Below are positions 1 to 64,000 of a stretch of 64,000 bases of DNA, piece after piece. Location: positions 4,898,001-4,962,000 of the forward strand of contig NZ_SMGE01000001.1 of the NCBI RefSeq assembly GCF_004339525.1, read 5' to 3'. Under the pieces are notes generated by a model. That model was given only the letters and a program-made list of their open reading frames with translations. It ran no database searches and was not told where the DNA came from. The position numbers were made by a program, and so were the translations under genes. The stretch is from Flavobacterium sp. 90. GTDB taxonomy: Bacteria > Bacteroidota > Bacteroidia > Flavobacteriales > Flavobacteriaceae. Position 1 is the stretch's first letter; every line of letters starts with the position of its first letter.

Positions 1-2183
1 GCATATTTAATCGAATTGGTAATCGCTTCATTCAAAATAAGTCCTAACGGAATTGCTTGTGCAACATCTAATTCCAAAGTATCAACTTTTATTTCAAAGC
101 GTATTCTTTGCCCAAGATTAAACGATTCTCTTAAATATTCGACTAATTCCCGAATATAATTAGGCATATTTATCGTCGAAATATTATCAGAATTATAAAG
201 TTTCTGATGAATCAATGACATCGAATGAATCCTGTGTTGACTATTTTTTATCGCTGACAAAGCCATATCATTATCCAAATAGGCCGATTGTGAATTCAAA
301 AGACTGATAACTGTTTGAAGATTGTTTTTTACACGATGGTGAATTTCCTTTAAAAGCCATTCTTTTTCATGTAGCAAATGCCGCAGATTCGTGTTTTTTA
401 GTTTAATTTCTTTTTCTTTAAGCGCTAGTTTGGCGTGATTTCGTTTTTTTAATCGGTAACGGTTATAAAGTAAACCAATTGTGATGGACAATAAAATCAA
501 ACTCCAGATCGAAAGAGTATTGAGCAGTTTTGATTTCTGTAATTCGCTTTTTTGTAATGAAGATTGATTGTTCAAAAAGTTGATTTTTTGTTCTTTATTC
601 AGCGTTTCATATTGAATTTTAAGCTCTTCGATTTGTTTGTTTTTCGAAAAATCAACCAAAGAATCATTTAGTTTTTTATAGTTCTGAAAATGCTTCAACG
701 CCGTTTGGTAATTGCCATTTAAAGAATCTATTAATGACAAAGAAAGTTCCAGATTCTCAGATGTATAATTTCGTTTATAAGCTTTTGAAAGCGTCAGAAT
801 CTTATCAGCATAAAATTTAGCTTCTACAGGTCTGTGTCTGTGCGCATAAAAAGCGGTCATTGATGAGTATGAATTTAGTACATCAAACAACGTTTCAGAA
901 CCTGTAAGTTTTTGTGCGTTGAGATCCATTTCTTTAAAATAATTTTCTGCCAGCGCATAGTTTTTCAAGCGTTCGTAGCAAACGGCTCTCACATTATTGA
1001 CTATCATTTTATCAAAAACATCTGTTGGAGGATATTTTAGGACAATTGTATTGATATAATTGATGGCTTCCGTCGTTTTTCCTCTGGAGAAAAGTGCTGC
1101 AACAAGACTTACAAAACTTCTGTAAAAACCACCACTATTAATATTCTGATGTCCGGCTTCTACGCTTTTTTTATACAAATCCAACGCTTCTTCATAATGA
1201 CCAAGAGTAAGATATACGTTGCCAAAACGGAGATAAAATACATCAGCAAAATTATAATCATTGATCGTTTCCATCGTTTTTACACTCTTTAGAGCATAAT
1301 ACAAAGCGCTTTTGGTATTGTAACGCAAAAGTTCAATGTAGGATATTGTGCCTTCGGTAAAGTGTGTATGTTTAAAACCGTATTGCCTTTGATAGTATAA
1401 ATTTTGATAAAACTCTTTAAGCGCCAGTTTAATATTTCCGGTATAATAATGCACAGTGATAAGCCTCATGTGCATTTCTATTTTTTTGTCGTCTAAGCCT
1501 AAATCCGTATATAATTTTATAACTTCATTTAAAAGAATTTCCTTCTGTGGATCTTGGTTTGGCAAATATAAAGCTTGATTTGCCAATGCATCAGCCAATG
1601 CTTTTTTATCGTTTTGTTTCTTGCATTCGGCAACAACTTTTTCAAAGCAATTTTTGCTTTCAATTGGATTATTCGCCTGAGCGTAGTATTTACCAAGAAG
1701 CATTAAGCTCTGGTTTTGCCATTTCTGAATCTTGAGTTTATTACTAAGTTCAAGCGCTTCTTTTATATTCGAAAAAGCATTTTGAAGATCTTGCGGTTTT
1801 GTTCCCGGTTTAAAAAGGTAAAAGCTTCCAAGCTGAAGCAATAATTTAATTTTATCTGTATTTTTTGAATTTTCTAAAAGTTGATTTACAGCTTTGAAAT
1901 TTCCTTTTTCGATAAATTCAGATCCGGGTAAAACACTTTCTTTGGAGTCATTAAATCCTTCGTCATACCTTAACGAAAGAGGTAAATTATAAGCTCTAAC
2001 CGCTAAAACTGCCGAACTGTCTTCGTCGATTTTCCCCTGATTTTTTCCATACAAAAACATCGAACAAAGCTGAATCAAGACTCTCTTTTTCTTTAAATCG
2101 TATTGTGCTGTCGAAGAAGTTAATTGTGCAAAAGAAGGAACAGAAATAAAAACCAATAGAAGAAAACAATAACAGTGTTTCAT
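1..2183 (-). CDS. TPR-containing sensor histidine kinase (HisKA_2 type), 3' part cut off by window edge
   Basis: Reading the minus strand from the ATG at 2183 gives one open frame that runs off the window start (about 727 codons). It begins with a signal peptide (hydrophobic stretch ending SVPSFAQ). A long helical region of TPR-like repeats follows, with segments such as [17 protein letters not shown]. Then come a coiled-coil segment, one membrane helix ([21 protein letters not shown]) and a kinase core. The phospho-acceptor motif is [11 protein letters not shown], diagnostic of the HisKA_2 family, and the N-box [11 protein letters not shown] of the ATPase domain begins just before the edge. 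It is probably a membrane-bound two-component sensor with periplasmic TPRs. The rest of the ATPase domain and any partner response regulator lie outside. A TATATTTG box at 2222-2229 on the same strand may be its -7 element. Confidence 0.88.
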
Positions 2184-2390
2184 AATTTACTAAGTATTTG
2201 TAATCTAGGTTTTAGCAGAATCAAATATAAGTAATAAACGAGGAGAACTGTTAATTTTATGAGGATTAAACTGAAATAACAAAGCTATTTATGATTATGA
2301 TAGTAAAAGAGATCCTATTTCTAGAAATAGTAGTTTTTGAACGCAGAATATTCAGAATATCTATTCCTTTTTCTGGAATCAGTATAAAAG

Positions 2391-2500
2391 AAATCCGTTT
2401 TATCTGCGTTTTCGCTTTAGCGAATCAGTTAAATCAGCGTCTTTATAATAACGCAGATAAAACGGATTTACTTCGTAAAGACGCGGATAAAAACGGATTT
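2391..2500. repeat. Dispersed imperfect palindrome, family C, within the 2184-2584 gap
   Basis: The 400-base gap between the kinase and the SDR gene contains an imperfect palindrome bounded by AAATCCGTTTTATCTGCG on the left and CGCGGATAAAAACGGATTT on the right. A copy with the same boundary words and internal blocks (gctttagcgaa, aaatcagcgtct) occurs at 11741-11850, and a shorter relative lies near 43380-43440. A short open frame across it is an accident of the repeat. I see no other gene in this gap. Confidence 0.75.
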
Positions 2501-2584
2501 TCAAATTTAATTGAAAAGCATAAAAAAACTGCGTAAAACCTATTCAATTTTACGCAGTTTTTGGAGTTATAAAAGAGGATTTAA

Positions 2585-3397
2585 TTATCCGTGTGCAGCC
2601 ACAGAAACATCAGCCCATTCTTCCCAGGTTGCAATTTTTTGCTCGTAAGTTTGTTTTGCAAAAGGCAATGCCACTTTTCCTAAAAATAAACGTAAAGGCG
2701 GATTTTCGGCTTCAACCAATTTAACAATCGCAGGTACAGTAGCGTTTGTTTTTCCGAAAGTATCAGGATCATGTCCTTCAGCAATTGCTTTTCTAATTCC
2801 TTCATATGCAGGAATACTTTCGCTGTTGAATCCGTTACCCCAAATATCAGTAACATAACCATTTGGTTCAACCAAAGTTACATTGATTCCAAATTGTTTT
2901 ACCTCTTGAGCCAATGTTTCAGTAAGACCTTCGACAGCAAATTTAGTAGCATTATAAAGACCTAAATTTGGTAAAGTTGTGATTCCCAAAATAGAAGAAA
3001 CCTGAATAATATGACCGCTTTTTTGATTTCTCATAGTTGGTAAAACAGCTTGAGTTAACCAAAGTGTACCAAAGAAATTTGTTTCAAATTGTGCTCTGGC
3101 TTCTTTTTCGCTAGCTTCTTCAACCGCTCCGTTTAAAGCGTAACCCGCATTGTTGATTAAGATATCGATTGTTCCAAAATGCTCTTGTACTTTTCGTACC
3201 ACAGCAAACGAATCTTCGCGGTTGTTTACGTCAAGCGTAAGTGGTAAAATAGCGTCTCCGTATTTTGCCTTCAAATCATTAAGAGATTCAATATTTCTGG
3301 CTGTTGCAGCTACCTTGTATCCTTTTTCTAAAAATGCTTCTGTCCAGGCTCTACCAAATCCTTTTGTTGATCCTGAAATTAAAATTGTTTTTGACAT
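2585..3397 (-). CDS. Short-chain dehydrogenase/reductase (SDR), classical type
   Basis: The 270-residue protein is a complete classical SDR. The N-terminal nucleotide-binding motif is SGSTKGFGRAW (about residues 8-18), NNAG lies at 82-85, catalytic Ser is at 134/135, and the YxxxK pair is Tyr148/Lys152. It should be a cytoplasmic NAD(P)(H)-dependent oxidoreductase of unknown substrate. It lies downstream of a TetR-family gene on the same strand. The 174 bases between them carry a TGACC-N4-GGTCA palindrome that also occurs in the regulator's own promoter, so this gene is very probably the regulator's target. The length and start fit the family with no extension needed. Confidence 0.92.
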   Translation of the reverse strand: MSKTILISGSTKGFGRAWTEAFLEKGYKVAATARNIESLNDLKAKYGDAILPLTLDVNNREDSFAVVRKVQEHFGTIDILINNAGYALNGAVEEASEKEARAQFETNFFGTLWLTQAVLPTMRNQKSGHIIQVSSILGITTLPNLGLYNATKFAVEGLTETLAQEVKQFGINVTLVEPNGYVTDIWGNGFNSESIPAYEGIRKAIAEGHDPDTFGKTNATVPAIVKLVEAENPPLRLFLGKVALPFAKQTYEQKIATWEEWADVSVAAHG

Positions 3398-3539
3398 GAT
3401 ATTTAATTATTAATGGTTAATTGTGAAATGTAAATTGTTAATTGTGAGATGTGAATTGATGTTTTGTGTAATTGTTATTCGTTTGTAATTGATATTGAAT
3501 TTTGTGATTGTAATTGATATTGTTTTTTTATTTAAAATA

Positions 3540-3553
3540 TGACCGAAAGGTCA
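3540..3553. promoter_or_regulatory. TetR-type operator between tetR-like gene and SDR gene
   Basis: TGACC-GAAA-GGTCA is an inverted repeat with a 4-base spacer, just after the regulator's stop and upstream of the SDR gene. The half-sites are identical to those in the palindrome at 4184-4207, which overlaps the regulator's promoter. Repression of the SDR by the neighbouring TetR protein is the simplest reading. Confidence 0.7.
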
Positions 3554-3571
3554 TTTTTTAGATAAAAAAAA

Positions 3572-4159
3572 TTAGAGTGTGTTTTCCTCTATAATTTTTT
3601 TTAGCGTTTTTGTGATGATTTTCATCTTATCATTATTGCCTGAAACTCTCGAAATTAAGTGACCGCCTTCCATCATGGCAAACATTACGACTCCAAATTC
3701 TTCGGCATTCCATTCCGGATTAAATTCTCCGTTTGCGATTCCTTTATTGACAATATTGGTCAATAATTCTTGATTTGAGTTACAGCCTTTATTTATTTTC
3801 TCCTTTACAACAGGATTAGTATCATCAGCTTCAGTTCCAAAATTCAATAAAGGACAACCTCCCGTAAGAGGCGGATTTACAGCATTACTAAAGAAATCTA
3901 TATACCTGTAAAGTTCCTCTTTTGCCGTTTTGGTTTTACTGATTTCAAGCAAAAGTTTATCAACTAATACCTTCATATTATGATCTACAGCAGCACAGGC
4001 AAGAACATCTTTGTTTTCAAAATGAACATACATACTTCCTTTAGACAACTTTGTAGCCTCCATAATATCACTCATAGCAGTTGCGGCAATCCCTTTTGTA
4101 TTAAAAATTGGTGCTGCTTTTTCTATAATGAATTGTCTGGTTTCTTCTCCCTTTGTCAT
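3572..4159 (-). CDS. TetR/AcrR family transcriptional regulator
   Basis: From the ATG at 4159 the protein has 195 residues. The N-terminal helix-turn-helix spans about residues 5-50 (FNTKGIAATAMSDIMEATKLSKGSMYVHFENKD), which is the TetR signature. The rest is an all-helical ligand and dimer domain. The frame is open further upstream to a TTG at 4183, but that codon lies inside a promoter -7 box (TATATTTG, 4188-4181), so the ATG is preferred. It probably represses itself and the downstream SDR through TGACC-N4-GGTCA sites. The ligand is unknown. TetR-SDR pairs of this kind often respond to reactive or lipophilic compounds, which is inference here. Confidence 0.9.
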   Translation of the reverse strand: MTKGEETRQFIIEKAAPIFNTKGIAATAMSDIMEATKLSKGSMYVHFENKDVLACAAVDHNMKVLVDKLLLEISKTKTAKEELYRYIDFFSNAVNPPLTGGCPLLNFGTEADDTNPVVKEKINKGCNSNQELLTNIVNKGIANGEFNPEWNAEEFGVVMFAMMEGGHLISRVSGNNDKMKIITKTLKKIIEENTL

Positions 4160-4180
4160 GATCGTTTCATTTATCGAGGA

Positions 4181-4211
4181 CAAATATATGACCGATTGGT
4201 CATATATGCAA
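4181..4211 (-). promoter_or_regulatory. Promoter of the tetR-like gene with embedded palindromic operator
   Basis: On the minus strand a TTG (4211-4209) is followed after 20 bases by TATATTTG (4188-4181), matching the Bacteroidota promoter TTG-N17-23-TANNTTTG. The spacer contains a perfect inverted repeat with 10-base arms, ATATATGACC-GATT-GGTCATATAT, at 4184-4207. The operator covers the spacer and the -7 box, as expected for autorepression. Confidence 0.72.
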
Positions 4212-4269
4212 ATCTTTTTTATTTTTTATGATAAGTTTCACATTTCTAGAGTCTTTTTTTGTTGTTAAT

Positions 4270-4380
4270 CTCGCAAAGTCGCAAGGGCGCAAAGTTTTTT
4301 TTCGCTGATGATCTTAATTGCTTTAAGCTTTATTAATCTGTTGCAATAAATATAAAACTTTGCGCCTTAGCGACTTTGCG
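4270..4380. repeat. Dispersed GCAAAG palindrome, family A, copy 1
   Basis: This imperfect inverted repeat has left part TCGCAAAGTCGCAAGGGCGCAAAG and right part CTTTGCGCCTTAGCGACTTTGCG, around an AT-rich centre. Related copies are at 22309-22538, 29999-30061, 31618-31683, 35667-35742 and 45373-45530. All are intergenic. It fills most of the gap between the tetR-like gene and the GNAT gene. Confidence 0.75.
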
Positions 4381-4472
4381 TGCATATTTCTCTGCAGCAT
4401 AACGAGAATTTAAAAACTTCTTCTTTCTCAAAAAAATCATAAATTTCAAAAAATATTTTTATTTATGTATTT

Positions 4473-4487
4473 AACTACGTAGTTTTG
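4473..4487 (+). promoter_or_regulatory. Palindrome overlapping a -7 box upstream of the GNAT-MarR pair
   Basis: AACTACGTAGTT (4473-4484) is a perfect 12-base palindrome. It overlaps TAGTTTTG (4480-4487), which fits the TANNTTTG -7 box. No clear TTG sits at the right distance upstream. Its position 20 bases before a two-gene unit that ends in a MarR regulator suggests an autoregulatory MarR operator. Confidence 0.45.
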
Positions 4488-4506
4488 TGTTTTAATTTTA
4501 TTTGAT

Positions 4507-5013
4507 ATGAAACCTATAATTATTCCAATCGAAAATAAATATGCAGATGCTGTAGTAGATTTAGTTTTAAGCATTCAGCAAAAAGAATTTAATGTTCCAA
4601 TTACATTAGAAGACCAACCGGATTTATTGAACATAACCAATTTTTATTATGCCAGTGGTGGCGGTTTCTGGGGCGCTTTTATCAACGAAGAATTGGTTGG
4701 TACAATTGCTTTGGTAAAATTCAGCAACTCCGAAGCTGCGATCAGAAAAATGTTTGTAAAAAAGGAATTCCGAGGAAAAGAGTTTTCAATTGCACAGAAA
4801 TTATTAGAGACTTTGGTCGATTATTGTAGAGAAAGTGAAATCGATGATTTATATTTGGGAACAATATCGATCTTAGAAGCTGCTTTGCGTTTTTACGAAA
4901 GAAATAATTTTGTACGTATTGAGAAAGAATCACTTCCAAAGGCATTTCCGGTAATGAGCGCAGACAATGTATTTTGTCATTTAAAACTAAAAAATAAGGA
5001 TGAATATTATTGA
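4507..5013 (+). CDS. GNAT family N-acetyltransferase
   Basis: This 168-residue protein has the GNAT layout. A beta-strand near EELVGTIALVKFSNSEAAIRKMFVKKEFRGKEFSIAQKLLETLVDYC holds the acetyl-CoA binding loop (RGKEFSIA, a variant of the R/Q-x-x-G-x-G/A motif). The later segment LGTISILEAALRFYERNNFVRIEK is typical of motif B. The substrate cannot be told. Its stop codon lies inside the next gene, which starts at 5000 with a 14-base overlap, so the two are translationally coupled. GNAT-MarR pairs are common in Bacteroidota. The start fits the palindrome and promoter region just upstream. Confidence 0.9.
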   Translation: MKPIIIPIENKYADAVVDLVLSIQQKEFNVPITLEDQPDLLNITNFYYASGGGFWGAFINEELVGTIALVKFSNSEAAIRKMFVKKEFRGKEFSIAQKLLETLVDYCRESEIDDLYLGTISILEAALRFYERNNFVRIEKESLPKAFPVMSADNVFCHLKLKNKDEYY

Positions 5014-5488
5014 TGAATCGGGAATTTTAGCCATTTCAACGCGATTACAGCGTCTAAGCGAACAATTACGCAAAGACGGCGCTTTGTTTTATAAATCATA
5101 TGGAATCGATTTTGAGCCCAAATGGTTTCCGGTTATTTACACTTTACATCACAAAGGAGTTTTGAGCGTTGTCGAAATTGCAAACGAAATTGGTTATACA
5201 CATCCTTCGACAATTAGTTTGCTCAAAGAATTAGAAAAGCAAAAACTGATTCGTTCGAAAAAAGATAAAATCGATGAACGTAAACGTCTTATTGTTTTAA
5301 CCACAAAAGGGCAGGAGCTTATCTCAAAAATGGAACCTGTTTGGGGCGTAATGACTCAGGTTCTTTCTGATATTGCAGACAATCAGAATAATTTACTGAA
5401 AGCAATTGACGAAGCCGAAAATAAGATTTTGCACCAGAGTTTTTTACAAAGAGCTTTACAATTAAAAAGCGAAAACGAAAATCAATAA
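5000..5488 (+). CDS. MarR family winged-helix regulator
   Basis: The 162-residue protein has the MarR winged helix. The recognition-helix region is SVVEIANEIGYTHPSTISLLKELEKQKLIRSKKDKIDERKRLIVLTTKGQEL, including the conserved D-x-R in the wing. A long N-terminal helix and a C-terminal helix for dimerisation are present. It overlaps the upstream GNAT by 14 bases and is probably cotranscribed with it. It likely controls this pair through the palindrome at 4473-4484. It ends eight bases before the stop of the opposing AraC gene. Confidence 0.9.
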   Translation: MNIIDESGILAISTRLQRLSEQLRKDGALFYKSYGIDFEPKWFPVIYTLHHKGVLSVVEIANEIGYTHPSTISLLKELEKQKLIRSKKDKIDERKRLIVLTTKGQELISKMEPVWGVMTQVLSDIADNQNNLLKAIDEAENKILHQSFLQRALQLKSENENQ

Positions 5489-5495
5489 TTAAGTT

Positions 5496-6338
5496 TTAAG
5501 CGCTCAAAGTTTTTTTTCTAAAAGCTGATGGAGTAGTGCCACGATGTTTTTTGAAGATTTTATTCAAATGACTTTCATCATTAAAACCCAATTCATTTGC
5601 AATTTCTCCCACACGCAAATCACTATAAAGCAATCTGTTTTCTACCAGTTTTATTCGGTATTTCGAAATATAATCTTGCAAAGTTTCGTTGGCTTGTTTT
5701 TTAAAATACCGTCCTAAATACGTTTCTGAAATACCAAACTTCTCGCTCATAACTGTTACGCTCAGTTTTTCAGGTTCATAAATATGAGTTTGAATGTATT
5801 CTAATAATGAATGTGTCTTTCCATCCGATTGTTTATTGATATTTTCCGGTAGATATTCAGAGATATTTCGGGCAATAATTACAATCAAAGTATTGATTAA
5901 TAGCTGAATAAGTTCAGTATTGTACAAAGTTGGATTGTGGTATTCATGTCTGATTGCTTCGATAACCGGATGAACAAGATTTTTATCCGTAATTCTTTTC
6001 AAAATACATCCGGGCTGATGATGCGCATGATGTAAAATATATTCAAGTTTATAAAGATTATTAGAAGTAAAAGGTCCGTTTTTGATATAAATATCAGTAA
6101 AACGCAACTGAAAAACAGTCGTTTTTTCCTTTATTTCTAAAGAATGAAAATCCTGAGGTGTAATTAAAAATAAATGCCCGGGTTCGTACGACAATCGATT
6201 TTGATTGATAGTTTGAATTCCGGTTCCGGATACAATATAAAGCAGTTCAAAGAAATTATTTCCCACTTCAGTTTGTAGCGATTCTGTTATTTCGCTAAAA
6301 ATAACTTCATACGGAAGATATATATTATTCTTTATCAT
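5496..6338 (-). CDS. AraC family regulator with N-terminal cupin
   Basis: The protein has 280 residues. The N-terminal half (about 20-110) is a cupin-like sensory domain (ELLYIVSGTGIQTINQNRLSYEPGHLFLITPQDFHSLEI). The C-terminal 100 residues hold the two AraC helix-turn-helices: SVTVMSEKFGISETYLGRYFKKQANETLQDYISKYRI, then RVGEIANELGFNDESHLNKIFKKHRGTTPSAFRK. It is divergent from the SLAC1-type transporter gene at 6429 and shares a 90-base intergenic region with it. It is therefore the obvious candidate regulator of that transporter. The effector is unknown. Confidence 0.92.
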   Translation of the reverse strand: MIKNNIYLPYEVIFSEITESLQTEVGNNFFELLYIVSGTGIQTINQNRLSYEPGHLFLITPQDFHSLEIKEKTTVFQLRFTDIYIKNGPFTSNNLYKLEYILHHAHHQPGCILKRITDKNLVHPVIEAIRHEYHNPTLYNTELIQLLINTLIVIIARNISEYLPENINKQSDGKTHSLLEYIQTHIYEPEKLSVTVMSEKFGISETYLGRYFKKQANETLQDYISKYRIKLVENRLLYSDLRVGEIANELGFNDESHLNKIFKKHRGTTPSAFRKKTLSA

Positions 6339-6428
6339 AACCTCTTATTACTATATTAACGAAGAATATTACAATTTATATTTTGCTAAATCAGTATAAT
6401 TTTGCTAAAAGTTAAACTTAATATTTTA

Positions 6429-7427
6429 ATGATGAATAAAATCGATTACAAAATCGCACAACAAAAATTTGAAAAACAGAAAATTACATTGCCAATTGCA
6501 CCTGCATCTTTTTTTGCTATGACATTGGGATTAGCAGAAACAGGAAATGCGTGGAGAAACGCGACACCATTATGGAATTTACCAAGTTATATTGGCGAAA
6601 TTTTAGAAGTTCTAGCTGTACTTTCGTTTATTTGGTGGTTAACACTTTATTGCAACAAATGGATTCAGCACAGAAAATTAGCGGTAAGTGAATTCAATGA
6701 TCCTGTTCAATCTTCTTTTTTGGCGCTGATTCCTGAGTCTGTAATTTTGGTTGCAATTGCCATTCATGTTTATGATTATTCAATTGCTATTGCTTTATTT
6801 TGGATAGGTTCAGTATTAAACCTTCTTTATGGTGCGTACAGACTTTCGGGTTTATGGACAGAGAAACGTGAAGCGCATCAAACAACACCATCTTTGTTTT
6901 TGACCTTTACCGCAAGTATTTTGGTTAATGCTCTTGCAGCGGGATTGTTGGGATATACAAATTACGGATTTGTACTTCTTGGAATCGGAACTATCTCATG
7001 GCTGATTATGGATTCTGTAATTACAAATCAATTGATTGTGGGCGGACTTGCTGCTAAAACAAGAAATTTTATGGGAATTTATATGGCGCCTGTAGTTGTT
7101 TTATTTGTTGCGTATCAGGTTTTGACAGGAAAAACTGGTAATATTTCAATTACTTACGCATTAATGGGATATGCTTTATTTCTCTTTGTTTCGATAACTT
7201 TTGCTATAAAATGGTTGAAAGAACAAGCTTTTGCACCGGGATATTGGGCTTATACTTTTGGGATTGCTACTTTGTCACAGGGATTGTCAATTTTTGCTTT
7301 AAAAACCGCTGATTTTACGGTCATGATATTGGCTTTAATTGTTTTTTGTCTAACAAATATTGTCGTTTTAGGAGTAGTAATTGGATCTGTTAAACTTGTT
7401 TTGAAAGGTAATTATTTTCCAAAATAA
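6429..7427 (+). CDS. SLAC1/TDT-type anion channel or tellurite-resistance/dicarboxylate transporter family protein
   Basis: From the ATG at 6429 (or the adjacent one at 6432) the protein has about 332 residues with roughly ten hydrophobic helices. The N-terminal segment LPIAPASFFAMTLGLAETGNAW is the typical entrance of the TDT/SLAC1 fold. The frame extends to a TTG at 6402, but that TTG forms the end of a TAATTTTG box (6397-6404), so the longer start is unlikely. The protein should sit in the inner membrane and carry an anion. TehA-like and SLAC1-like members differ in substrate, and none can be assigned here. It diverges from an AraC gene, its probable regulator. Confidence 0.85.
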   Translation: MMNKIDYKIAQQKFEKQKITLPIAPASFFAMTLGLAETGNAWRNATPLWNLPSYIGEILEVLAVLSFIWWLTLYCNKWIQHRKLAVSEFNDPVQSSFLALIPESVILVAIAIHVYDYSIAIALFWIGSVLNLLYGAYRLSGLWTEKREAHQTTPSLFLTFTASILVNALAAGLLGYTNYGFVLLGIGTISWLIMDSVITNQLIVGGLAAKTRNFMGIYMAPVVVLFVAYQVLTGKTGNISITYALMGYALFLFVSITFAIKWLKEQAFAPGYWAYTFGIATLSQGLSIFALKTADFTVMILALIVFCLTNIVVLGVVIGSVKLVLKGNYFPK

Positions 7428-7445
7428 ATAAGATTCAATATTTCT

Positions 7446-7499
7446 AACCAAATCAATAGTATTGTGATAGCTAATATTGCTTTATATATTGATTTGGTT
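7446..7499. terminator. Inverted repeat between convergent genes, probable bidirectional terminator
   Basis: AACCAAATCAATA (7446-7458) and TATTGATTTGGTT (7487-7499) are perfect 13-base complements around a 28-base loop. They lie between the convergent transporter and AraC genes, and the right arm overlaps the end of the AraC reading frame. The long loop makes terminator function less certain. Confidence 0.45.
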
Positions 7500-8306
7500 A
7501 TTGATGCTTATTAATTCTGTCGCAGTATAACCAAATTGTTTTTTAAACGCATAAGAGAAATGCGATAAGTTCTCAAAACCAACTTCATAACAAACATCAA
7601 TTGTTTTTTTCTTGTTTTTGCTTAGCTGATAATGGGCGAGATCAAGCCTTTTTTTAGTCAGCCATTTTTGCGGAGTTGTATCGAAATATTTTTTAAAATC
7701 CCGATTAAAAGTCGACAAACTTCTTCCGGTAAGATATCCAAGTCTTTCCAGCGGCATATTGAACATAAAGTTACGTTCCATAAAATTGACCAAATCAATT
7801 TTTCCCGGTTCTTCAAAATTCGCCAGAACATTATCTATTTCAGAATCAATCGATCTTAGAATACTAATGGCTTCGGTTATTTTTAAGTCGGCGATATTTT
7901 CGGGAAGTGTTGTAATCTCAAAATACGGAATCAATGACGCCAAACAGCTTTCGAGTAACGGATGATTGTTATACGAATATATTTTTGAAGATATATTGGT
8001 CTTTGGTTTTACATCCAGATTTGCATAGAAATCTTTCAGTTTTTCAGTTGATAAATGCATTACGACGGTTTTATGAGGTTGTCCGTCTTTTGGATAATTT
8101 ATAATCGTTGCAAGTTGATTTCTGGGAATCAGAAAAATATCTCCTTTCTTGAAAACATGAATTCCATCAGTTTGTACAATCTTGGTTTCGCCCGAAATAA
8201 ACCAAACCAACATATGCAGATCAAACATTACATCTGATTTGAAAAACTTATCTTCATAACAAGAAAGTTTAATATCCGGCGTTATATATTGTGCTTCGTA
8301 TTCCAT
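7482..8306 (-). CDS. AraC family regulator
   Basis: The 274-residue protein has a cupin-like N-terminal domain with the segment GIHVFKKGDIFLIPRNQLATI. Its C-terminal AraC domain has two helix-turn-helices (PLERLGYLTGRSLSTFNRDFKKYFDTTPQKWLTKKRL and KTIDVCYEVGFENLSHFSYAFKKQFGYTATEL). The second HTH holds the conserved GFENLSHFSYAFK pattern. It is convergent with the transporter and divergent from the sugar dehydrogenase gene 278 bases away, so either an orphan role or control of the dehydrogenase is possible. I see no recognisable operator in the shared gap, which is strongly AT-rich. Confidence 0.92.
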   Translation of the reverse strand: MEYEAQYITPDIKLSCYEDKFFKSDVMFDLHMLVWFISGETKIVQTDGIHVFKKGDIFLIPRNQLATIINYPKDGQPHKTVVMHLSTEKLKDFYANLDVKPKTNISSKIYSYNNHPLLESCLASLIPYFEITTLPENIADLKITEAISILRSIDSEIDNVLANFEEPGKIDLVNFMERNFMFNMPLERLGYLTGRSLSTFNRDFKKYFDTTPQKWLTKKRLDLAHYQLSKNKKKTIDVCYEVGFENLSHFSYAFKKQFGYTATELISINNQINI

Positions 8307-8584
8307 TTTTTCGAGTAAGTTAGACGTTGTATTTTTTTTTCGATTATATCATGCGTTAAGCAAAGTTAGAGACATTTTCGCAAGGTTTAAATCTTTTCTG
8401 TCTTTAGTTTTTAATGTTATCTAGTTTATCGTTAAGATGTGGGAATTATATTTAGAATAGTATAATTGTATAAATTTTCTCATAAATTGTATAACTTTTT
8501 TTAATTTTAATTCAAGATTTTTGTTTTGTTCTAAATTACAATATCTACCATTTGTATTTTTTTAATCCTTAAAATCCCAAACCT

Positions 8585-9817
8585 ATGAGAACTATTAACC
8601 AGATTACTATTGTTGCAAGTGTGCTAATGACCTTATTTAGCTGTGCAAATGACAAAGACAAAGATGTCGATTCAAATCCAGGTACAACCACGAATCCTGT
8701 AGAAGGAAATGCTGCCAACACAACTTATAAACCCGCATTTGCAGGGCAAACCCGTATAAATGGAGTTCAAACCAATACACCATATGCAGGAGTTGTTCTT
8801 GCTACAAGCTTAACAAGTCCTTGGGGAATAAAAAGTCTTCCCGATGGCAGATTATTAATTACGGAGAAAACCGGAACGATGCGCATTGCAACTACCGCCG
8901 GAGTTTTGAGTGCTCCAATAACTGGTATTCCTGCTGTTAATGCTGCCGGACAAGGTGGTTTATTAGGATTAACTATTGATCCTGAATTTACTGCAAATCG
9001 AATGATCTACTGGGTTTTTGCAGAAGCTACAACAGGCGGAAATAATACGGCTGTAGCCAAAGGAAAATTATCTGCTGACGAAAAAACAATCGAAGGAGCG
9101 ACCGTAATTTACAGAGCTAAACCTGCCAACGCAAGTACGCTACATTATGGCGGACGTATTCTTTTTGATAAAACAGGTTTTCTTGTCATAAGTACGGGAG
9201 AACGTTCTGTATTAGAAACAAGACCATTGGCACAATCAGTTGCAACAGGTTTAGGAAAAGTAATCAGAATAACAAAAGACGGGCAGCCTGCAACTGGAAA
9301 TCCTGTTTTTACACAAACCGGAGCTTTACCGGAATTGTATAGTTATGGTCATAGAAATCCGCAAGGTTTAGCGCTTAATCCTGTGACAGGCGACATTTGG
9401 CTGGCAGAACACGGACCAAGAGGTGGAGATGAAATTAACCGCATAAAACCAGGCGCAAATTACGGATGGCCAACAATTACATACGGAATAGAATATAGCG
9501 GAGAAAAAGTTGGTGCGGGAATTCAGCAGCAAGATGGTTTAGAACAACCTGTTTATTACTGGGATCCCGTAGTTTCGCCAAGCGGAATGACTTTTTATAC
9601 CGGTAATCGTGTTCCTGAATGGCAAAATAACCTTTTCATAGGCGCTTTAAGCGGAATGCATATTGTGCGTCTTGCCATAAAAGACAATAAAGTGATTGGT
9701 GAAGAAAGACTTCTGGCTTCAGAAAACCAACGTTTTAGAGATGTAACACAAGGAAACGACGGGGCTTTGTACGCCATTACAGATGGTGGAAGACTTTATA
9801 AAATCGATAAAAAATAA
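8585..9817 (+). CDS. PQQ-dependent sugar dehydrogenase (GSDH family) lipoprotein
   Basis: The 410-residue protein starts with a lipoprotein signal peptide whose lipobox ends LFSC, with Cys20 as the acylated residue, followed by a charged linker. The body is a six-bladed GSDH beta-propeller: PWGIKSLPDGRLLITEKTG opens it, GHRNPQGLALNP and LAEHGPRGGDEINRI are the family's signature segments with the catalytic His, and WDPVVSPSGMTFYTGN follows. Members oxidise the C1 of aldoses in the periplasm using PQQ and a calcium ion. Here it is probably anchored to the outer membrane or cell surface. A strong intrinsic terminator follows the gene, so it appears monocistronic. The sugar is not predictable. 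Confidence 0.9.
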   Translation: MRTINQITIVASVLMTLFSCANDKDKDVDSNPGTTTNPVEGNAANTTYKPAFAGQTRINGVQTNTPYAGVVLATSLTSPWGIKSLPDGRLLITEKTGTMRIATTAGVLSAPITGIPAVNAAGQGGLLGLTIDPEFTANRMIYWVFAEATTGGNNTAVAKGKLSADEKTIEGATVIYRAKPANASTLHYGGRILFDKTGFLVISTGERSVLETRPLAQSVATGLGKVIRITKDGQPATGNPVFTQTGALPELYSYGHRNPQGLALNPVTGDIWLAEHGPRGGDEINRIKPGANYGWPTITYGIEYSGEKVGAGIQQQDGLEQPVYYWDPVVSPSGMTFYTGNRVPEWQNNLFIGALSGMHIVRLAIKDNKVIGEERLLASENQRFRDVTQGNDGALYAITDGGRLYKIDKK

Positions 9818-9858
9818 AAATCAATTTCAACATATGTTCTTTTATGATAAAAGAATGC

Positions 9859-9889
9859 AAAAAATGGCGCTGTATAGCGCCATTTTTTT
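9859..9889 (+). terminator. Intrinsic terminator of the sugar dehydrogenase gene
   Basis: AATGGCGCT, loop GTAT, AGCGCCATT forms a strong stem flanked by A-rich and T-rich tracts, with seven T residues on the + strand. It lies about 40 bases after the stop at 9817. The T tract merges with the -33 TTG of the next gene's promoter. Confidence 0.85.
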
Positions 9890-9917
9890 GTTAGGCAAAA
9901 AACGTTAAGTATATTTG
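9888..9917 (+). promoter_or_regulatory. Bacteroidota-type promoter for the AraC gene
   Basis: TTG (9888-9890), 19 bases, then TATATTTG (9910-9917) is an exact match to TTG-N17-23-TANNTTTG. The expected transcription start is near 9925, which rules out the upstream TTG start codon at 9915 for the following gene. Confidence 0.7.
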
Positions 9918-9938
9918 ATACAGCTTAAAACAAAATCA

Positions 9939-10802
9939 TTGAAGAATAAAATTACAACATACTCGCTCGCACATCATAAGAGTTTGTTTAGCAATATCAA
10001 CAATGATAAAGATTATTTTTATGTTCAGGCAAAAGATCATCCGTATATCAGCGAACCTTATCGGGCAGAAAGTTACGCCATAGAATTTCTAAGAAAGGGC
10101 AGTATTGTCATGCAAACCCGTCTAAAAAAAGTTGTAGTTCATGCACCCGCTATAATCACATTAGGACCTTCGGTGATTAGAAGTTTTACAAAAGACAGCG
10201 CCGAAATTTTAATCGATATTATCTTTTTCAAACCACAATTTTTTCTTCATAATCAGGCAAATGTTTTCTTCCTGACACAATATGATTTTTTTGATAATAG
10301 CGAAATGCACGTTTTCAATCTCGACAAAAAAAACAAACTAAAGTTTGAGCAAATCTTTTCGTTACTAAGAGAATCGCTCGACAATAATTCAAATCATCAA
10401 CCTTCGATTCTGAGAGGTTATCTTTATATTCTAATTTACGAACTCGATTTTATAAAGCAGACAATCTTAACCGAAACAACCCAAAATTCTTTGTTCGAAA
10501 AGTTTAAAGAAATACTTTTTAAAGATTTTATAAACCAAAGATCAGTTCAATATTATGCTGATGTGCTTAATGTCACCAGAAAATATTTATCAGAAGTCAT
10601 CAAAAATAATAGCGGTAAAACAGCCAGCAATTGGATAGAAGATATTGTGATTCTCGAAGCCAAAGTACTACTTCAGAACAAAGACCTGACAATCAACCAA
10701 ATTAGCGATATACTAAATTTCCCGAATCAATCGACTTTTGGTAGATTTTTTAAAAAAGCAACAGAAATCTCGCCACTCGAATATCGTAGAAAAAACATTT
10801 AG
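9939..10802 (+). CDS. AraC family regulator (start codon uncertain, probably TTG)
   Basis: The frame encodes about 287 residues from a TTG at 9939. There is no ATG in frame near the N-terminus. The other TTG at 9915 lies inside the promoter -7 box and is not usable. The N-terminal region (IEFLRKGSIVMQTRLKKVVVHAPAIITLGPSV) is a degenerate cupin. The C-terminal 100 residues carry two AraC HTHs (SVQYYADVLNVTRKYLSEVIKNNSGKTASNWIEDIV and LTINQISDILNFPNQSTFGRFFKKATEISPLEYRR). It follows the sugar dehydrogenase gene but is separated from it by a terminator, so it has its own promoter. The target is unknown. Confidence 0.88.
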   Translation: MKNKITTYSLAHHKSLFSNINNDKDYFYVQAKDHPYISEPYRAESYAIEFLRKGSIVMQTRLKKVVVHAPAIITLGPSVIRSFTKDSAEILIDIIFFKPQFFLHNQANVFFLTQYDFFDNSEMHVFNLDKKNKLKFEQIFSLLRESLDNNSNHQPSILRGYLYILIYELDFIKQTILTETTQNSLFEKFKEILFKDFINQRSVQYYADVLNVTRKYLSEVIKNNSGKTASNWIEDIVILEAKVLLQNKDLTINQISDILNFPNQSTFGRFFKKATEISPLEYRRKNI

Positions 10803-10854
10803 ACTATTAATGATACTTTGGGCGAGCCACTAAATTAAAAGATTTTAGATTGAA

Positions 10855-10911
10855 GATTAACGATTTTTGATTTACCCTGTTTCAAGCATCTGAAATCAAA
10901 AATCGTTAATC
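10855..10911. terminator. 19-bp perfect hairpin after the AraC gene
   Basis: GATTAACGATTTTTGATTT (10855-10873) and its exact complement (10893-10911) are separated by 19 bases, about 50 bases past the AraC stop. It may act as a terminator. No clear T tract follows, so a dispersed palindrome is an alternative. Confidence 0.45.
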
Positions 10912-11061
10912 AAATTTCGTCAATCATTTTTTCCATTTAAAAATCACTTCCCGACTTTTCGAACAAAACAGAAGACATTTTGCTCTTTTCTAATAGTAAC
11001 AATCATCGCAACTTTGCCATAAATAGTAGAAAATTTAATATTCAGTAATAAAATATAAAAG

Positions 11062-11565
11062 ATGACTAAAGCAGCAAGATTCGTAGTGATAATAAATGAC
11101 AATATCGTTTGGATGGAAGAGAAAGCTCTTAAGTTTTATGCTGATTTATTTGGATCATCAAAAGAAATAGGAGAGAAGTATGCAACGGAAAATCTATCAA
11201 AGCAAGAGTTTTTCAGAATTCAAAATGATTTTTCGATCGAAATGTTGATGGTTTACGAAAACGAAAATCCTTTGTCTTTTATGAAGTTAAATTCGTCCCG
11301 ACTTTCAAATCAAAATATTGAAGCCAACAAAGCAATTGGATTAGAAGACATCGTTTATTTTAATCCGGATGATTTAATTTTACTCTTTAAACGTGCCGAA
11401 GAAATTGCCTTACAAAGAAAACACGATTTGATTTGGGCAAAAGCTTTTGAAATTGATGTTGTTTTAATCAAAACTTTAAAATCTCTAGGATATCAGGAAT
11501 TCATTTATAAAAATGAAAATAATCAGGAAAATCCAAACCAACTTTACTTTAAAAAAGCACTTTAG
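11062..11565 (+). CDS. GNAT-like N-acetyltransferase
   Basis: This 167-residue protein resembles GNAT enzymes. A strand reads EMLMVYENENPLSFMKLNSSR, followed by GLEDIVYFNPDDLILLFKRAEEIALQRKHDLIWAKAFEIDVVLIKTLKSLGYQEFIYK, where the helix after the cofactor site and the final NxxxxLGF-like strand can be seen. The canonical R/Q-x-x-G-x-G/A loop is not clear, so it may be a divergent or inactive member. It stands alone between an AraC gene and an SDR gene. Substrate unknown. Confidence 0.7.
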   Translation: MTKAARFVVIINDNIVWMEEKALKFYADLFGSSKEIGEKYATENLSKQEFFRIQNDFSIEMLMVYENENPLSFMKLNSSRLSNQNIEANKAIGLEDIVYFNPDDLILLFKRAEEIALQRKHDLIWAKAFEIDVVLIKTLKSLGYQEFIYKNENNQENPNQLYFKKAL

Positions 11566-11740
11566 TTTTGCCATATTTAGGATGATTTATAATCGTCGCC
11601 AACGGAATAATTATGTTGTTTTTTAATTTTCAATAATGTTTGTACAGTTGCTTGCATGTGCGTACAGAGTTCAGGAGCGAGATTTTTTGAATAGGCTCCG
11701 GCTAAAGCACAATGTAATTAAGTTAAGCTTTTAGAAAATA

Positions 11741-11850
11741 AAATCCGTTTTTATCTGCGTTTTTACGAAGTAAATCTGTTTTATCCGCGTCAAATTTAGA
11801 CGCTGATTTAACTGATTAGCTAAAGCGAAAACGCTGATAAAAACGGATTT
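11741..11850. repeat. Dispersed palindrome family C, copy 2, within the 11566-11962 gap
   Basis: AAATCCGTTTTTATCTGCG on the left and a run ending AAAAACGGATTT on the right bracket the same internal blocks as the copy at 2391-2500, in an inverted internal order. The first 170 bases of this gap show no coding signal or structure I can name. Confidence 0.7.
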
Positions 11851-11962
11851 TTCTAATTACTTTCGTGATTAAACTGTTAAGTAATTTTGTAGATTCCCCT
11901 TAAGTTAATGTCATTGAACTAAAGCAGGAGGCTATTCAATAAAATAAAAAAGACATCCCATC

Positions 11963-12958
11963 TTAAAGAACATCAAAACTTATTCCCGTCATTTCTTCGC
12001 TTAGCAACCATAATCTTTTGGCATTGTCTTCGTCAAGCGAATATAATTTTACTCCGGGAGTTACAGAAGAATCGGTTGCAATTGAAGCAATTTCGGCATC
12101 TTCACAATACACACCGCCAATATCTTCAAGAAGCGGACTCGTTGCGCACCAAACCGTTGTTGCCGCGCCTTGCGGAATCGTTTTTAGATTTGCCAGTATT
12201 TCAGGTCGAATATTCCCATTGGCATCACATAATCCCATTTTCTGAAATAAATCTAAAGAAGCTTCTCTAGCAAGTTCCGTTCCATTGATAGATCCCGGAT
12301 GTAAGGAATAAGATCTCACGCCAAAATCTTTAGCACGATTATCTAATTCCAAAGCAAATAAATTACAAGCTGTTTTGGATTGTCCGTAAGCCTGTAAAGT
12401 TTCGTATTCTTTATGTAAAAAGTTAGGATCATTAAAATCAAAAGTACCAAACTGATGTCCTTGCGATGAAACGCTTATTACTCTCGCAGCTTTGGCTTTT
12501 TTAAGCGCTGACCATAATCTCGCGGTAAGTTGAAATTGTGCCAAATAATTCGTAGCCAATTGCGATTCGATTCCGCGATTGTCACGACGATAAGGAACCC
12601 ACATAATTCCGGCATTATTAATCAATAAATGTAAAGATCTTCCCGACGAAAGAAATTTTTCTGCAAATGTGTTTATAGAACCGGAATTCATTAAATCCAT
12701 AATTTCCAGTTCGACATTCGGAATATCTTTTAAGTTTTTCTTTGCTTTCTCAATATCTCTTGCAGGAACGATTACTGTCGCTCCGGCTTCGGCAAGAATT
12801 TTTACAGTTTCTAAACCAATTCCGGTGTTACCGCCTGTTACAATTGCAATTTTTCCCGTAAGATCAATTCCTTTGATAACTTCGTTTGTTGTTGATTTTG
12901 CATTAAATCCTGAACCAATTGGTTTTTGGAAAGTTCCCTGATAATTGTTTGTTTTCAT
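11963..12958 (-). CDS. SDR family oxidoreductase (retinol dehydrogenase/WWOX-like)
   Basis: From the ATG at 12958 (a GTG at 12967 would add three residues) the protein has 331 residues. This is longer than classical SDRs, as in the retinol-dehydrogenase-like branch. Motifs are TGGNTGIG (about 41-48), NNAG (114-117), Ser164/165 and the YxxxK pair Tyr191/Lys195. An N-terminal extension (GTFQKPIGSGFNAKSTTNEV) and a long insertion with HPGSINGTELAR are typical of this branch, which reduces or oxidises lipophilic aldehydes, ketones or alcohols. It is cytoplasmic. No neighbour indicates its substrate, and it appears monocistronic. Confidence 0.9.
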   Translation of the reverse strand: MKTNNYQGTFQKPIGSGFNAKSTTNEVIKGIDLTGKIAIVTGGNTGIGLETVKILAEAGATVIVPARDIEKAKKNLKDIPNVELEIMDLMNSGSINTFAEKFLSSGRSLHLLINNAGIMWVPYRRDNRGIESQLATNYLAQFQLTARLWSALKKAKAARVISVSSQGHQFGTFDFNDPNFLHKEYETLQAYGQSKTACNLFALELDNRAKDFGVRSYSLHPGSINGTELAREASLDLFQKMGLCDANGNIRPEILANLKTIPQGAATTVWCATSPLLEDIGGVYCEDAEIASIATDSSVTPGVKLYSLDEDNAKRLWLLSEEMTGISFDVL

Positions 12959-13085
12959 TTTGTGCACTTTTTAAGTAATTGTTATAAAGCAAAGTTATTG
13001 GGAACTTAAAAGGCGGAGTTTGTTCAGAATGTCATTTTGCTTTGTTTAAAACGTCATTTTGTTTTTGTTTGATTTTGATAAAGGT

Positions 13086-13272
13086 GTAGTCCCTACGGGA
13101 CATTTTTTCTGGGTGTGATAAGTTTGTTACCAATATTTAACTCCTAGCGGAGTATTGCCTATAAACATTATAAAATATTGAGTAATAATTTCGATAAAAG
13201 AATATCTCGGAGAGATTAAATGTTGGTAGAACATAAAACAGAAACCATATCAAATTGTCCCGTAGGGACTAA
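13086..13272. repeat. REP-like nested palindrome, family B, copy 1, in the 12968-13638 gap
   Basis: The element is bounded by GTCCCTACGGGAC (13089-13101) and its inverted form GTCCCGTAGGGAC (13257-13269). Inside lie a second inverted pair built on TTACCAATATTTAACTCC and AGATTAAATGTTGGTAGA. The same TACCAATATTTAGTGCC and ATGTTGGTAA words bound two larger copies at 45552-45729 and 46007-46183. The rest of this 670-base gap is AT-rich upstream sequence of the TonB receptor, without a convincing gene. Confidence 0.65.
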
Positions 13273-13638
13273 ACACAAATTTGGCGTTCATAATATAATG
13301 TTTGTTCAATAACTCAAATTAGTAAAATATAACTCAAAAAGTTTACTATTTATAAACAAGGTCACAATTTCAAAATAGAATTGTTAAGGAATGTTTGCTT
13401 CGAAAACGTTTTCTGTTTTGTGTAAAATAAGCATCAAAATGCGTTGTTTCTCTCGAATTTAAAGAAGTTTTTAAATCATTTTCAAGCCTTTACAGTTTTT
13501 AGTTTTTACAAATCCTTAACAATCGAGGTGCTTAAATTTGCTTTTCTTTAACAATTACATAATTTTCATTTATTTACTATTTATAAAAATCATTGTTTAT
13601 TTGCTTCAATAAATTTAATATTTGTAAACAAATTAACC

Positions 13639-16515
13639 ATGAAAACAATTTACAAGGCAATTTTTATTTTTTCGGTTGCACTTTTTGCGCAGAACGTGAC
13701 GGCGCAAAAAGCAACCATAAGCGGAACTGTTACCGACTCACAATCTCCTTTGCCGGGAGCAACTATTATTTTATCTAACAATCAAAAAGCAACAACTGAT
13801 TTCAGCGGTTATTTTACGATTCAGGATGTTAGATCTGGTAGTTTAGAATTACAAATCGCCTATATAGGATATGAAACAAAAAATATAAAAGTAGAAGTAA
13901 AAGACAATCAACGTGTTAGTTTAGGAATAATTCGTTTAGAAACCAATTCAAAAGAATTAAGCGAAGTAGTTGTAAGCGGAATGAGCCAAAGAAATAGTGA
14001 AGCAAGAGCGCTGAACATGCAAAAGAAATCAATGAGCATTGTAAATGTAATTGCGGCTGACGGAATAGGAAAGCTTCCGGATCGTAATGCTGCCGAAACG
14101 GTTCAGCGTATGCCTGGAGTTTCTATCGAAAGAGATCAGGGTGAGGGACGTTTCGTTTCAGTGAGAGGTTTGCCGCCATTTTGGTCTTCAACAACAATCA
14201 ACGGTAACAGAATTCCAACTGCCGAAGAAGAAACCACTTCGAGAGCTACTGCATTTGACTTTTTCCCGTCTGATCTTATTGCTTATGTTGAAGCTACAAA
14301 AGCACTTACGCCAGATATGGATGGCGATGCAATTGGCGGAAGCGTGAATTTTACGACACAAACAGCGCCAACAAAAAGAACTATCAAAGCAAGTATTTTT
14401 AGCGGATACAATCAAAAATCGGATAAAGGAATTTATAGTGGATCACTAACTATTGGTGACAAAAGTAAAAACGGAAAGTTTGGTTACATTATTAATGGAA
14501 CTTATTGGGACAGAAACTGGGCAACAGACAATTATGAAGCCAGAAGAAACGGAGATCAGGGAGTTTACAGATTAGAATTAAGAGATTACACAGGGATTAG
14601 AAAAACGACGGGTTTAAATGCAGCGATGGAATTTAATCCTTCATCTAGAGATAAAATTTTCCTGAAAGCAACTTACGGAGGACTTTCTGATACTGAAACA
14701 CATTACAAACACAGAATCAGATTTGACAAATTCAACAGCACTACAAATGCTTTAACGGTTGAACAACAAGATATTCACAACGAATTGATGACGCAATTTC
14801 TTGGTCTTGATTTAGGTGGGAAACATCAATTGGCAAACGGAACTTTAGACTGGAGTCTGGCTTCCTACAGAAACAGATTCAAATACGGAAATATTCCAAA
14901 TGCAGAAGACAACAGTTATTTTTTAATTCAATTTAATCAAACAGGAGTTGGCGTTAAACCTGAATATTTAAACACTGTTCCTGTTGCATCTGGCGGAGCT
15001 GGCGGACCAAGAGCATATTGGGCTGCTGATGGCGGAAAGCTTGATCCGAATAATCCAAAATCGATATTTGATTTTTATTCAGATCCAAATTTTAAAACAG
15101 ATCCAACAAAGATGAAGTTTTCTACTTTGGAATTGTATAAAATCAGCATTGTAGAAAGAGACAATATTATTGCTGCGGTAAACTACGAGCACAATTTTAA
15201 CGAAAGTCTGAAAATGAAGTTTGGTGCGAAATTAACTGACAAAGATCGTATCGCCACTTTTAGAGACGAATATTACAATTGGACAGGATCTCCAACACCA
15301 TTTTTGTCAAATTATGGTTCAGATTTGATTAATCAGCCGGGTGGAACAGATTATATGAGACGTGAAACAGGAACTAATATAGGAAACACTTTTGGACCTG
15401 TTTTATCTGGAAACGGAATGAACAATTTATATAATTCGGCGCAAGGAAGTTTGGTTCTAAACCCAACAGATTCTCAAATTCCTGAATTAGGAAAAGGATT
15501 AGGAAGAAACTTTAATGTTGGCGAAACTACATCTTCAGGTTATGCAATGGCAACGTATTCAATATCTGATAAATGGACCGTTTTAGGAGGAGTTAGAGTT
15601 ACCAATACAATCACACAAGTTACGGGTAAAACAGTAGAAAATAACGTGGTTGTTGATGCCGAAAACACAAAAACATATACATCAGTTTTACCAATGTTAC
15701 ACGTTAAATATACGCCAATTGAGAATTTAAACCTTCGTTTTGCGACAACAAGAACATTTGCAAGACCAAACTTTGGTGACATTTCTCCAGCGGGATCTTT
15801 GAACACAATTGATGGCGAATATGCGGGAGGAAATCCAAATTTGAATCCTACTTATTCCTGGAATTTTGATTTATTGGGAGAATATTTCCTGGATGAAGTT
15901 GGTGTAATCAACGCCGGAGTTTTCTATAAATCAATTACAGATCCAATTTTTGACGACACTTATCAAGGTACAATAAACGGAATTCCGAATATCGAAATCA
16001 GTTCGCCTACAAATGGTGGTAACGCATGGATTGGCGGAGTTGAATTTGGAATCACAAAAAGATTTAGCTTCTTGCCAGGATTCCTGAAATATTTTGGAAC
16101 TCAGATCAATGCAACTTTCATGAATTCTGAAATGACTTTAGGGGAAAACACAAATAATCCAAACGGAAGAAAAGTGTCAACTCCGTATCAGGCAAAAGAA
16201 TTATACAACCTGCAATTGTTCTACGAAACAGGCAAACTTAACGTGAGAGCAGCATTCAACCATAAAGGTGCATACGCTATAAGTTTTGATGCAAATGCCA
16301 AGAATACAGATATGAATGACATTTATTACGGTAAATATAATTCACTTGATTTCTCAGCTTCTTATAAAGTAGGAACGCATTTTACAATTTTCAGTGATGT
16401 AAATAACGTTTTGAATGAGCCATTAATGTATCATTTTGGAGAAACACCAAACCGACCAAAACAGGTAGAATATTATGGTGCAAAATTCAATCTTGGTTTA
16501 AAATATAATTTATAG
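13639..16515 (+). CDS. TonB-dependent receptor with CarboxypepD_reg N-terminal domain
   Basis: The 958-residue protein has a signal peptide (to about residue 22, ending VTAQ). A CarboxypepD_reg-like domain follows (ISGTVTDSQSPLPGATIILSNN, about 26-105), then a plug (VSIERDQGEGRFVSVRGLPPFWSSTTINGNRIP, with DGDAIGGSVNF near 230) and a 22-strand barrel. It ends with the aromatic-terminated strand GAKFNLGLKYNL. The plug style resembles the TIGR01782-type receptors that import organic substrates rather than Fe-siderophore receptors. It heads a + strand set with a permease and phosphonate-type enzymes. The likely role is outer-membrane uptake of that pathway's substrate, which is inference from context. 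Confidence 0.9.
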   Translation: MKTIYKAIFIFSVALFAQNVTAQKATISGTVTDSQSPLPGATIILSNNQKATTDFSGYFTIQDVRSGSLELQIAYIGYETKNIKVEVKDNQRVSLGIIRLETNSKELSEVVVSGMSQRNSEARALNMQKKSMSIVNVIAADGIGKLPDRNAAETVQRMPGVSIERDQGEGRFVSVRGLPPFWSSTTINGNRIPTAEEETTSRATAFDFFPSDLIAYVEATKALTPDMDGDAIGGSVNFTTQTAPTKRTIKASIFSGYNQKSDKGIYSGSLTIGDKSKNGKFGYIINGTYWDRNWATDNYEARRNGDQGVYRLELRDYTGIRKTTGLNAAMEFNPSSRDKIFLKATYGGLSDTETHYKHRIRFDKFNSTTNALTVEQQDIHNELMTQFLGLDLGGKHQLANGTLDWSLASYRNRFKYGNIPNAEDNSYFLIQFNQTGVGVKPEYLNTVPVASGGAGGPRAYWAADGGKLDPNNPKSIFDFYSDPNFKTDPTKMKFSTLELYKISIVERDNIIAAVNYEHNFNESLKMKFGAKLTDKDRIATFRDEYYNWTGSPTPFLSNYGSDLINQPGGTDYMRRETGTNIGNTFGPVLSGNGMNNLYNSAQGSLVLNPTDSQIPELGKGLGRNFNVGETTSSGYAMATYSISDKWTVLGGVRVTNTITQVTGKTVENNVVVDAENTKTYTSVLPMLHVKYTPIENLNLRFATTRTFARPNFGDISPAGSLNTIDGEYAGGNPNLNPTYSWNFDLLGEYFLDEVGVINAGVFYKSITDPIFDDTYQGTINGIPNIEISSPTNGGNAWIGGVEFGITKRFSFLPGFLKYFGTQINATFMNSEMTLGENTNNPNGRKVSTPYQAKELYNLQLFYETGKLNVRAAFNHKGAYAISFDANAKNTDMNDIYYGKYNSLDFSASYKVGTHFTIFSDVNNVLNEPLMYHFGETPNRPKQVEYYGAKFNLGLKYNL

Positions 16516-16530
16516 ACAACTATAAGTTAA

Positions 16531-16596
16531 CTCGTTGGATGTTGGCAGGTTTTATTTTTACAGTTTATTTTTTTTGAACCAACCCCATCCAGCGAG
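16531..16596 (+). other. Hairpin between receptor and DUF5690 permease genes
   Basis: CTCGTTGGATGTTGG (16531-16545) pairs, with one small bulge, with the region ending CATCCAGCGAG (16596) across a T-rich loop. It could attenuate transcription between the receptor and the rest of the set or stabilise the receptor message. Confidence 0.4.
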
Positions 16597-16670
16597 TTTC
16601 TAAAAACTATAGAGAAACACACATTTAAACTTTACAACCACACAACTATTACGCTAAATCTCAAGAACTA

Positions 16671-17951
16671 ATGTCTAAAAAAGCATCTAATTTCAGGTTT
16701 ATATTAAAAACATCCATCGCGGCATTTGGTACTTATTTTTGTATGTATGCGTTCCGTAAACCCTTTACTGTAGCGACATTTGACCATATGTCTTTTTGGG
16801 GAATTGACTATAAGATCTTGTTGATTCTGGCTCAGGTTTTAGGATATACACTTTCAAAATTTTTAGGAATCAAGATTATATCCGAATTAAAATCAGCAAA
16901 AAGGACTTTGTATTTAATCAGTTTTATAGCGATTTCTGAGTTGGCTTTATTAGGATTTGCATTAGTTCCCGCGCCATACAATATTCTGTTTTTATTCATA
17001 AACGGATTGCCTTTGGGAATGATCTGGGGAATTGTTTTCTCTTATATCGAAGGAAGAAAAACTACCGAATTATTAGGCGTTATTCTTTGTTCGAGTTTTA
17101 TAGTTTCTTCCGGAGCAGCAAAATCCGTTGGAGTATTTGTCTTGACGGTTTTGGGATGCAATGAGTTTTGGATGCCTTTTGTATCGGGTTTATTATTTAT
17201 AATTCCGTTAATCGTATTTTCATTGTTTTTGGAGAAAATCCCAAATCCGGATAGCGAAGATTTAGCTTTAAAATCAAAACGAAAACCACTCAGCAAAAAA
17301 GAACGCGCGTCATTATTTCAACAATTTGCATTTCCGTTAACGGTAATAATTATATTCTACGCAATGCTTACCGCAATGAGAGAATTCAGGGATAATTTTG
17401 CCAGAGAATTATGGGATACATTAGGGTATAAAGAAAGCATTTCGATTTATATGTATTCAGAAGTTCCTATTGCGATTTCAGTTCTTGTTATTTTAGGATT
17501 TTTAGGAAGCATGAAAAACAATTACAAAGCCTTCAAAAACTATCATTTAGTATTGTTTTTAGGTTCATTGCTTATTGGAGCAACAACATTTTTGTTTCAA
17601 AAGCATTTAATGGCGCCACTTCCGTGGATGATGATCTCTGGTTTTGGAATGTACGTTTGTTATATTCCGTTTAATGGTTTGTTTTTTGACCGAATGATCG
17701 CCACTTATAAAATAGACGGAAACACAGGATTTTTAATTTATATAGCTGATGCTTTTGGCTATTTAGGAAGCGTTTTGGTTTTGTTTTTCAAGAATTTCGG
17801 AGACAAAAACATTTCCTTATTAAGCTTTTTTACCACTTGTATTTATCTGTTATCCTTTGTTGGGATAATAACAACTATAATGTCGTTTAATTATTTTAAA
17901 AGGAAATTCAAGAAAACATCAAAAATTAGTACAACACCTTTATACACTTGA
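16671..17951 (+). CDS. DUF5690 family MFS-like permease
   Basis: The 426-residue protein has about twelve membrane helices and a cytoplasmic basic loop in the middle (SKRKPLSKKERASLFQQ), the layout of the major facilitator superfamily. The N-terminal segment AAFGTYFCMYAFRKPFTVATF and LPLGMIWGIVFSYIEGRKTTELLG fit what I know of DUF5690, a Bacteroidota family of unassigned transporters. It sits between an outer-membrane receptor and cytoplasmic phosphonate-type enzymes. It probably moves the same substrate across the inner membrane, which is inference. All following genes up to 22216 are on the same strand, though 240-310-base gaps with repeats separate some of them. Confidence 0.8.
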   Translation: MSKKASNFRFILKTSIAAFGTYFCMYAFRKPFTVATFDHMSFWGIDYKILLILAQVLGYTLSKFLGIKIISELKSAKRTLYLISFIAISELALLGFALVPAPYNILFLFINGLPLGMIWGIVFSYIEGRKTTELLGVILCSSFIVSSGAAKSVGVFVLTVLGCNEFWMPFVSGLLFIIPLIVFSLFLEKIPNPDSEDLALKSKRKPLSKKERASLFQQFAFPLTVIIIFYAMLTAMREFRDNFARELWDTLGYKESISIYMYSEVPIAISVLVILGFLGSMKNNYKAFKNYHLVLFLGSLLIGATTFLFQKHLMAPLPWMMISGFGMYVCYIPFNGLFFDRMIATYKIDGNTGFLIYIADAFGYLGSVLVLFFKNFGDKNISLLSFFTTCIYLLSFVGIITTIMSFNYFKRKFKKTSKISTTPLYT

Positions 17952-18042
17952 AATAAAGGGAAATAATAGAATAAAATGAAAAATAAATATAGCTATCCGT
18001 GACGAATACCAAACTAAGATAATATAAAAAAGTTTGCCACGA

Positions 18043-18070
18043 CCCGAGCGATAGCGAACAGGCGAAGCAA
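18043..18070 (+). repeat. Dispersed 28-base repeat, family D, copy 1
   Basis: The word CCCGAGCGATAGCGAACA continuing GGCGAAGCAA recurs exactly at 19462-19489, and a near-identical reverse complement lies at 43745-43770. All three are intergenic. Confidence 0.6.
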
Positions 18071-18260
18071 TTTCTCAAATTACCCCGAATTATTTTGACT
18101 GTATAGATTAATAATTTACATAAATCTGTGCAATTTTTGGCTGGTTTTTAAACATTTTCAAAATAAAAATTAGAGAAAATTCGAGAAATTGGTGGCAAAA
18201 AAACAAATTCGGTACTCTTTGAGGATTGTCATAAAAAACAAATTACACAAACACAAACAC

Positions 18261-19418
18261 ATGAAAGAGAAACATGATTTAATAATCGTTGGTTCAGGCG
18301 TTTTAGGTACATTTCATGCCTATCACGCTTTACTAAAAGGAATGTCAGTTGCCATTCTTGAAAAAAACAGCAAACCCGAAGGCGCGACAGTTAGAAATTT
18401 TGGTCAGGTTGTACCTTCCGGAATGGACAGAAAGTGGCAGAACTTCGGAAAAGAAAGTTTAAATATTTACAAAGATATTCAGTTACAATTTGATATTAAT
18501 CTTCGTCAAAACGGAACGGTATATTTAGCTTCAAACGAAGAAGAAATGCAGCTAATAGAAGAGTTGCATCAAATAAATATAGCAAATGATTACGAATCAA
18601 ATTTGCTGACAAAAGAGCAATGTCTGGCAAAATACGCCGGATTACGTTCTGATTATTGTACAGGAGGATTATTTTTTCCGCAAGAAGTAACCGTTGAACC
18701 TGCAACAATGATTCATAAACTGCATCAATATATGACCGCAAATTTAGGTCTTGATTTACATATGAATACCACGGTTTTGAATACCGAAAACATAAATAAT
18801 GAAGTAATTGCAACCACTTCAGCAGGATTAGAATACAAAGCTTCAAAAATTATTATTTGTAACGGAAGCGATTTCAAAATACTGTATCCTGAAATTTATA
18901 ACAATAGCGATTTGGTAGTTTCTAAACTTCAGATGTTGCAAACAAAACCGCAGCATAATTACAAATTAGACGGTTCTATTTTAACAGGATTAACGATTAG
19001 AAGATACGAATCTTTTGAAGAATGTAAATCTTACGCAGCAATCAAAGCAAAAGAAAATCCGGATAGTTTTGAGAAAAAATATGGCGTTCATATTTTATTC
19101 AAACAAGCTTTGGACGGATCTGTAATTCTGGGAGATTCGCACGAATATGCTGCTGCAAAAGATATAGATTCTCTGGGATTTGATTTGAATATGGACATCG
19201 ATAATTTTATGATTGAAGAAGCCAAAAAGATAATTGACTTACCAACTTACGAAATCCAAAACAGATGGTTCGGAATGTATTCGCAATGTAAAACCAAAGA
19301 TATTTTTGAACATACAATTGGCGAAAATATTCACATCATAACCGGAATAGGAGGAAAGGGAATGACCGGAAGCGCAGGATTTGCAAAACATAACATCGAT
19401 AAAATTTTTAACGCATAG
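18261..19418 (+). CDS. FAD-dependent oxidoreductase (TIGR03364-like), candidate aminophosphonate oxidase
   Basis: The start is set at the ATG at 18261, giving 385 residues, because GSGVLG (11-16) of the dinucleotide-binding fold then lies at the usual distance from the N-terminus. The frame is open upstream, but that extension is basic and repeat-derived. The fold is that of DAO-type amine or amino-acid oxidases (ILEKNSKPEGATVRNFGQVVPSG, with Glu34 binding the ribose). The C-terminal IHIITGIGGKGMTGSAGFAKHNI closes the FAD site. The family occurs next to phosphonatase-like hydrolases, as here (next gene at 19680), and has been proposed to deaminate aminophosphonates oxidatively. The actual substrate is not shown by sequence. 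Confidence 0.82.
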   Translation: MKEKHDLIIVGSGVLGTFHAYHALLKGMSVAILEKNSKPEGATVRNFGQVVPSGMDRKWQNFGKESLNIYKDIQLQFDINLRQNGTVYLASNEEEMQLIEELHQINIANDYESNLLTKEQCLAKYAGLRSDYCTGGLFFPQEVTVEPATMIHKLHQYMTANLGLDLHMNTTVLNTENINNEVIATTSAGLEYKASKIIICNGSDFKILYPEIYNNSDLVVSKLQMLQTKPQHNYKLDGSILTGLTIRRYESFEECKSYAAIKAKENPDSFEKKYGVHILFKQALDGSVILGDSHEYAAAKDIDSLGFDLNMDIDNFMIEEAKKIIDLPTYEIQNRWFGMYSQCKTKDIFEHTIGENIHIITGIGGKGMTGSAGFAKHNIDKIFNA

Positions 19419-19461
19419 TTTTTTTAGCCACAGATTAAAATGATTAAAAAAAATCTGCTCA

Positions 19462-19490
19462 CCCGAGCGATAGCGAACAGGCGAAGCAAT
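19462..19490 (+). repeat. Dispersed 28-base repeat, family D, copy 2
   Basis: This second copy of the word at 18043-18070 lies within a 260-base gap rich in short AAATCTGC words related to family C. It falls between the FAD enzyme and the HAD enzyme. Confidence 0.6.
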
Positions 19491-19679
19491 CTGCCAAATC
19501 TGCGAGAGAAAAAACTTAAAGGCTAGAGAAAAAATCTGCAAAATCTGCGTGAAAAATATAGACACAGATTTTCAAAATTAAAAATAATATTTGAACCATT
19601 AAGAGATTAAGAAAAGTTAAGCTCAGCTTTTTAATATAACTTAATTTCTTAATGGTGAAAAAACACAAATACACACAAA

Positions 19680-20360
19680 ATGAAAATTAATGAAATTGAA
19701 ATGGTTGTTTTTGACATGGCCGGAACAACAATAAATGAACAAAATATAGTCTATAAATCACTACATAAATCCATCAATAAATTCGGAATTGATGTTTCTC
19801 TTGAATTGGTGCTTTCGTTAGGAGCAGGAAAAGAAAAACATCAGGCGATAAAAGATATTTTAAAACATATCAATATAACTGACACCAATAAATCGGAGGA
19901 GATATTTGAATATTTTAAAGAAACATTAGACCAGGAATATCTTACGGCTAAAGTTTTACCTATCGAAGGAGTTGAAAATGTACTTGAAAATCTTAAAAAA
20001 GACGGCGTAAAAGTAGTTTTAAATACAGGATATAGCAGTCATGTTGCGAATACATTATTAGAGAAATTAAACTGGAAAAAAGACCATCAGTTCGATGCCT
20101 TAATCACAGCTGACGATGTAGAATTAGGACGTCCGTTTCCGGATATGATACACAAAGCAATGCAATTATTCGAAATCAAAGACGCTTCAAAAGTACTGAA
20201 AGCAGGAGATTCGGCAATTGACATCGAAGAAGGCAAAAATGCTAAATGCGGAATCACAATTGGTGTTTTATCCGGAGCACAAACAAGATCACAACTCGAA
20301 GAAGCAAAACCGGATTACATCTTGGATTCTCTTGCTTCGTTGTACAGCATTATGAATTAA
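19680..20360 (+). CDS. Phosphonatase-like HAD hydrolase (TIGR03351-like)
   Basis: The 226-residue protein has the HAD nucleophile motif in the phosphonatase form DMAGTT (12-17) instead of DxDxT. The cap motif is LGAGKEKHQAI. GRPFPDMI has Arg where ordinary HAD enzymes have Lys, and GDSAIDIEEGKNA forms motif III. These are marks of the PhnX relatives that accompany the FAD oxidase family upstream. PhnX itself splits phosphonoacetaldehyde into acetaldehyde and phosphate through a Schiff-base lysine in the cap. Whether that lysine is functionally preserved here cannot be settled by eye. The role proposed is cleavage of the carbon-phosphorus bond of the aldehyde made by the FAD enzyme. Confidence 0.85.
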   Translation: MKINEIEMVVFDMAGTTINEQNIVYKSLHKSINKFGIDVSLELVLSLGAGKEKHQAIKDILKHINITDTNKSEEIFEYFKETLDQEYLTAKVLPIEGVENVLENLKKDGVKVVLNTGYSSHVANTLLEKLNWKKDHQFDALITADDVELGRPFPDMIHKAMQLFEIKDASKVLKAGDSAIDIEEGKNAKCGITIGVLSGAQTRSQLEEAKPDYILDSLASLYSIMN

Positions 20361-20533
20361 TTTTTTTGCCACAAATTTCACGAATCAACACGAATTAATT
20401 AGTGAAAATTAGCGCAATTCGTGGCAAACATTTTAATCTAAACAATAATAAACTAATTAGTTAAAATAAAAATCCCTGCAGGAAATAGTTTTACAAGTAA
20501 ATCAATAGTAACCCATTAAAACAATTCAACCCA

Positions 20534-22216
20534 ATGAAAAAGATTTTTAGATTAAGTTACATTACAATTCTTGCAAGTGCACTTTTAGTGACTTCCTGTA
20601 CTAATGAACCAATGCTTACGAGTGATGAAAGTTCAGTAAATGCAAAGACTATTTTAAAAACAGGCAAATCAGCTTTAAGCGGCGGTACTAAAAAGCTGCT
20701 TATTATAGGAATCGATGGCTGTCGCGGAGATGCATTAATGGGCGCAAACACACCAAATGTTCATGCTTTATTGCCAAACTCAGTATATAGTTTAGATGCT
20801 TTGACCGAAGCGCCAACCTGGAGCGGAAACGGCTGGTCGACAATGCTTAGCGGAGTAACTCATTTGAAACATGGCGTTACAGACAATTCATTTTCAAGTC
20901 CAAATTTTGGAACTTATCCAAGTTTTTTAAAACGTCTTGAAACCTATAACGCTGCTTTAAATACAATGTCAATCGTGCATTGGGCGCCAATAAACACTTA
21001 TATCGTTGACGGAATTGATGTAGAAAAAACTTTAACTACAGATTTAGCTGTTAAAAATGAAGTTGTAACGGCATTAACAAACGACAATCCAGACGCTTTA
21101 TTTCTGCATTTTGATGATGTAGATCACGCGGGTCACAGTTATGGATTTTCGCTTAATGTGTCTCAATACAAAGCTGCAATCGAAACTACAGACGGTTATA
21201 TTGGTGAAATCTTAACCGCATTAAAAAACAGACCAAATTATGCCAATGAAGATTGGTTGGTAATTGTAGCGCCGGATCATGGCGGAATCGTTACAGGTTC
21301 GACAGGATCGCACGGAGGAACATCTTATGAGGAAAGAAATATTTTTACAATCTTCAATAATAAGAATTTCACATCGACTAAAATCGAAAAACCGGTTGAT
21401 CCTACGACATCAATCACAGGTAAATTCGCAAATTTTAATTCGAATAGTATTTATGCTTCAACAAATAATGCTTTATACAATTTAGGAAATTCAAGTTTTA
21501 CAGTTGAGTGCAGAGTAAAAACTTCCGGTTATTCAAGTGATCCTTCATTAGTTTCAAACAAAAATTGGGTAAGTGGCAAAAACCGCGGATTTGTGATTTG
21601 TGCTAATACTGGCGGAACCTGGAAAGTAAATATTGGAGATACTCAAAATCGCGTTGATATTTCAGGAGGTTCAATCAACGATGGAAAATGGCATCATTTG
21701 ACAATGGTTGTTGATCGCACGGCAAAATTGGTAAAAACGTATCAAGATGGCGCTTTTGTGGGACAAGCAGCAATTGTTAGCACTTTTGGAAGTTTGACTT
21801 CTGGTTTGCCTTTTGCAGTTGGACAAGACGGAACTTTGACATACGGTGCAAACGTAAACGGAAATATTGCCGAGGTTCGCGTTTGGAATAAGGCTTTGTC
21901 TGAAGCTTCAATTCTTAATTATACGTGTGCGTCTGTGACAAGTTCTCATCCTGATTATGCAAATCTTATTGGATATTGGAAAGGCGATAACGGTTTAGGA
22001 AATAGTTTTACAGATTCCAGCTCGCAACATATTAATCTTGCTTTTCCAAATACGCCAACATGGACTACAAGTACAGCTACTTTAAAATGCGGAACTGCAA
22101 CTGGAGTAGTTCCTAAAATGGTAGATATCGCATATTCTTCGTTGTCATGGTTTGGAGTGCCAATCAATTCGGCTTGGTCGCTGGATGGACGCTCTTGGCT
22201 TCCGGCAGGAAATTAA
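20534..22216 (+). CDS. Alkaline-phosphatase-superfamily phosphodiesterase-like lipoprotein with LamG domain
   Basis: The 560-residue protein has a lipobox ending LVTSC (Cys22). Its first half is a type I phosphodiesterase/nucleotide-pyrophosphatase fold. The first metal site is in IIGIDGCRGD (about 57-66), the candidate nucleophile is Thr95 in EAPTWSGNGWSTMLSG, and DDVDHAGHSYGF and VAPDHGG carry the other metal ligands. The second half (about 300-480) is a LamG/concanavalin-like sandwich (YNLGNSSFTVECRVKT, DGKWHHLTMVVDRT, GNIAEVRVWNKALSE). It should be exposed on the outer membrane or in the periplasm and hydrolyse a phosphate or phosphonate ester. In this locus it may release small phosphonates from lipids or polysaccharide, which is inference. 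Confidence 0.85.
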   Translation: MKKIFRLSYITILASALLVTSCTNEPMLTSDESSVNAKTILKTGKSALSGGTKKLLIIGIDGCRGDALMGANTPNVHALLPNSVYSLDALTEAPTWSGNGWSTMLSGVTHLKHGVTDNSFSSPNFGTYPSFLKRLETYNAALNTMSIVHWAPINTYIVDGIDVEKTLTTDLAVKNEVVTALTNDNPDALFLHFDDVDHAGHSYGFSLNVSQYKAAIETTDGYIGEILTALKNRPNYANEDWLVIVAPDHGGIVTGSTGSHGGTSYEERNIFTIFNNKNFTSTKIEKPVDPTTSITGKFANFNSNSIYASTNNALYNLGNSSFTVECRVKTSGYSSDPSLVSNKNWVSGKNRGFVICANTGGTWKVNIGDTQNRVDISGGSINDGKWHHLTMVVDRTAKLVKTYQDGAFVGQAAIVSTFGSLTSGLPFAVGQDGTLTYGANVNGNIAEVRVWNKALSEASILNYTCASVTSSHPDYANLIGYWKGDNGLGNSFTDSSSQHINLAFPNTPTWTTSTATLKCGTATGVVPKMVDIAYSSLSWFGVPINSAWSLDGRSWLPAGN

Positions 22217-22239
22217 AACAGTTTGTGTTTTTTGTTTTT

Positions 22240-22274
22240 AAAAGGTTATCTCTATTTTGGAGGTAGCCTTTTAC
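22240..22274 (+). terminator. Probable intrinsic terminator of the phosphonate set
   Basis: AAAAGGTTATCTC pairs with GAGGTAGCCTTTT, allowing G-U pairs, around a short T-rich loop about 25 bases after the stop at 22216. The U tract is short but present. Confidence 0.6.
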
Positions 22275-22308
22275 TTGTTTAAGCGTTAAATTTTATCGTG
22301 TTTTTTTA

Positions 22309-22538
22309 CCGCAAAGACGCAAAGTTTTTTTGTTTCGGATTGTGGTTAGTAAACGCAAAGTTCGCAAAGCTAGATCAACACAAAGCTTTGCGAACTTTGC
22401 GTAAACCTTTGCGGCTTTTAACCGCAAAGAACGCAAAGTTTTTTTGTTTCGGATTGTGGTTAGTAAACGCAAAGTTCGCAAAGCTAGATCAACACAAAGC
22501 TTTGCGAACTTTGCGCAAAACCTTTGCTGACTTTGCGG
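22309..22538. repeat. Tandem duplicated GCAAAG palindrome, family A, copy 2
   Basis: A unit beginning ACGCAAAGTTTTTTTG at 22317 recurs at 22431, a 114-base period. Each unit holds an inner inverted pair CGCAAAGTTCGCAAAGC and GCTTTGCGAACTTTGCG. Both units are flanked by further CCGCAAAG and CTTTGCGG words, so the whole array is palindromic. Open frames seen on both strands here are products of the repeat. It fills the 370-base gap between the phosphonate set and the XRE-cupin gene. Confidence 0.8.
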
Positions 22539-22586
22539 TAAAAATACGCGGTAAAAATACGCGGTTAAATTTTAGAGTTATGCAGA

Positions 22587-23171
22587 CTAACTATTACTTT
22601 CAGAGTAAAAGTAAAGTACCAGCATTACACAATTTTCTGTAGTTCTGTTTTCAGGTACGTGCGGATGTCTTCCGTTGAAACATAACGAATCGCCTTCGTT
22701 TACGATAACTTCAACGTCGTCAATAAGATACGTTACGCTTCCTTTTATGATATATTTAAATTCCCAGGCATCTGTAATTACTTTTTCGCGTTTACAATTG
22801 GGTTCAACGTCAAGAATTACGGCTTCAAAACCTATAGAATTTATGCTTTTACTAAAGATATGATAGTAATTAAAACCGGTAGTTTCGGCTTTGTCTTCTT
22901 TTTCTATTTTTTGGTAATCTTCTTTTTTAATATGAATGTATTTGGCATTTTTGGTATTTTCAACGCCTTCAAAAAAGTAACTTACATCAGTATTCAGAGA
23001 TTGTATCAATTCGATTAAAACAGGCAGAGAAGGAATTGTTCTTCCGTTTTCGATTCTGGAAATCAAACCATTACTAACGCCAGCCATGTTGGCAACTTCA
23101 TGAATAGTTAGCGAATTTTTCTTTCTAATTTCTTTTAATCTTTTTCCAATACCAATTAAAAAATCTTCCAT
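22587..23171 (-). CDS. XRE family regulator with C-terminal cupin
   Basis: The 194-residue protein has an N-terminal helix-turn-helix of the Cro/XRE type (LKEIRKKNSLTIHEVANMAGVSNGLISRIENGRTIPSLPVLIELIQSL, about 12-60) and a C-terminal cupin (WEFKYIIKGSVTYLIDDVEVIVNEGDSLCFNGRHPHVPEN, about 130-180). This HTH-cupin design usually senses a small metabolite. It is the only regulator next to the phosphonate-type genes and converges on them, so it may control them. No shared operator was recognised, and that link is inference. Confidence 0.88.
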   Translation of the reverse strand: MEDFLIGIGKRLKEIRKKNSLTIHEVANMAGVSNGLISRIENGRTIPSLPVLIELIQSLNTDVSYFFEGVENTKNAKYIHIKKEDYQKIEKEDKAETTGFNYYHIFSKSINSIGFEAVILDVEPNCKREKVITDAWEFKYIIKGSVTYLIDDVEVIVNEGDSLCFNGRHPHVPENRTTENCVMLVLYFYSESNS

Positions 23172-23325
23172 AATAAAAACTTCGGTTTAAATGGTAAATA
23201 TATACAATTAGCCGTGAAATCTTTTAAGATATTAATCGAAGAAAAATTTTATCAGGAATAAACAATTCAGAGCAATATATTTCAGGATTTTCTAATGAAA
23301 GATAAAAACAGGAAGAATTAGACAA

Positions 23326-23958
23326 TTAATCTTGTTGCATAATGGGCATAAAACTATGAAAATAAGGATGTAATGCCCAATCGAAATATTTAGAATCAAA
23401 AGAAGCTAAAAATTCATCTGCGCTCTGATAATCATCGTCATAAATATATATGTCGCTTACATCATTATTTCTATGATAAGAAACACTTAAAAAATGACTT
23501 TCATATTCTGGCCTTTTATAAATATTTGGATCTCCATAAAAGTATTTGCGTTTATTGTCTATTTCACTGGTTTCTAAATCTATTGTACATGACGCAATTA
23601 ACAGATTATCAGTATTGAAAACTTTGATTCCGCTTCTGTTTAGTTCTCCTTTTTTGTAAAAATGATATTCCCAACAAGTATCTCCTAAACTATTTTGTTG
23701 TTTATTATAGAAAAAGCTCCAATAATTACCAGTAGATTTATGTTGATTAACAATTGTTTGCAAATCTTCATCGGCAGATAAGTAATATTCTCCTCCTCGT
23801 AAAATAATTTCATTAGTTCTTCCTTTGGGACCATAATCTTCAACTAATTTCAATTCATCATTATTGAAAAATTCTTTTGAGTAGAATTTTAAATCTGATA
23901 CTTTTTGCTCCGGAATATAATTACCATCAAAATCTTTGTATTTTATGTTTGAAGTCAT
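23326..23958 (-). CDS. Protein of unknown function (210 aa), second gene of a two-gene unit
   Basis: I do not recognise this protein. It has no signal peptide or membrane segment. It is acidic and rich in Tyr and Asp (DDDYQSADEFLASFDSKYFDW), with alternating strands such as TCWEYHFYKKGELNRSGIKVF that suggest a beta-rich globular fold. It starts three bases after the stop of the membrane protein upstream, so the two are cotranscribed and probably coupled. Soluble plus membrane pairs of this type include immunity and signalling proteins, but nothing here decides it. Confidence 0.7.
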   Translation of the reverse strand: MTSNIKYKDFDGNYIPEQKVSDLKFYSKEFFNNDELKLVEDYGPKGRTNEIILRGGEYYLSADEDLQTIVNQHKSTGNYWSFFYNKQQNSLGDTCWEYHFYKKGELNRSGIKVFNTDNLLIASCTIDLETSEIDNKRKYFYGDPNIYKRPEYESHFLSVSYHRNNDVSDIYIYDDDYQSADEFLASFDSKYFDWALHPYFHSFMPIMQQD

Positions 23959-23961
23959 TTT

Positions 23962-24825
23962 TTAAGGATTTAGAAACTTTAATACTTTAAGAGTTATTCC
24001 TAATTTGTATAGATTATGACCGGGACCTTCCAGGAAATTCCATGAAATTATGAAATAAAACAAAGCGGTTGGCAAGCTACAAATAAGAACAAAGGTCTCT
24101 ATGTTTAACTTTGGCTTTCCGACTTTTTCTATAAAATCCTTCTTCCAACTTTTATAATATAACAAGCAATAAAAGCCAGATAAACTTATCATAATAGATC
24201 CTACAATAGAAACAGGAATTATTATTCTCGCAACATCTAACGAAGGTACAATTATGAAGAAAAAAAGAAAAGATGTTATAAATAAAACCAGCGACAATAT
24301 AAATACAAATTTATTTTGTTTAGAGTAGGTTTTTAATTCAATGTCTGAAATTTCGCTTTCAGTCGTTTCAAATACTGTACTAGATTCTGTAGAATTTATT
24401 TCTTGTCGATTTTCAGATCTTTCAACTTGATTGTCTTGATAAACTTTAGTACCATTTAATGGCGGAGTTAATAAAAAATCACGCCAACCAATAACTATTT
24501 CTTTGAAGTCTTCTGTAGGAAGTTCATAAACAATTTTAGTATCATCATAAAGTTCAACTCTATTATGATAAATCATAATGCTTACATTTTCACTTGAGTT
24601 ACTTTCTTGATAGTTTCTATCTAAAAGAGCAGTTTCTATATCAGGCAATAAATTCTCGTTGATTTCCTGAGGATTTGACCATTCGTATAAAAATAAATTG
24701 AGATAGTTATTTTTAGTATTGGGTTGCTTGGTTATTTTCGTTTGATAATTATTTAATTGTTCCGTTGAGTTGACAAAATTAATCTGATAACGGTTTATTA
24801 GATTTTCATTCATATTATAGATCAT
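23962..24825 (-). CDS. Membrane protein of unknown function (287 aa), first gene of a two-gene unit
   Basis: The N-terminal 150 residues are soluble and include an ordered segment IYHNRVELYDDTKIVYELPTEDFKEIVIGWRDFLLTPP that I have the impression of seeing in other flavobacterial hypothetical proteins. A Ser/Glu/Thr-rich linker follows, then three or four membrane helices between about 170 and 270 (FVFILSLVLFITSFLFFFIIV, IIIPVSIVGSIMISLSGFYCLLY, FVLICSLPTALFYFIISW). A second ATG four codons downstream (24813) is an equally good start. The following gene begins three bases after its stop. No function is claimed. Confidence 0.7.
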   Translation of the reverse strand: MIYNMNENLINRYQINFVNSTEQLNNYQTKITKQPNTKNNYLNLFLYEWSNPQEINENLLPDIETALLDRNYQESNSSENVSIMIYHNRVELYDDTKIVYELPTEDFKEIVIGWRDFLLTPPLNGTKVYQDNQVERSENRQEINSTESSTVFETTESEISDIELKTYSKQNKFVFILSLVLFITSFLFFFIIVPSLDVARIIIPVSIVGSIMISLSGFYCLLYYKSWKKDFIEKVGKPKLNIETFVLICSLPTALFYFIISWNFLEGPGHNLYKLGITLKVLKFLNP

Positions 24826-25135
24826 AATTTAAACTTGAATAAGTCAATTTTATAAATCAACTCTTTGAATTATTCTTTAATCACGTAATACAAATATCGT
24901 TGAATTTGCATCATTATGTATTGATATTAAAACTAAAATTAAAAAAGAAAAGTAGAAAAGCTTTTATAAGGTTTACATTTTTAAAAGAGAGATTCATTTG
25001 TTATCTGGGCTGGTATTTATTTGAAAATTGGCATATTTTACATCCAGATTACTGTTGTAGATTTGTATTGTAAAATATTAATAAACAATATTTTAGTTTT
25101 AAAAGAAAGGATTAATAATATAAAAATTTATAAAA

Positions 25136-25570
25136 ATGCAAACAAGAATTCACATTGACAAAGTAGAACCAGCAGGATACAGCGCTATTCTGGGACTTGA
25201 AAAATTCATTGAAAGCACATCATTGACAAGAACGCATAAAGAATTGATTAAAATTAGAGCATCACAAATAAATGGTTGTGCTTTTTGTATCAATATGCAC
25301 ACCAAAGATGCTCGTAAAGCGGGTGAAACAGAACAACGTATTTATGCTTTGAATGCATGGCGCGAAACACCGTTTTTTACAGACGAAGAAAGAGCAATAT
25401 TAGCTTTAACTGAAGAAATTACTTTGATTAGCAATCATGTAAAAGATGAAACGTATGAAGCCGCGGCTAAAGTTTTGGATGAAAAATATCTGGCTCAGGT
25501 AATTTTGGCTATTATTACAATTAATGCCTGGAATAGAATTGGTATCGCAACAAATCTTATTCCTGCTTAA
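25136..25570 (+). CDS. Carboxymuconolactone decarboxylase (CMD/AhpD-like) family protein
   Basis: The 144-residue protein has the CMD helical fold and the redox motif NGCAFCINMH, with the CxxC pair at Cys48/Cys51 and His55, as in AhpD-type alkylhydroperoxidases rather than true decarboxylases. LIKIRASQINGCAF and ITLISNHVKDETYEAAAKVLDEKYLAQVILAIITINAWNRIGIATNLIPA are characteristic of the family. It probably acts as a cytoplasmic peroxidase-like protein. It is alone on the + strand, and an intrinsic terminator follows. A TAGATTTG box at 25058-25065 may be its -7 element, but no TTG lies at the right distance. The rest of the 310-base upstream gap shows nothing else. Confidence 0.9.
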   Translation: MQTRIHIDKVEPAGYSAILGLEKFIESTSLTRTHKELIKIRASQINGCAFCINMHTKDARKAGETEQRIYALNAWRETPFFTDEERAILALTEEITLISNHVKDETYEAAAKVLDEKYLAQVILAIITINAWNRIGIATNLIPA

Positions 25571-25590
25571 GTAACGCTGAAATAATATAG

Positions 25591-25636
25591 AAAAAAGGAT
25601 TTAAAGCTTTAATAATAAGGCTTTAAATCCTTTTTT
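25591..25636. terminator. Strong intrinsic terminator
   Basis: A perfect 17-bp stem, AAAAAAGGATTTAAAGC with its complement ending CCTTTTTT, closes a 12-base loop 20 bases after the stop at 25570. The A and T tracts on each side allow function in both directions. Confidence 0.85.
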
Positions 25637-25694
25637 CTTTAATTATTGCTTTGTTCTATTTGATAAAATCCAATTGTTAATGACAAAAATATCT

Positions 25695-25844
25695 AACACA
25701 TAGAAACATAGTTTTTCTTTATCCATAAGAAGATTAAAAAGAAACTTGTTTCTTGCACATAGATAGTCCCGAAGCGTCGGGATGAATTCAATAAAAGTGA
25801 AACGCCTCTTTTTTTAGTTCTTAATAGCTATGTTTCTATGTGTT
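25695..25844. repeat. 150-base element with 17-bp terminal inverted repeats, family E
   Basis: AACACATAGAAACATAG (25695-25711) and its exact complement (25828-25844) bound a stretch that contains AGTCCCGAAGCGTCGGGA. Related words (CACATAGCTGGTCCCG, GGGACTATGTGTTAA) bound the family A copy at 35667-35742. Too short to encode anything, it looks like a MITE-sized dispersed element. Confidence 0.55.
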
Positions 25845-25848
25845 TAAA

Positions 25849-26964
25849 TTATTTTTTCGCTCCTTTTTTCTTTCTTCCCAACCAGATTATAAGCCCAGTA
25901 ATTGGCAATGTCGCAGCAAAAAGACAAACTATAAATGCAATTATTTTGGTAGGAAGACCATAAATACTTCCCGTATGAATAGGGTAGTTTAAACGTCTAA
26001 TTTTGTCTCCCGTTGAAAATTTGTCATAAGGTCTCGCTTCAATTTGTTCCGTGGTATATTTATCAAAATAAGCGGCACTGGATTGATTTGGAATCGTTAT
26101 TTCTGAATATTCTTTTAATACTACAATACTATTTATCGTGTCAGCCGGCATTCTGATTTGTATGTTTCCCGTGTACGGAAAAATGCTGTCGGCTTTATTA
26201 TAGATGTTTTGATAGAACGCAGTATTGTTGAGTTTAGGATCAATTTTAGTTGGGTTTTCTACTTTTGCCGAAGGCTTTTTCGCATTTCCTTCAGTTAAGA
26301 AATAAACACCATTTTGAAACCATGTAAACGCAAATGATAATCCGGTTAAAGAAATAATTAACAGAATTAAAAAGCTGTAGAAACCAAAAGTAGAGTGGAA
26401 ATCCCAATTTACTCTTTTAAAAGAAGCGCTCCATTTTACCGTAAGTCTTTGTTTCAGATTTTTGATTTTTTTAGGCCACCACAAAATCATACCGGAAATA
26501 AGCATAAAAGCAAAGATCAAACAGGAAGTTCCCATAATAATTGAACCTGTTTCGCCCAATAATAATTCTCTGTGTAGGGATAAAACAAAAACAAAAAATC
26601 TGCTTTCTTGCGGAGTTTGCGCCAGGATTTTCCCCGTATAAGGATCGATAGAAAAAAACTGGGCTTTTTTATCCGAATCCTTTCCTAAAATTTGAATAGT
26701 TCGCGAAGGATCACTAAAAGTATAAATACGAGTAATCTTTTTTATCGAATGCTCCTTTTGAAGCATATCCACACAATAATCGATTGTTTTTTTAGTCGTT
26801 CCAATCGTAGTAACATTGTAATATTCAGGATTTATGGCTTTGTCAATTTCTTTTTCGAAAACCAAAATACTTCCCGTTAAGGCAGCTATAAAAACAATTA
26901 ATCCAGAACCAAGTCCAAGCCATAAATGCAATAGACCAATATTTTTTTTAAATCCTTTCTTCAT
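25849..26964 (-). CDS. PepSY-associated TM helix protein, likely ferric-siderophore reductase or uptake partner
   Basis: From the ATG at 26964 the protein has 371 residues. The frame extends to a TTG at 27051, but that codon sits in a promoter -7 box and the extra residues look non-coding. Four membrane helices are visible (IGLLHLWLGLGSGLIVFIAALTGSILVFEKEID, SIIMGTSCLIFAFMLISGMILWWPKKI, FYSFLILLIISLTGLSFAF, IIAFIVCLFAATLPITGLIIWLGRKKKG), with the HLWLGLxSG start of PepSY_TM proteins and periplasmic PepSY-type domains between. Such proteins are often encoded beside TonB receptors for siderophores and are thought to reduce or release iron. Here the divergent neighbour is exactly such a receptor. 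Confidence 0.88.
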   Translation of the reverse strand: MKKGFKKNIGLLHLWLGLGSGLIVFIAALTGSILVFEKEIDKAINPEYYNVTTIGTTKKTIDYCVDMLQKEHSIKKITRIYTFSDPSRTIQILGKDSDKKAQFFSIDPYTGKILAQTPQESRFFVFVLSLHRELLLGETGSIIMGTSCLIFAFMLISGMILWWPKKIKNLKQRLTVKWSASFKRVNWDFHSTFGFYSFLILLIISLTGLSFAFTWFQNGVYFLTEGNAKKPSAKVENPTKIDPKLNNTAFYQNIYNKADSIFPYTGNIQIRMPADTINSIVVLKEYSEITIPNQSSAAYFDKYTTEQIEARPYDKFSTGDKIRRLNYPIHTGSIYGLPTKIIAFIVCLFAATLPITGLIIWLGRKKKGAKK

Positions 26965-27048
26965 AAATGCTGTTTTCCTGAACCCGTCAATTAGATTTGG
27001 GTGATTGATTGTATTAATAAACAGGGGAGAACTTTTAAAGTTCTGGCG

Positions 27049-27082
27049 CAAATTTATACTTATTTAGACTTAATCCATACAA
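27049..27082 (-). promoter_or_regulatory. Promoter of the PepSY gene with candidate iron box
   Basis: On the minus strand TTG (27082-27080), a 23-base spacer and TAAATTTG (27056-27049) fit the phylum consensus at its upper spacing limit. Read on the + strand, the spacer contains TTATTTAGACTTAAT (27060-27074), which closely resembles the partial palindrome TTATTTAGAATAAATAA at 41863-41879 in the siderophore divergent region. A Fur-type iron box is the suggested meaning. Confidence 0.5.
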
Positions 27083-27332
27083 TATCATTAGAAAAAATGC
27101 TCTTTTTTTAATTCAAAATAAAACATTCAGAATTTTAATATTAGAATGAAGAAAAGAAGTTCTTAAACGAATAATTTACTTGTTAAAGTTATTGTTGGTT
27201 TCTGCATATATGGTTATTCAGAAGAATTTCGGATTACATTTATTAAAGCTCGAAAAGCCAACAAAACCGCTGGTTTTCTGTACAAAAGAAAGTGTCTTAA
27301 TCATATTTATAGGGAATAAATCAAAATATTAC

Positions 27333-27362
27333 TTGTTAAACAATGATTAATTTCTACTTTTG
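27333..27362 (+). promoter_or_regulatory. Promoter of the siderophore receptor gene
   Basis: TTG (27333-27335), a 19-base spacer, then TACTTTTG (27355-27362) matches the phylum promoter exactly. It places the transcript start near 27369 and excludes the TTG codon at 27365 as translation start in favour of the ATG at 27419. Confidence 0.7.
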
Positions 27363-27418
27363 CATTGTTTTTATTCATTCTAAATAAAAGCAAAATACCT
27401 AACCAAAACTTAAAATCA

Positions 27419-29806
27419 ATGAAATATCTTAGTTTAAGAACATCAAAGTTTTTACTTATTATTAGCTTTCTATTTTCGGTCATTTCATCTTTTGCACAAC
27501 AAAATAGCGGAAAGATCAAAGGACAAATAACAACTTCTGACGGAAAATCGGCTTCAGGAGCTACAATTATCATTATAAGTTCAAAATATAGAACCACTGC
27601 TAAAAGTGACGGTAGTTTTACATTCAATAAAGTTATTGCAAATACTTATACTCTACAGGCTTCTTTGCCAGGTTATGAAACGATTGAAAAGAATATTTAT
27701 GTAACCAATAATGAAACCGAAACTGTAAATCTTCAATTGAAGTTTACGGGAAAACTTGACGAAGCTTCAGACAATAATGGCGATCAACTGGATGAAATCA
27801 TCGTTTCGGCAAGCAGAAAAGTAGAAACATTATCAAAAACACCTTCTTCTGTAACGGTAATTAATGCCAAGGATATCGAAGATTTATCGATTGTTAGTCC
27901 TAATATTGCAAATGTTGTGGCGTATGCAGTTCCGGGTTTAGGATCGGCAACGAATAATACAGGTAACTACGGACAAACACTTCGCGGAAGAAATCCGTTG
28001 GTTCTTATTGATGGAATTCCGCAATCTACGCCATTAAAATCAGCAGGAAGAGAAATACGTTCTATCGATCCTTCGGTAATCGAACGCATTGAAGTAATCA
28101 AAGGTGCAACTGCAATTTACGGAAATGGTGCCGATGGAGGTTTGATCAATTATATTACAAAATCGGGTAAAACTCAAAAGAAATTTGCCGGATATAGTGA
28201 AGCAGGAACGAACGGAAACATTAAAGGAGACAGTACTTTAGGATATAGATTTAACCAACAGTTTTACGGTCGACTTAATAAATTCAATTATATGGTTTCC
28301 GGGACTTACGATAAAACAGGCGTTTTTCGTGATGGCGAAGGACAGGTTATTTCTCCGGAATACGGATTAGGGGAAACCAAAACCTATAATATCTTTACGA
28401 AACTTGGATATGATTTAACAGACAAACAGCGAATTGAGGTGATGTACAATTATTTCAGTTCGAATCAGGATTCTGATTTTATCCTTAAAAATGGTGTTTA
28501 TGGCGTAAGTCCGGCGATTGGTATTTTGGGCAACAGACCGGGAGTTGATGAAGGAACGCGTTACAATCACAATGCAAATCTTCAATATGTAAACAAACAG
28601 CTTTTCGGGAATACTTCGTTTACGGCAAATCTTTATTTTCAGGACTTTTTAACGATATTTTCTAATTCGACATTCTTCTACGGAAGTGGACAATCTCAAA
28701 CTGCTTCTGCCAAAAAAGGTGTTAGAGTTTATCTGAATACGCCATTTACAATTTCTTCAAATTTCACAGGAGATGTAACGTATGGTCTTGATTTATTGAA
28801 TGATAAAACAAATCAAAAACTTGTTGACGGGCGAGTTTGGGTTCCAAATATAAACATGGTCAATCTTGCTCCATATGCGCAATTATCGACACAGATTTTT
28901 GGTGATTTTAATGTAAAAGCTGGTTTACGTGCAGAAAATATCAAGATTAATATCGACGATTACAACACGCTTGCAACAGGAGCAAATGGCGCGGGAAGTA
29001 TTGCTGTTAAAGGCGGTGATCTTACTTATGATGCTTTTGTATTTAATACCGGGGTGAGATATTCGAAGTTTAGATTCTTCAATCCTTTTGTGAGTTTTTC
29101 TCAATCTTTTTCTGTATTCGATCTTGGCCGAGTGCTTACAAATGCCAAAGAAGATGCAATCTCAAAACTACAGACAAAACCTATTATCGTAAACAATTAC
29201 GAAGGAGGTTTTAGTAGTCAGCTTGGGAAATTTAATTTAAGTGCCGCTTATTATTTCAGTACTTCAAAACTAGGAACAAATCTGGTTCAGGTTGATGGTT
29301 ATTTAGTTGCAGAACGTTTACCGGAAAGAGTTTGGGGTTACGAAGTTCAGGCAGATTATCAAATTCTGAAGCAATTGACAGTAGGAGGAAACTACGCTTA
29401 TGTGCAAGGAAGAGGCGATAAAGATTCTGATGGACATTTTTACGGACCTACAGATATTTACCTAAAATCAAACAGAATTCCTCCTGTAAAAGTAACGGGT
29501 TATGCAAAATATGGTGATGAAAGATTAAACGTAGAATTGTATTGGATGTTGGTTGGTGATCGTGATCTTTTTCAGCCAAATGCTAAAGGTGCTTATGCAA
29601 TTGGCGAAGGTCCAATTCATTCTTTCAATTTATGGAATTTGGCTACAGCCTACAAAGTTACAGACAGTATCAGAGTAAAACTTGGAATTGAAAACATATT
29701 CAACACCGATTATTATACTACAACGGCTCAGTTTTATGGTACAAATGCCAACTATACAAGAGGAAATGGTACAAGATTTAATCTGGCTCTTGGTTATAGT
29801 TTCTAG
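27419..29806 (+). CDS. TonB-dependent siderophore receptor with CarboxypepD_reg domain
   Basis: From the ATG at 27419 the protein has 795 residues. A signal peptide (ends ISSFAQQ), a CarboxypepD_reg domain (KIKGQITTSDGKSASGATIIIISS) and a plug (EIIVSASRKVETLSKTPSSVTVINAKDIEDL; NPLVLIDGIPQSTPLKS; VIERIEVIKGATAIYGNGADGGLINYITKSG) are followed by a barrel that ends with a final strand closing in Phe (NGTRFNLALGYSF). The plug style is that of ferric-siderophore receptors such as FhuE/FecA types. It diverges from a PepSY membrane protein and neighbours a hydroxamate siderophore biosynthesis set. It is therefore the likely outer-membrane receptor for that siderophore. Confidence 0.92.
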   Translation: MKYLSLRTSKFLLIISFLFSVISSFAQQNSGKIKGQITTSDGKSASGATIIIISSKYRTTAKSDGSFTFNKVIANTYTLQASLPGYETIEKNIYVTNNETETVNLQLKFTGKLDEASDNNGDQLDEIIVSASRKVETLSKTPSSVTVINAKDIEDLSIVSPNIANVVAYAVPGLGSATNNTGNYGQTLRGRNPLVLIDGIPQSTPLKSAGREIRSIDPSVIERIEVIKGATAIYGNGADGGLINYITKSGKTQKKFAGYSEAGTNGNIKGDSTLGYRFNQQFYGRLNKFNYMVSGTYDKTGVFRDGEGQVISPEYGLGETKTYNIFTKLGYDLTDKQRIEVMYNYFSSNQDSDFILKNGVYGVSPAIGILGNRPGVDEGTRYNHNANLQYVNKQLFGNTSFTANLYFQDFLTIFSNSTFFYGSGQSQTASAKKGVRVYLNTPFTISSNFTGDVTYGLDLLNDKTNQKLVDGRVWVPNINMVNLAPYAQLSTQIFGDFNVKAGLRAENIKINIDDYNTLATGANGAGSIAVKGGDLTYDAFVFNTGVRYSKFRFFNPFVSFSQSFSVFDLGRVLTNAKEDAISKLQTKPIIVNNYEGGFSSQLGKFNLSAAYYFSTSKLGTNLVQVDGYLVAERLPERVWGYEVQADYQILKQLTVGGNYAYVQGRGDKDSDGHFYGPTDIYLKSNRIPPVKVTGYAKYGDERLNVELYWMLVGDRDLFQPNAKGAYAIGEGPIHSFNLWNLATAYKVTDSIRVKLGIENIFNTDYYTTTAQFYGTNANYTRGNGTRFNLALGYSF

Positions 29807-29813
29807 TCTCTAG

Positions 29814-29886
29814 TTTCAGTATTCAGTCTCAGTCTCAGTATTCAGTTTGAAATGCGCATACTGTAAACTGCGACTGAATACTGAAA
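29814..29886. repeat. 14-bp inverted repeat after the siderophore receptor
   Basis: TTTCAGTATTCAGT (29814-29827) and ACTGAATACTGAAA (29873-29886) are exact complements, in a stretch of short repeated CAGTCTCAGT and CTGTAAACTGCGACTG words just after the receptor stop. Confidence 0.5.
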
Positions 29887-29936
29887 ACTGCGACTGTAAA
29901 CTTGAATATAATATTTTTTGTTTTTTTTTATTTGAG

Positions 29937-29972
29937 AGGTTTCTGGCGATTTTTTGTCAGGAACCTTTTTTT
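29937..29972 (+). terminator. Intrinsic terminator of the siderophore receptor gene
   Basis: AGGTTTCTGG pairs with TCAGGAACCT (one mismatch or G-U) around GCGATTTTTTG-like loop sequence and is followed by seven T residues. It lies 130 bases after the stop at 29806. Confidence 0.7.
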
Positions 29973-29998
29973 ATTTTAAAAAAGTCTCTAAAAAAAAT

Positions 29999-30061
29999 CT
30001 CGCAAAGTCGCAAAGTCGCCAAGTTTTTGTAATTCTTTTGCGACTTAGCGTCTTTGCGAGA
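29999..30061. repeat. Dispersed GCAAAG palindrome, family A, copy 3
   Basis: CTCGCAAAGTCGCAAAGTCG and GCGACTTAGCGTCTTTGCGAG form an imperfect inverted repeat in the 345-base gap between the receptor and the ligase gene. Confidence 0.75.
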
Positions 30062-30151
30062 AATCCATTAGATAAGCATTAAAAACATTTTCATTAACTT
30101 AAAAAAAATTACATTCGGACTAACAAGAAAACTGAAAACAGAGACTGGATA

Positions 30152-31540
30152 CTAAACTAAACTCTCCATTTCAAGCCATTCCTTAAGCAGCGGATAATTC
30201 ACTTTTCCGTTTGGCGTAAGTGGCACATCTTCGATAGGCATTACTTTTAAAGAATTAGCATGAAGATTCAGTTTTGCTTTTAAGACTTTTAGAATCAACT
30301 CTTTGTTTAAATTTTTGTCTGTGTACATTACGGCCAAATGTTTATCGTTTATTCCTAAGCAAATAAAAGTTTGTCCGCCCAAAGCATCTTTCAGCAGAAG
30401 CTCTGTTTCATCAAGATTGAGGCGTACGCCAAATAATTTTACAATTCGTTTTATTCGGCCTACAATATAATAGTAACCTTCGTCGTCTTTTCTGGCTTTG
30501 TCTCCGGTATGAAGTTTTTCCTGTTGCTCAAAAAACTGAAGATCTGATCTGATATTGGCATAACCGCCAAATACATTTGGACCAATATAGATCAGTTCGT
30601 CGGTTTCATTGTCGATTTCGAAACGACCGTTTTTGACTGGTAAACCAATCGAAGTTCCTTTTCGTAATAAATCTTTTGGAGGCAAGTACGCCATTCTTCC
30701 GCAAGCTTCGGTTTGACCGTATTGCGCAAAGAATTGTTTACCGAATTTCTCACTAAAATCTGAAATTGCTTCGATCAGTTTATGGTTTAACATTCCGCCA
30801 GTATGCGTAAGATATCTAAGAGAAGGATGATCTTTTTTGAAAAAGCCAATGCTGTACAACATCTCATAAAAATAAGGAACTCCGCCTAAAGTAGAATAGC
30901 CGTATTTTTTGAAATCCGCCCAAAATTCTTTCTGAAAAGCATCTTTATCCGTACATACAATTTGACTTGCTTTCATGCAATTTGTAGTGAAAATAGATAA
31001 TCCGTACACAAAATTTATAGGCACATTTAATGGCACTACATCATCAGTTCGGATTGGCATATATTCCATAATTGATTTTGCATTCTGAACCAGATTTTCA
31101 TCAGAAAGTCTTACGAACTTTGGCGAACCTGTAGTTCCGGAAGTACTTAGCAGAAGTTTGGTTTTGGCATGTATCGGATAAATTAAATTCACATTTCGTT
31201 TAAACAATACAATACTTTCTGATGCATTTACTGCAACATAACCTTCGATTTCTGTTCGCGTAGGATCGTAGATATAATATGGAGTATATTTTTGTTCTAA
31301 ATTCTCCTTAAAATCCTCTAATAATCCCATTCCTAATAAGGCAATTGTGTATCTGCTTTGATAAAAATTCAGCAATGTTTCTATTGCCGGCAACTGATTA
31401 TCATTGTATATAAAAACGACAGAACGCAGGTTTTCAATTTCAAGAGACTGATGCATATCTGCAATCGACTTTGAAATTCCTGTACTCGAATCTGTAAAGA
31501 TCAGTTTTTCGTTTTTTCGGATTAAATCGTATAGTTCCAT
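30152..31540 (-). CDS. AMP-dependent acyl/aryl ligase (adenylation enzyme) for a carrier protein
   Basis: The 462-residue protein has the ANL-superfamily core motifs: A3 LLSTSGTTGSPKFVRLS (130-146), A5 YGQTEA (about 274-279), A7 LHTGDKARKDDEGYYYIVGRIKRIVKLFG (343-371) and A10 PLTPNGKVNY with catalytic Lys446. The N-terminal subdomain is short, which gives a smaller enzyme than typical acyl-CoA synthetases. It lies just downstream of an 80-residue acyl carrier protein on the same strand, so it probably adenylates an acid and loads it on that carrier. In this siderophore context the acid could be a fatty or hydroxy acid or an amino acid. The sequence alone does not tell. Confidence 0.88.
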   Translation of the reverse strand: MELYDLIRKNEKLIFTDSSTGISKSIADMHQSLEIENLRSVVFIYNDNQLPAIETLLNFYQSRYTIALLGMGLLEDFKENLEQKYTPYYIYDPTRTEIEGYVAVNASESIVLFKRNVNLIYPIHAKTKLLLSTSGTTGSPKFVRLSDENLVQNAKSIMEYMPIRTDDVVPLNVPINFVYGLSIFTTNCMKASQIVCTDKDAFQKEFWADFKKYGYSTLGGVPYFYEMLYSIGFFKKDHPSLRYLTHTGGMLNHKLIEAISDFSEKFGKQFFAQYGQTEACGRMAYLPPKDLLRKGTSIGLPVKNGRFEIDNETDELIYIGPNVFGGYANIRSDLQFFEQQEKLHTGDKARKDDEGYYYIVGRIKRIVKLFGVRLNLDETELLLKDALGGQTFICLGINDKHLAVMYTDKNLNKELILKVLKAKLNLHANSLKVMPIEDVPLTPNGKVNYPLLKEWLEMESLV

Positions 31541-31617
31541 AAGTTTAGGTCTATTTTAATCGGTTAGTTGTAATTATTGAAAAATGATTTAATACATAGT
31601 TTCGAAGTCCAATGAAT

Positions 31618-31683
31618 CTCTCGCAAAGTCGCAAAGCCGCAAAGTAATTATTCAAACTTGGCGACTTGGCGACTTTGCGAGAA
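31618..31683. repeat. Dispersed GCAAAG palindrome, family A, copy 4
   Basis: CTCTCGCAAAGTCGCAAAGC and GGCGACTTTGCGAGA form an imperfect inverted repeat between the ligase and carrier-protein genes. It may act as a transcript-processing or termination structure between them. Confidence 0.75.
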
Positions 31684-31771
31684 AATTTCTCAGGTATAAT
31701 CGTCAAAAAAAAGCTTAATTTATTGACAATTAGCCTCGGAACTATGTACTAAAAAAGTATAACGCGTTGTT

Positions 31772-32014
31772 CTAATTAATTTCGAATCCGTATTTTTTAA
31801 GGATATCTTTTATTTTTGCTACACTTCCCATTTCCAGAATATCTTCCATTTCGATAGAGATATTATAAGTGCTTTCGAGTTCTTCTACCAAAACTAAATG
31901 ACTCATAGAATCCCATTCGGCAATAGCCTGATATTCTAATTGGTCGTTTACTGCTTCAACAGGAATTTCAAAAGCTCTTGCAAATACTCCGTGTAATTGT
32001 TCTATTGTACTCAT
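31772..32014 (-). CDS. Stand-alone acyl carrier protein
   Basis: The 80-residue acidic four-helix protein carries the phosphopantetheine site WDSMSHL, with the modified serine at Ser36. The following helix (VLVEELESTYNISIEMEDILEMGSVAKIKDIL) matches ACP helix II-III. It is not the housekeeping FabD/AcpP type, which has a DSLD motif. It is paired with the AMP-forming ligase downstream and lies in a siderophore biosynthesis set. The expected role is to hold an activated acyl or aminoacyl group as a thioester. Confidence 0.9.
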   Translation of the reverse strand: MSTIEQLHGVFARAFEIPVEAVNDQLEYQAIAEWDSMSHLVLVEELESTYNISIEMEDILEMGSVAKIKDILKKYGFEIN

Positions 32015-32095
32015 TTTATAGTATTAAAATTAAATTGATATTTTTATGTGTTGATTTTTTTTACGCAGATTTTAAAAAGATTTAGCGGAATTATT

Positions 32096-32195
32096 GTCAT
32101 TCCGACAGAGGAGGAATCCCCACAAGAAACTAACGCACAGTACTTTTCTTAAATTGTCGAGCTACTTGCGGAGATTCCTCGTTCCTCGGAATGAC
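32096..32195. repeat. Imperfect 23-base inverted repeat between MATE and carrier-protein genes
   Basis: GTCATTCCGACAGAGGAGG (from 32096) and a matching complement ending CCTCGGAATGAC (32195) bound a 100-base element. The same GTCATTTCGACAGAGGAG word recurs at 43321 and, inverted, near 43780. Confidence 0.6.
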
Positions 32196-32267
32196 AAAAA
32201 CAGACCAAAATCCTTATACTACTCAGTTAAATCTGCTTAATCTGCAAAATCTGCGTGAAACAAAATT

Positions 32268-33674
32268 TTAAACCTTAGTATGTTTCCATTTTCCTTTTCG
32301 AAAGACAATTATACAGGCAACCGCCAATACAATTTCAGACAAAAGAATGGCTGTAAAAACACCATTTGATCCCAGTTCAAAAGAAATTCCTAAAGCATAC
32401 GCCAGCGGAATCTGAACGATATAAAACATTAAAATATAAAGCCAGGTTACGACTTTGACTTCGCCTGCAGCATTTAAAGCTCTTGAAATAACCATTGTAT
32501 ATCCCAGAAGTATATATGCCATCGAAATAAAATGGATATATCTTGTACTAAAGGAAATCACTTCGGGAATATCTGTGAAGATTTTGACCACGGGAACAGC
32601 GAGGAAAATCCACGAAATTCCAATTAAAACCAAGAATCCCATATTTAGCATTCCGGCTCTCCAAACTGATTTTTCGGCTCGATCGGGTTGTTTTGCGCCA
32701 AGATTTTGTCCGGTTAATATTCCGGCTGCATTTCCTAATCCCCAGGCTGGCATTGTCGCAATCGAAGTTACTCTTTGTGCCAGAATGTATCCCGCCAATG
32801 CATTAGGTCCAAAATGCGACATAATCTTAATCATAAATACCCAACTTGAAGCAGGAATTATAAATTGAACTGTTCCGCCAAAAGCCAGTTTTCCTATTCT
32901 TTTGAAAATAGCCAGATTAAAGACCATTTGTGCCAAACCGATTTTCATGACTGTTTTGCCTCTTATTAAATACCAAGCCTGATAAAGTACGCCAATAACT
33001 CGGGCAATTAATGTCGCTAATCCTACGCCTAATAGACCGTAAGCGGGAATTGGTCCCCATCCGAAAATGAAAATTGGACATAGAATAATATTGATTGCAT
33101 TTGACACCCAAAGTATTCTCATCGCCGTAGAAGCATCGCCCGCGCCACGAAAGATTCCGTTGATTACGATACGCAGAATCAAAAATCCGCTTGACGCAAA
33201 CATCACGATTCCGTACGAAGTTCCTTCCTGAACCATTTCGGCAGAAAGTCCCATTGCGCTCATAATATCGGTTGCCCAAATCGTACAAACAACGCTTATA
33301 AGTGCTGCAATTGGTGTTGTGACATAAATTACCTGCATCGCAGTTTGTCCGGCAGCTTTGAATTTTTTCTCGCCAATTCTTCGTGAAATCATTGCCGATG
33401 CTGCGATTCCTAAACCTATCGAAACCGAATAACAAAACGTAATAAAAGTGGTTGTTGCGCCAGCAATAGAAATAGCATTTGTACCTAATCTACTCACAAA
33501 GAATAAGTTTGAACAAACGAATAAAGATTCCATCAAAAGTTCTGCAACCATTGGCACAGACAATAAAATAATGGTTTTGTTGATACTTCCTGATGTGAAA
33601 TTGCTTTCGCTTCCGGCAAGAGAACGCCTTAAAAGACTAAAGAAAGAACGTGTTTTTAAAATAGCTTCTTTCAT
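32268..33674 (-). CDS. MATE family efflux transporter, probable siderophore exporter
   Basis: The 468-residue protein has twelve helices in two MATE repeats (INKTIILLSVPMVAELLMESLFVCSNLFFVSRLGTNAISIAGAT; second half GPNALAGYILAQRVTSIATMPAWGLGNAAGILTGQNLGA, where GQNLGA is a MATE mark). Its start overlaps the stop of the NIS synthetase upstream by four bases (ATGA), which shows translational coupling. In hydroxamate siderophore loci the coupled exporter usually exports the finished siderophore. MFS exporters are more usual for that job. It is an inner-membrane, cation-driven exporter. Confidence 0.9.
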   Translation of the reverse strand: MKEAILKTRSFFSLLRRSLAGSESNFTSGSINKTIILLSVPMVAELLMESLFVCSNLFFVSRLGTNAISIAGATTTFITFCYSVSIGLGIAASAMISRRIGEKKFKAAGQTAMQVIYVTTPIAALISVVCTIWATDIMSAMGLSAEMVQEGTSYGIVMFASSGFLILRIVINGIFRGAGDASTAMRILWVSNAINIILCPIFIFGWGPIPAYGLLGVGLATLIARVIGVLYQAWYLIRGKTVMKIGLAQMVFNLAIFKRIGKLAFGGTVQFIIPASSWVFMIKIMSHFGPNALAGYILAQRVTSIATMPAWGLGNAAGILTGQNLGAKQPDRAEKSVWRAGMLNMGFLVLIGISWIFLAVPVVKIFTDIPEVISFSTRYIHFISMAYILLGYTMVISRALNAAGEVKVVTWLYILMFYIVQIPLAYALGISFELGSNGVFTAILLSEIVLAVACIIVFRKGKWKHTKV

Positions 33675-35506
33675 GCGTTTTCTTTTTCGATTAATACTTC
33701 CTGATGGATCAATTGATGCAACGGATTTGGAATAAAACCGCTTTTTTTCATGTGTGGAAAACCAACCGTTTCTTCATAACCATTATACAAACGTCGGCTA
33801 TTGAAAATTAGACGTTTAAACTCCGGAATGAATAAATTGTATTTGTCGAACATGTCCTGAAGCTCCGGATGTTCTTGCTGATATTCTAAAATAATTTCGT
33901 GAACACAATTCCAGAAAGAAGTTTCAGAATAGTTTGCTGACGTAATTAATACATCGCTCAGATATCTGAAAAAAGCATCAAAAACGGCAATAAGTATCGT
34001 TAATGGCGCATTTTCGGGATTTGGAGAAGCGACAAACATATTCTCGATAAATTCCTGCGGAAGTTTTTTCTTTCCTTTTTCATTAATTAAAATATCACCC
34101 ACAAAATCTTGCAAAGCAATTCGCGTTGGAACGTAATCTTTTAGAATAAGAATCACATTTTGTCCATGCGGATCGATGCATAAAGAATGTTGATAATAGA
34201 TTTGAAGCACAGGTTTTAGATATGCCGTCATATACGCTTTTAGCCATTGTTCTGTCGAAAGTCCTGATTTTTCAATCAATTCCTCGACAAGACTTTTACC
34301 ATGATCGTCGACATAAAGCAAGGCTGCCATTGTCATTAAATTTTCGCCGTGTTTTAGATAATTGATTGGACTTTCTCGCCACATTGCACCCAAATATTCG
34401 TTGTATTGATACGGCGTATTTGCAACTTTACTGTAATTTGGATGTGTGTAACTAACCGAAACCATTTCGCCCAAAAGCACAACATCCATTTTTTGCAAAT
34501 GCTGATCTTTCTTAAGAATATCTTTCAAATAACCTGTCAAACGTGGCGCAATCGATAATTGTCTTGGACATAAACCTCGAATGTGACTTGTATTTAAGAT
34601 CGACATTGACGTTTTTACGTAATGTTTGTTGGGTTTGCTTTGGTTAAAAAAAGTACGAATGCTTTGTTGCGGACTATAAATATCTTCGGTTAATTCTAAC
34701 GGAATAAGATGTTTAGACGCAATATCATTGGCAAATTGCATGACTAATTTATTTTGCCATTGCCATAAATGGATGGGAATAAAAATGTAATCGTCCGGAT
34801 TTACTTTCGTCTGAATTAGTTTGTTTCTAAAGGTTTCTATTTTTTCAGAACCAATTTCATTTTCATAGAAACTCTGATCGTTCATATCGGTTTGGAGGCG
34901 CAAAGTTGCTCTGTTTTTATGAGCAGCAATCCAAACCAATCGTGTTTTTTGACCGGATTCAGGCGTGTAATTTTCGTAATCTTCGGAATCAAAACCTATT
35001 CGGCCTTTGTTTACAATTACCCACGGATGACCGTCGAGACTGTGTTCGATGGTTTGAAAATCGGCATCAGCCAACTTTGCAGCCGACAAACGACGTCTCG
35101 AATGAATAAAAGCATCGGCATATAAAGTATGCAGCAATTCTTCGATATAATGAGCAAGTGTGAAAGAATTGATCCCGAAAGTTTCCTGAAGTTCAATAAA
35201 GAAATTCGGAACATCAATTTGATCCAGTTTTACTTCATTTTCGATTTTATGAATACTTTCTTTGACAATATGCCAGTAATTCAGAAACCTTGGATAAGCC
35301 GAAAAACTGTAATAAATATTCTCTTTATCGGTTTCTAATATAAAATGTGTCAAACCATTTTCTTCGCGGCTAACTATTTGTGGTTTCGCAACATCTTCAC
35401 GCATTAATTCTGCGATACTTTTGGCGAGTAGGTTTCGATTTACTTTATCCCAAGTCGCTGAGTTGAGATGCTGTGCGTCTTTGAATGTGTTTTCTGGGGT
35501 TATCAT
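33671..35506 (-). CDS. IucA/IucC family NIS siderophore synthetase
   Basis: The 611-residue protein has the length of stand-alone NIS synthetases. Its ATP/carboxylate motif is EHSLDGHPWVIVNKGRIGF (about 154-172), the family's H-P-x-x-K-x-R-x-G-F element. The C-terminal FhuF-like part contains LCIDPHGQNVILILKDYVPTRIALQDFVGDI. The enzyme adenylates a carboxylate such as citrate or a succinyl group and condenses it with a hydroxylamine or amine. It is the second synthetase of the locus. The other is fused to an acyltransferase. Two synthetases argue for at least two distinct amide bonds or a macrocycle. It is coupled to the MATE exporter. Confidence 0.95.
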   Translation of the reverse strand: MITPENTFKDAQHLNSATWDKVNRNLLAKSIAELMREDVAKPQIVSREENGLTHFILETDKENIYYSFSAYPRFLNYWHIVKESIHKIENEVKLDQIDVPNFFIELQETFGINSFTLAHYIEELLHTLYADAFIHSRRRLSAAKLADADFQTIEHSLDGHPWVIVNKGRIGFDSEDYENYTPESGQKTRLVWIAAHKNRATLRLQTDMNDQSFYENEIGSEKIETFRNKLIQTKVNPDDYIFIPIHLWQWQNKLVMQFANDIASKHLIPLELTEDIYSPQQSIRTFFNQSKPNKHYVKTSMSILNTSHIRGLCPRQLSIAPRLTGYLKDILKKDQHLQKMDVVLLGEMVSVSYTHPNYSKVANTPYQYNEYLGAMWRESPINYLKHGENLMTMAALLYVDDHGKSLVEELIEKSGLSTEQWLKAYMTAYLKPVLQIYYQHSLCIDPHGQNVILILKDYVPTRIALQDFVGDILINEKGKKKLPQEFIENMFVASPNPENAPLTILIAVFDAFFRYLSDVLITSANYSETSFWNCVHEIILEYQQEHPELQDMFDKYNLFIPEFKRLIFNSRRLYNGYEETVGFPHMKKSGFIPNPLHQLIHQEVLIEKENA

Positions 35507-35666
35507 CCTGATTATTTTTTCTTATTTATTTAATTCGTTTGCGTATTAATTTTAACAGATAGAGACATATATTTTATGTGTGAAAAAAGGATATTAAAAG
35601 AAACTCATTTCTTTACACATAGCTGGTCCCGATCCCGAACCGTTGGGCAATGTCATGCCGAATAAA

Positions 35667-35742
35667 TCTCTCGCAAAGGCGCAAAATCGCAAAGGGTTTG
35701 TCATTTGTGTTTAAACTTTGCGTCTTAGCGCCTTTGCGAGAT
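35667..35742. repeat. Dispersed GCAAAG palindrome, family A, copy 5, in the 35507-35828 gap
   Basis: TCTCGCAAAGGCGCAAAATCG and a complement containing CTTAGCGCCTTTGCGAGA form an imperfect hairpin. The flanks carry family E words (CACATAGCTGGTCCCG, GGGACTATGTGTTAA), so one element seems inserted in the other. It separates the N-hydroxylase from the second synthetase, so a separate promoter for the latter is possible. Confidence 0.7.
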
Positions 35743-35828
35743 TAATTTTATTTTCTAAAAAGCTTAACTTAATGACATTGAGCGTCGGGACTATGTGTTA
35801 AATATTTTTATCAATTATACACAGTTAG

Positions 35829-37169
35829 TTACTCGTTTATTAATTCCAAAACATTGGCTTCAGACAATTCCTGCGTGTTTTTTTGTACGCCAAATTGTTG
35901 AAATGCAATTCGTTTTTCGACTTTATAAACTTCACGATTCGCAAGCTGATTTATAATCCATGAATTTCTGTAAGCGCCCATTCCTAAATCCGGAGTAGAA
36001 AGTCCGTGTGTGTGTAATTCAGCATTTTGAACAAAAATATCTGTACCGTTTTTGTCAATTGTATAATTGCGATTTACATTGAATAAACCATTTTCTAAAC
36101 GTTGGATTTTGCTTTCGATTCCTGTAAGAATTCCAGGTTCTTTGTATTTATATCCAGTTGCGAGAATTACATAATCTGTTTGATCTTCAAAAGGTTGGTC
36201 TAATTCTGTGTGAACGAAATCAAGATTATAAGATCCGTCTCTTTCTTCGTTAACGGAAGTCAGACGCATATTCGAACGTAATTCTACATTTAGAGGTTTA
36301 TCTTCTAAACTCATTTCGTACAAACTATCGAAAATTTCGTTGATTAATTCCTGATCGATTCCTTTGTAAAGTCCGTGTTGTCTCGCCAGAAGCTGTTTTC
36401 GTTTTTCATCAGAAAGACTATGAAAATGATCTACATATTCAGGAGAAGTCAATTCAAGCGTTAGTTTTGATTTATTATCCAAAGGGAAAAAGTGAGACGA
36501 ACGTGTAAACCATTTTAGCTGTAAACCATTTTCAGTTTCAGGCAAAAGATCACGGAATACTTCGGCCGCACTTTGTCCTGAACCAATAATAGTCACAGAT
36601 GCATTTTTGTTAATGCGTGATTTAAAATCCAGATATCTAGATGCGTGAATTACATTTGGCAAAACTTCCTGATCTATAAAGTCCGGAACATGTGGAGAAG
36701 TTCCGGTTCCTAAAACAATTTTATTGGCATAATAAGTTGTTGTTATGCAAGTTTGCGTATTGATAACCATTATTTTATAAAGATTATCAACGTAATCAAT
36801 TGAAACTACTTTATGAGAAAACTTGCAATTTGGTAATTGATTTGCGACCCATTTGCAATATTCGTTGTATTCTCGTCTGTAAATGAAGAAATTTTCTCGG
36901 ATATAAAATTTGTAGATACGTCCGCTTTCTTTGATGTAATTTAGAAAGCTATATTTATTTGTAGGATCTGCCATTGTGACCAAATCTCCCAAAAACGGAA
37001 CCTGAAGTGTTGCATTATTCAGCATAAGTCCCGGATGCCAGTCAAAACTTTCTGACTGATCAAAAAACAGTGCCGATAATTCTTCAACAGGTTCTATAAG
37101 AGCGGCAAGTCCAAGATTAAAAGGACCAATTCCGATTCCGATTACGGAGTATATTTTTTCTGTACTCAT
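35829..37169 (-). CDS. Lysine/ornithine/diamine N-monooxygenase (SidA/IucD/PvdA family)
   Basis: From the ATG at 37169 the protein has 446 residues, the usual family length. A longer frame upstream overlaps the previous gene and is not needed. The FAD motif is GIGIGPFNLGLAALIE, the NADPH motif is TIIGSGQSAAEVF, and DYVILATGYKYKEPGI is the ATGY element. These mark flavin-dependent N-hydroxylases of siderophore pathways. Given the decarboxylase in the same run, the substrate is probably a diamine (cadaverine or a hydroxylated cadaverine) rather than free lysine. The start lies 17 bases after the stop of the fused synthetase gene, so the genes are cotranscribed. Confidence 0.95.
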   Translation of the reverse strand: MSTEKIYSVIGIGIGPFNLGLAALIEPVEELSALFFDQSESFDWHPGLMLNNATLQVPFLGDLVTMADPTNKYSFLNYIKESGRIYKFYIRENFFIYRREYNEYCKWVANQLPNCKFSHKVVSIDYVDNLYKIMVINTQTCITTTYYANKIVLGTGTSPHVPDFIDQEVLPNVIHASRYLDFKSRINKNASVTIIGSGQSAAEVFRDLLPETENGLQLKWFTRSSHFFPLDNKSKLTLELTSPEYVDHFHSLSDEKRKQLLARQHGLYKGIDQELINEIFDSLYEMSLEDKPLNVELRSNMRLTSVNEERDGSYNLDFVHTELDQPFEDQTDYVILATGYKYKEPGILTGIESKIQRLENGLFNVNRNYTIDKNGTDIFVQNAELHTHGLSTPDLGMGAYRNSWIINQLANREVYKVEKRIAFQQFGVQKNTQELSEANVLELINE

Positions 37170-37186
37170 TGTGGTATTTTTACGAA

Positions 37187-39634
37187 TTAAACTTGAGGTG
37201 CTGAAATTGTGTTGTTTTGAAAATCTTTGGCAGCAGGAAATTTTGCCCAATACCATTCTCTGTAACAGAAGTTTAGATTGGCTTTTTTATGTGGCATTTC
37301 GATCACTTTTTCGATTTTAAAACCTACATGCGCTTTATTCATCATTGACGCGATGGAATCTACAGATCCTTCACCAACCATTTTGCCTACTTTTGGTTCT
37401 CCAAAAACAAAATCCATCATCGATTGTGTTGCCGGAGATCCGTATTTTAGTTTTGGATCTGTTGGTGCGATAAATTGATGCGTTCCATAATCTGACGGAA
37501 GAACATCATAATATTCTCCTACAATATCGCGGCTTGCCCAATATACTTCAATGTTAAAAGTTGGAATTCCATTTGCTTCGCCAATAAAACTGTGCCCATG
37601 ATCTCCGGGAAGTAGCATTCTGTAAAAGGCTTCGATTTGGCGAATTGGCCAGTTCATTTGCCAGATTTTCAAAGCATGTTCACGGTGAAACCATTCGTGA
37701 AGCATCTCAATATCTTTGTCAATATCAACAGGACGCATGGTTATCGTTACATTTTCTTTTTCGAAAAAGCGACTGAAAACAGTTGTATTTTCTTTAGGAT
37801 TAATCAGTTTTTTAGAGAAAAAATGTTTGTTTAAAGGATTAGGATAAGTTCTGTAAACCGCCGGATTTGTTCTTGGCGCGCTGGCTTCATCCATATTATT
37901 TAAACTAGTTAACAGATTTCCTTTTACCACCAATGTCACACTATTTGTAAAATGCGAAACTAAACCTGTCGTATCTGAATCTTCTTGTTTTTTTAATGCT
38001 TCATAGATCAAATTAAGCAATACATTTTCGTCAACTAGTTTGTTTTTGCCCAGAATACTTGTTATTCCAAACAAATGATTTACTAAAAGATAATATCCCC
38101 AGAAATCAATAATTCTTTTTTCGGCGATAAAAGATCTGCTATCTTTTCCGAAATCCGGAATCAGTTTTTCTAATTCTTCAACTTTTCCCTGACGGAAAAA
38201 ATAACCCTGATTGTCTCTGAAATAGAGTTTTATAGGAAAAAGATTTTCATCGAATTCGACCAACATATTTTGCTGATGAAATTCAGAACCAAATCCGTAT
38301 TTATTAAAAACTCCAACCAAAGGCGTTATCGTAATATTTAGATATTGTTTGAACCATGAAAGTGCTGTTTCGGTTACAGAAGAATCTTGTCTTTTGGCTG
38401 CTTCATTGATAAGATTCACGATTCTTGGTGTTTCGCCCAAAATTCCGTCTTGCGAAAGTGAAGCAACCATCGTTACATTTTTCTTTGCATTGGCTCCATG
38501 AAAAGGATTTTGACGAATGCTCGTGCTAAAACCGTCAATAATTTGATCTTCATAAGTAACGGCGATAAAAGCAGGATCTGTAATAAGCTGAATTTGTGGA
38601 AAATCTTCCTGAATGCCTTTTCCCCAATCGGTTTTCATCAGTAATGCAGCGTCATAACCACGATTTAATTCGTGTAGATAATTAACGCGGAATGAATTGG
38701 TGATTTTTACATGCAATGAAAATTTGTACATCCATTCGCTTTCGGCATTATAAACGGTACGAACAGAGGAAGTTGCCGTATAAGAAGGTCCAAATTGCCC
38801 AAGATTGAATAAAAGTTGTTTCGATTCCATTTCTTTTACTTCCTTTTGATCCAATAAATATTGGGCTTCCCAAGGATGAACCGGAATTACTTTATAATTG
38901 GTATAAAAATCCAGTAATTCTTTGGCGTGTTTATCTGCGTATTTCGAAATTTCATTTTTCAGATGATCTGTGAATAAAAATTCTTCTGCATTTTTTTCTA
39001 TTATATTTTCCGGATGAATAAGGAAAAAATGCAAAGGAAATTTCCCTGCGGTTTCAGGAGAATATTTCAGCAATTCGTCTTTTGTAAAACCTTCTCGGCT
39101 TTTTGGCAACGGATGCACGCTATGTCCAAGAATCAAAGATTGTTCTGATTCTATAAAAGTTTGTTCGGCATTGTTGGCAGAATGATCGCTATTTTTGTAA
39201 TGTTCCAGATATAAAGCCAGATTATCAATACTGTTTTCCATACGTTCCTGCGTAGGAATTGCATCTATATCAGGATATTCTGTTTTAGAATAAGAAGCTA
39301 CAAACGCTGTAAATTCCATTGGATTTATGGCTTTGATTTCGTCAGTTTCAATATTGCGTGATACAATTGGAAAACCAAACGAATGAACACCGCTTTCAGA
39401 AAAATAAGTCAGCGGAGCAAAAACTTCCTGACCAATAGCTGAAAAATCAAATCTGAAGAATGTACTGTGATTAATCGTCTGCATGAAATCAGCCAGCGTT
39501 TGATCGTATTTTGGAATGCCTTCGTAACGGCTCCAATTGCTGAATTCTCTGCAATAACAATTGAGCAGGGATTTAAAATTTACCTGTTCTGCCAGTTGAT
39601 GAAAATTAGTTAAGTCTGTGGTATTCATTTCCAT
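37187..39634 (-). CDS. Fusion: IucA/IucC NIS synthetase + GNAT siderophore acyltransferase
   Basis: The 815-residue protein has two parts. Residues 1 to about 610 are a full NIS synthetase, with ILGHSVHPLPKSREGF (168-183) and SEFHQQNMLVEFDENLFPIKLYFRDNQGYFF (450-480). Residues about 631-800 are an IucB/RhbD-type acyltransferase (ITMRPVDIDKDIEMLHEWFHREHALKIWQMNW, then HSFIGEANGIPTFNIEVYWASRDIVGEYY). The acyltransferase would acylate a hydroxylamine with, for example, succinyl- or acetyl-CoA, and the synthetase would join the product to another unit. Fusions of these activities are known in bisucaberin-type pathways. The gene overlaps the decarboxylase upstream by 29 bases. Confidence 0.95.
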   Translation of the reverse strand: MEMNTTDLTNFHQLAEQVNFKSLLNCYCREFSNWSRYEGIPKYDQTLADFMQTINHSTFFRFDFSAIGQEVFAPLTYFSESGVHSFGFPIVSRNIETDEIKAINPMEFTAFVASYSKTEYPDIDAIPTQERMENSIDNLALYLEHYKNSDHSANNAEQTFIESEQSLILGHSVHPLPKSREGFTKDELLKYSPETAGKFPLHFFLIHPENIIEKNAEEFLFTDHLKNEISKYADKHAKELLDFYTNYKVIPVHPWEAQYLLDQKEVKEMESKQLLFNLGQFGPSYTATSSVRTVYNAESEWMYKFSLHVKITNSFRVNYLHELNRGYDAALLMKTDWGKGIQEDFPQIQLITDPAFIAVTYEDQIIDGFSTSIRQNPFHGANAKKNVTMVASLSQDGILGETPRIVNLINEAAKRQDSSVTETALSWFKQYLNITITPLVGVFNKYGFGSEFHQQNMLVEFDENLFPIKLYFRDNQGYFFRQGKVEELEKLIPDFGKDSRSFIAEKRIIDFWGYYLLVNHLFGITSILGKNKLVDENVLLNLIYEALKKQEDSDTTGLVSHFTNSVTLVVKGNLLTSLNNMDEASAPRTNPAVYRTYPNPLNKHFFSKKLINPKENTTVFSRFFEKENVTITMRPVDIDKDIEMLHEWFHREHALKIWQMNWPIRQIEAFYRMLLPGDHGHSFIGEANGIPTFNIEVYWASRDIVGEYYDVLPSDYGTHQFIAPTDPKLKYGSPATQSMMDFVFGEPKVGKMVGEGSVDSIASMMNKAHVGFKIEKVIEMPHKKANLNFCYREWYWAKFPAAKDFQNNTISAPQV

Positions 39635-41129
39635 TTTGTTTTATGAGGTTAAGAATGTTTTTAATGTCATTTAGGGTTGTAATCGGATTGAAAATGGTGA
39701 ATTTCAAATAGAATTCTCCGTTTACTTTTGTACTTGCAACTAATACATCTCCGCTAAAAAAGAGTTTTTCTTTAATGTATTGATTGACTTCGCAAGAGTT
39801 TGATTCGGCTGGACCGTCAAGATATCTAAACACTAAAACGCCCATATCTGAATGACATAATAATTCGAAGTTTTCATCAGATTCTATGTAGGCGGCTGTT
39901 TTTTGCGTTGTTTCGATAATAGTATCGGTAAATTGTCCCAACTTTTCTTTACCTAAATAACGAAGCGTAAACCAAAGTTTCAAGGCATCAAAACGGCGTG
40001 TACTTTGAATAATTGATTTATTGATTTGCGCCGGAAGTGCGTCGTAGTTTTGTTCTTTTGGATTTAAATAATCAGCGTGATGTTTGATTATATTTAAGTG
40101 AAGTTTATTTTTCACGATAAAAGCACTGCTGCTTATAGGCTGAAAAAAGGATTTATGATAATCAATTGTTACAGAATCTGCGAGTTCAATTCCGTTTAAA
40201 AGATGTCTGTGTTTTTCTGTCAAAAGCAATCCACAACCGTAAGCTGCATCAACGTGAAGCCATATATTATTGCGATTGGCAATTTCTGCAATAGCTTTTA
40301 GCGGATCTACATTTCCAAAATCGGTAGTTCCTGCGGTTGCTGTAATCGCAATTGGAATATTGCCTTTTTCGATTTCCTGTTTAATTGCTTTTTCCAGTTT
40401 TTCAGGATCCATTCGGTATCTTTTATCGACACCAACATGAACGATCGCTTGTTCTCCAAGACCTAAAATCCATGCATTTTTATGATTACTAAAATGTGCT
40501 TTATCAGAAACAAAAACTCTGAATTTTGAAGCATCAACAGGAAGTCCGTCCAGTTTGATATTCCATTTTTGGTATTCTAACGAATAATAATCTCTAGCCA
40601 AAAGCAATCCCATTAAATTACTTTGCGAACCTCCGGCAGTAAAGATTCCGTCGCCTTGTTTGTAACCAATTTGTTCGCTTGTCCAGTCGATAAGTTTACG
40701 TTCCATAAAAGTTCCGCCGGCACTTTGATCATAAGTATCTTGCGAAGAATTTATAGCGCTTATCAAAACTTCTGCTGCCAAAGCCGGAATTACTACAGGG
40801 CAATTTAAGTGCGCGATATACTCCGGAAGATGATAAGCTGTGGCATGATTTACATAGATTTCGTCGACTTCGTTAAGCAGACTTTCATAATCGGGTAGTG
40901 GTGAATCAAAATCTATGGCTTCGATTTTGGTTTTCATTTCCGCAGGTCTGATTCCTGTAAAAGGTTTTTTTGTGTTTTTTAGAAAATTAGAAACACGTTC
41001 CTGTGCTAGTTTTACAGCATTTGCATATTCTGAACCAGAGTTTTGGTGAAATATGTCTTTGTAAAGATCCTGTTCTGCCAGGACTGCTTTATCTGTAGGT
41101 TGATTTTCGTTGATTAGCGTGGTATTCAT
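39606..41129 (-). CDS. PLP-dependent group II decarboxylase for siderophore diamine (DesA/RhbB-like)
   Basis: The 507-residue protein is a fold-type I PLP decarboxylase. The cofactor-binding region is FTAGGSQSNLMGLL (about 163-176), LHVDAAYGCG (291-300) stacks the ring, and Lys326 in DYHKSFFQPIS forms the Schiff base. Close family relatives in siderophore loci decarboxylate lysine or 2,4-diaminobutyrate to the diamine that is then N-hydroxylated. It follows the nitroreductase gene by 30 bases and overlaps the fusion synthetase by 29, placing it second in a tight operon. A lysine-hydroxylase-like gene diverges from this operon, so hydroxylysine is a plausible substrate. Confidence 0.92.
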   Translation of the reverse strand: MNTTLINENQPTDKAVLAEQDLYKDIFHQNSGSEYANAVKLAQERVSNFLKNTKKPFTGIRPAEMKTKIEAIDFDSPLPDYESLLNEVDEIYVNHATAYHLPEYIAHLNCPVVIPALAAEVLISAINSSQDTYDQSAGGTFMERKLIDWTSEQIGYKQGDGIFTAGGSQSNLMGLLLARDYYSLEYQKWNIKLDGLPVDASKFRVFVSDKAHFSNHKNAWILGLGEQAIVHVGVDKRYRMDPEKLEKAIKQEIEKGNIPIAITATAGTTDFGNVDPLKAIAEIANRNNIWLHVDAAYGCGLLLTEKHRHLLNGIELADSVTIDYHKSFFQPISSSAFIVKNKLHLNIIKHHADYLNPKEQNYDALPAQINKSIIQSTRRFDALKLWFTLRYLGKEKLGQFTDTIIETTQKTAAYIESDENFELLCHSDMGVLVFRYLDGPAESNSCEVNQYIKEKLFFSGDVLVASTKVNGEFYLKFTIFNPITTLNDIKNILNLIKQNGNEYHRLN

Positions 41130-41159
41130 AAAATAGTTGTTTAAGGGGTTTAGTTATTG

Positions 41160-41792
41160 TTATTCTAGATAAATGACTTTTTTGGGTAGGGGAGTTCGCT
41201 TTTTTGTGGATGATTTTAAATCCTCAGGATAATATCCGAGATAGAGTAGTCCTAATGATTTTTCGTTTTCAGCAAGACCAAATTGAGAAACATAATCTAT
41301 CGCAACTCCTTTGGAGCTCCAATAACTGCCAATTTTATGTGCTGTACAGGTAAGCGCGATATTTTGTACAGCCGATGAAATTGCAGCAATTTCTTCCCAT
41401 TCTGGCAGATTAATTTTGGTATTTCGAACCATAATTACGCCGATAAGGCAAGCTGCATTTAGCGGATAATTGGCGAGATAGCGAAGTTTTTCTTTTTGAT
41501 CTTCAGGAGATAATTCACTGTAGAAATCCGTGTAATACTGCGCCATGTATTCGCCATATTCTTTTAGATATTTTCCTTTAAAAACAATAAATCTCCAAGG
41601 CTCTGTCATTTTATGATTTGGTGCCCAAGTAGCATTAATCAGAATCTCTTCAAGCAATTTATCAGGCAATTCTTTTTTGATGAACTCATTGGCAAAGACG
41701 CTTCTTCTGTTACGAATATTCCTGGAAACTTTTTTTAGTTTATCAGAAGATTCTGATTGCCCGTATTTGCTGGCTTTGTATTTAATTTTCAT
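41160..41792 (-). CDS. Nitroreductase family flavoprotein
   Basis: The 210-residue protein is a short nitroreductase-fold FMN enzyme. RNRRSVFANEFIKKELPDKLLEEILINATWAPNHKMTEPWRFIVFKG is the conserved opening, with the R-x-S-x-R-like FMN contact, and AAISSAVQNIALTCTAHKIGSYWSSKG is the second core segment. It is the first gene of the siderophore operon, 30 bases before the decarboxylase. Flavin reductases in such operons may free iron from the siderophore or supply reduced flavin. That role is inference, since this family is functionally broad. Confidence 0.85.
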   Translation of the reverse strand: MKIKYKASKYGQSESSDKLKKVSRNIRNRRSVFANEFIKKELPDKLLEEILINATWAPNHKMTEPWRFIVFKGKYLKEYGEYMAQYYTDFYSELSPEDQKEKLRYLANYPLNAACLIGVIMVRNTKINLPEWEEIAAISSAVQNIALTCTAHKIGSYWSSKGVAIDYVSQFGLAENEKSLGLLYLGYYPEDLKSSTKKRTPLPKKVIYLE

Positions 41793-41824
41793 ACATTTTT
41801 GAAATTTTTTTAAGAAAATTCTTT

Positions 41825-41879
41825 TTGTTTTGATTAAATAAAAATATATTTGTAAGTAAATATTATTTAGAATAAATAA
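41825..41879 (+). promoter_or_regulatory. Promoter and candidate iron-responsive operator in the divergent siderophore region
   Basis: TTG (41825-41827), 17 bases, TATATTTG (41845-41852) is an exact phylum promoter on the + strand reading toward the dioxygenase gene. Just downstream, where transcription would begin, lies TTATTTAGAATAAATAA (41863-41879), an almost perfect palindrome. It shares TTATTTAGA with the PepSY promoter region at 27060-27074. A repressor binding here would block the start site. Fur is the natural candidate. The + strand leader would be about 200 bases long. Confidence 0.55.
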
Positions 41880-42062
41880 GAATAGTGTTTGACAAATGTA
41901 TAAATTAATCTTTATAAAAAAAATAAATGCAGAAAAATTTATACGAATGTCCGTACATATTAAAACATATGTACTTAGTGTTTAAGTTTTATTTAATTGA
42001 ATATTAAGTAATTGTAAATTTTATTACCCACATCTTTTAATAACTATAAATGAATTGAAAAA

Positions 42063-43178
42063 ATGAAATCACAATCAATTATTGCAGCCGAAAGGCCTGT
42101 AAAAACAAGTTTAAGTTTTGAAATTCCTACAAAGCCATTAATAGTAGTAGTTACGCCTCAGGAACGGAATATTTTGTCGAATGTTGGCAATCTTTTAGTA
42201 AAAGCTTTTGATCATTATGAAAACCCCGATTATATTGCCGCGCTTCATCTTCACGCTTTTCAATTGCTTCCGGAACGTATTAGCAGAATTTTGAGTCAGT
42301 TTGGTTCTGATTTTTCGGCTAATCAATATGGGGCAATTGTTTTTCAAGGACTTTTGGAAGTGGATCAGGAAGATTTAGGTCCAACGCCTCCAAACTGGCA
42401 AGGCGCTGATTATGCTAAGCTGAATAAATACGGATTTATATGTTCGCTTCTTCATGGCGCGGTTCCTTCTAAACCGGTGCAATATTATGCGCAAAGAAAG
42501 GGCGGAGGACTTTTGCACGCCGTGATTCCGGACGAAAAAATGGCTGCAACTCAAACAGGTTCCGGTTCAAAAACGGATTTGTACGTTCATACTGAAGATG
42601 CTTTTTTGAGCAATCAGGCTGACTTTTTGAGTTTTCTTTATCTAAGAAATGAGGAAAGGGTTCCTTCAACTTTATATTCGATTCGTTCGCACGGTGAAGT
42701 CAATGAGATTATGGAAAAATTATTTGATCCGATTTATCAGTGTCCAAAAGATGCTAATTATGAAGATGATGAAGCGATTCCGGGACCAACGGCTTCTGTT
42801 TTATATGGAAACAGACAACTTCCTTTTATCCGCTTTGATGCTGCGGAACAAATATTCAATGAAAATGCAGGACAAACTCCGGAAGCGCTTTACAATTTAA
42901 CTGAATTTTGGAATGAGGCTAAGGAACTTATAAATAGTGAATATGTCCCAAATTCCGGTGATGTTATCTTTGTGAATAATCATTTATGCGCACATGGGCG
43001 AAGTGCTTTTGTGGCGGGACAACGTGAGGAAAATGGCAAGATTGTAAAATGTGAACGCCGACAAATGCTAAGAATGATGAGTAAAACGAGTTTGATTCAT
43101 ATGCGTTCTGTAACTCAGACTAATGATCCTTATTTTATTATGGAAGAGCATTTGGGGAAAATTTTTGATCTGGATTAA
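42063..43178 (+). CDS. Fe(II)/2-oxoglutarate dioxygenase, L-lysine 4-hydroxylase-like (KDO/clavaminate synthase-like)
   Basis: The 371-residue protein has the facial triad His176-x-Glu178 (YVHTEDAF) and distal His311 (NNHLCAHGRSAF). The following RRQMLR holds the expected 2-oxoglutarate-binding Arg. Its overall look (PKPLIVVVTPQERNILSNVG-like opening, QYYAQRKGGGLLHAVIPDEKMAATQTGSGSKTDLYVHTEDAF) matches the free-amino-acid hydroxylases of the VioC/clavaminate synthase group. By my recollection it is close to the lysine 4-hydroxylases described from Flavobacterium johnsoniae and relatives. It diverges from the siderophore operon with its decarboxylase and N-hydroxylase. It probably makes 4-hydroxylysine for that pathway. 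Hydroxylation of another amino acid remains possible. Confidence 0.88.
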   Translation: MKSQSIIAAERPVKTSLSFEIPTKPLIVVVTPQERNILSNVGNLLVKAFDHYENPDYIAALHLHAFQLLPERISRILSQFGSDFSANQYGAIVFQGLLEVDQEDLGPTPPNWQGADYAKLNKYGFICSLLHGAVPSKPVQYYAQRKGGGLLHAVIPDEKMAATQTGSGSKTDLYVHTEDAFLSNQADFLSFLYLRNEERVPSTLYSIRSHGEVNEIMEKLFDPIYQCPKDANYEDDEAIPGPTASVLYGNRQLPFIRFDAAEQIFNENAGQTPEALYNLTEFWNEAKELINSEYVPNSGDVIFVNNHLCAHGRSAFVAGQREENGKIVKCERRQMLRMMSKTSLIHMRSVTQTNDPYFIMEEHLGKIFDLD

Positions 43179-43379
43179 GGTATCTCTGGTGAAATGTTTT
43201 TTGTTAGATGTTAGATGCAAGATGCAAGATGTTTGATGTAAACTGTTGTGTGTTTTTTGCTTTATTATATGAAATTTTTAAAACCTCTAAAGTATTGATT
43301 TTAGAGGTTTTTCTGTTGTTTGTCATTTCGACAGAGGAGAAATCACACGCGTAACTCGACAAAGATTCGCGACAATATA

Positions 43380-43440
43380 GAACGCGGATGACACAGATTC
43401 GCTTTGCGAAAACGCAGATTAAAACGGATTTTATCTGCTT
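43380..43440. repeat. Family C remnant within the 43179-43811 gap
   Basis: AACGCGGATGACACAGATTCG, GCTTTGCGAAAACGCAGATT and AAAACGGATTTTATCTGC repeat words of the copies at 2391-2500 and 11741-11850. Flanking it, TGTCATTTCGACAGAGGAG (about 43320) and its inverted relatives near 43450 and 43780 repeat the element at 32096-32195. Possible peptides here are repeat-derived. Confidence 0.6.
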
Positions 43441-43597
43441 AATCTTGTCATTTCGATTTCTCCTCAATCGAAATGATGAGATTACGCAGATAATCTTTTG
43501 AGACAATAAAGGCGCACTGCTTTGTGCCTCTGCAATAAAATCAATCCATAAAATCAATCTATAAAAGATAAATAATAAGAAACATTTTTAAATATAG

Positions 43598-43678
43598 CCC
43601 GTGGTTTCAACCATGGGAACGCAATACATATCATCATCTAAACAACCACAATAATAATCCCATGGTTGAAACCACGGG
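43598..43678. repeat. Perfect 21-bp inverted repeat
   Basis: The left arm (43598-43618) begins CCCGTGGTTTCAACC and the right arm (43658-43678) is its exact complement, around a 39-base spacer. The high G+C arms in AT-rich surroundings and terminal position in a repeat-rich gap suggest a small dispersed element rather than a simple terminator. Confidence 0.7.
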
Positions 43679-43744
43679 TTATGTTGAAATGACAAGATTT
43701 TGGTTTTATTGTCGCCAATCTTTGTCGAGTTACGCGTGTGATTT

Positions 43745-43770
43745 ACTTCGTCTGTTCGCTATTGCTCGGG
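43745..43770 (-). repeat. Family D repeat, inverted copy
   Basis: CTTCGTCTGTTCGCTATTGC continuing TCGGG is the reverse complement, with two changes, of the words at 18043-18070 and 19462-19490. Confidence 0.5.
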
Positions 43771-43811
43771 TCTCCTCCGTCGAAATGACAAGATTATGTT
43801 ATTATAATATT

Positions 43812-44342
43812 TTACAAAGCTTCCAGAAAAGAGATGTATTCCTGAGTGTTATTTTCTAGTTGTTCTGTGGTTACTTCATGTTCTGCTCCGTAAAAGGCAA
43901 ACAAAGGTTTATAATCGGCTTTGATGTAATTGAAAGAAACTTCAAATGGTGCTGTTAGTTGCTCTAAGGTATATTTATATCTTCCGTTTGTGCTGTAATC
44001 TTCTTTATTAATTCCTGCAGAAATGCTTAAGGCTATTTTTTTATTGGCCATTTTATAAGTGCTGGTTTTTCCGTAGGCCCATCCAGAAATTACGACTTCA
44101 TCTAACCATTTTTTAAATAAAGGCGGACAATTGAACCAGTACAACGGAAACTGAAATATAATTTTATCGTGATTTTCTACTAATTGTTGCTCTTTTTGAA
44201 TGTCGATTTTTTCGTCCGGATATAAGCTGTACAAATCATGTAAGGTATATTGATCGGGATATTTATTTAATTCTTCGATCCATCTTTTGTTTATAATGGA
44301 TTTTTCGATATTGGGATGAATTATAATTACGAGTGTTTTCAT
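43812..44342 (-). CDS. NAD(P)H:quinone oxidoreductase, flavodoxin-fold (MdaB/NQO1-like)
   Basis: The 176-residue protein has the flavodoxin-like fold of PF02525: LVIIIHPNIEKSIINKRWIEEL opens it, DKIIFQFPLYWFNCPPLFKKWLDEVVISGWAYG is the conserved FMN/FAD-facing segment, and KIALSISAGINKEDYSTNGRYKYTLEQLTAPFEVSFNY follows. It reduces quinones or azo/nitro compounds in the cytoplasm. It is divergent from an HxlR regulator, a very common pairing in which the regulator controls the reductase in response to electrophiles or quinones. Confidence 0.92.
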   Translation of the reverse strand: MKTLVIIIHPNIEKSIINKRWIEELNKYPDQYTLHDLYSLYPDEKIDIQKEQQLVENHDKIIFQFPLYWFNCPPLFKKWLDEVVISGWAYGKTSTYKMANKKIALSISAGINKEDYSTNGRYKYTLEQLTAPFEVSFNYIKADYKPLFAFYGAEHEVTTEQLENNTQEYISFLEAL

Positions 44343-44500
44343 TTTTTTTCATTTAAAATTTGTTGTTACAAAGATCAAACACATTGATAAATACTACAAT
44401 AAGGGACGAATTAATCCCATAGTGATAAATTAATCCCTATTCATTTTTCTTATAAAAACGATATTTGTTTTCTATTTTTGTAGTACTAAATGAATATTTT

Positions 44501-44869
44501 ATGTATCAGCGAAAAATACCAATTGATTATAACTGCGGTCTTACTGTAGCTATGGAAGTGTTTGGTTCTAAGTGGAAATTTTGTTTGTTGGATGAAATTT
44601 CAAAAGGAATAAAACGTCCTAAGGATTTGGTTAATGCGATTACGGGTATTACGAAACGTGTATTGCAAAACCAACTTAAGGAATTGGAATTTCACGGGCT
44701 TTTAGGAAAAACGGTTTATTATGAAGTTCCGTTGCGGGTAGAATATTTTCTAACGGAGGAAGGAGAATCGTTAATGCCTTTGATTTCTGCTCTTGATAAA
44801 TGGGGATTGGAATTTGCTCCTCAGTTAAAAAACATATTAGAAAATCAAACTATCGAAGTAGAAATCTAA
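44501..44869 (+). CDS. HxlR family winged-helix regulator
   Basis: From the ATG at 44501 the protein has 122 residues. An upstream TTG at 44465 lies beside a TATTTTTG box (44473-44480) and is rejected. The protein shows the HxlR core: CGLTVAMEVFGSKWKFCLLDEISKGIKRPKDLVNAITGITKRVLQNQLKELEFHGLLGKTVYYEVPLRVEYFLTEEGESLMPLISALDKWG. It is divergent from the quinone reductase. The shared region has related inverted words (ATACTACAA near 44385 and TTGTAGTAC near 44480) that could be its operators. It probably represses the reductase and itself. Confidence 0.92.
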   Translation: MYQRKIPIDYNCGLTVAMEVFGSKWKFCLLDEISKGIKRPKDLVNAITGITKRVLQNQLKELEFHGLLGKTVYYEVPLRVEYFLTEEGESLMPLISALDKWGLEFAPQLKNILENQTIEVEI

Positions 44870-44913
44870 AAATCTGCTTTTTAGAAACTTTTATTTTAAC
44901 CTTATAAAATTAC

Positions 44914-45342
44914 ATGATATTGAGTACTACAGAATTTTTAACCCGACTTGTAATTGCTTTGTTCGCTGGATTAATTATTGGTTTTGAGCGACAATGGCAT
45001 CATAAAGAAACTGGTTTAAAAACAAATATGCTGGTTGCAACCGGTGCGGCGGCTTTTGTTTTGTTGTCTATAAAAGTGGCTGGAACGGCACCAAATATCG
45101 ATGTTACCCGTATTACTGCTCAAGTTGTTATGGGGGTTGGTTTTTTGGGTGCGGGAGTTATTTTTAGGGAAGGTGCAAATGTGCATGGATTAAATTCGGC
45201 GGCTACTATTTGGTGTAGCGCGGCTATTGGCTGTATTGCTGCTTCGGGATATTTTGCGGAGGCTTTGATTTGTACGTTTTTGGTTGTTACTGTAAATACT
45301 GTTTTGGAACCTGTAGAGAATTGGTTGAGAAATAGGAAGTGA
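44914..45342 (+). CDS. MgtC/SapB family membrane protein
   Basis: The 142-residue protein has four membrane helices and the MgtC core: LVIALFAGLIIGFERQWHHKETGLKTNMLVATGAAAFVLLS, then AQVVMGVGFLGAGVIFREGANVHGLNSAATIWCSAAIGCIAASGYF. The acidic and arginine residues typical of the family (ER in helix 1, FREG after helix 3) are kept. The C-terminal soluble domain of longer MgtC proteins is absent. Such proteins modulate growth at low magnesium or low pH. It follows the HxlR gene by 44 bases and may be cotranscribed with it. Confidence 0.92.
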   Translation: MILSTTEFLTRLVIALFAGLIIGFERQWHHKETGLKTNMLVATGAAAFVLLSIKVAGTAPNIDVTRITAQVVMGVGFLGAGVIFREGANVHGLNSAATIWCSAAIGCIAASGYFAEALICTFLVVTVNTVLEPVENWLRNRK

Positions 45343-45372
45343 TTTTTTTTAAGAAATAGGGAGTGATTTTTT

Positions 45373-45530
45373 AACCGCAAAGATAGCAAAGTGAAAAACG
45401 CAAAGTTCGCTAAGCTTTATTTTTTTACTGCAAAGTGGACAAATGTCTTTTTCTTGGATTACGCTTAATAAACACGAAGTTCGCAAAGCTTTATCTAGAA
45501 ATGGCTTTGCGAATTTTGCGAATTTTGTGT
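45373..45530. repeat. Dispersed GCAAAG palindrome, family A, copy 6
   Basis: ACCGCAAAGATAGCAAAGTG, AACGCAAAGTTCGCTAAGC and, on the other side, TTCGCAAAGCTTTATC and GGCTTTGCGAATTTTGCG form the palindrome. A degenerate further copy lies around 45788-45840. They occupy the start of the 930-base gap between the MgtC-like gene and the outer-membrane barrel gene. Confidence 0.7.
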
Positions 45531-45551
45531 TTTTTAATTAGTATTTGAAAA

Positions 45552-45729
45552 AAAGATTTGCCTTTAGGTACAAAATGTTGGTAATATTTATAGGTTCGAA
45601 GTCCGTTGGCGTGCCGTAGGTACGCAACTATTATGTTTTTGTTGCGTACCTACGGCACGCTAAATTTATTTCAATTCATATTTTTTCTACCAATATTTAG
45701 TGCCTAGCGGCACAGATTGCGGAGGATTA
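45552..45729. repeat. REP-like element, family B, copy 2
   Basis: The centre is a perfect 20-bp stem (45609-45628 and 45641-45660) built on CGTGCCGTAGGTACGCAAC with a 12-base loop. It is flanked by ATGTTGGTAAT and TACCAATATTTAGTGCC in inverted orientation and ends GCGGAGGATTA. The next element at 46007-46183 is a near-identical direct repeat. Confidence 0.8.
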
Positions 45730-46006
45730 TCGATTAAAAGTGTTTAAGAAATAGGAAGTGATTTTTTGTTAAAATAGCAAATGATTTTTTTACAGTAAAG
45801 AAAGCAAAGTGAAAAAAACAAAGTTTGCAAAGCTTTATGTGTTTTTTAAAGAAGTTCCGAAGGAACAAAATATATTGTAGGGATGGATTTTAATCCATTC
45901 TTCGCAATCATAATTACATTCATTACGAACGATTACATGTAATGAAACAGATTTTTTTTTACCGCAAAGTGCGGAAAGGTCTTTTTTTAAATTTGTGTTA
46001 AAAAAA

Positions 46007-46183
46007 AAGATGTGCCTTTAGGTACGAAATGTTGGTAACAATTACTGGCTCAACGTTCGTTGGCGTGCCGTAGGTACGCAACTATTATGTTTTTGTTGCG
46101 TACCTACGGCACGCTATATTCATTTTAATTAATGTTTTTCTACCAATATTTAGTGCCTGACGGCACAAATTGCGGAGGATTAT
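46007..46183. repeat. REP-like element, family B, copy 3
   Basis: This is a direct repeat of 45552-45729 with the same 20-bp stem (46063-46082 and 46095-46114), the same loop, and the same flanking ATGTTGGTAA / TACCAATATTTAGTGCC pair. The 280 bases between the two copies contain degenerate GCAAAG words and no gene. Confidence 0.8.
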
Positions 46184-46193
46184 CTATAAACAC

Positions 46194-46227
46194 AAAAAGC
46201 CGATTTTCGTTAAGAAAATCGGCTTTT
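46194..46227. terminator. Intrinsic terminator of the barrel/adhesin operon
   Basis: AAAAGCCGATTTTC, loop GTTAA, GAAAATCGGCTTTT is a perfect 14-bp stem flanked by A and T tracts. It lies 44 bases past the minus-strand stop of the barrel gene at 46271. Confidence 0.85.
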
Positions 46228-46270
46228 AATTTTTTTCCTTTTAAGGAAAGATTATCTAAATTGTAAAAAC

Positions 46271-47116
46271 TTATCTCAAGGCATATCTCAATTTAAGTCC
46301 GTATGAAACCAATCTGATGTCATTTGTGAATTGTGTATTAAGTGTACTGTTGTAGTGCAGTTGTACTGGCAATGCAGGATTATATTCTACTAGATTTTTA
46401 TTGCTTTTATCTATTATGTCATTTAATCCATAGTCCAGATAAAGTCCGATGTAAACTGAACTTCTGTCTCCTACTTTTTGTTTTAAACCTGTTTCAAACG
46501 TAGCAGAATAAGAGGTTTTTGTAGTAACATCTTGTTTGCTTACTTTGATATCATCCGTACTTGCAAATCCTGCAAATGCCGGAGCAAACAATTCAACATT
46601 GTATTGTGGATAATAACCGCTTGTAGTAAGATTGTCCATTTTTGTTTCGTAGTTTCCGCTTACTGCGAATCCTACTTTAACACCGGCAGCTATATACAAT
46701 TTTGTTGATCCCGGATTCTCATATTGAATCGTAATTGGAACATTTACATATCCTAAATTTTGCTTCTCTCTTAATTGAGTTGCTTTGTATCTGAATTGAA
46801 ATGATTCATTTTCGGCATCAGTCGTTGTATATTGCCCTGCTAGAGACGCGAATTTTACATCAGATCTATACGTTTGATATTCTGCACCAATACCAACACT
46901 TATGCCTTCGTTTAAATAATACGAATAGCGAAGTCCGGCACTAATTCCGTTTCCAGGAACTGTTTGACCAACAGTACTATAATTCAGAAATGAAAACGGA
47001 CCTGCAACAGAAACCGATAGTTCTTGTTTTTTATCCTGCGCATTACTCTTTAGACATGTTCCTAAAAGTGCCGTAATCATCAATGTTGATGTTATATAGT
47101 TTATATATTTTTTCAT
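46271..47116 (-). CDS. Outer-membrane beta-barrel protein
   Basis: The 281-residue protein has a signal peptide (ends LKSNAQ). The mature part is built of amphipathic strands with the barrel pattern (GISAGLRYSYYLNEGISVGIGAEYQTYRS; LGYVNVPITIQYE; LYIAAGVKVGFAVSG; SSVYIGLYLDYGLND) and ends in a strand closing KLRYALR. The barrel resembles the general Bacteroidota porin-like families, not PorP/SprF, whose conserved N-terminal asparagine-proline motif is missing. It lies 51 bases downstream of the giant T9SS adhesin on the same strand and is followed by a terminator. It may anchor or accompany the adhesin at the surface, which is inference. Confidence 0.85.
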   Translation of the reverse strand: MKKYINYITSTLMITALLGTCLKSNAQDKKQELSVSVAGPFSFLNYSTVGQTVPGNGISAGLRYSYYLNEGISVGIGAEYQTYRSDVKFASLAGQYTTTDAENESFQFRYKATQLREKQNLGYVNVPITIQYENPGSTKLYIAAGVKVGFAVSGNYETKMDNLTTSGYYPQYNVELFAPAFAGFASTDDIKVSKQDVTTKTSYSATFETGLKQKVGDRSSVYIGLYLDYGLNDIIDKSNKNLVEYNPALPVQLHYNSTLNTQFTNDIRLVSYGLKLRYALR

Positions 47117-47167
47117 CTTTAATTGTTTTTTAAGTCAGTGCTATTGAATGAATAGCACTGACAGATT

Positions 47168-50100
47168 TTATTTATTTACAAGTACTTTTAGTGTTTTCTT
47201 GATATTAGCAGTTTCAACAACTACAATATACATGCTTGCTTCTGCCTCAGGTAATTGTATCTCAGTTTGTATTGAAGTAGATTTAACTGTTTTGATCAAT
47301 TGACCTGTTACAGAATAAAGAGTAATTTGCATATTCTCTAATTCTTCTGATGGGAAATCTGCTTCTACAGTAATCGTTTTTCCTGTTTTAATTGGATTAG
47401 GATAAAGTTTCGCTTCTGCAATTTTAGTCAACTTAATTTTACTGTTACAAGTTTGAAGTACTTTTCCATCTTTTGTTGTCATTTTTACGCTGTAATCTGC
47501 TGTAGGATCTAATGTTGTTCCAAGAGCATTTCCTGCTGTATAATATTGACCTGTTCCAATTAGCTGACCATTTTTAAACCATTCGTAAGATACAAATTCG
47601 TAACCTCCATTTGTTAAAGGATTGTTATTTACAAGAAGTACGTTATTGAATTTTTGACGAACGATATCAAAGAATCCAAATGGTTTTTCTACAGTTATCG
47701 TATAATTGTTACTTACAGTTCCATCTTCAGAAGTAACTGTTACGTTTTGTGTATAAATTCCAGGTTTTGGAGTACTGATATTAAAGTTAGCAGATGGAGA
47801 AATTACAGCATTTGTCTCATTTACAATAGAAACACTTGGATTATTTTCATCACATACCATTACATATTTGATATTATTACCAGGAGTCAGGAATGTTTGG
47901 CTTCCAATAGTAATTTTTGCAATTGATACATCATTGTTCTTGATCACAAGAAGTTGAGTAACATCTGGAGCTGGTAAGTAATTGCTATCACCATCCTGAT
48001 GTGCAGTAATTGATATTGAACCTGCTCTTAATAAATTTACTAAACCTGTAGTTGCAGATACATTTGCAGCCGGCAGGGCAGTAGGAGAGGTAAATGAGTA
48101 ACGTATTGCTAATCCTGAATTTGCAATTGCAGCTAAATTGAAGGTATTATTTGCTCCAAGAATTTTAACTGGTAACGCTGCAAAAGTAATTAATTGTGCT
48201 GCTTTTTTAATTGTAAGCTGCGCAGTTAGAGTAACAGGAGAACAATTTGGCGTACTTGCAGATGGTGTTACTGTCGCTGTTATGCTGTAATCACCTGCAT
48301 TTATTGCTCCATTTGGTGTTCCTGTTGCCGGAGTTATTGCATAACTTACTGTTGCTCCTGCAGGAAGATTTCCTACTTGTATAGTATTAAGACTTCCGTT
48401 ATAAGTAAACTCTGTGTCTATGAATGTTACCAGATCTAAAGGAGATGCTGTTATATTAACTGTTTGATTTTGAGTTGAAACATTTCCATGTCCGTCATCA
48501 TAGCTCCATGTAATTACGTGAGCTCCAACAGTTGTATAGTTTAAAGGATCTGTTGTAGTTGCAGTAATTATTCCAGCACAGTTATCAGTTGCTGTTGGAA
48601 CAGTAATCTGAGCTGCTGATATTGAACAACTAGCATTGATAGCTGGCAATGTTGCCAAGTTAGGTACCGGAGCTGTTACGTCTGGAATTGTTATTATGTT
48701 AAGTGATTTTGTCACTGCACATCCATTTGAATCTGTAATAGTTACAGTGTAATTTCCTGCGCTAAGTCCTGTTGCAGTTGCTGCGGTTCCACCTGATGGA
48801 GTCCATATATAAGTATATAAACCTGTTCCTCCAGTTGCAGTTGCGGTTGCAGATCCATCAGTTCCTCCAAGACAAGTTACGTCAGTTTGTGTAGTTACTG
48901 CAGTCAAGACAGATGGTTCAGTGATTGCAACATTTTGAGTTGCGCTACATCCATTTGCATCTGTTACTGTTACAGTATAATTTCCTGCAACAAGTCCTGT
49001 TGCTGTTGCAGCAGTTCCACCAGTAGGTGCCCATGCGTATGTATAAGTTCCTGTTCCTCCGGTTGCAGCTACACTTGCAGATCCATTAGCTTCTCCATTA
49101 CAAGTAACATTTGAGTCGACTGAGATTGAAGCAACTATTAAGTTTGGTTCAGTTATCGTTACGCTTTGAGTTGTAGAACAGCTATTTGCATCTGTTACAG
49201 TTACTGTATAAGTTCCTGCAATAAGACCTGTTGCTGTTGCTGCGGTTCCACCAGTTGGCAACCATGAATAAGTATAAGTACCAGTTCCTCCAATTGCTGT
49301 TGCTGTTGCAGATCCTGTAGTTCCTCCATGACAATTTACATTTGTTGGAGCAATTGTTACAGTAATTGCATTAGGTTCTGTAATTGTGAAACTTTGTGTT
49401 GAAGTACAGTTGTTAGCATCTGTTACCGTTGCAGTATAATTTCCTGCAGCAAGTCCTGTTGCGGTTGCAGCAGTTCCGCCTGACGGAGACCATGAGTACG
49501 TATAAGTTCCTGTTCCTCCAGTTGCAGTTACAGTTGCAGATCCATTGCTAAGTCCGTTACAAGTAACATCTGTTTGACCTACTGCTGAAGCTGTTAGTAC
49601 AGCTGGTTGTGCAATTGTAAAACTTTGTGTTGCAACACAATTGTTTGCATCTGTTACAGTTACTGTATAAGTTCCCGGACTAAGACCTGTTGCAGTTGCA
49701 GCAGTTCCACCAGAAGGTGCCCATGCGTATGTGTATGTTCCTGTTCCGCCGGCTGCAGTTACAGTTGCAGATCCATTGTTAAGTCCGTTACAAGTTACGT
49801 CTGTTTTACTTGTTGCCGAAGCTGTTAAAATAGTTGGTTCTGTAATTGTAAAACTTTGTGTTGCAGTACAATTATTTGCATCTGTTACTGTTGCAATATA
49901 AGTTCCCGGACTAAGTCCTGTTGCTGTTGCAGCAGTTCCGCCTGATGGAGACCAAGAGTATGTATAAGTTCCTGTTCCGCCAGTTGCGTTTACAGTTGCA
50001 GACCCATTGTTAAGTCCGTTGCAAGTAACATCAGTTTGACCTGCTACAGAAGCAATTAATGCGCTTGGTTCTGCAATTGAGACACTTTGAGTTGTAGTAC

Positions 50101-53100
50101 AGCTATTTGCATCTGTTACAGTTACTACATAAGTTCCTGCACTAAGTCCTGTTGCTGTTGCAGCAGTTCCGCCTGATGGAGACCAAGAGTATGTATAAGT
50201 ACCAGTTCCTCCAGTTACGGTTGCAGTTGCTGATCCTGTTGTTCCTCCATTACAAGTAACGTCTGTTGGGACAATAGATACAGCAAGTATATTAGGTTCT
50301 GTAATTGTAAAACTTTGTGTTGAAGTACAGTTGTTAGCATCTGTTACAGTTGCTGTATAGGTTCCTGCTGCAAGTCCTGTTGCAGTTGCTGCAGTTCCGC
50401 CTGATGGAGACCAAGAGTATGTATAAGTTCCTGTTCCTCCAGTTGCAGTTACAGTTGCAGATCCTGTAGTTCCTCCATGACAAGAAACATCCGTTTGACC
50501 TACTGCTGAAGCTGTTAAAACCGTTGGCTCTATAATTGTAAAACTTTGAGTTGTAAAACAAGCATTTGCATCAGTAACTGTTACTGTATAAGTTCCCGGA
50601 CTAAGTCCTGTTGCAGTTGCAGCAGTTCCGCCAGTTGGAGACCAAGAATACGTATAAGTTCCAGTTCCTCCAGTTGCGTTTACAGTTGCAGATCCATTGT
50701 TAAGACCGTTACAAGTAACATCGGTTTGACCTCCAATAGAAGCAACTAATGCGCTTGGTTCTGCAATTGAGACACTTTGAGTTGTTGTACAGCTATTTGC
50801 ATCAGTAACCGTTACAGTATAAGTTCCGGCCGCTAATCCTGAAGCTGTTGCAGCAGTTCCACCAGTTGGTGCCCATGAATAAGTATAAGTACCAGTTCCT
50901 CCAGTTACGGTTGCAGTTGCAGATCCGTTAGATCCTCCATTACAAGTAACGTCTGTTGGGACAATAGTTGCAACAAGAGCATTAGGTTCTGTTAATGTAA
51001 AGCTTTGAGTTGTAAAACAGTTATTTGCATCAGTTACAATTACTGTATAAGTTCCTGCACTAAGTCCTGTTGCTGTTGCAGCAGTTCCGCCTGATGGAGA
51101 CCATGAATAAGTATAAGTTCCTGTTCCTCCAGTTGCAGCTACAGTTGCTGATCCTGTAAATCCTCCATGACAAGCGATATCAGTTTGACCTGCCGCTGAA
51201 GCTGCCAAAACAGTTGGTTCAGTAATCGTAAAAGCTTGTGTTGTAAAACAACTGTTAGCATCAGTAACTGTTACGGTATAAGTTCCCGGGCTAAGACCAG
51301 TTGCAGTTGCAGCAGTTCCGCCTGACGGAGACCATACGTATGTGTAAGTTCCTGTTCCTCCAGTTACGGCTACAGTTGCAGATCCATTGTTAAGTCCGTT
51401 GCAGGTAATATCTGTTTGAACTCCAATAGAAGCAACTAATACGGTTGGTTCTGCAATTGAAACACTTTGAGTTGTAGAACAGCTATTTGCATCAGTTACA
51501 GTAACTGTATAAGTTCCTGCAGTTAGGCCTGAAGCTGTCGCTGAATTTCCTCCAGTAGGAGACCATGAATATGAATAAGTACCAGTTCCTCCGGTTGCAG
51601 TTACAGTTGCAGATCCGTTAGTTCCTCCATTACATGAAACGTCCGTTGGGACAATTGTTGCAACAAGAGCATTTGGTTCTGTGATTGTAAATGATTGAGT
51701 TGTCTGGCATAAATTGCCATCTGTAATAGTTACTGTATAAGTTCCTGCAGTAAGATTTGATGCTGTTGCAGCATTTCCGCCAGACGGCGACCATGCGTAA
51801 GTGTAAGAACCAGCTCCGCCTGTAACAACTACAGATGCAGATCCATTGTTTCCACTGTTACATAATAAATCAACCTGAGATGGAGTAACTGTTAAAGCAG
51901 TAGGTTCTGTAATTGTAAAGTTTTTTACAATAGAACAACCATTTACAGAAGTTATTGTTACACTATAATTACCAGCTGAAAGGTTGCTTGCAATATCGCT
52001 ATTTCCGCCAGACGGTGACCAAACATAAGTAAATGGGCCCGGTGCTCCTGTTGGAACTACTGAAGCAGAACCTGTACTCGTACCATTACATAAAATATCA
52101 GTTTGAGATGTAGTAGCAATTAAAGTATTGGTTGTATTAATAGTAACGTTTTTAGTAATCGTACATAGATTAGCATCTGTGATGTCACAAGAATAACTAC
52201 CAGCAGCTAATCCCGTTGCAATTGCTGATGTTTGACCATTAGACCATAAATAAGAATAAGGACTAACACCGCCGCTAACAGTTACACTTGCTTGTCCAGC
52301 TGTTGAACAAGTTGCATCTATTTGGCTTGTTGTAGCACTTAAGACTGCAGGTTCACTAATAATAACTGATTCTGATACAAAACAACCTTTAGCATCAGTA
52401 ACTAAACAGCTGTAAGTTCCAGGTGTCAGACCAGTTGCCGTTGCTGCAGTACCACCAGTTGGGGACCATATATAAGTATATGAACCATTTCCGCCCAATG
52501 GAGTTATAGTCGCTGTTCCTGTTGCTCCACCATTACATAATACATCAGTTTTAGCAATTGATGCTGTTAAAAGTGAAGGTTCGTCTATCGTAACACTTAC
52601 TGTAGCGCCACATGTATTTCCGTCTTGAATAGTCACAGTATAAGTTCCCTGAGCAAGTCCTGATGCCGTAGCAGCGTTACCTCCTGTAGGTGACCATGAA
52701 TATGTATAAGAACCAACTCCACCAGAAGGGGTTACAGTTGCAGATCCGTTTGTTCCTCCATTACAGGAAACGTCTACTTTTGAGATCGTACCAGATATTG
52801 CGGTAGGAGAACTAATAGTAATAGTTTCAGTTAATGTACATCCTTTTGAATCGGTAATTGTACAAGTATAATCTCCGGCAGGTCTGCCTGAAATAAATGA
52901 TGCCGAACCACCAAGTGGTGCCCATGAATAAGAATAACCAGGCGTTCCTCCTGATACCGTAACACTTGCAGTTCCATTAGACCCGCCAAAACAACTAACT
53001 CCAGTTGATGCTGTAGTTGCTGAAAGGGCAGCTGCTGGTCCATTAATAGTGAAAGTCTGAGTTGTTGAACAGATATTATCATCAGTTACCGTTACAATAT

Positions 53101-56100
53101 AAGTTCCGGCAGCTAGTCCTGAAGCTGTTGCTCCTGTACCACCAGACGGTGCCCAAGAGTAAGAGTAAGATCCAGTTCCTCCAGTTACATTTACAGTAGC
53201 TGATCCTGTAGTATCTCCATAACAATTTATATTAACAGTTGTTCCCGGAGTAGCAGTTAATGCTGCTGGTTCTGTTATTGTAATTGTTTCTGTAGTTGAA
53301 CAAGCTTTACTATCTGTAATTGTTACCGTATAAGTTCCTGCTGTTAAACCTGTAGCAGTATCTGCTGTTCCTCCTGTAGGTGACCATGAGTAAGTATATC
53401 CAGGTGTTCCGCCTGATACAGCTACACTAGCTGAACCAGTTGCAGCTCCATTACATAAGATATCAACATGAGAAGGCGTTACCGCTAAAGCAGAAGGCTG
53501 AACAAGTGTAAAAGATTGTGTTGTTGTACAACCTTTACTATCAGTAACTGTAACAGTATATGTACCGTCCGAAAGACCTGAAGCCGTAGCTGCGGTTCCT
53601 CCTGATGGTGACCATGAATAAGTATAAGGGAATGTTCCTCCCGAAACTGCAACAGTTGCAGATCCGTTTGTTCCAGTATTACAACTCGGATTAGTAAATG
53701 TGTCCTGAGAAGCTATTAATACAGGCGGTTCAGTAATAGTAAAAGCTTGTGTTACTGAACAAGAAAAAGAATCAGTAATCGTTACAGAGTAATTTCCTTG
53801 TGCTAAATTTGATGCTGTGGCCGAAGTTGCGCCATTAGTCCAAAGATAAGTATATGTTCCAGATCCTCCTGTAGGAGTAACCGTTGCAGAACCAGTACTA
53901 TCTCCATTACAACTTACATTTACTTGTGTTGGAACAGGATTTATAGCTGTTACTGATCCTACTGAAATATTATTGAAAGTTCGGCTACATGCGTTAGCAT
54001 CAGTAACCACAACACTATAAACTCCTGTTGTAAGCCCAGATGCTGTTGCTCCTGTAGCTCCGTTTGACCATAAGTACGTGTAATTTGGAGTACCTCCTGA
54101 TACAGTAATAGTTGCACTACCATTTGATGCTCCAAAACAACTAACAGCAGTTGTACTTGCGATTCCCGCAAGTCCTGCTGATGGTCCGCCTACAACAATT
54201 CCAGTAACAGTAGTTGGGCAGCCATTATTATCTGTGATAGTAACGCTGTAAGTTCCAGCTGTAAGGCTAGTTGCCATTGCCGCGCTACCTCCTGATGGAG
54301 ACCATGAGTAAGTATACCCTCCAACACCTCCTGCTGGAGTAACGGTAGCACTACCATTATTTCCTCCAAAACAAGACACCGATGTAGTAACATAAGTTCC
54401 GCTAACAGCGGCTGTAGGTCCTCCTACAACGATTCCCGTTACAGTTGTAGAACATAGATTAGCATCTTTAACGGTGACACTATAAGTTCCAGCTGCAAGT
54501 CCTGTAGCTGTAGCAGTTGTAGCTCCGTTAGACCATAAATAGGTTTTCGTTCCTGTTCCTCCTGCCGGAGTAACAGTTGCAGTACCATTAGTGCTTCCAA
54601 AACAAGAAACAGCAGTTGTGCTAGAAGTTGCAGTAAGAGCAGCTGTAGGTCCTCCTACAACAATACCAGGAATAGTTTTTGTACAAGAATTACCATCTGT
54701 AATAGTAACACTATAAGTTCCTGATGAAAGACTAGATGCTGTTGCTCCTGTACCCCCAGAAGGTGACCATGAGTAAGTATAACTTCCTGCACCTCCTGAT
54801 GGAGTAATAGTTGCCGTACCATTATTTAGTCCAAAACAAGTTACTGCGGTTGTTGAAGGTGCTCCATCAAGTACTGAAGGTTCTGTAATTGAGAAAGGTC
54901 TTGTAATTTGTGTTCCTTCACCATCAGTAATAGTTACAGTATAATTTCCGGCTGTAAGATTAGAAGCTGTTGCTCCCGTACCTCCAGAAGGTGACCATGA
55001 ATAAGTATAGTTTAATGTTCCACCAGTTACAGTTACAGTTGCAGAACCAGTTGCAGCTGCATTACACGCGACATTAACTTTTGAAGTCGATGAGGTATCT
55101 AAACCTGCTCCTGTATTAAATGTCAATTCAGTACCATAACTGGTACCGGCACTGTTTGTAGCATAAGCTCTGTAATGAATAGTTGTTCCTGAGGGAAGTC
55201 CAGTTATAGTAGCACTAAATGTTCCAGTTCCAGTTCCATTCTGAACTTTATGGTCAGTAATAGTAGGAGCTGCAGTTGTCGCCCAAACAATTCCTCTTTG
55301 AACGGTTGCTTCACCACCATCTGCTGTTAAATTCCCGCCCATGACAGCAGAAACAGCTTTAACACTTGTAGCTGTAGTAGTTGAAACAGTTGCAACAACA
55401 ACAGTAGATACTGCCGGTGTTGGGTAACTTGTAGGAGTAATTCCTAAATCAGTAGCTCCAGCACTGTGTGACCAGTATGTGGCTGAAGGATTGTTAATTT
55501 TAGACAATAAATCAGCAACAGTACCTGTTAAAGTTCCTATATATTTGCTGTTATTTTGTTCAGGACCAGGTGCCGGAAATAACGAAATACAAGTTGTACC
55601 ATTAGTTAAACCAGGTGGTAACGAACTCTCAGATGCTCCACCTGCTGCTGCACCTGCTACCGTAGTCCATGTAGTTATAGGGTCATAAATTGAAGAATTA
55701 AAATCTGCATGTATACCTGCAATAAACGTAGGTGATGCCGGTTCTGGACCTGTTGCAGATTGATACGCCAATATCTGGTCGCCGGCATTAGTAAGATTAA
55801 AACCTGTATTCAACGCAAGTGTTACTCCACTTGAGCCTGTGACTGTAAAAGTATCAGCCGAAGTTTCGACTACTGATATAACTTTACCAGCGGGTGTAAA
55901 GGCTGGTACAGTCCACAATAAATGTGTTTCCGGGTTTGATGGAATCCATGAACCGTTTCCCCAACCATCTTCTGTAAAATATACAAGCGTTCCGGCATTG
56001 ATATCTTTAAGAGTGATAAAAGAGAAACCATCGGTTGGAGTTCCCGCTTGATAACCAATAAAGGCTATATCACCTGGCGCCAAGACGGTTGCCTGGGCTC

Positions 56101-56164
56101 GAAGATTTTGTTGTACAAAAAATGTACACAAAAAGATGATAAATAAGAGTAATTTTTTTTTCAT
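47168..56164 (-). CDS. Giant SprB-repeat adhesin with type IX secretion C-terminal signal
   Basis: The 2998-residue protein starts with a signal peptide (cleavage near LRAQA, residue 23). Residues about 25-250 form an N-terminal domain beginning LAPGDIAFIGYQA, seen in some secreted Bacteroidota proteins. About 255-355 looks fibronectin-like (GIVWATTAAPTITDH...YRAYATNSAGTSYG). About 28 SprB-type repeats of 76 residues follow (361-2496; core VTCNGG..GSATVTATGGTGTYTYSWSP..GLSAGTYTVTVTDANSC). HYR-like and MBG-like domains come next. The end is a T9SS type A sorting domain starting AKLYPNPIKTGKTI and closing LKVLVNK. It should be exported across the outer membrane and displayed or released. SprB in F. 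johnsoniae is the mobile gliding adhesin. This relative may serve adhesion. Confidence 0.95.
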   Translation of the reverse strand: MKKKLLLFIIFLCTFFVQQNLRAQATVLAPGDIAFIGYQAGTPTDGFSFITLKDINAGTLVYFTEDGWGNGSWIPSNPETHLLWTVPAFTPAGKVISVVETSADTFTVTGSSGVTLALNTGFNLTNAGDQILAYQSATGPEPASPTFIAGIHADFNSSIYDPITTWTTVAGAAAGGASESSLPPGLTNGTTCISLFPAPGPEQNNSKYIGTLTGTVADLLSKINNPSATYWSHSAGATDLGITPTSYPTPAVSTVVVATVSTTTATSVKAVSAVMGGNLTADGGEATVQRGIVWATTAAPTITDHKVQNGTGTGTFSATITGLPSGTTIHYRAYATNSAGTSYGTELTFNTGAGLDTSSTSKVNVACNAAATGSATVTVTGGTLNYTYSWSPSGGTGATASNLTAGNYTVTITDGEGTQITRPFSITEPSVLDGAPSTTAVTCFGLNNGTATITPSGGAGSYTYSWSPSGGTGATASSLSSGTYSVTITDGNSCTKTIPGIVVGGPTAALTATSSTTAVSCFGSTNGTATVTPAGGTGTKTYLWSNGATTATATGLAAGTYSVTVKDANLCSTTVTGIVVGGPTAAVSGTYVTTSVSCFGGNNGSATVTPAGGVGGYTYSWSPSGGSAAMATSLTAGTYSVTITDNNGCPTTVTGIVVGGPSAGLAGIASTTAVSCFGASNGSATITVSGGTPNYTYLWSNGATGATASGLTTGVYSVVVTDANACSRTFNNISVGSVTAINPVPTQVNVSCNGDSTGSATVTPTGGSGTYTYLWTNGATSATASNLAQGNYSVTITDSFSCSVTQAFTITEPPVLIASQDTFTNPSCNTGTNGSATVAVSGGTFPYTYSWSPSGGTAATASGLSDGTYTVTVTDSKGCTTTQSFTLVQPSALAVTPSHVDILCNGAATGSASVAVSGGTPGYTYSWSPTGGTADTATGLTAGTYTVTITDSKACSTTETITITEPAALTATPGTTVNINCYGDTTGSATVNVTGGTGSYSYSWAPSGGTGATASGLAAGTYIVTVTDDNICSTTQTFTINGPAAALSATTASTGVSCFGGSNGTASVTVSGGTPGYSYSWAPLGGSASFISGRPAGDYTCTITDSKGCTLTETITISSPTAISGTISKVDVSCNGGTNGSATVTPSGGVGSYTYSWSPTGGNAATASGLAQGTYTVTIQDGNTCGATVSVTIDEPSLLTASIAKTDVLCNGGATGTATITPLGGNGSYTYIWSPTGGTAATATGLTPGTYSCLVTDAKGCFVSESVIISEPAVLSATTSQIDATCSTAGQASVTVSGGVSPYSYLWSNGQTSAIATGLAAGSYSCDITDANLCTITKNVTINTTNTLIATTSQTDILCNGTSTGSASVVPTGAPGPFTYVWSPSGGNSDIASNLSAGNYSVTITSVNGCSIVKNFTITEPTALTVTPSQVDLLCNSGNNGSASVVVTGGAGSYTYAWSPSGGNAATASNLTAGTYTVTITDGNLCQTTQSFTITEPNALVATIVPTDVSCNGGTNGSATVTATGGTGTYSYSWSPTGGNSATASGLTAGTYTVTVTDANSCSTTQSVSIAEPTVLVASIGVQTDITCNGLNNGSATVAVTGGTGTYTYVWSPSGGTAATATGLSPGTYTVTVTDANSCFTTQAFTITEPTVLAASAAGQTDIACHGGFTGSATVAATGGTGTYTYSWSPSGGTAATATGLSAGTYTVIVTDANNCFTTQSFTLTEPNALVATIVPTDVTCNGGSNGSATATVTGGTGTYTYSWAPTGGTAATASGLAAGTYTVTVTDANSCTTTQSVSIAEPSALVASIGGQTDVTCNGLNNGSATVNATGGTGTYTYSWSPTGGTAATATGLSPGTYTVTVTDANACFTTQSFTIIEPTVLTASAVGQTDVSCHGGTTGSATVTATGGTGTYTYSWSPSGGTAATATGLAAGTYTATVTDANNCTSTQSFTITEPNILAVSIVPTDVTCNGGTTGSATATVTGGTGTYTYSWSPSGGTAATATGLSAGTYVVTVTDANSCTTTQSVSIAEPSALIASVAGQTDVTCNGLNNGSATVNATGGTGTYTYSWSPSGGTAATATGLSPGTYIATVTDANNCTATQSFTITEPTILTASATSKTDVTCNGLNNGSATVTAAGGTGTYTYAWAPSGGTAATATGLSPGTYTVTVTDANNCVATQSFTIAQPAVLTASAVGQTDVTCNGLSNGSATVTATGGTGTYTYSWSPSGGTAATATGLAAGNYTATVTDANNCTSTQSFTITEPNAITVTIAPTNVNCHGGTTGSATATAIGGTGTYTYSWLPTGGTAATATGLIAGTYTVTVTDANSCSTTQSVTITEPNLIVASISVDSNVTCNGEANGSASVAATGGTGTYTYAWAPTGGTAATATGLVAGNYTVTVTDANGCSATQNVAITEPSVLTAVTTQTDVTCLGGTDGSATATATGGTGLYTYIWTPSGGTAATATGLSAGNYTVTITDSNGCAVTKSLNIITIPDVTAPVPNLATLPAINASCSISAAQITVPTATDNCAGIITATTTDPLNYTTVGAHVITWSYDDGHGNVSTQNQTVNITASPLDLVTFIDTEFTYNGSLNTIQVGNLPAGATVSYAITPATGTPNGAINAGDYSITATVTPSASTPNCSPVTLTAQLTIKKAAQLITFAALPVKILGANNTFNLAAIANSGLAIRYSFTSPTALPAANVSATTGLVNLLRAGSISITAHQDGDSNYLPAPDVTQLLVIKNNDVSIAKITIGSQTFLTPGNNIKYVMVCDENNPSVSIVNETNAVISPSANFNISTPKPGIYTQNVTVTSEDGTVSNNYTITVEKPFGFFDIVRQKFNNVLLVNNNPLTNGGYEFVSYEWFKNGQLIGTGQYYTAGNALGTTLDPTADYSVKMTTKDGKVLQTCNSKIKLTKIAEAKLYPNPIKTGKTITVEADFPSEELENMQITLYSVTGQLIKTVKSTSIQTEIQLPEAEASMYIVVVETANIKKTLKVLVNK
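48676..55084 (-). repeat. Tandem array of about 28 coding repeats (228-231 bp each) in the adhesin gene
   Basis: The array encodes residues about 361-2496. Repeats near the 5' end of the gene differ most, for example with ISGRPAGDYTC or VVGGPTA forms. Repeats 16-25 are nearly identical and show a second-order period of three (about 690 bp): a VPTDVTCNGG repeat, a GQTDVTCNGLNNG repeat and a GQTDVSCHGG repeat. The marker word for the first type recurs near 51650, 50965 and 50275. Short antisense frames in this region are by-products of the regular codons. Confidence 0.9.
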
Positions 56165-56179
56165 AACATACAGTTTAGT

Positions 56180-57316
56180 TTAATGACATAAATAGGCATT
56201 TTGCCATCCGCCTACATAATCGGGCTTTGTAAATGAATTAAAAGCTCTGGTAAATTGCCCGTCATTTACGAATGTTTCAATTTTATTAAAGCTTATATCG
56301 TTAGAAGAATCAAAATTTAATTTATACATATAGTAATTAAATATTGTTCTGTTAGTGTCCTTATCAAATTTAATATTGCCTCTTGGTCCAGTAATATTCA
56401 ATTTGCTAATCAGGTTAATTAAAGAACTTATACTAAGATTGTTTTCTGCATTCAGAAGAAGGGTTTCTAATATAAGTCCGTTTTCATATCCCAAAATAGA
56501 AAAGATCGTTGGCTCCTCTGAATATTTATTTTTATAGTTCTCTGTAAAGTTGCTACTGTCACTATCATTTTGCATCCATGAACTCACTACATAAAGATCG
56601 TGCGGTTCATTTTTATAATCCTCAAGAATTTTATCATTGATAAAAAACGGAGTAACATAAAACGGATACTTTTTAGTGATTTTATTTTTGTTTATAAAAT
56701 TGGCATTTTCTTCGGCATACAAACCACTGTAGAAAGCAAAAACAGCATCAGGTTCATACGAGTTAATAAATTGCCCCATGTATTCAGATTCGTCTTCTCT
56801 GGGCACAAAAGGAGTAATATAGTGGCCTGAAAAAATAGGTTTTTCTTTAAAAGCATATTCAATTGCCGCCAGCATACCATAACCTGAATCATAAAATGAA
56901 GTTGAGGTTACGACTTTTTGATAGTTTTTGGCAGTTAAATAAGTTCCTAAATGATAACAGGATTCAGTTAATCCAAAAGAATTTATGTAAACACCTTTAT
57001 AAGGAGATGTTTCATAAGGCATAGTTGCTCCGGTATCTGCAGCAAGCAATAGAATATCGTTTTTGGAGGTATAGTTATAAACCTCAGAAATATTATAATG
57101 CCCAAAAAAACCAACGATAATAGATATATCCTCTTGGAAATTTAATTTTTGTATTTTATCAATTATCATTTTTTCATCAGCACCAATACCAATGCTCTCT
57201 ACAAAAAACTTCACATTGAGATTATTAAGTTTTAATCCTCTCATAAAATCTTTGTCCAGAGTAGGGTATTGTTGTGATTTTGGAATTAGAATTCCTATTT
57301 TAATAATATCTTCCAT
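56180..57316 (-). CDS. Type 1 periplasmic-binding-fold protein without signal peptide
   Basis: The 378-residue protein has the two-lobe type 1 binding-protein fold of the branched-chain amino-acid receptors: IKIGILIPKSQQYPTLDKDFMRGLKLN opens it, SIIVGFFGHYNISEVYNYTSKNDILLLAADTGAT is the first-lobe core, and YEPDAVFAFYSGLYAEENANFINK and TIFSILGYENGLILETLL lie in the second lobe. Unlike transport receptors it starts MEDIIKIGIL with no signal peptide, so it is cytoplasmic or exported another way. It stops 15 bases before the giant adhesin starts and follows a tail-collar protein. The ligand and role are unknown. It could be a sensor or an injected binding protein. Confidence 0.75.
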   Translation of the reverse strand: MEDIIKIGILIPKSQQYPTLDKDFMRGLKLNNLNVKFFVESIGIGADEKMIIDKIQKLNFQEDISIIVGFFGHYNISEVYNYTSKNDILLLAADTGATMPYETSPYKGVYINSFGLTESCYHLGTYLTAKNYQKVVTSTSFYDSGYGMLAAIEYAFKEKPIFSGHYITPFVPREDESEYMGQFINSYEPDAVFAFYSGLYAEENANFINKNKITKKYPFYVTPFFINDKILEDYKNEPHDLYVVSSWMQNDSDSSNFTENYKNKYSEEPTIFSILGYENGLILETLLLNAENNLSISSLINLISKLNITGPRGNIKFDKDTNRTIFNYYMYKLNFDSSNDISFNKIETFVNDGQFTRAFNSFTKPDYVGGWQNAYLCH

Positions 57317-57332
57317 AAAATGAGATTAAAAA

Positions 57333-57358
57333 AACAGAGGCATAATTGCCTCTGTTTC
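57333..57358 (-). terminator. Intrinsic terminator between tail-collar and binding-fold genes
   Basis: AAACAGAGGCA, loop TAAT, TGCCTCTGTTT is a perfect 11-bp stem. Read on the minus strand it is followed by TTTTT. It lies 12 bases after the tail-collar stop and 16 bases before the binding-fold start, so the adhesin operon would depend on read-through or on a promoter hidden here. Confidence 0.75.
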
Positions 57359-57370
57359 ATTTTAATTGTA

Positions 57371-57949
57371 TTAGTTTCTACTTGGAAAAATTCCTTCCAT
57401 AGCGATACAATAGTTTATTCCCAGGTAAGGATTTCTTAAACCAAATGGTTGGCTACCACCTGCAACACCTGTAGCACCGCTAATTGCTGCAGTTACACCA
57501 CCAACTGCATTACTTGTTCCTCCAGTTTCACTATAGATATTTGGAGTATTGCCGCCAGCAGCAAAATAATTATTACCACCATCAGGATCATTACTGATTG
57601 GTTTTAAGCTTATTGCATTGACAGCTACAGTAATAGGAGAAGTAGCCGCAGCTAGTGGATGACCATGTATAGGCATGTTGCTTGATGTAAGCGTAATGCT
57701 TTCATTACCACTTACTTCTCCGATATTAATAAAGCTTAAGCCTGGCCCTTGTCCTTGACCTACAAGAGATCTACCTCTTAAATCAGGCAAAGCAAATGTA
57801 GATGTTCCATTGCCTCCATAAGTTGTTCCAAGTAGAGCAAAGAGTGCATTGTATTGTGATATGGGAACTAGTTGCCCATAACATAATTGCCAACCTCTAG
57901 GGTTAAAGTTAAATCCAAATGCTAGAATTGTTCCTAAAAATACATCCAT
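57371..57949 (-). CDS. Phage tail-collar domain protein (microcystin-dependent protein family)
   Basis: The 192-residue protein has the tail-collar signature: MDVFLGTILAFGFNFNPRGWQLCYGQLVPISQYNALFALLGTTYGGNGTSTFALPDLRGRSLVGQGQGPGL, then a Gly/Ser/Thr-rich variable middle and the end GLRNPYLGINYCIAMEGIFPSRN. The family forms trimeric fibre tips in phages. In free-living bacteria, copies without a prophage occur near contractile-injection and surface-protein genes. No signal peptide. A terminator follows it. The nearby DUF4157 proteins support a link with an eCIS, which is inference. Confidence 0.9.
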   Translation of the reverse strand: MDVFLGTILAFGFNFNPRGWQLCYGQLVPISQYNALFALLGTTYGGNGTSTFALPDLRGRSLVGQGQGPGLSFINIGEVSGNESITLTSSNMPIHGHPLAAATSPITVAVNAISLKPISNDPDGGNNYFAAGGNTPNIYSETGGTSNAVGGVTAAISGATGVAGGSQPFGLRNPYLGINYCIAMEGIFPSRN

Positions 57950-58557
57950 AATTTTTTTGTTTAATGGTTAGTTAATAAATGAGATTTGTTAATGATTTCA
58001 AGATTTAAATTGAAATATATTTTTATGTTAATACAATGCTAAATTACTTTATATAACTCTCTTAGAAACAGGTGTTTTTACCTGTTTTTAAAGAACTTTC
58101 GGCTGGTTTAGGATTCTTCTTACGAAGTAGTTCTTCCTTCAAACTTTCCAGCGCTATCATTTCTCTTTTCAATGTTTAAAATTAAATATCCAATGCGTAA
58201 AATCCGGATAATATGACACAGAACAGTTTTTTCGTGTCATAAGATCGCTTTTTTGTGTCATATTAATTTTGATTGATTGTAGCTGAAGAAGCTTGATTTT
58301 TGTCAATCAAAATACAGAGACTTTATTGAAAGTTGTAATAGGGAATATCTTTGTAGGCTTATACTGAAGTATGCTTTTTCGATTTGATATACTAAAATTA
58401 TAAAATAAATATGATATAACTATCAGAAAAACATATTTTTCTAAGTTTATTCTTATTTTATTTTGTGTTTCTGGAGACTCTTGAAGTAATAGAATACTTT
58501 TCGTAGTGAATTGGTTTTGGAGAATAATGCCGTATTTAAGTTTTAACCTCAATTTTA
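57950..58557. other. 600-base AT-rich gap with a TGTCAT inverted repeat
   Basis: No convincing gene is seen. AATATGACACA (58210-58220) and TGTGTCATATT (58254-58264) are exact complements with a third partial copy (CGTGTCATAAG) between, which could be a regulator site for the tail-collar gene downstream. A small hairpin AAACAGGT/ACCTGTTT lies at 58066-58087. A minus-strand open frame from 58777 into this gap is a frame-shadow of the next gene's glycine/alanine-rich end. Confidence 0.5.
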
Positions 58558-60060
58558 TCAGACACCAAACAGTTTCTGTAAAACATGAAGACCAATTCCA
58601 ATACCAATACCAGTTGCTATTGCCGGAGCTGCTGCTGCTGCAAGAGTTGTTCCGGTTGCCAGTACAATTCCGCCTGCTATTAGACCTCCAACAGAAGAAC
58701 GTGCTGTTTGAGCAAGAGGGTTTGAAGAAATAGCCAAAGAACCCAATTGAGCAACTAAAAAGCGACGCAAGGGCCATTTACCTGTTTTAATATTTTTCGA
58801 AGCATTTTTCAGCCATTTATGCTTTGATACAAATTCTGTTACTATACGATCACGATAGATAATCATTAACTGTCCAATGGCATCTGTATTTTTAAAAATA
58901 GACATAGCGTTACCATCATCTGTGGCTACTATTCTTCCCAAATCAAATAAAAAAGAAAAAGTTAAATCTTTTAAGGCCTCATCTTTTTTCCTTTCATCTG
59001 TTATTTTATTTACTATAGCATCTCCTGCATGAAAATATAGGTTTCTATAAACATTATATCTTTTACTATTTCCCCCTGCCAGACTTTTTGCCAGATTTAC
59101 ATGATCACGAAATCTTGGCCTCCCTTTTTTCTTTCGTGATTCAATTTCATTTGGGTATTTTTCTATTTTGCCTTTAATATCATTTCGATGATCATTACTT
59201 TGATCTTTAAATTCAATAGCAAGATCAGCATCTTCGTCATTAGCCTCCAAATGCCCCTTATCTGTTATTTCAGCTCCCATAAGATTATCTGCAAAAGTGT
59301 GTACCCCAATTTCATGAATAAACATTCCAATTAAGCTTCCTATTGAAGCTTTTTCGAGATACCATCTATTTAATTCAACGCCAATATTTCCTTTATTTCC
59401 CGGATGAGATATTGTCCCTTTATGATAATTCCAGGCAGGAGTTGTTTCTCCTTTATTAATTATTTCTATCTCTATAGAAGCAGCCGGTAAAACGGGCAAA
59501 AGTGCATGTTGCATAATACTTACAAGAGTATTAAACGTTTTGATAGTTTTTGTATCGTTTCCTAACATTTTTAGAGTATCCGGTTTAGGTTCTACTTTCA
59601 TTCTCTGTATTGTTCCTGAAGACACATTTTCAGTACTATTTTCCTGGCCCTTCATTTGCATAGTAGGTTTTACTCTGCCTTGTTTTTGTTGCACGACATG
59701 CCAGGCTTCATGCGGTAGATGTTTTTCTTGACCGGAAGCTAAGTGAATATCTGTGCCTTGTGCATAAGCATGTGCATTAAGTTGTTGAGGTTTGTTTGAG
59801 TTATAATGCACTTTAGCATCATCCATAGAATGTCCCGAAAGATTTTCAATTCCCGATTTCAGATTGTTAGGCAGACCTGTGTTATTTGCTTTTTTCTGAA
59901 TAGGTTTAAAAGTAGATTCCTGACCAACAGCTTTTTCCAGAAGCTTTTTTTGTACAGAACTTGATTCCCTGTTATCTTTTAACTGTATAGCATTACCGTT
60001 GACATTAGCTGCGCTTGTCTGTGTTTTGTCTTCAGATAATTTTATATGATTTTGTTCCAT
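58558..60060 (-). CDS. DUF4157 (eCIS_core) protein with metal-site-like domain and hydrophobic C-terminus
   Basis: The 500-residue protein lacks a signal peptide. Residues 58-138 are a DUF4157 domain ([20 protein letters not shown], then [38 protein letters not shown] with HEAWH), the module that marks candidate cargo of extracellular contractile injection systems. The middle domain has MFIHEIGVHTFADNLMG at 246-262, an HE-x3-H rather than the usual HE-x2-H, with acidic residues after it. The final 50 residues are a Gly/Ala-rich hydrophobic hairpin (VGGLIAGGIVLATGT...IATGIGIGIGLHVLQKLFGV) that could enter a membrane. The likely role is an injected effector, which is inference. Confidence 0.85.
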   Translation of the reverse strand: MEQNHIKLSEDKTQTSAANVNGNAIQLKDNRESSSVQKKLLEKAVGQESTFKPIQKKANNTGLPNNLKSGIENLSGHSMDDAKVHYNSNKPQQLNAHAYAQGTDIHLASGQEKHLPHEAWHVVQQKQGRVKPTMQMKGQENSTENVSSGTIQRMKVEPKPDTLKMLGNDTKTIKTFNTLVSIMQHALLPVLPAASIEIEIINKGETTPAWNYHKGTISHPGNKGNIGVELNRWYLEKASIGSLIGMFIHEIGVHTFADNLMGAEITDKGHLEANDEDADLAIEFKDQSNDHRNDIKGKIEKYPNEIESRKKKGRPRFRDHVNLAKSLAGGNSKRYNVYRNLYFHAGDAIVNKITDERKKDEALKDLTFSFLFDLGRIVATDDGNAMSIFKNTDAIGQLMIIYRDRIVTEFVSKHKWLKNASKNIKTGKWPLRRFLVAQLGSLAISSNPLAQTARSSVGGLIAGGIVLATGTTLAAAAAPAIATGIGIGIGLHVLQKLFGV

Positions 60061-60120
60061 TTTTTGGGTTTTAGGAATCTACTTTTTAAGATCTATGATT
60101 CAGTTTTGAATTATAAATAG

Positions 60121-61242
60121 TTAAGTTTTTTTATAATTTTTTACAACGATATCATTTAATGGAGTAGGGATTAAAGCATTTACCGTCAGAGGAGGATTCA
60201 GAGGATCCTTTGTATCCCAATGTGTAAAATCTGCATTTATGTAGTTAATAGTGCACATTATGTCGTTGCCTTGACTGCGTGTACCGTGTGAACCTTCAGT
60301 AGTTCCGGGAATCCAGACCTTGTCAGCAAATTGAAATAAGCAGATTCCTAATAATTTGTCAGGGTTTTTAGCAGCGTACTCAATACTTCCTGCCAGTTGT
60401 CCGTCTACAAATTCTTGATAATTAGGTTTTAATCTGTCGAGTCCGATTTCAGTAAATATAATTGGCTTTTGATATTTTTCGTATGCTAAATCAACATAAC
60501 CTTTTCCGGATTCTTCAGCATTTTCAAATAAATATAAACGGTTGTTATAAGTTTGAGGTGCCAGGAATAAACGCTTATTTAAGTTTTTAGTTGTTTTTTT
60601 GTCTAAGACTGCAAATAAGGGATCCCAGAAACCAAAGCAAGGATACTTAGCGCCATATTTTGCAAAATCAACCGGATGTCCAATTGGTACTTCTCTATAA
60701 TTAGGATATTTTGACGCTTCAATATCAGCCCAAGATGTTGTAAAATCTATACAGTGTTGAAAATTATAACCATTTCTGGTAGGTTCGTTTCCAATAACAA
60801 TTCCTGCAACAGCACTGTGGTAATCTGTTTTTTGGCTATTAGAAAAAGAATCTATCAATTTAGGAATTTGGGTATTTCGATCCTTAAGTCCATTTTCATC
60901 ACCTGGCTTTACAAAATAACAAGAAACAGATACCAGAACCTTGATATTAAATGAATTGCAATAATCCAGAAAATTTAAGTGATTATTTCGTGGATCCCAA
61001 TCGTACAATCTAATAAGAGTAACGCCCATATTAGCCAATGTCTGGATGTCATTTCTGGCCTTATTAGGTCCGTTAAGATCACAATGACTTCCCGCTTTTG
61101 AAGTATATTCTTTTCCCCACATAGGAGTCATACAATCATAAGCAACATCACTTCCATAGAAGATTAAAGTATGATTTGCAGTTGATGGATCATATCCGTG
61201 AGGATATGGTGCGTAGCACATTCCGTTGAAATTTTTGTTCAT
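60121..61242 (-). CDS. Leaderless glycoside-hydrolase-like TIM-barrel protein
   Basis: The 373-residue protein resembles clan GH-A or GH72/GH17-type barrels. MGVTLIRLYDWDPRNNHLNFLDYCNSFNIKVLVSVSCYF forms early strands, GIVIGNEPTRNG places a candidate acid/base Glu153, and KPIIFTEIGLDRLKP places a candidate nucleophile Glu265. CLFQFADKVW follows in the last strand. It begins MNKNFNGMCYAPYPHGYDPS without any signal peptide, unusual for a polysaccharide-active enzyme, and sits between two DUF4157 proteins. It may be a cargo enzyme delivered by a contractile system. No carbohydrate target can be assigned. Confidence 0.75.
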   Translation of the reverse strand: MNKNFNGMCYAPYPHGYDPSTANHTLIFYGSDVAYDCMTPMWGKEYTSKAGSHCDLNGPNKARNDIQTLANMGVTLIRLYDWDPRNNHLNFLDYCNSFNIKVLVSVSCYFVKPGDENGLKDRNTQIPKLIDSFSNSQKTDYHSAVAGIVIGNEPTRNGYNFQHCIDFTTSWADIEASKYPNYREVPIGHPVDFAKYGAKYPCFGFWDPLFAVLDKKTTKNLNKRLFLAPQTYNNRLYLFENAEESGKGYVDLAYEKYQKPIIFTEIGLDRLKPNYQEFVDGQLAGSIEYAAKNPDKLLGICLFQFADKVWIPGTTEGSHGTRSQGNDIMCTINYINADFTHWDTKDPLNPPLTVNALIPTPLNDIVVKNYKKT

Positions 61243-61332
61243 AATGGTTGATTTTTAATGGTTAATGAATAAATTATTTATTGTTAAAAGCTCCTGTTTT
61301 ATTGATTATTTAGATCTCATAATTATACTATT

Positions 61333-63477
61333 CTAAAATGGCCACAAACGACTAAAAAAGCCACCTTGTTGCGGTGGTGCCGGTGGTGGAATCGCCTGAA
61401 TTCGTGCATTTGCCTGGTTGATTAATAAAATTGATTGTGCAATATTTGCTTCTGCTTTTGCTAATACATCAGCGTGAGCAGAATTAACATGAGTTTTGAA
61501 GCTTTCCAATTGAGTTTTTACAGCATCACTTTCTGAAACTAGAAACTGAGGAAAGACAGTATGCATATGCAAAATAAAACTTGTTGCAGCACCTTTAATG
61601 GCTATACGCGCTTCAGGGATTTTCATAGCGTTGGTCAGATTACCGGCTTGCCCTAAAAGATCATTAACAGCTGTTCTGTCATCCTCGGGTTGTAGGTCGC
61701 ATAATGGTAAAAAAGCATTAATAATTTTGTTTAAAAGTTCCCATTGTACATTAGACTGATTGATGTGTCCAAAACGCTCTTTCATTCCATATTCTTTTCG
61801 AATTGAGTTTTCAACAGAATGAATATTACCATATTCTTCCATATTGGACCATTTCAATTCTTCGGCGCCAACTACACCAACGTGAGGGAATAAATGATCA
61901 CTTACTTTTGAATTGTTCAAAGAAACTCCGTCAAGCATATGTGTAGCATGCCCAAGTTCGTGCCCCAGCGTTATAAAATTTGGAGCGGGAATTTCATTTC
62001 TGTTTTCATCTACAGATCTTGAAGTATGATGATCTTCGGCATCCCGAATATCTCTCGTTATGGTAACATTAACTCCAATGCCAGAACCAAATAAAAAATA
62101 TTTATCACCTATTTTTAGCCCTTTTGCCTTTGGATTATTTTTACGGGCGTTATAAATAGCTGTACCTTTCAATTTATTATCAGCAATTTTGGTTAAATCA
62201 AGTTCAACAAATTGCTTTTTATAATTTTCTCGTTTTTTGTTCGCATCTTTTTCACCTTTAAACATTTGATTAGGAGAAACAGGAAGTGGTGTTAGCTTTT
62301 CACTATTATTAGAAATAGTTGGTCCGGCAGCAAACACGGCAGCGGGAGCACCTTGTGAGGGATGCGCAAATCCAGGCTTAATTGTTACTGGTTTTTTGCC
62401 TTTCGTATCTTTATTTACATGATTTACAATGTTTCTTCCGGTTTCAGTTTCTAATAAACGGGCAAATTGAGCAAGAACCTCAAATCGAAAACCTTCATGA
62501 ATACGAGAAGCTGCAAGTTTGGTCTTTGAGTTAGTATAGTTTTCCTCTTCAGTAATATGCACATTCCCAGTTCCTTTTACTAATTGGTGCCAGATAGTTG
62601 TTACTTGTTTTTGTTCTTCTGCTTTTAATGTATTAAAATTTGCTACAGGAGGTAAATCATCGTTATTTTGAATACTTACTTTTACCAGATTTTGATGTTC
62701 TAATTGTACTTCGTTCATTAAATCTTTCACCCAAAGTGCATTTTTACTCACATTTTGATCAGGAACACTATACTCATCCAACCAATGCATAATCGAAACC
62801 TGAAGAATATGTAATTCATTGAGGCGCATAGTATGTGTTTTTCCTTTGCGATGTGAATTATAATTTAAAGCCTTATGCAAAAGATCTTTGATGCGTTTAT
62901 CTCCGCCTTTATTCGAAAGCAGAGCAGGGTCAAGCCAACGTTGTACAACTGGATGATCGTTTTTTGTATGAGTTGGATTTGAATTGTTAAAATTTAAGTT
63001 TCTATTTTTCTCCGATTTTATACCTACGGATTTTGATTTCGTTTGCAAAGCTTTCGCACCCATAACATCCGCTTCTTTCTCCAGACCTTTATCATCATTT
63101 ACATTCACTTTACCCTTCATTTGCAAAGTAGGTTTTACACGTCCTTGTTTTTGTTGTACAACATGCCAGGCTTCGTGAGGCAAATGTTTTTCTTGTCCTG
63201 ATGCAATATGAATATCTGTTCCCTGTGCATAAGCGTGAGCATTAAGCTGAGCAGGTTTATCAGAGTTATAATGTACTTTGAGATCATCCATAGAATGACC
63301 TGAAAGGTTTTCTATTCCGGATTTTAAATTGCCGGGCAAGCCAGTATTGTTTGCTTTTCTTTGTAGGAGAGAAGCAGGGCGATTGTCTTGAAGTTCTCTT
63401 GTCTTATTCTGAATAGTTTTCTCGTTTAGAATATTGGCAACAGATTGAGTTTTGACTCTTTCATAACTATTTTCCAT
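61333..63477 (-). CDS. DUF4157 (eCIS_core) protein with HExxH metalloprotease-like domain
   Basis: The 714-residue protein has no signal peptide. Residues 43-121 are a DUF4157 domain that is nearly identical to that of the protein at 58558-60060, followed by the usual [14 protein letters not shown] tail of this module. After a helical linker, residues about 455-620 form a metalloprotease-like domain with [13 protein letters not shown] (His506-Glu507-x-x-His510) and downstream acidic candidates ([30 protein letters not shown]), reminiscent of the M91/NleD effector peptidases. The end is Pro/Gln-rich ([18 protein letters not shown]). It is most likely an injected protease. The family assignment of the catalytic part is tentative. 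Confidence 0.85.
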
Positions 63478-63538
63478 ATCGTATTTTATTAAAATATTAG
63501 GAACCCGTTATTAAATTTGTGAATTGGTCATTTTATTG

Positions 63539-63991
63539 TTATTCAGCTTCGTGACTGAAGTCTTTTATAAACTCACCATAAGTTATAATTAGAATATTTA
63601 AACGGTGATTTGCATTTTCCCAAGCGGCAATGTCATGTACATGAGCAAAACCAAGTGATGCAGCTACATATCCACCTTCTGCTATGGCTCTTCGTAAGCC
63701 CGCCAGCATTACAGTATTTCGATCTTGCATACCTATCTCTGCATGTCCTGCGGCTGCTCCCAGTGGTAGATTTACTGATGCTGCGCGTTCTAATATTGTT
63801 TTTCCCGGATAGACAATATTAATATTATTTGTTGATGCCTGTCTAAGCGCATTATAAGCAGCAGTATATCTTTGTCTATATAGCTCAGTGGATCTATCAT
63901 CTTTATCAGATTCTACTACCTCTCTATAGGCATCTCTTACATTTTCAGGTAATAAAAGTGGGATCTCTGGGCGTGCTATAAATGTTTCCAT
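63539..63991 (-). CDS. Unknown protein at the right edge, possibly 5'-incomplete
   Basis: From an ATG at 63991 the frame gives 150 residues. No stop precedes it in the nine bases left, so the true start may lie outside. The protein is soluble with Ala-rich helices (LYRQRYTAAYNALRQASTNNINIVYPGKTILERAASVNLPLGAAAGHAEIGMQDRNTVMLAGLRRAIAEGGYVAASLGFAHVHDIAAWENANHRLNIL). I do not recognise the family. Its stop lies 61 bases upstream of the DUF4157-protease gene on the same strand, so it belongs to this set. Confidence 0.6.
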   Translation of the reverse strand: METFIARPEIPLLLPENVRDAYREVVESDKDDRSTELYRQRYTAAYNALRQASTNNINIVYPGKTILERAASVNLPLGAAAGHAEIGMQDRNTVMLAGLRRAIAEGGYVAASLGFAHVHDIAAWENANHRLNILIITYGEFIKDFSHEAE

Positions 63992-64000
63992 TGCGCCACC

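Follow-up and report, generated by a model that had tools for sequence, protein, structure and literature searches.

Which molecule is made by the siderophore locus of Flavobacterium sp. 90, and what does a lysine hydroxylase contribute to it? The locus was analyzed within a stretch of 64,000 nucleotides, referred to here as the window. Every gene named in an earlier sequence-only reading was recovered as a long open reading frame with a family-level match, in the arrangement described there: six operon genes, from the nitroreductase to the MATE exporter, lie on the minus strand, and a VioC/clavaminate-synthase-like dioxygenase on the plus strand diverges from the operon head across a gap of 270 bases. 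That gene list was accurate for what it contained, but it omitted an acyl carrier protein (ACP) and an AMP-forming ligase, which belong to the same operon. IucA/IucC proteins above cut-off occur together with an N-hydroxylase (PF13434) and a hydroxamate acyltransferase (PF13523), the composition of an NIS hydroxamate cluster. Since only two IucA/IucC proteins were found in the 6.65-Mb genome, both in this locus (scoring 252 and 179.5 bits, where 25 would suffice), and since the gene set was seen again in other genera and families, the grouping is not a matter of chance. The gene at 41160..41792 (minus strand; PF00881, 61.8 bits) encodes a nitroreductase-family protein.

The dioxygenase gene (42063..43178, plus strand) is predicted to encode an Fe(II)/2-oxoglutarate L-lysine 4-hydroxylase (KDO). 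As the sequence-only reading had proposed, it is a KDO-type protein: phmmer matched it over its full length to the L-lysine 4-hydroxylase KDO5 (6EUO; 743.5 bits), residues 1–371 aligning to 1–372. Among 102 aligned KDOs, 18 of the 20 active-site positions checked were invariant, including the iron ligands H176, E178 and H311. Position 167 is serine in 94 and alanine in 8 of them (S167 in the window protein), and position 233 is variable. The window protein carries Y233; from calculations, Tyr233 was proposed to steer the reaction towards C4 (PMC6224419 / PMC11066847). KDO5 (PDB 6EUO, 6EUR), a full-length homologue that shares the iron ligands and almost every pocket residue checked, is known from the available text of these papers as an isolated enzyme, whereas the KDO studied here is linked to a cluster. 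Formation of (4R)-4-hydroxylysine in whole cells has been described for the KDOs from Chitinophaga pinensis, Niastella koreensis, Flavobacterium johnsoniae and one further Flavobacterium species (PMC12930750). Judged by sequence, the window dioxygenase is of the KDO5 type, a class of proven lysine 4-hydroxylases, and C4 hydroxylation is predicted for it.

The sequence-only reading had made its proposal depend on co-conservation of the KDO with the locus, and this was observed with two exceptions. In the genus, 18 of 229 genomes were KDO-positive; the siderophore decarboxylase was present in all 18 (Fisher p 5.6e-20, counting the window genome and making no correction for kinship), in 17 of them no more than 1 kb from the KDO. 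In a phylum sample of 395 genomes, the KDO occurred with the decarboxylase in 6/6, and among the matches listed (80 of 100) the decarboxylase was found at 79 of 80 named KDO loci, which were chosen by KDO and overlap with the unnamed set. As to the exceptions, the KDO was not found in G532 though the cluster is kept there (79–96% identical), and in G856 (F. psychroterrae) the reading frame of the KDO is interrupted by a stop at codon 20. Thus, hydroxylation seems to have been dispensable at least once, perhaps twice. In G564, which shares its genus code with G390 and G498, both of them KDO-positive, a related decarboxylase occurs with no KDO, ACP or ligase nearby; the cluster is thus not present in all of that genus.

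Among the 80 of 100 loci listed, all 25 Chryseobacterium loci and the single Elizabethkingia locus share the same biosynthetic core: KDO, decarboxylase, synthetase–acyltransferase fusion, N-hydroxylase, second synthetase, MATE exporter, ACP and ligase (26/26). Compared with these loci, the window has an extra nitroreductase (0/26 there; L146–L171), a separately placed receptor and synthetases of 40–49% identity. Since the identity of the Chryseobacterium proteins is low (fusion 40–42%, second synthetase 47–49%, N-hydroxylase 50–52%), their product may differ from that of the window. In L076 and L180, two sister loci without a KDO, only receptor, decarboxylase, synthetase (a fusion of the IucA–GNAT type in L180, according to Pfam), N-hydroxylase and MATE exporter were seen; L076 ends at a contig end just past the MATE gene, where further genes are possible. 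It may be that the KDO, the ACP, the ligase and the second synthetase were acquired jointly. KDO-less loci of the window's own genus (L077–L084, L181) have the decarboxylase (45–50% identical), the N-hydroxylase and NIS genes in common with the window, but gave no match for KDO, ACP or ligase; in L077, for which a Pfam scan was run, GNAT domains were present as well, one of them fused in the DfoC order.

A known product offers itself for comparison. Chryseochelins A–C, reported in 2023 from Chryseobacterium CHR2, CHR5 and CHR6 (named to genus only), are citrate siderophores built on 3-hydroxycadaverine with fumaryl hydroxamates (PMC9989332). The structure of A was determined by NMR and those of B and C by MS only, an ester form was proposed for B, and the pathway is still to be proven according to the authors (PMC9989332). 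For A, an [M+H]+ of 621.22385 was reported, against 621.225 computed from its formula, and hydroxycadaverine fragments lie at m/z 117.102 and 100.076. 3-Hydroxycadaverine is decarboxylated 4-hydroxylysine, and the blocks of the chryseochelins, as given in the available text, equal those predicted here: 3-hydroxycadaverine, citrate, two hydroxamates and a dicarboxylate acyl group. The route suggested earlier, from 4-hydroxylysine through a hydroxy-cadaverine to a hydroxylated siderophore, stays the best reading in view of the KDO5 match and the co-conserved KDO; the accompanying view that such a product had not been described must be given up, as chryseochelins A–C already contain 3-hydroxycadaverine (PMC9989332). 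On the gene evidence, the locus probably directs, under iron control, the synthesis of a citrate dihydroxamate siderophore of the chryseochelin type.

The acyl group would be supplied by the ligase and the ACP. The AMP-forming ligase (30152..31540, minus strand; PF00501) is predicted to load a short dicarboxylate, namely fumarate, on the ACP (31772..32014, minus strand; 80 aa; PF00550, 25.2 bits against a cut-off of 20.8), whose likely phosphopantetheine serine is surrounded by EWDSMSHL and which adjoins the ligase in relatives too. Alternatively, the two proteins could load the fatty acid by which the free amine is capped in chryseochelin C-like lipid forms, with the acyltransferase taking succinyl-CoA or another CoA donor. 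We consider this rather unlikely. In its favour, the GNAT part is nearest to DfoC (5O7O), the acyl donor of which is succinyl-CoA. Long-chain acyl-CoA ligases also appear in the PDB match lists and the fold comparison of the ligase; profile and fold comparisons did not discriminate dicarboxylate from fatty-acid ligases. In the single-sequence PDB search, however, the best matches were oxalate-CoA ligase and oxalyl-CoA synthetase, followed by an NRPS domain and malonyl-CoA synthetase. R282, which follows the YGQTEA motif and which we take to correspond to specificity-code position 331 of A-domains, was invariant in 12/12, odd for a fatty-acid pocket. Fumaryl-CoA is, to our knowledge, not an ordinary metabolite, so that a dedicated activation step is expected, and a second acyltransferase gene was not seen in the operon. 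In chryseochelin C, the primary amine bears fatty acids of different kinds (PMC9989332), which speaks for the fatty-acid alternative. Fumaryl loading is preferred, and we infer a fumaryl-ACP step in hydroxamate formation.

The synthetases bear on how the arms are joined. The gene at 37187..39634 (minus strand; PF04183, PF06276, PF13523) encodes a fusion of an N-terminal, IucA-like NIS synthetase, nearest to IucA (5JM7, 175.7 bits; DesD, 36 bits), and the C-terminal GNAT hydroxamate acyltransferase. The second synthetase (33671..35506, minus strand; PF04183) resembles the type C proteins DesD, AlcC and DfoC, its best structures being DfoC, an alcaligin protein and DesD (424–405 bits). Between these genes lies that of the predicted diamine N-hydroxylase, a flavin monooxygenase (35829..37256, minus strand; PF13434, 396.7 bits), the true start of which may lie further in; its nearest structures are 6XBB, presumably the S. 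sviceus cadaverine N-hydroxylase, 5O8P from desferrioxamine biosynthesis, and the putrescine N-hydroxylase 7US3. Bisucaberin and desferrioxamine clusters, the frame used in the sequence-only reading, are known to contain only type C (DesD-like) synthetases, whereas one synthetase here is nearest to IucA. Because of this synthetase and of the ACP and ligase in the operon, that frame was replaced by a citrate-centred di-hydroxamate, and the IucA-like/DesD-like pair suggests a citrate core. Like the window locus, where one of the pair is IucA-like, aerobactin biosynthesis uses two synthetases, IucA and IucC; in the window, by contrast, the IucA part is fused to a C-terminal GNAT domain, an ACP and a ligase are added, and the block is a diamine, while that of aerobactin is lysine.

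A product not centred on citrate, namely an oligomer built from 3-hydroxycadaverine and succinate in the manner of bisucaberin or desferrioxamine, is improbable, although decarboxylase, GNAT part and second synthetase are nearest to desferrioxamine enzymes. The structures 5O5C, 5O8P and 5O7O, which we assume to be DfoJ, DfoA and DfoC, have decarboxylase, N-hydroxylase and synthetase/acyltransferase fusion in common with the window, but DfoC places the acyltransferase first and the synthetase second, the reverse of the window fusion, and we know of no counterpart of the lysine hydroxylase or the ACP in that pathway. Chitinophaga KDO loci, in which neither ACP nor ligase was seen among the matches listed and whose synthetases match the second one of the window, would fit an oligomer; the KDO thus also sits in other siderophore clusters. 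Against an oligomer stand the IucA-like synthetase, the receptor's best model, RhtA (under cut-off), and a gene order that agrees with that of Chryseobacterium, a maker of citrate siderophores.

The PLP decarboxylase (39606..41129, minus strand; PF00282), with 4-hydroxylysine as predicted substrate, has 5O5C from desferrioxamine biosynthesis as its closest solved structure (479 bits). KDO-linked decarboxylases clustered in a tree, with one member lacking a KDO; the KDO label changed 2 times, compared with 14.8 after shuffling. Q130 and N215 were confined to the KDO-linked group, being fixed hydrophobic-to-polar changes. That the KDO is a bystander, the decarboxylase taking lysine for a cadaverine-based siderophore and 4-hydroxylysine being used otherwise, is highly improbable: lysine is the substrate of desferrioxamine-type decarboxylases, G532 lacks the KDO and G856 carries a stop codon, but the KDO accompanies the decarboxylase as described (18/18 genomes; 79/80 loci among the matches listed), shares its promoter region with the operon and is tracked by the decarboxylase group with its fixed changes.

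Export may be served by the MATE protein (32268..33674, minus strand; TIGR00797, 221.6 bits against a cut-off of 147.4). Beyond the span of the sequence-only reading lie a TonB-dependent siderophore receptor (27365..29806, plus strand; PF07715/PF00593; probable start ATG near 27419), with RhtA as best NCBIfam model (180.6 bits), and a PepSY-TM protein, possibly a ferric-siderophore reductase (25849..27051, minus strand; PF03929, 224.6 bits). A PepSY-TM protein likewise follows the receptor in L088. The divergent promoter region between KDO and operon (41793..42062) contains the Fur-box-like site TTATTTAGAATAAATAA at 41863–41879, and a second exact copy is located upstream of the receptor (27371..27387, minus strand), the ATG-start ORF of which begins 40 nt past the motif's middle. 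With up to 2 mismatches, 3 matches were obtained against 0.66 expected, and 3/100 shuffles scored as high, a chance figure that is after the fact since the pattern was derived from these same two sites. The motif is similar to the R. anatipestifer Fur box, and similar sites were found upstream of the KDO in 70/101 loci. Sites at both promoters point to iron regulation of the cluster.

For Flavobacterium sp. 90, we infer the following steps and the exact acyl group. First, the KDO would hydroxylate free L-lysine at C4. Second, the decarboxylase would convert 4-hydroxylysine to 3-hydroxycadaverine (1,5-diamino-3-pentanol). Third, one amine would be N-hydroxylated by the monooxygenase, and the GNAT domain would acylate the hydroxylamine, most likely with fumaryl activated by the ligase and carried by the ACP. 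Finally, the IucA-like and then the DesD-like synthetase would join two arms to citrate, either via the free amine or via the new C3 hydroxyl, the latter as an ester like that proposed for chryseochelin B. The MATE protein would export the siderophore, and receptor and PepSY protein would return its ferric form. The combination of an ACP-bound fumaryl donor from a dedicated dicarboxylate ligase with a C4 alcohol esterified to citrate, which would free the amine for a lipid tail, is put forward tentatively, as quite possible.

The words "gene cluster" and "dioxygenase" do not occur in the available text of the chryseochelin paper (PMC9989332), and no published gene cluster for chryseochelins was found in a literature search; nor does "siderophore" occur in the available text of the KDO5 papers (PMC6224419, PMC11066847), so that a siderophore-linked native role is unassigned there. 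Since no chryseochelin genes were thus named or found published, the locus in the window is a candidate for a cluster of the chryseochelin type, and it suggests what KDO biocatalysts are likely to do in their native hosts. Two separate lines are joined in this way, the lysine 4-hydroxylases of Bacteroidota, for which the available text describes biocatalytic use but no native role, and the chryseochelins. Leu at KDO position 233 in 28/28 Chryseobacterium-group KDOs bears on the mechanism, as the siderophore of that group still carries a hydroxyl on the corresponding carbon. The locus supplies a gene set for knock-out, and similar siderophores are suggested for Flavobacterium, Sinomicrobium, Aquimarina, Pedobacter, Niastella, Longitalea, Chryseobacterium and Elizabethkingia.

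All genes named in the sequence-only reading were found in the window. The order on the minus strand, from 5' to 3', was a nitroreductase-family gene (41160-41792), the PLP decarboxylase DEC (39606..41129), an IucA-like NIS synthetase with a C-terminally fused GNAT acyltransferase (IucA-GNAT), the diamine N-hydroxylase NMO, a second IucA/IucC synthetase, a MATE exporter, an acyl carrier protein of 80 aa (ACP) and, last in the run, an AMP-forming ligase; ACP and ligase had been absent from that reading's list. The dioxygenase KDO (42063..43178, plus strand) diverges from the operon head, and the far end of the locus is bordered by genes for a TonB receptor and a PepSY-TM protein. These two IucA/IucC proteins were the only ones found in the whole 6.65-Mb single-contig genome. 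Elsewhere in the window, a 2998-aa protein (47168-56164) is built of numerous repeats with YSWSPSGGTAATATGL-like stretches and looks like an SprB-type adhesin; an outer-membrane beta-barrel protein (46271-47116) adjoins it.

The closest solved structure to KDO was 6EUO, an L-lysine 4-hydroxylase described as KDO5 (PMC6224419, PMC11066847), with 743.5 bits end to end as compared to 80.5 bits for the second-best match, an arginine hydroxylase. In an alignment of 102 sequences (the window KDO and 101 loci, some genomes being represented twice), 18 of 20 checked active-site positions were invariant, among them all three iron ligands. The two exceptions were position 167, with 94 S and 8 A, and the highly variable position 233 (Y in 64, L in 28, F in 7 and H in 3).

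The proposed linkage of KDO to the locus was borne out by its co-conservation in genus, phylum and family samples, which overlap in some genomes. Of 229 Flavobacterium genomes, 18 carried KDO and 28 carried DEC (E <= 1e-70), and 18/18 KDO genomes possessed DEC. The gap between the matches was 922-979 bases in 17 of the 18; in the remaining genome, G788, KDO and DEC lie on separate contigs, with a contig end 201 bases from KDO. DEC identity in the ten KDO-less DEC genomes of the genus was 45-50% in eight, 62% in G732 and 85% in G532. In the phylum sample (395 genomes), all 6 genomes with KDO were inside the 11 with DEC (E <= 1e-90), and DEC occurred without KDO in G464, G532, G383, G597 and G564. 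KDO was found in 3 of the 299 genomes of the family sample, all included in the 5 with DEC (E below 1e-120). A scan with one genome per species yielded 100 KDO relatives; DEC was inside the 10-kb flank of KDO in 79 of the best 80 of these 100, and in the one locus without it, L098, the sequence ends 201 bases from KDO.

In a tree of 73 decarboxylases, built by a quick method and with a chosen outgroup that did not form one side of any branch, all 57 KDO-positive rows fell within one set of 58 (SH-aLRT 100), the sole KDO-negative member being G532. Sampling was by KDO for the rows that carry it and by DEC for the rows that lack it, and 24 near-copy or edge loci plus a single partial locus were excluded. 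The KDO label changed 2 times on the tree vs 14.8 in shuffles (0/500 shuffles as low), a clustering that can arise from near-copies alone. This pattern is most simply explained by a single association between KDO and this decarboxylase, followed by a single loss in G532. No KDO was found in G532 (L065); the remaining cluster was kept, and other genes occupy the expected place of KDO, the nearest long one of which looks like an efflux pump from its translation. In addition, an in-frame TAA at KDO codon 20 was observed in L021, L064 (KDO-positive Flavobacterium genome G856) and L096 (Flavobacterium psychroterrae), and an ORF counted from a start codon then spans at most 295 aa in a KDO of the G856 type. 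This stop possibly represents a second KDO loss, an assembly error or an alternative start.

All 57 KDO-positive rows agree at nineteen DEC positions in a residue that occurs in none of the 13 KDO-negative rows, a comparison set that excludes G532, G732 and G564. Q130 and N215 place an amide where the others have a hydrophobic residue (M, V or I at 130; L or I at 215). V and I are aligned there in 5O5C, a desferrioxamine-pathway enzyme, and the two positions are Q and N in G532 and L and I in G732 and G564. Q130 and N215, picked after the 19-position list had been seen, may contact the substrate 4-OH; other positions change differently, e.g., L101 replaces D, N or H.

The 64-kb window contains two exact copies, and no more, of a Fur-box-like motif, TTATTTAGAATNAATAA: one precedes the receptor and the other lies between KDO and the operon; since the pattern was derived from those same two sites, the chance figure is post hoc. 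By its letters it resembles the Fur box ATTTAGAATTATTCTAAAT of Riemerella anatipestifer, for which Fur binding to promoters by EMSA is described (PMC5609570). ATTTAGAATNAAT had 28 sites in the own genome (both seeds counted) vs 8 for the reversed control, and 7 of the 28 fall within ORFs. Pfam analysis of ten proteins adjoining 9 of these sites gave TonB-plug matches for five, one of which scored below cut-off, and imelysin for two; the remaining three were transglutaminase-like, ankyrin and unclassified. Upstream of KDO in relatives, the motif was present with <=5 mismatches in 70 of 101 loci (mean best mismatch count of 4.5 vs 6.0 in shuffles), and at this threshold it was absent in all 22 Chitinophagaceae loci. 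A Fur-like motif is still present upstream of the nitroreductase in L065.

Gene content was compared across groups mostly by BLAST with the window proteins and by Pfam for a few. Among the best 80 of 100 relatives, 25/25 Chryseobacterium loci and 1/1 Elizabethkingia locus contained KDO, DEC, IucA-GNAT, NMO, the second synthetase, MATE, ACP and ligase, in flanks that stop short of any possible receptor. In L088, a locus of another family that is probably Chryseobacterium by its KDO identity (62%), receptor and PepSY protein continue the same gene run. The core was common to Niastella, Longitalea, Sinomicrobium, Aquimarina and one Pedobacter within the available stretches; in Sporocytophaga L143, it was present with the second-synthetase match absent. 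In Flavobacterium, Sinomicrobium, Aquimarina and Pedobacter, the operon begins with the nitroreductase-family gene; this gene had no match in the 25 Chryseobacterium loci, the Elizabethkingia locus and the Niastella and Longitalea loci compared. Olivibacter, F. salmonis and two Pedobacter possessed ACP and ligase, a 461-539-aa GNAT protein and synthetase matches on the KDO side, and Pfam detected no synthetase domain in the one such GNAT protein tested (Olivibacter L136). ACP and ligase had no match in Chitinophaga (14), Flavihumibacter (1) and [Flexibacter] ATCC 35208 (short stretch), all with KDO and DEC. Thus, with content differing from group to group, the constant pair is KDO and DEC. In Chitinophagaceae loci of the L127 and L124 types, KDO and DEC were seen inside other siderophore clusters. 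L127 encodes two synthetases and a creatininase-family protein, whereas in L124 an MFS exporter and a member of the fatty acid hydroxylase family accompany a single synthetase; the layouts resembling these in further loci rest on BLAST, Pfam having been applied to these two.

The proposal that the locus makes a hydroxylated siderophore via 4-hydroxylysine is probably right, whereas its product can no longer be regarded as undescribed, since 3-hydroxycadaverine is present in the chryseochelins, citrate siderophores from Chryseobacterium. Chryseochelin A (C24H36N4O15) is described as citrate with two arms, each a 3-hydroxycadaverine N-fumaryl hydroxamate, with the OH on the middle carbon by NMR (PMC9989332). 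Upon decarboxylation, this carbon derives from lysine C4 alone. In chryseochelin B, an ester from that OH joins one arm according to MS, and in chryseochelin C the freed amine bears a fatty acid (PMC9989332). The authors present the hydroxylation at the middle carbon as unique and the pathway as unproven, and the terms "gene cluster" and "dioxygenase" have 0 occurrences in their paper (PMC9989332).

As judged from sequence comparison, the locus offers a candidate enzyme for each chryseochelin building block. The fusion synthetase was IucA-like (175.7 bits vs 36 bits for DesD), the second synthetase was DfoC/AlcC/DesD-like (405-424 bits), and the nearest relatives of NMO were diamine enzymes. 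By sequence, the nearest relatives of the ligase were oxalate-CoA ligase and oxalyl-CoA synthetase, and the Arg after its YGQTEA motif was invariant (12/12); the profile search placed NRPS proteins first and DltA beside oxalate ligases, and the fold comparison tied. Since these three comparisons diverge, ACP-carried fumaryl as the acyl unit is a reasoned guess. Seven open-access papers mention chryseochelin, and one of them is devoted to it. Among the open-access matches listed for such siderophores and for lysine hydroxylase, in three cases the best 20 of 4,138, 343 and 99, with subscription literature mostly outside, titles and abstract openings gave no assignment of genes for a hydroxycadaverine, 4-hydroxylysine or fumaryl-hydroxamate siderophore. 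The link from genes to product, a native role for these lysine 4-hydroxylases and the ACP/ligase module are apparently new.
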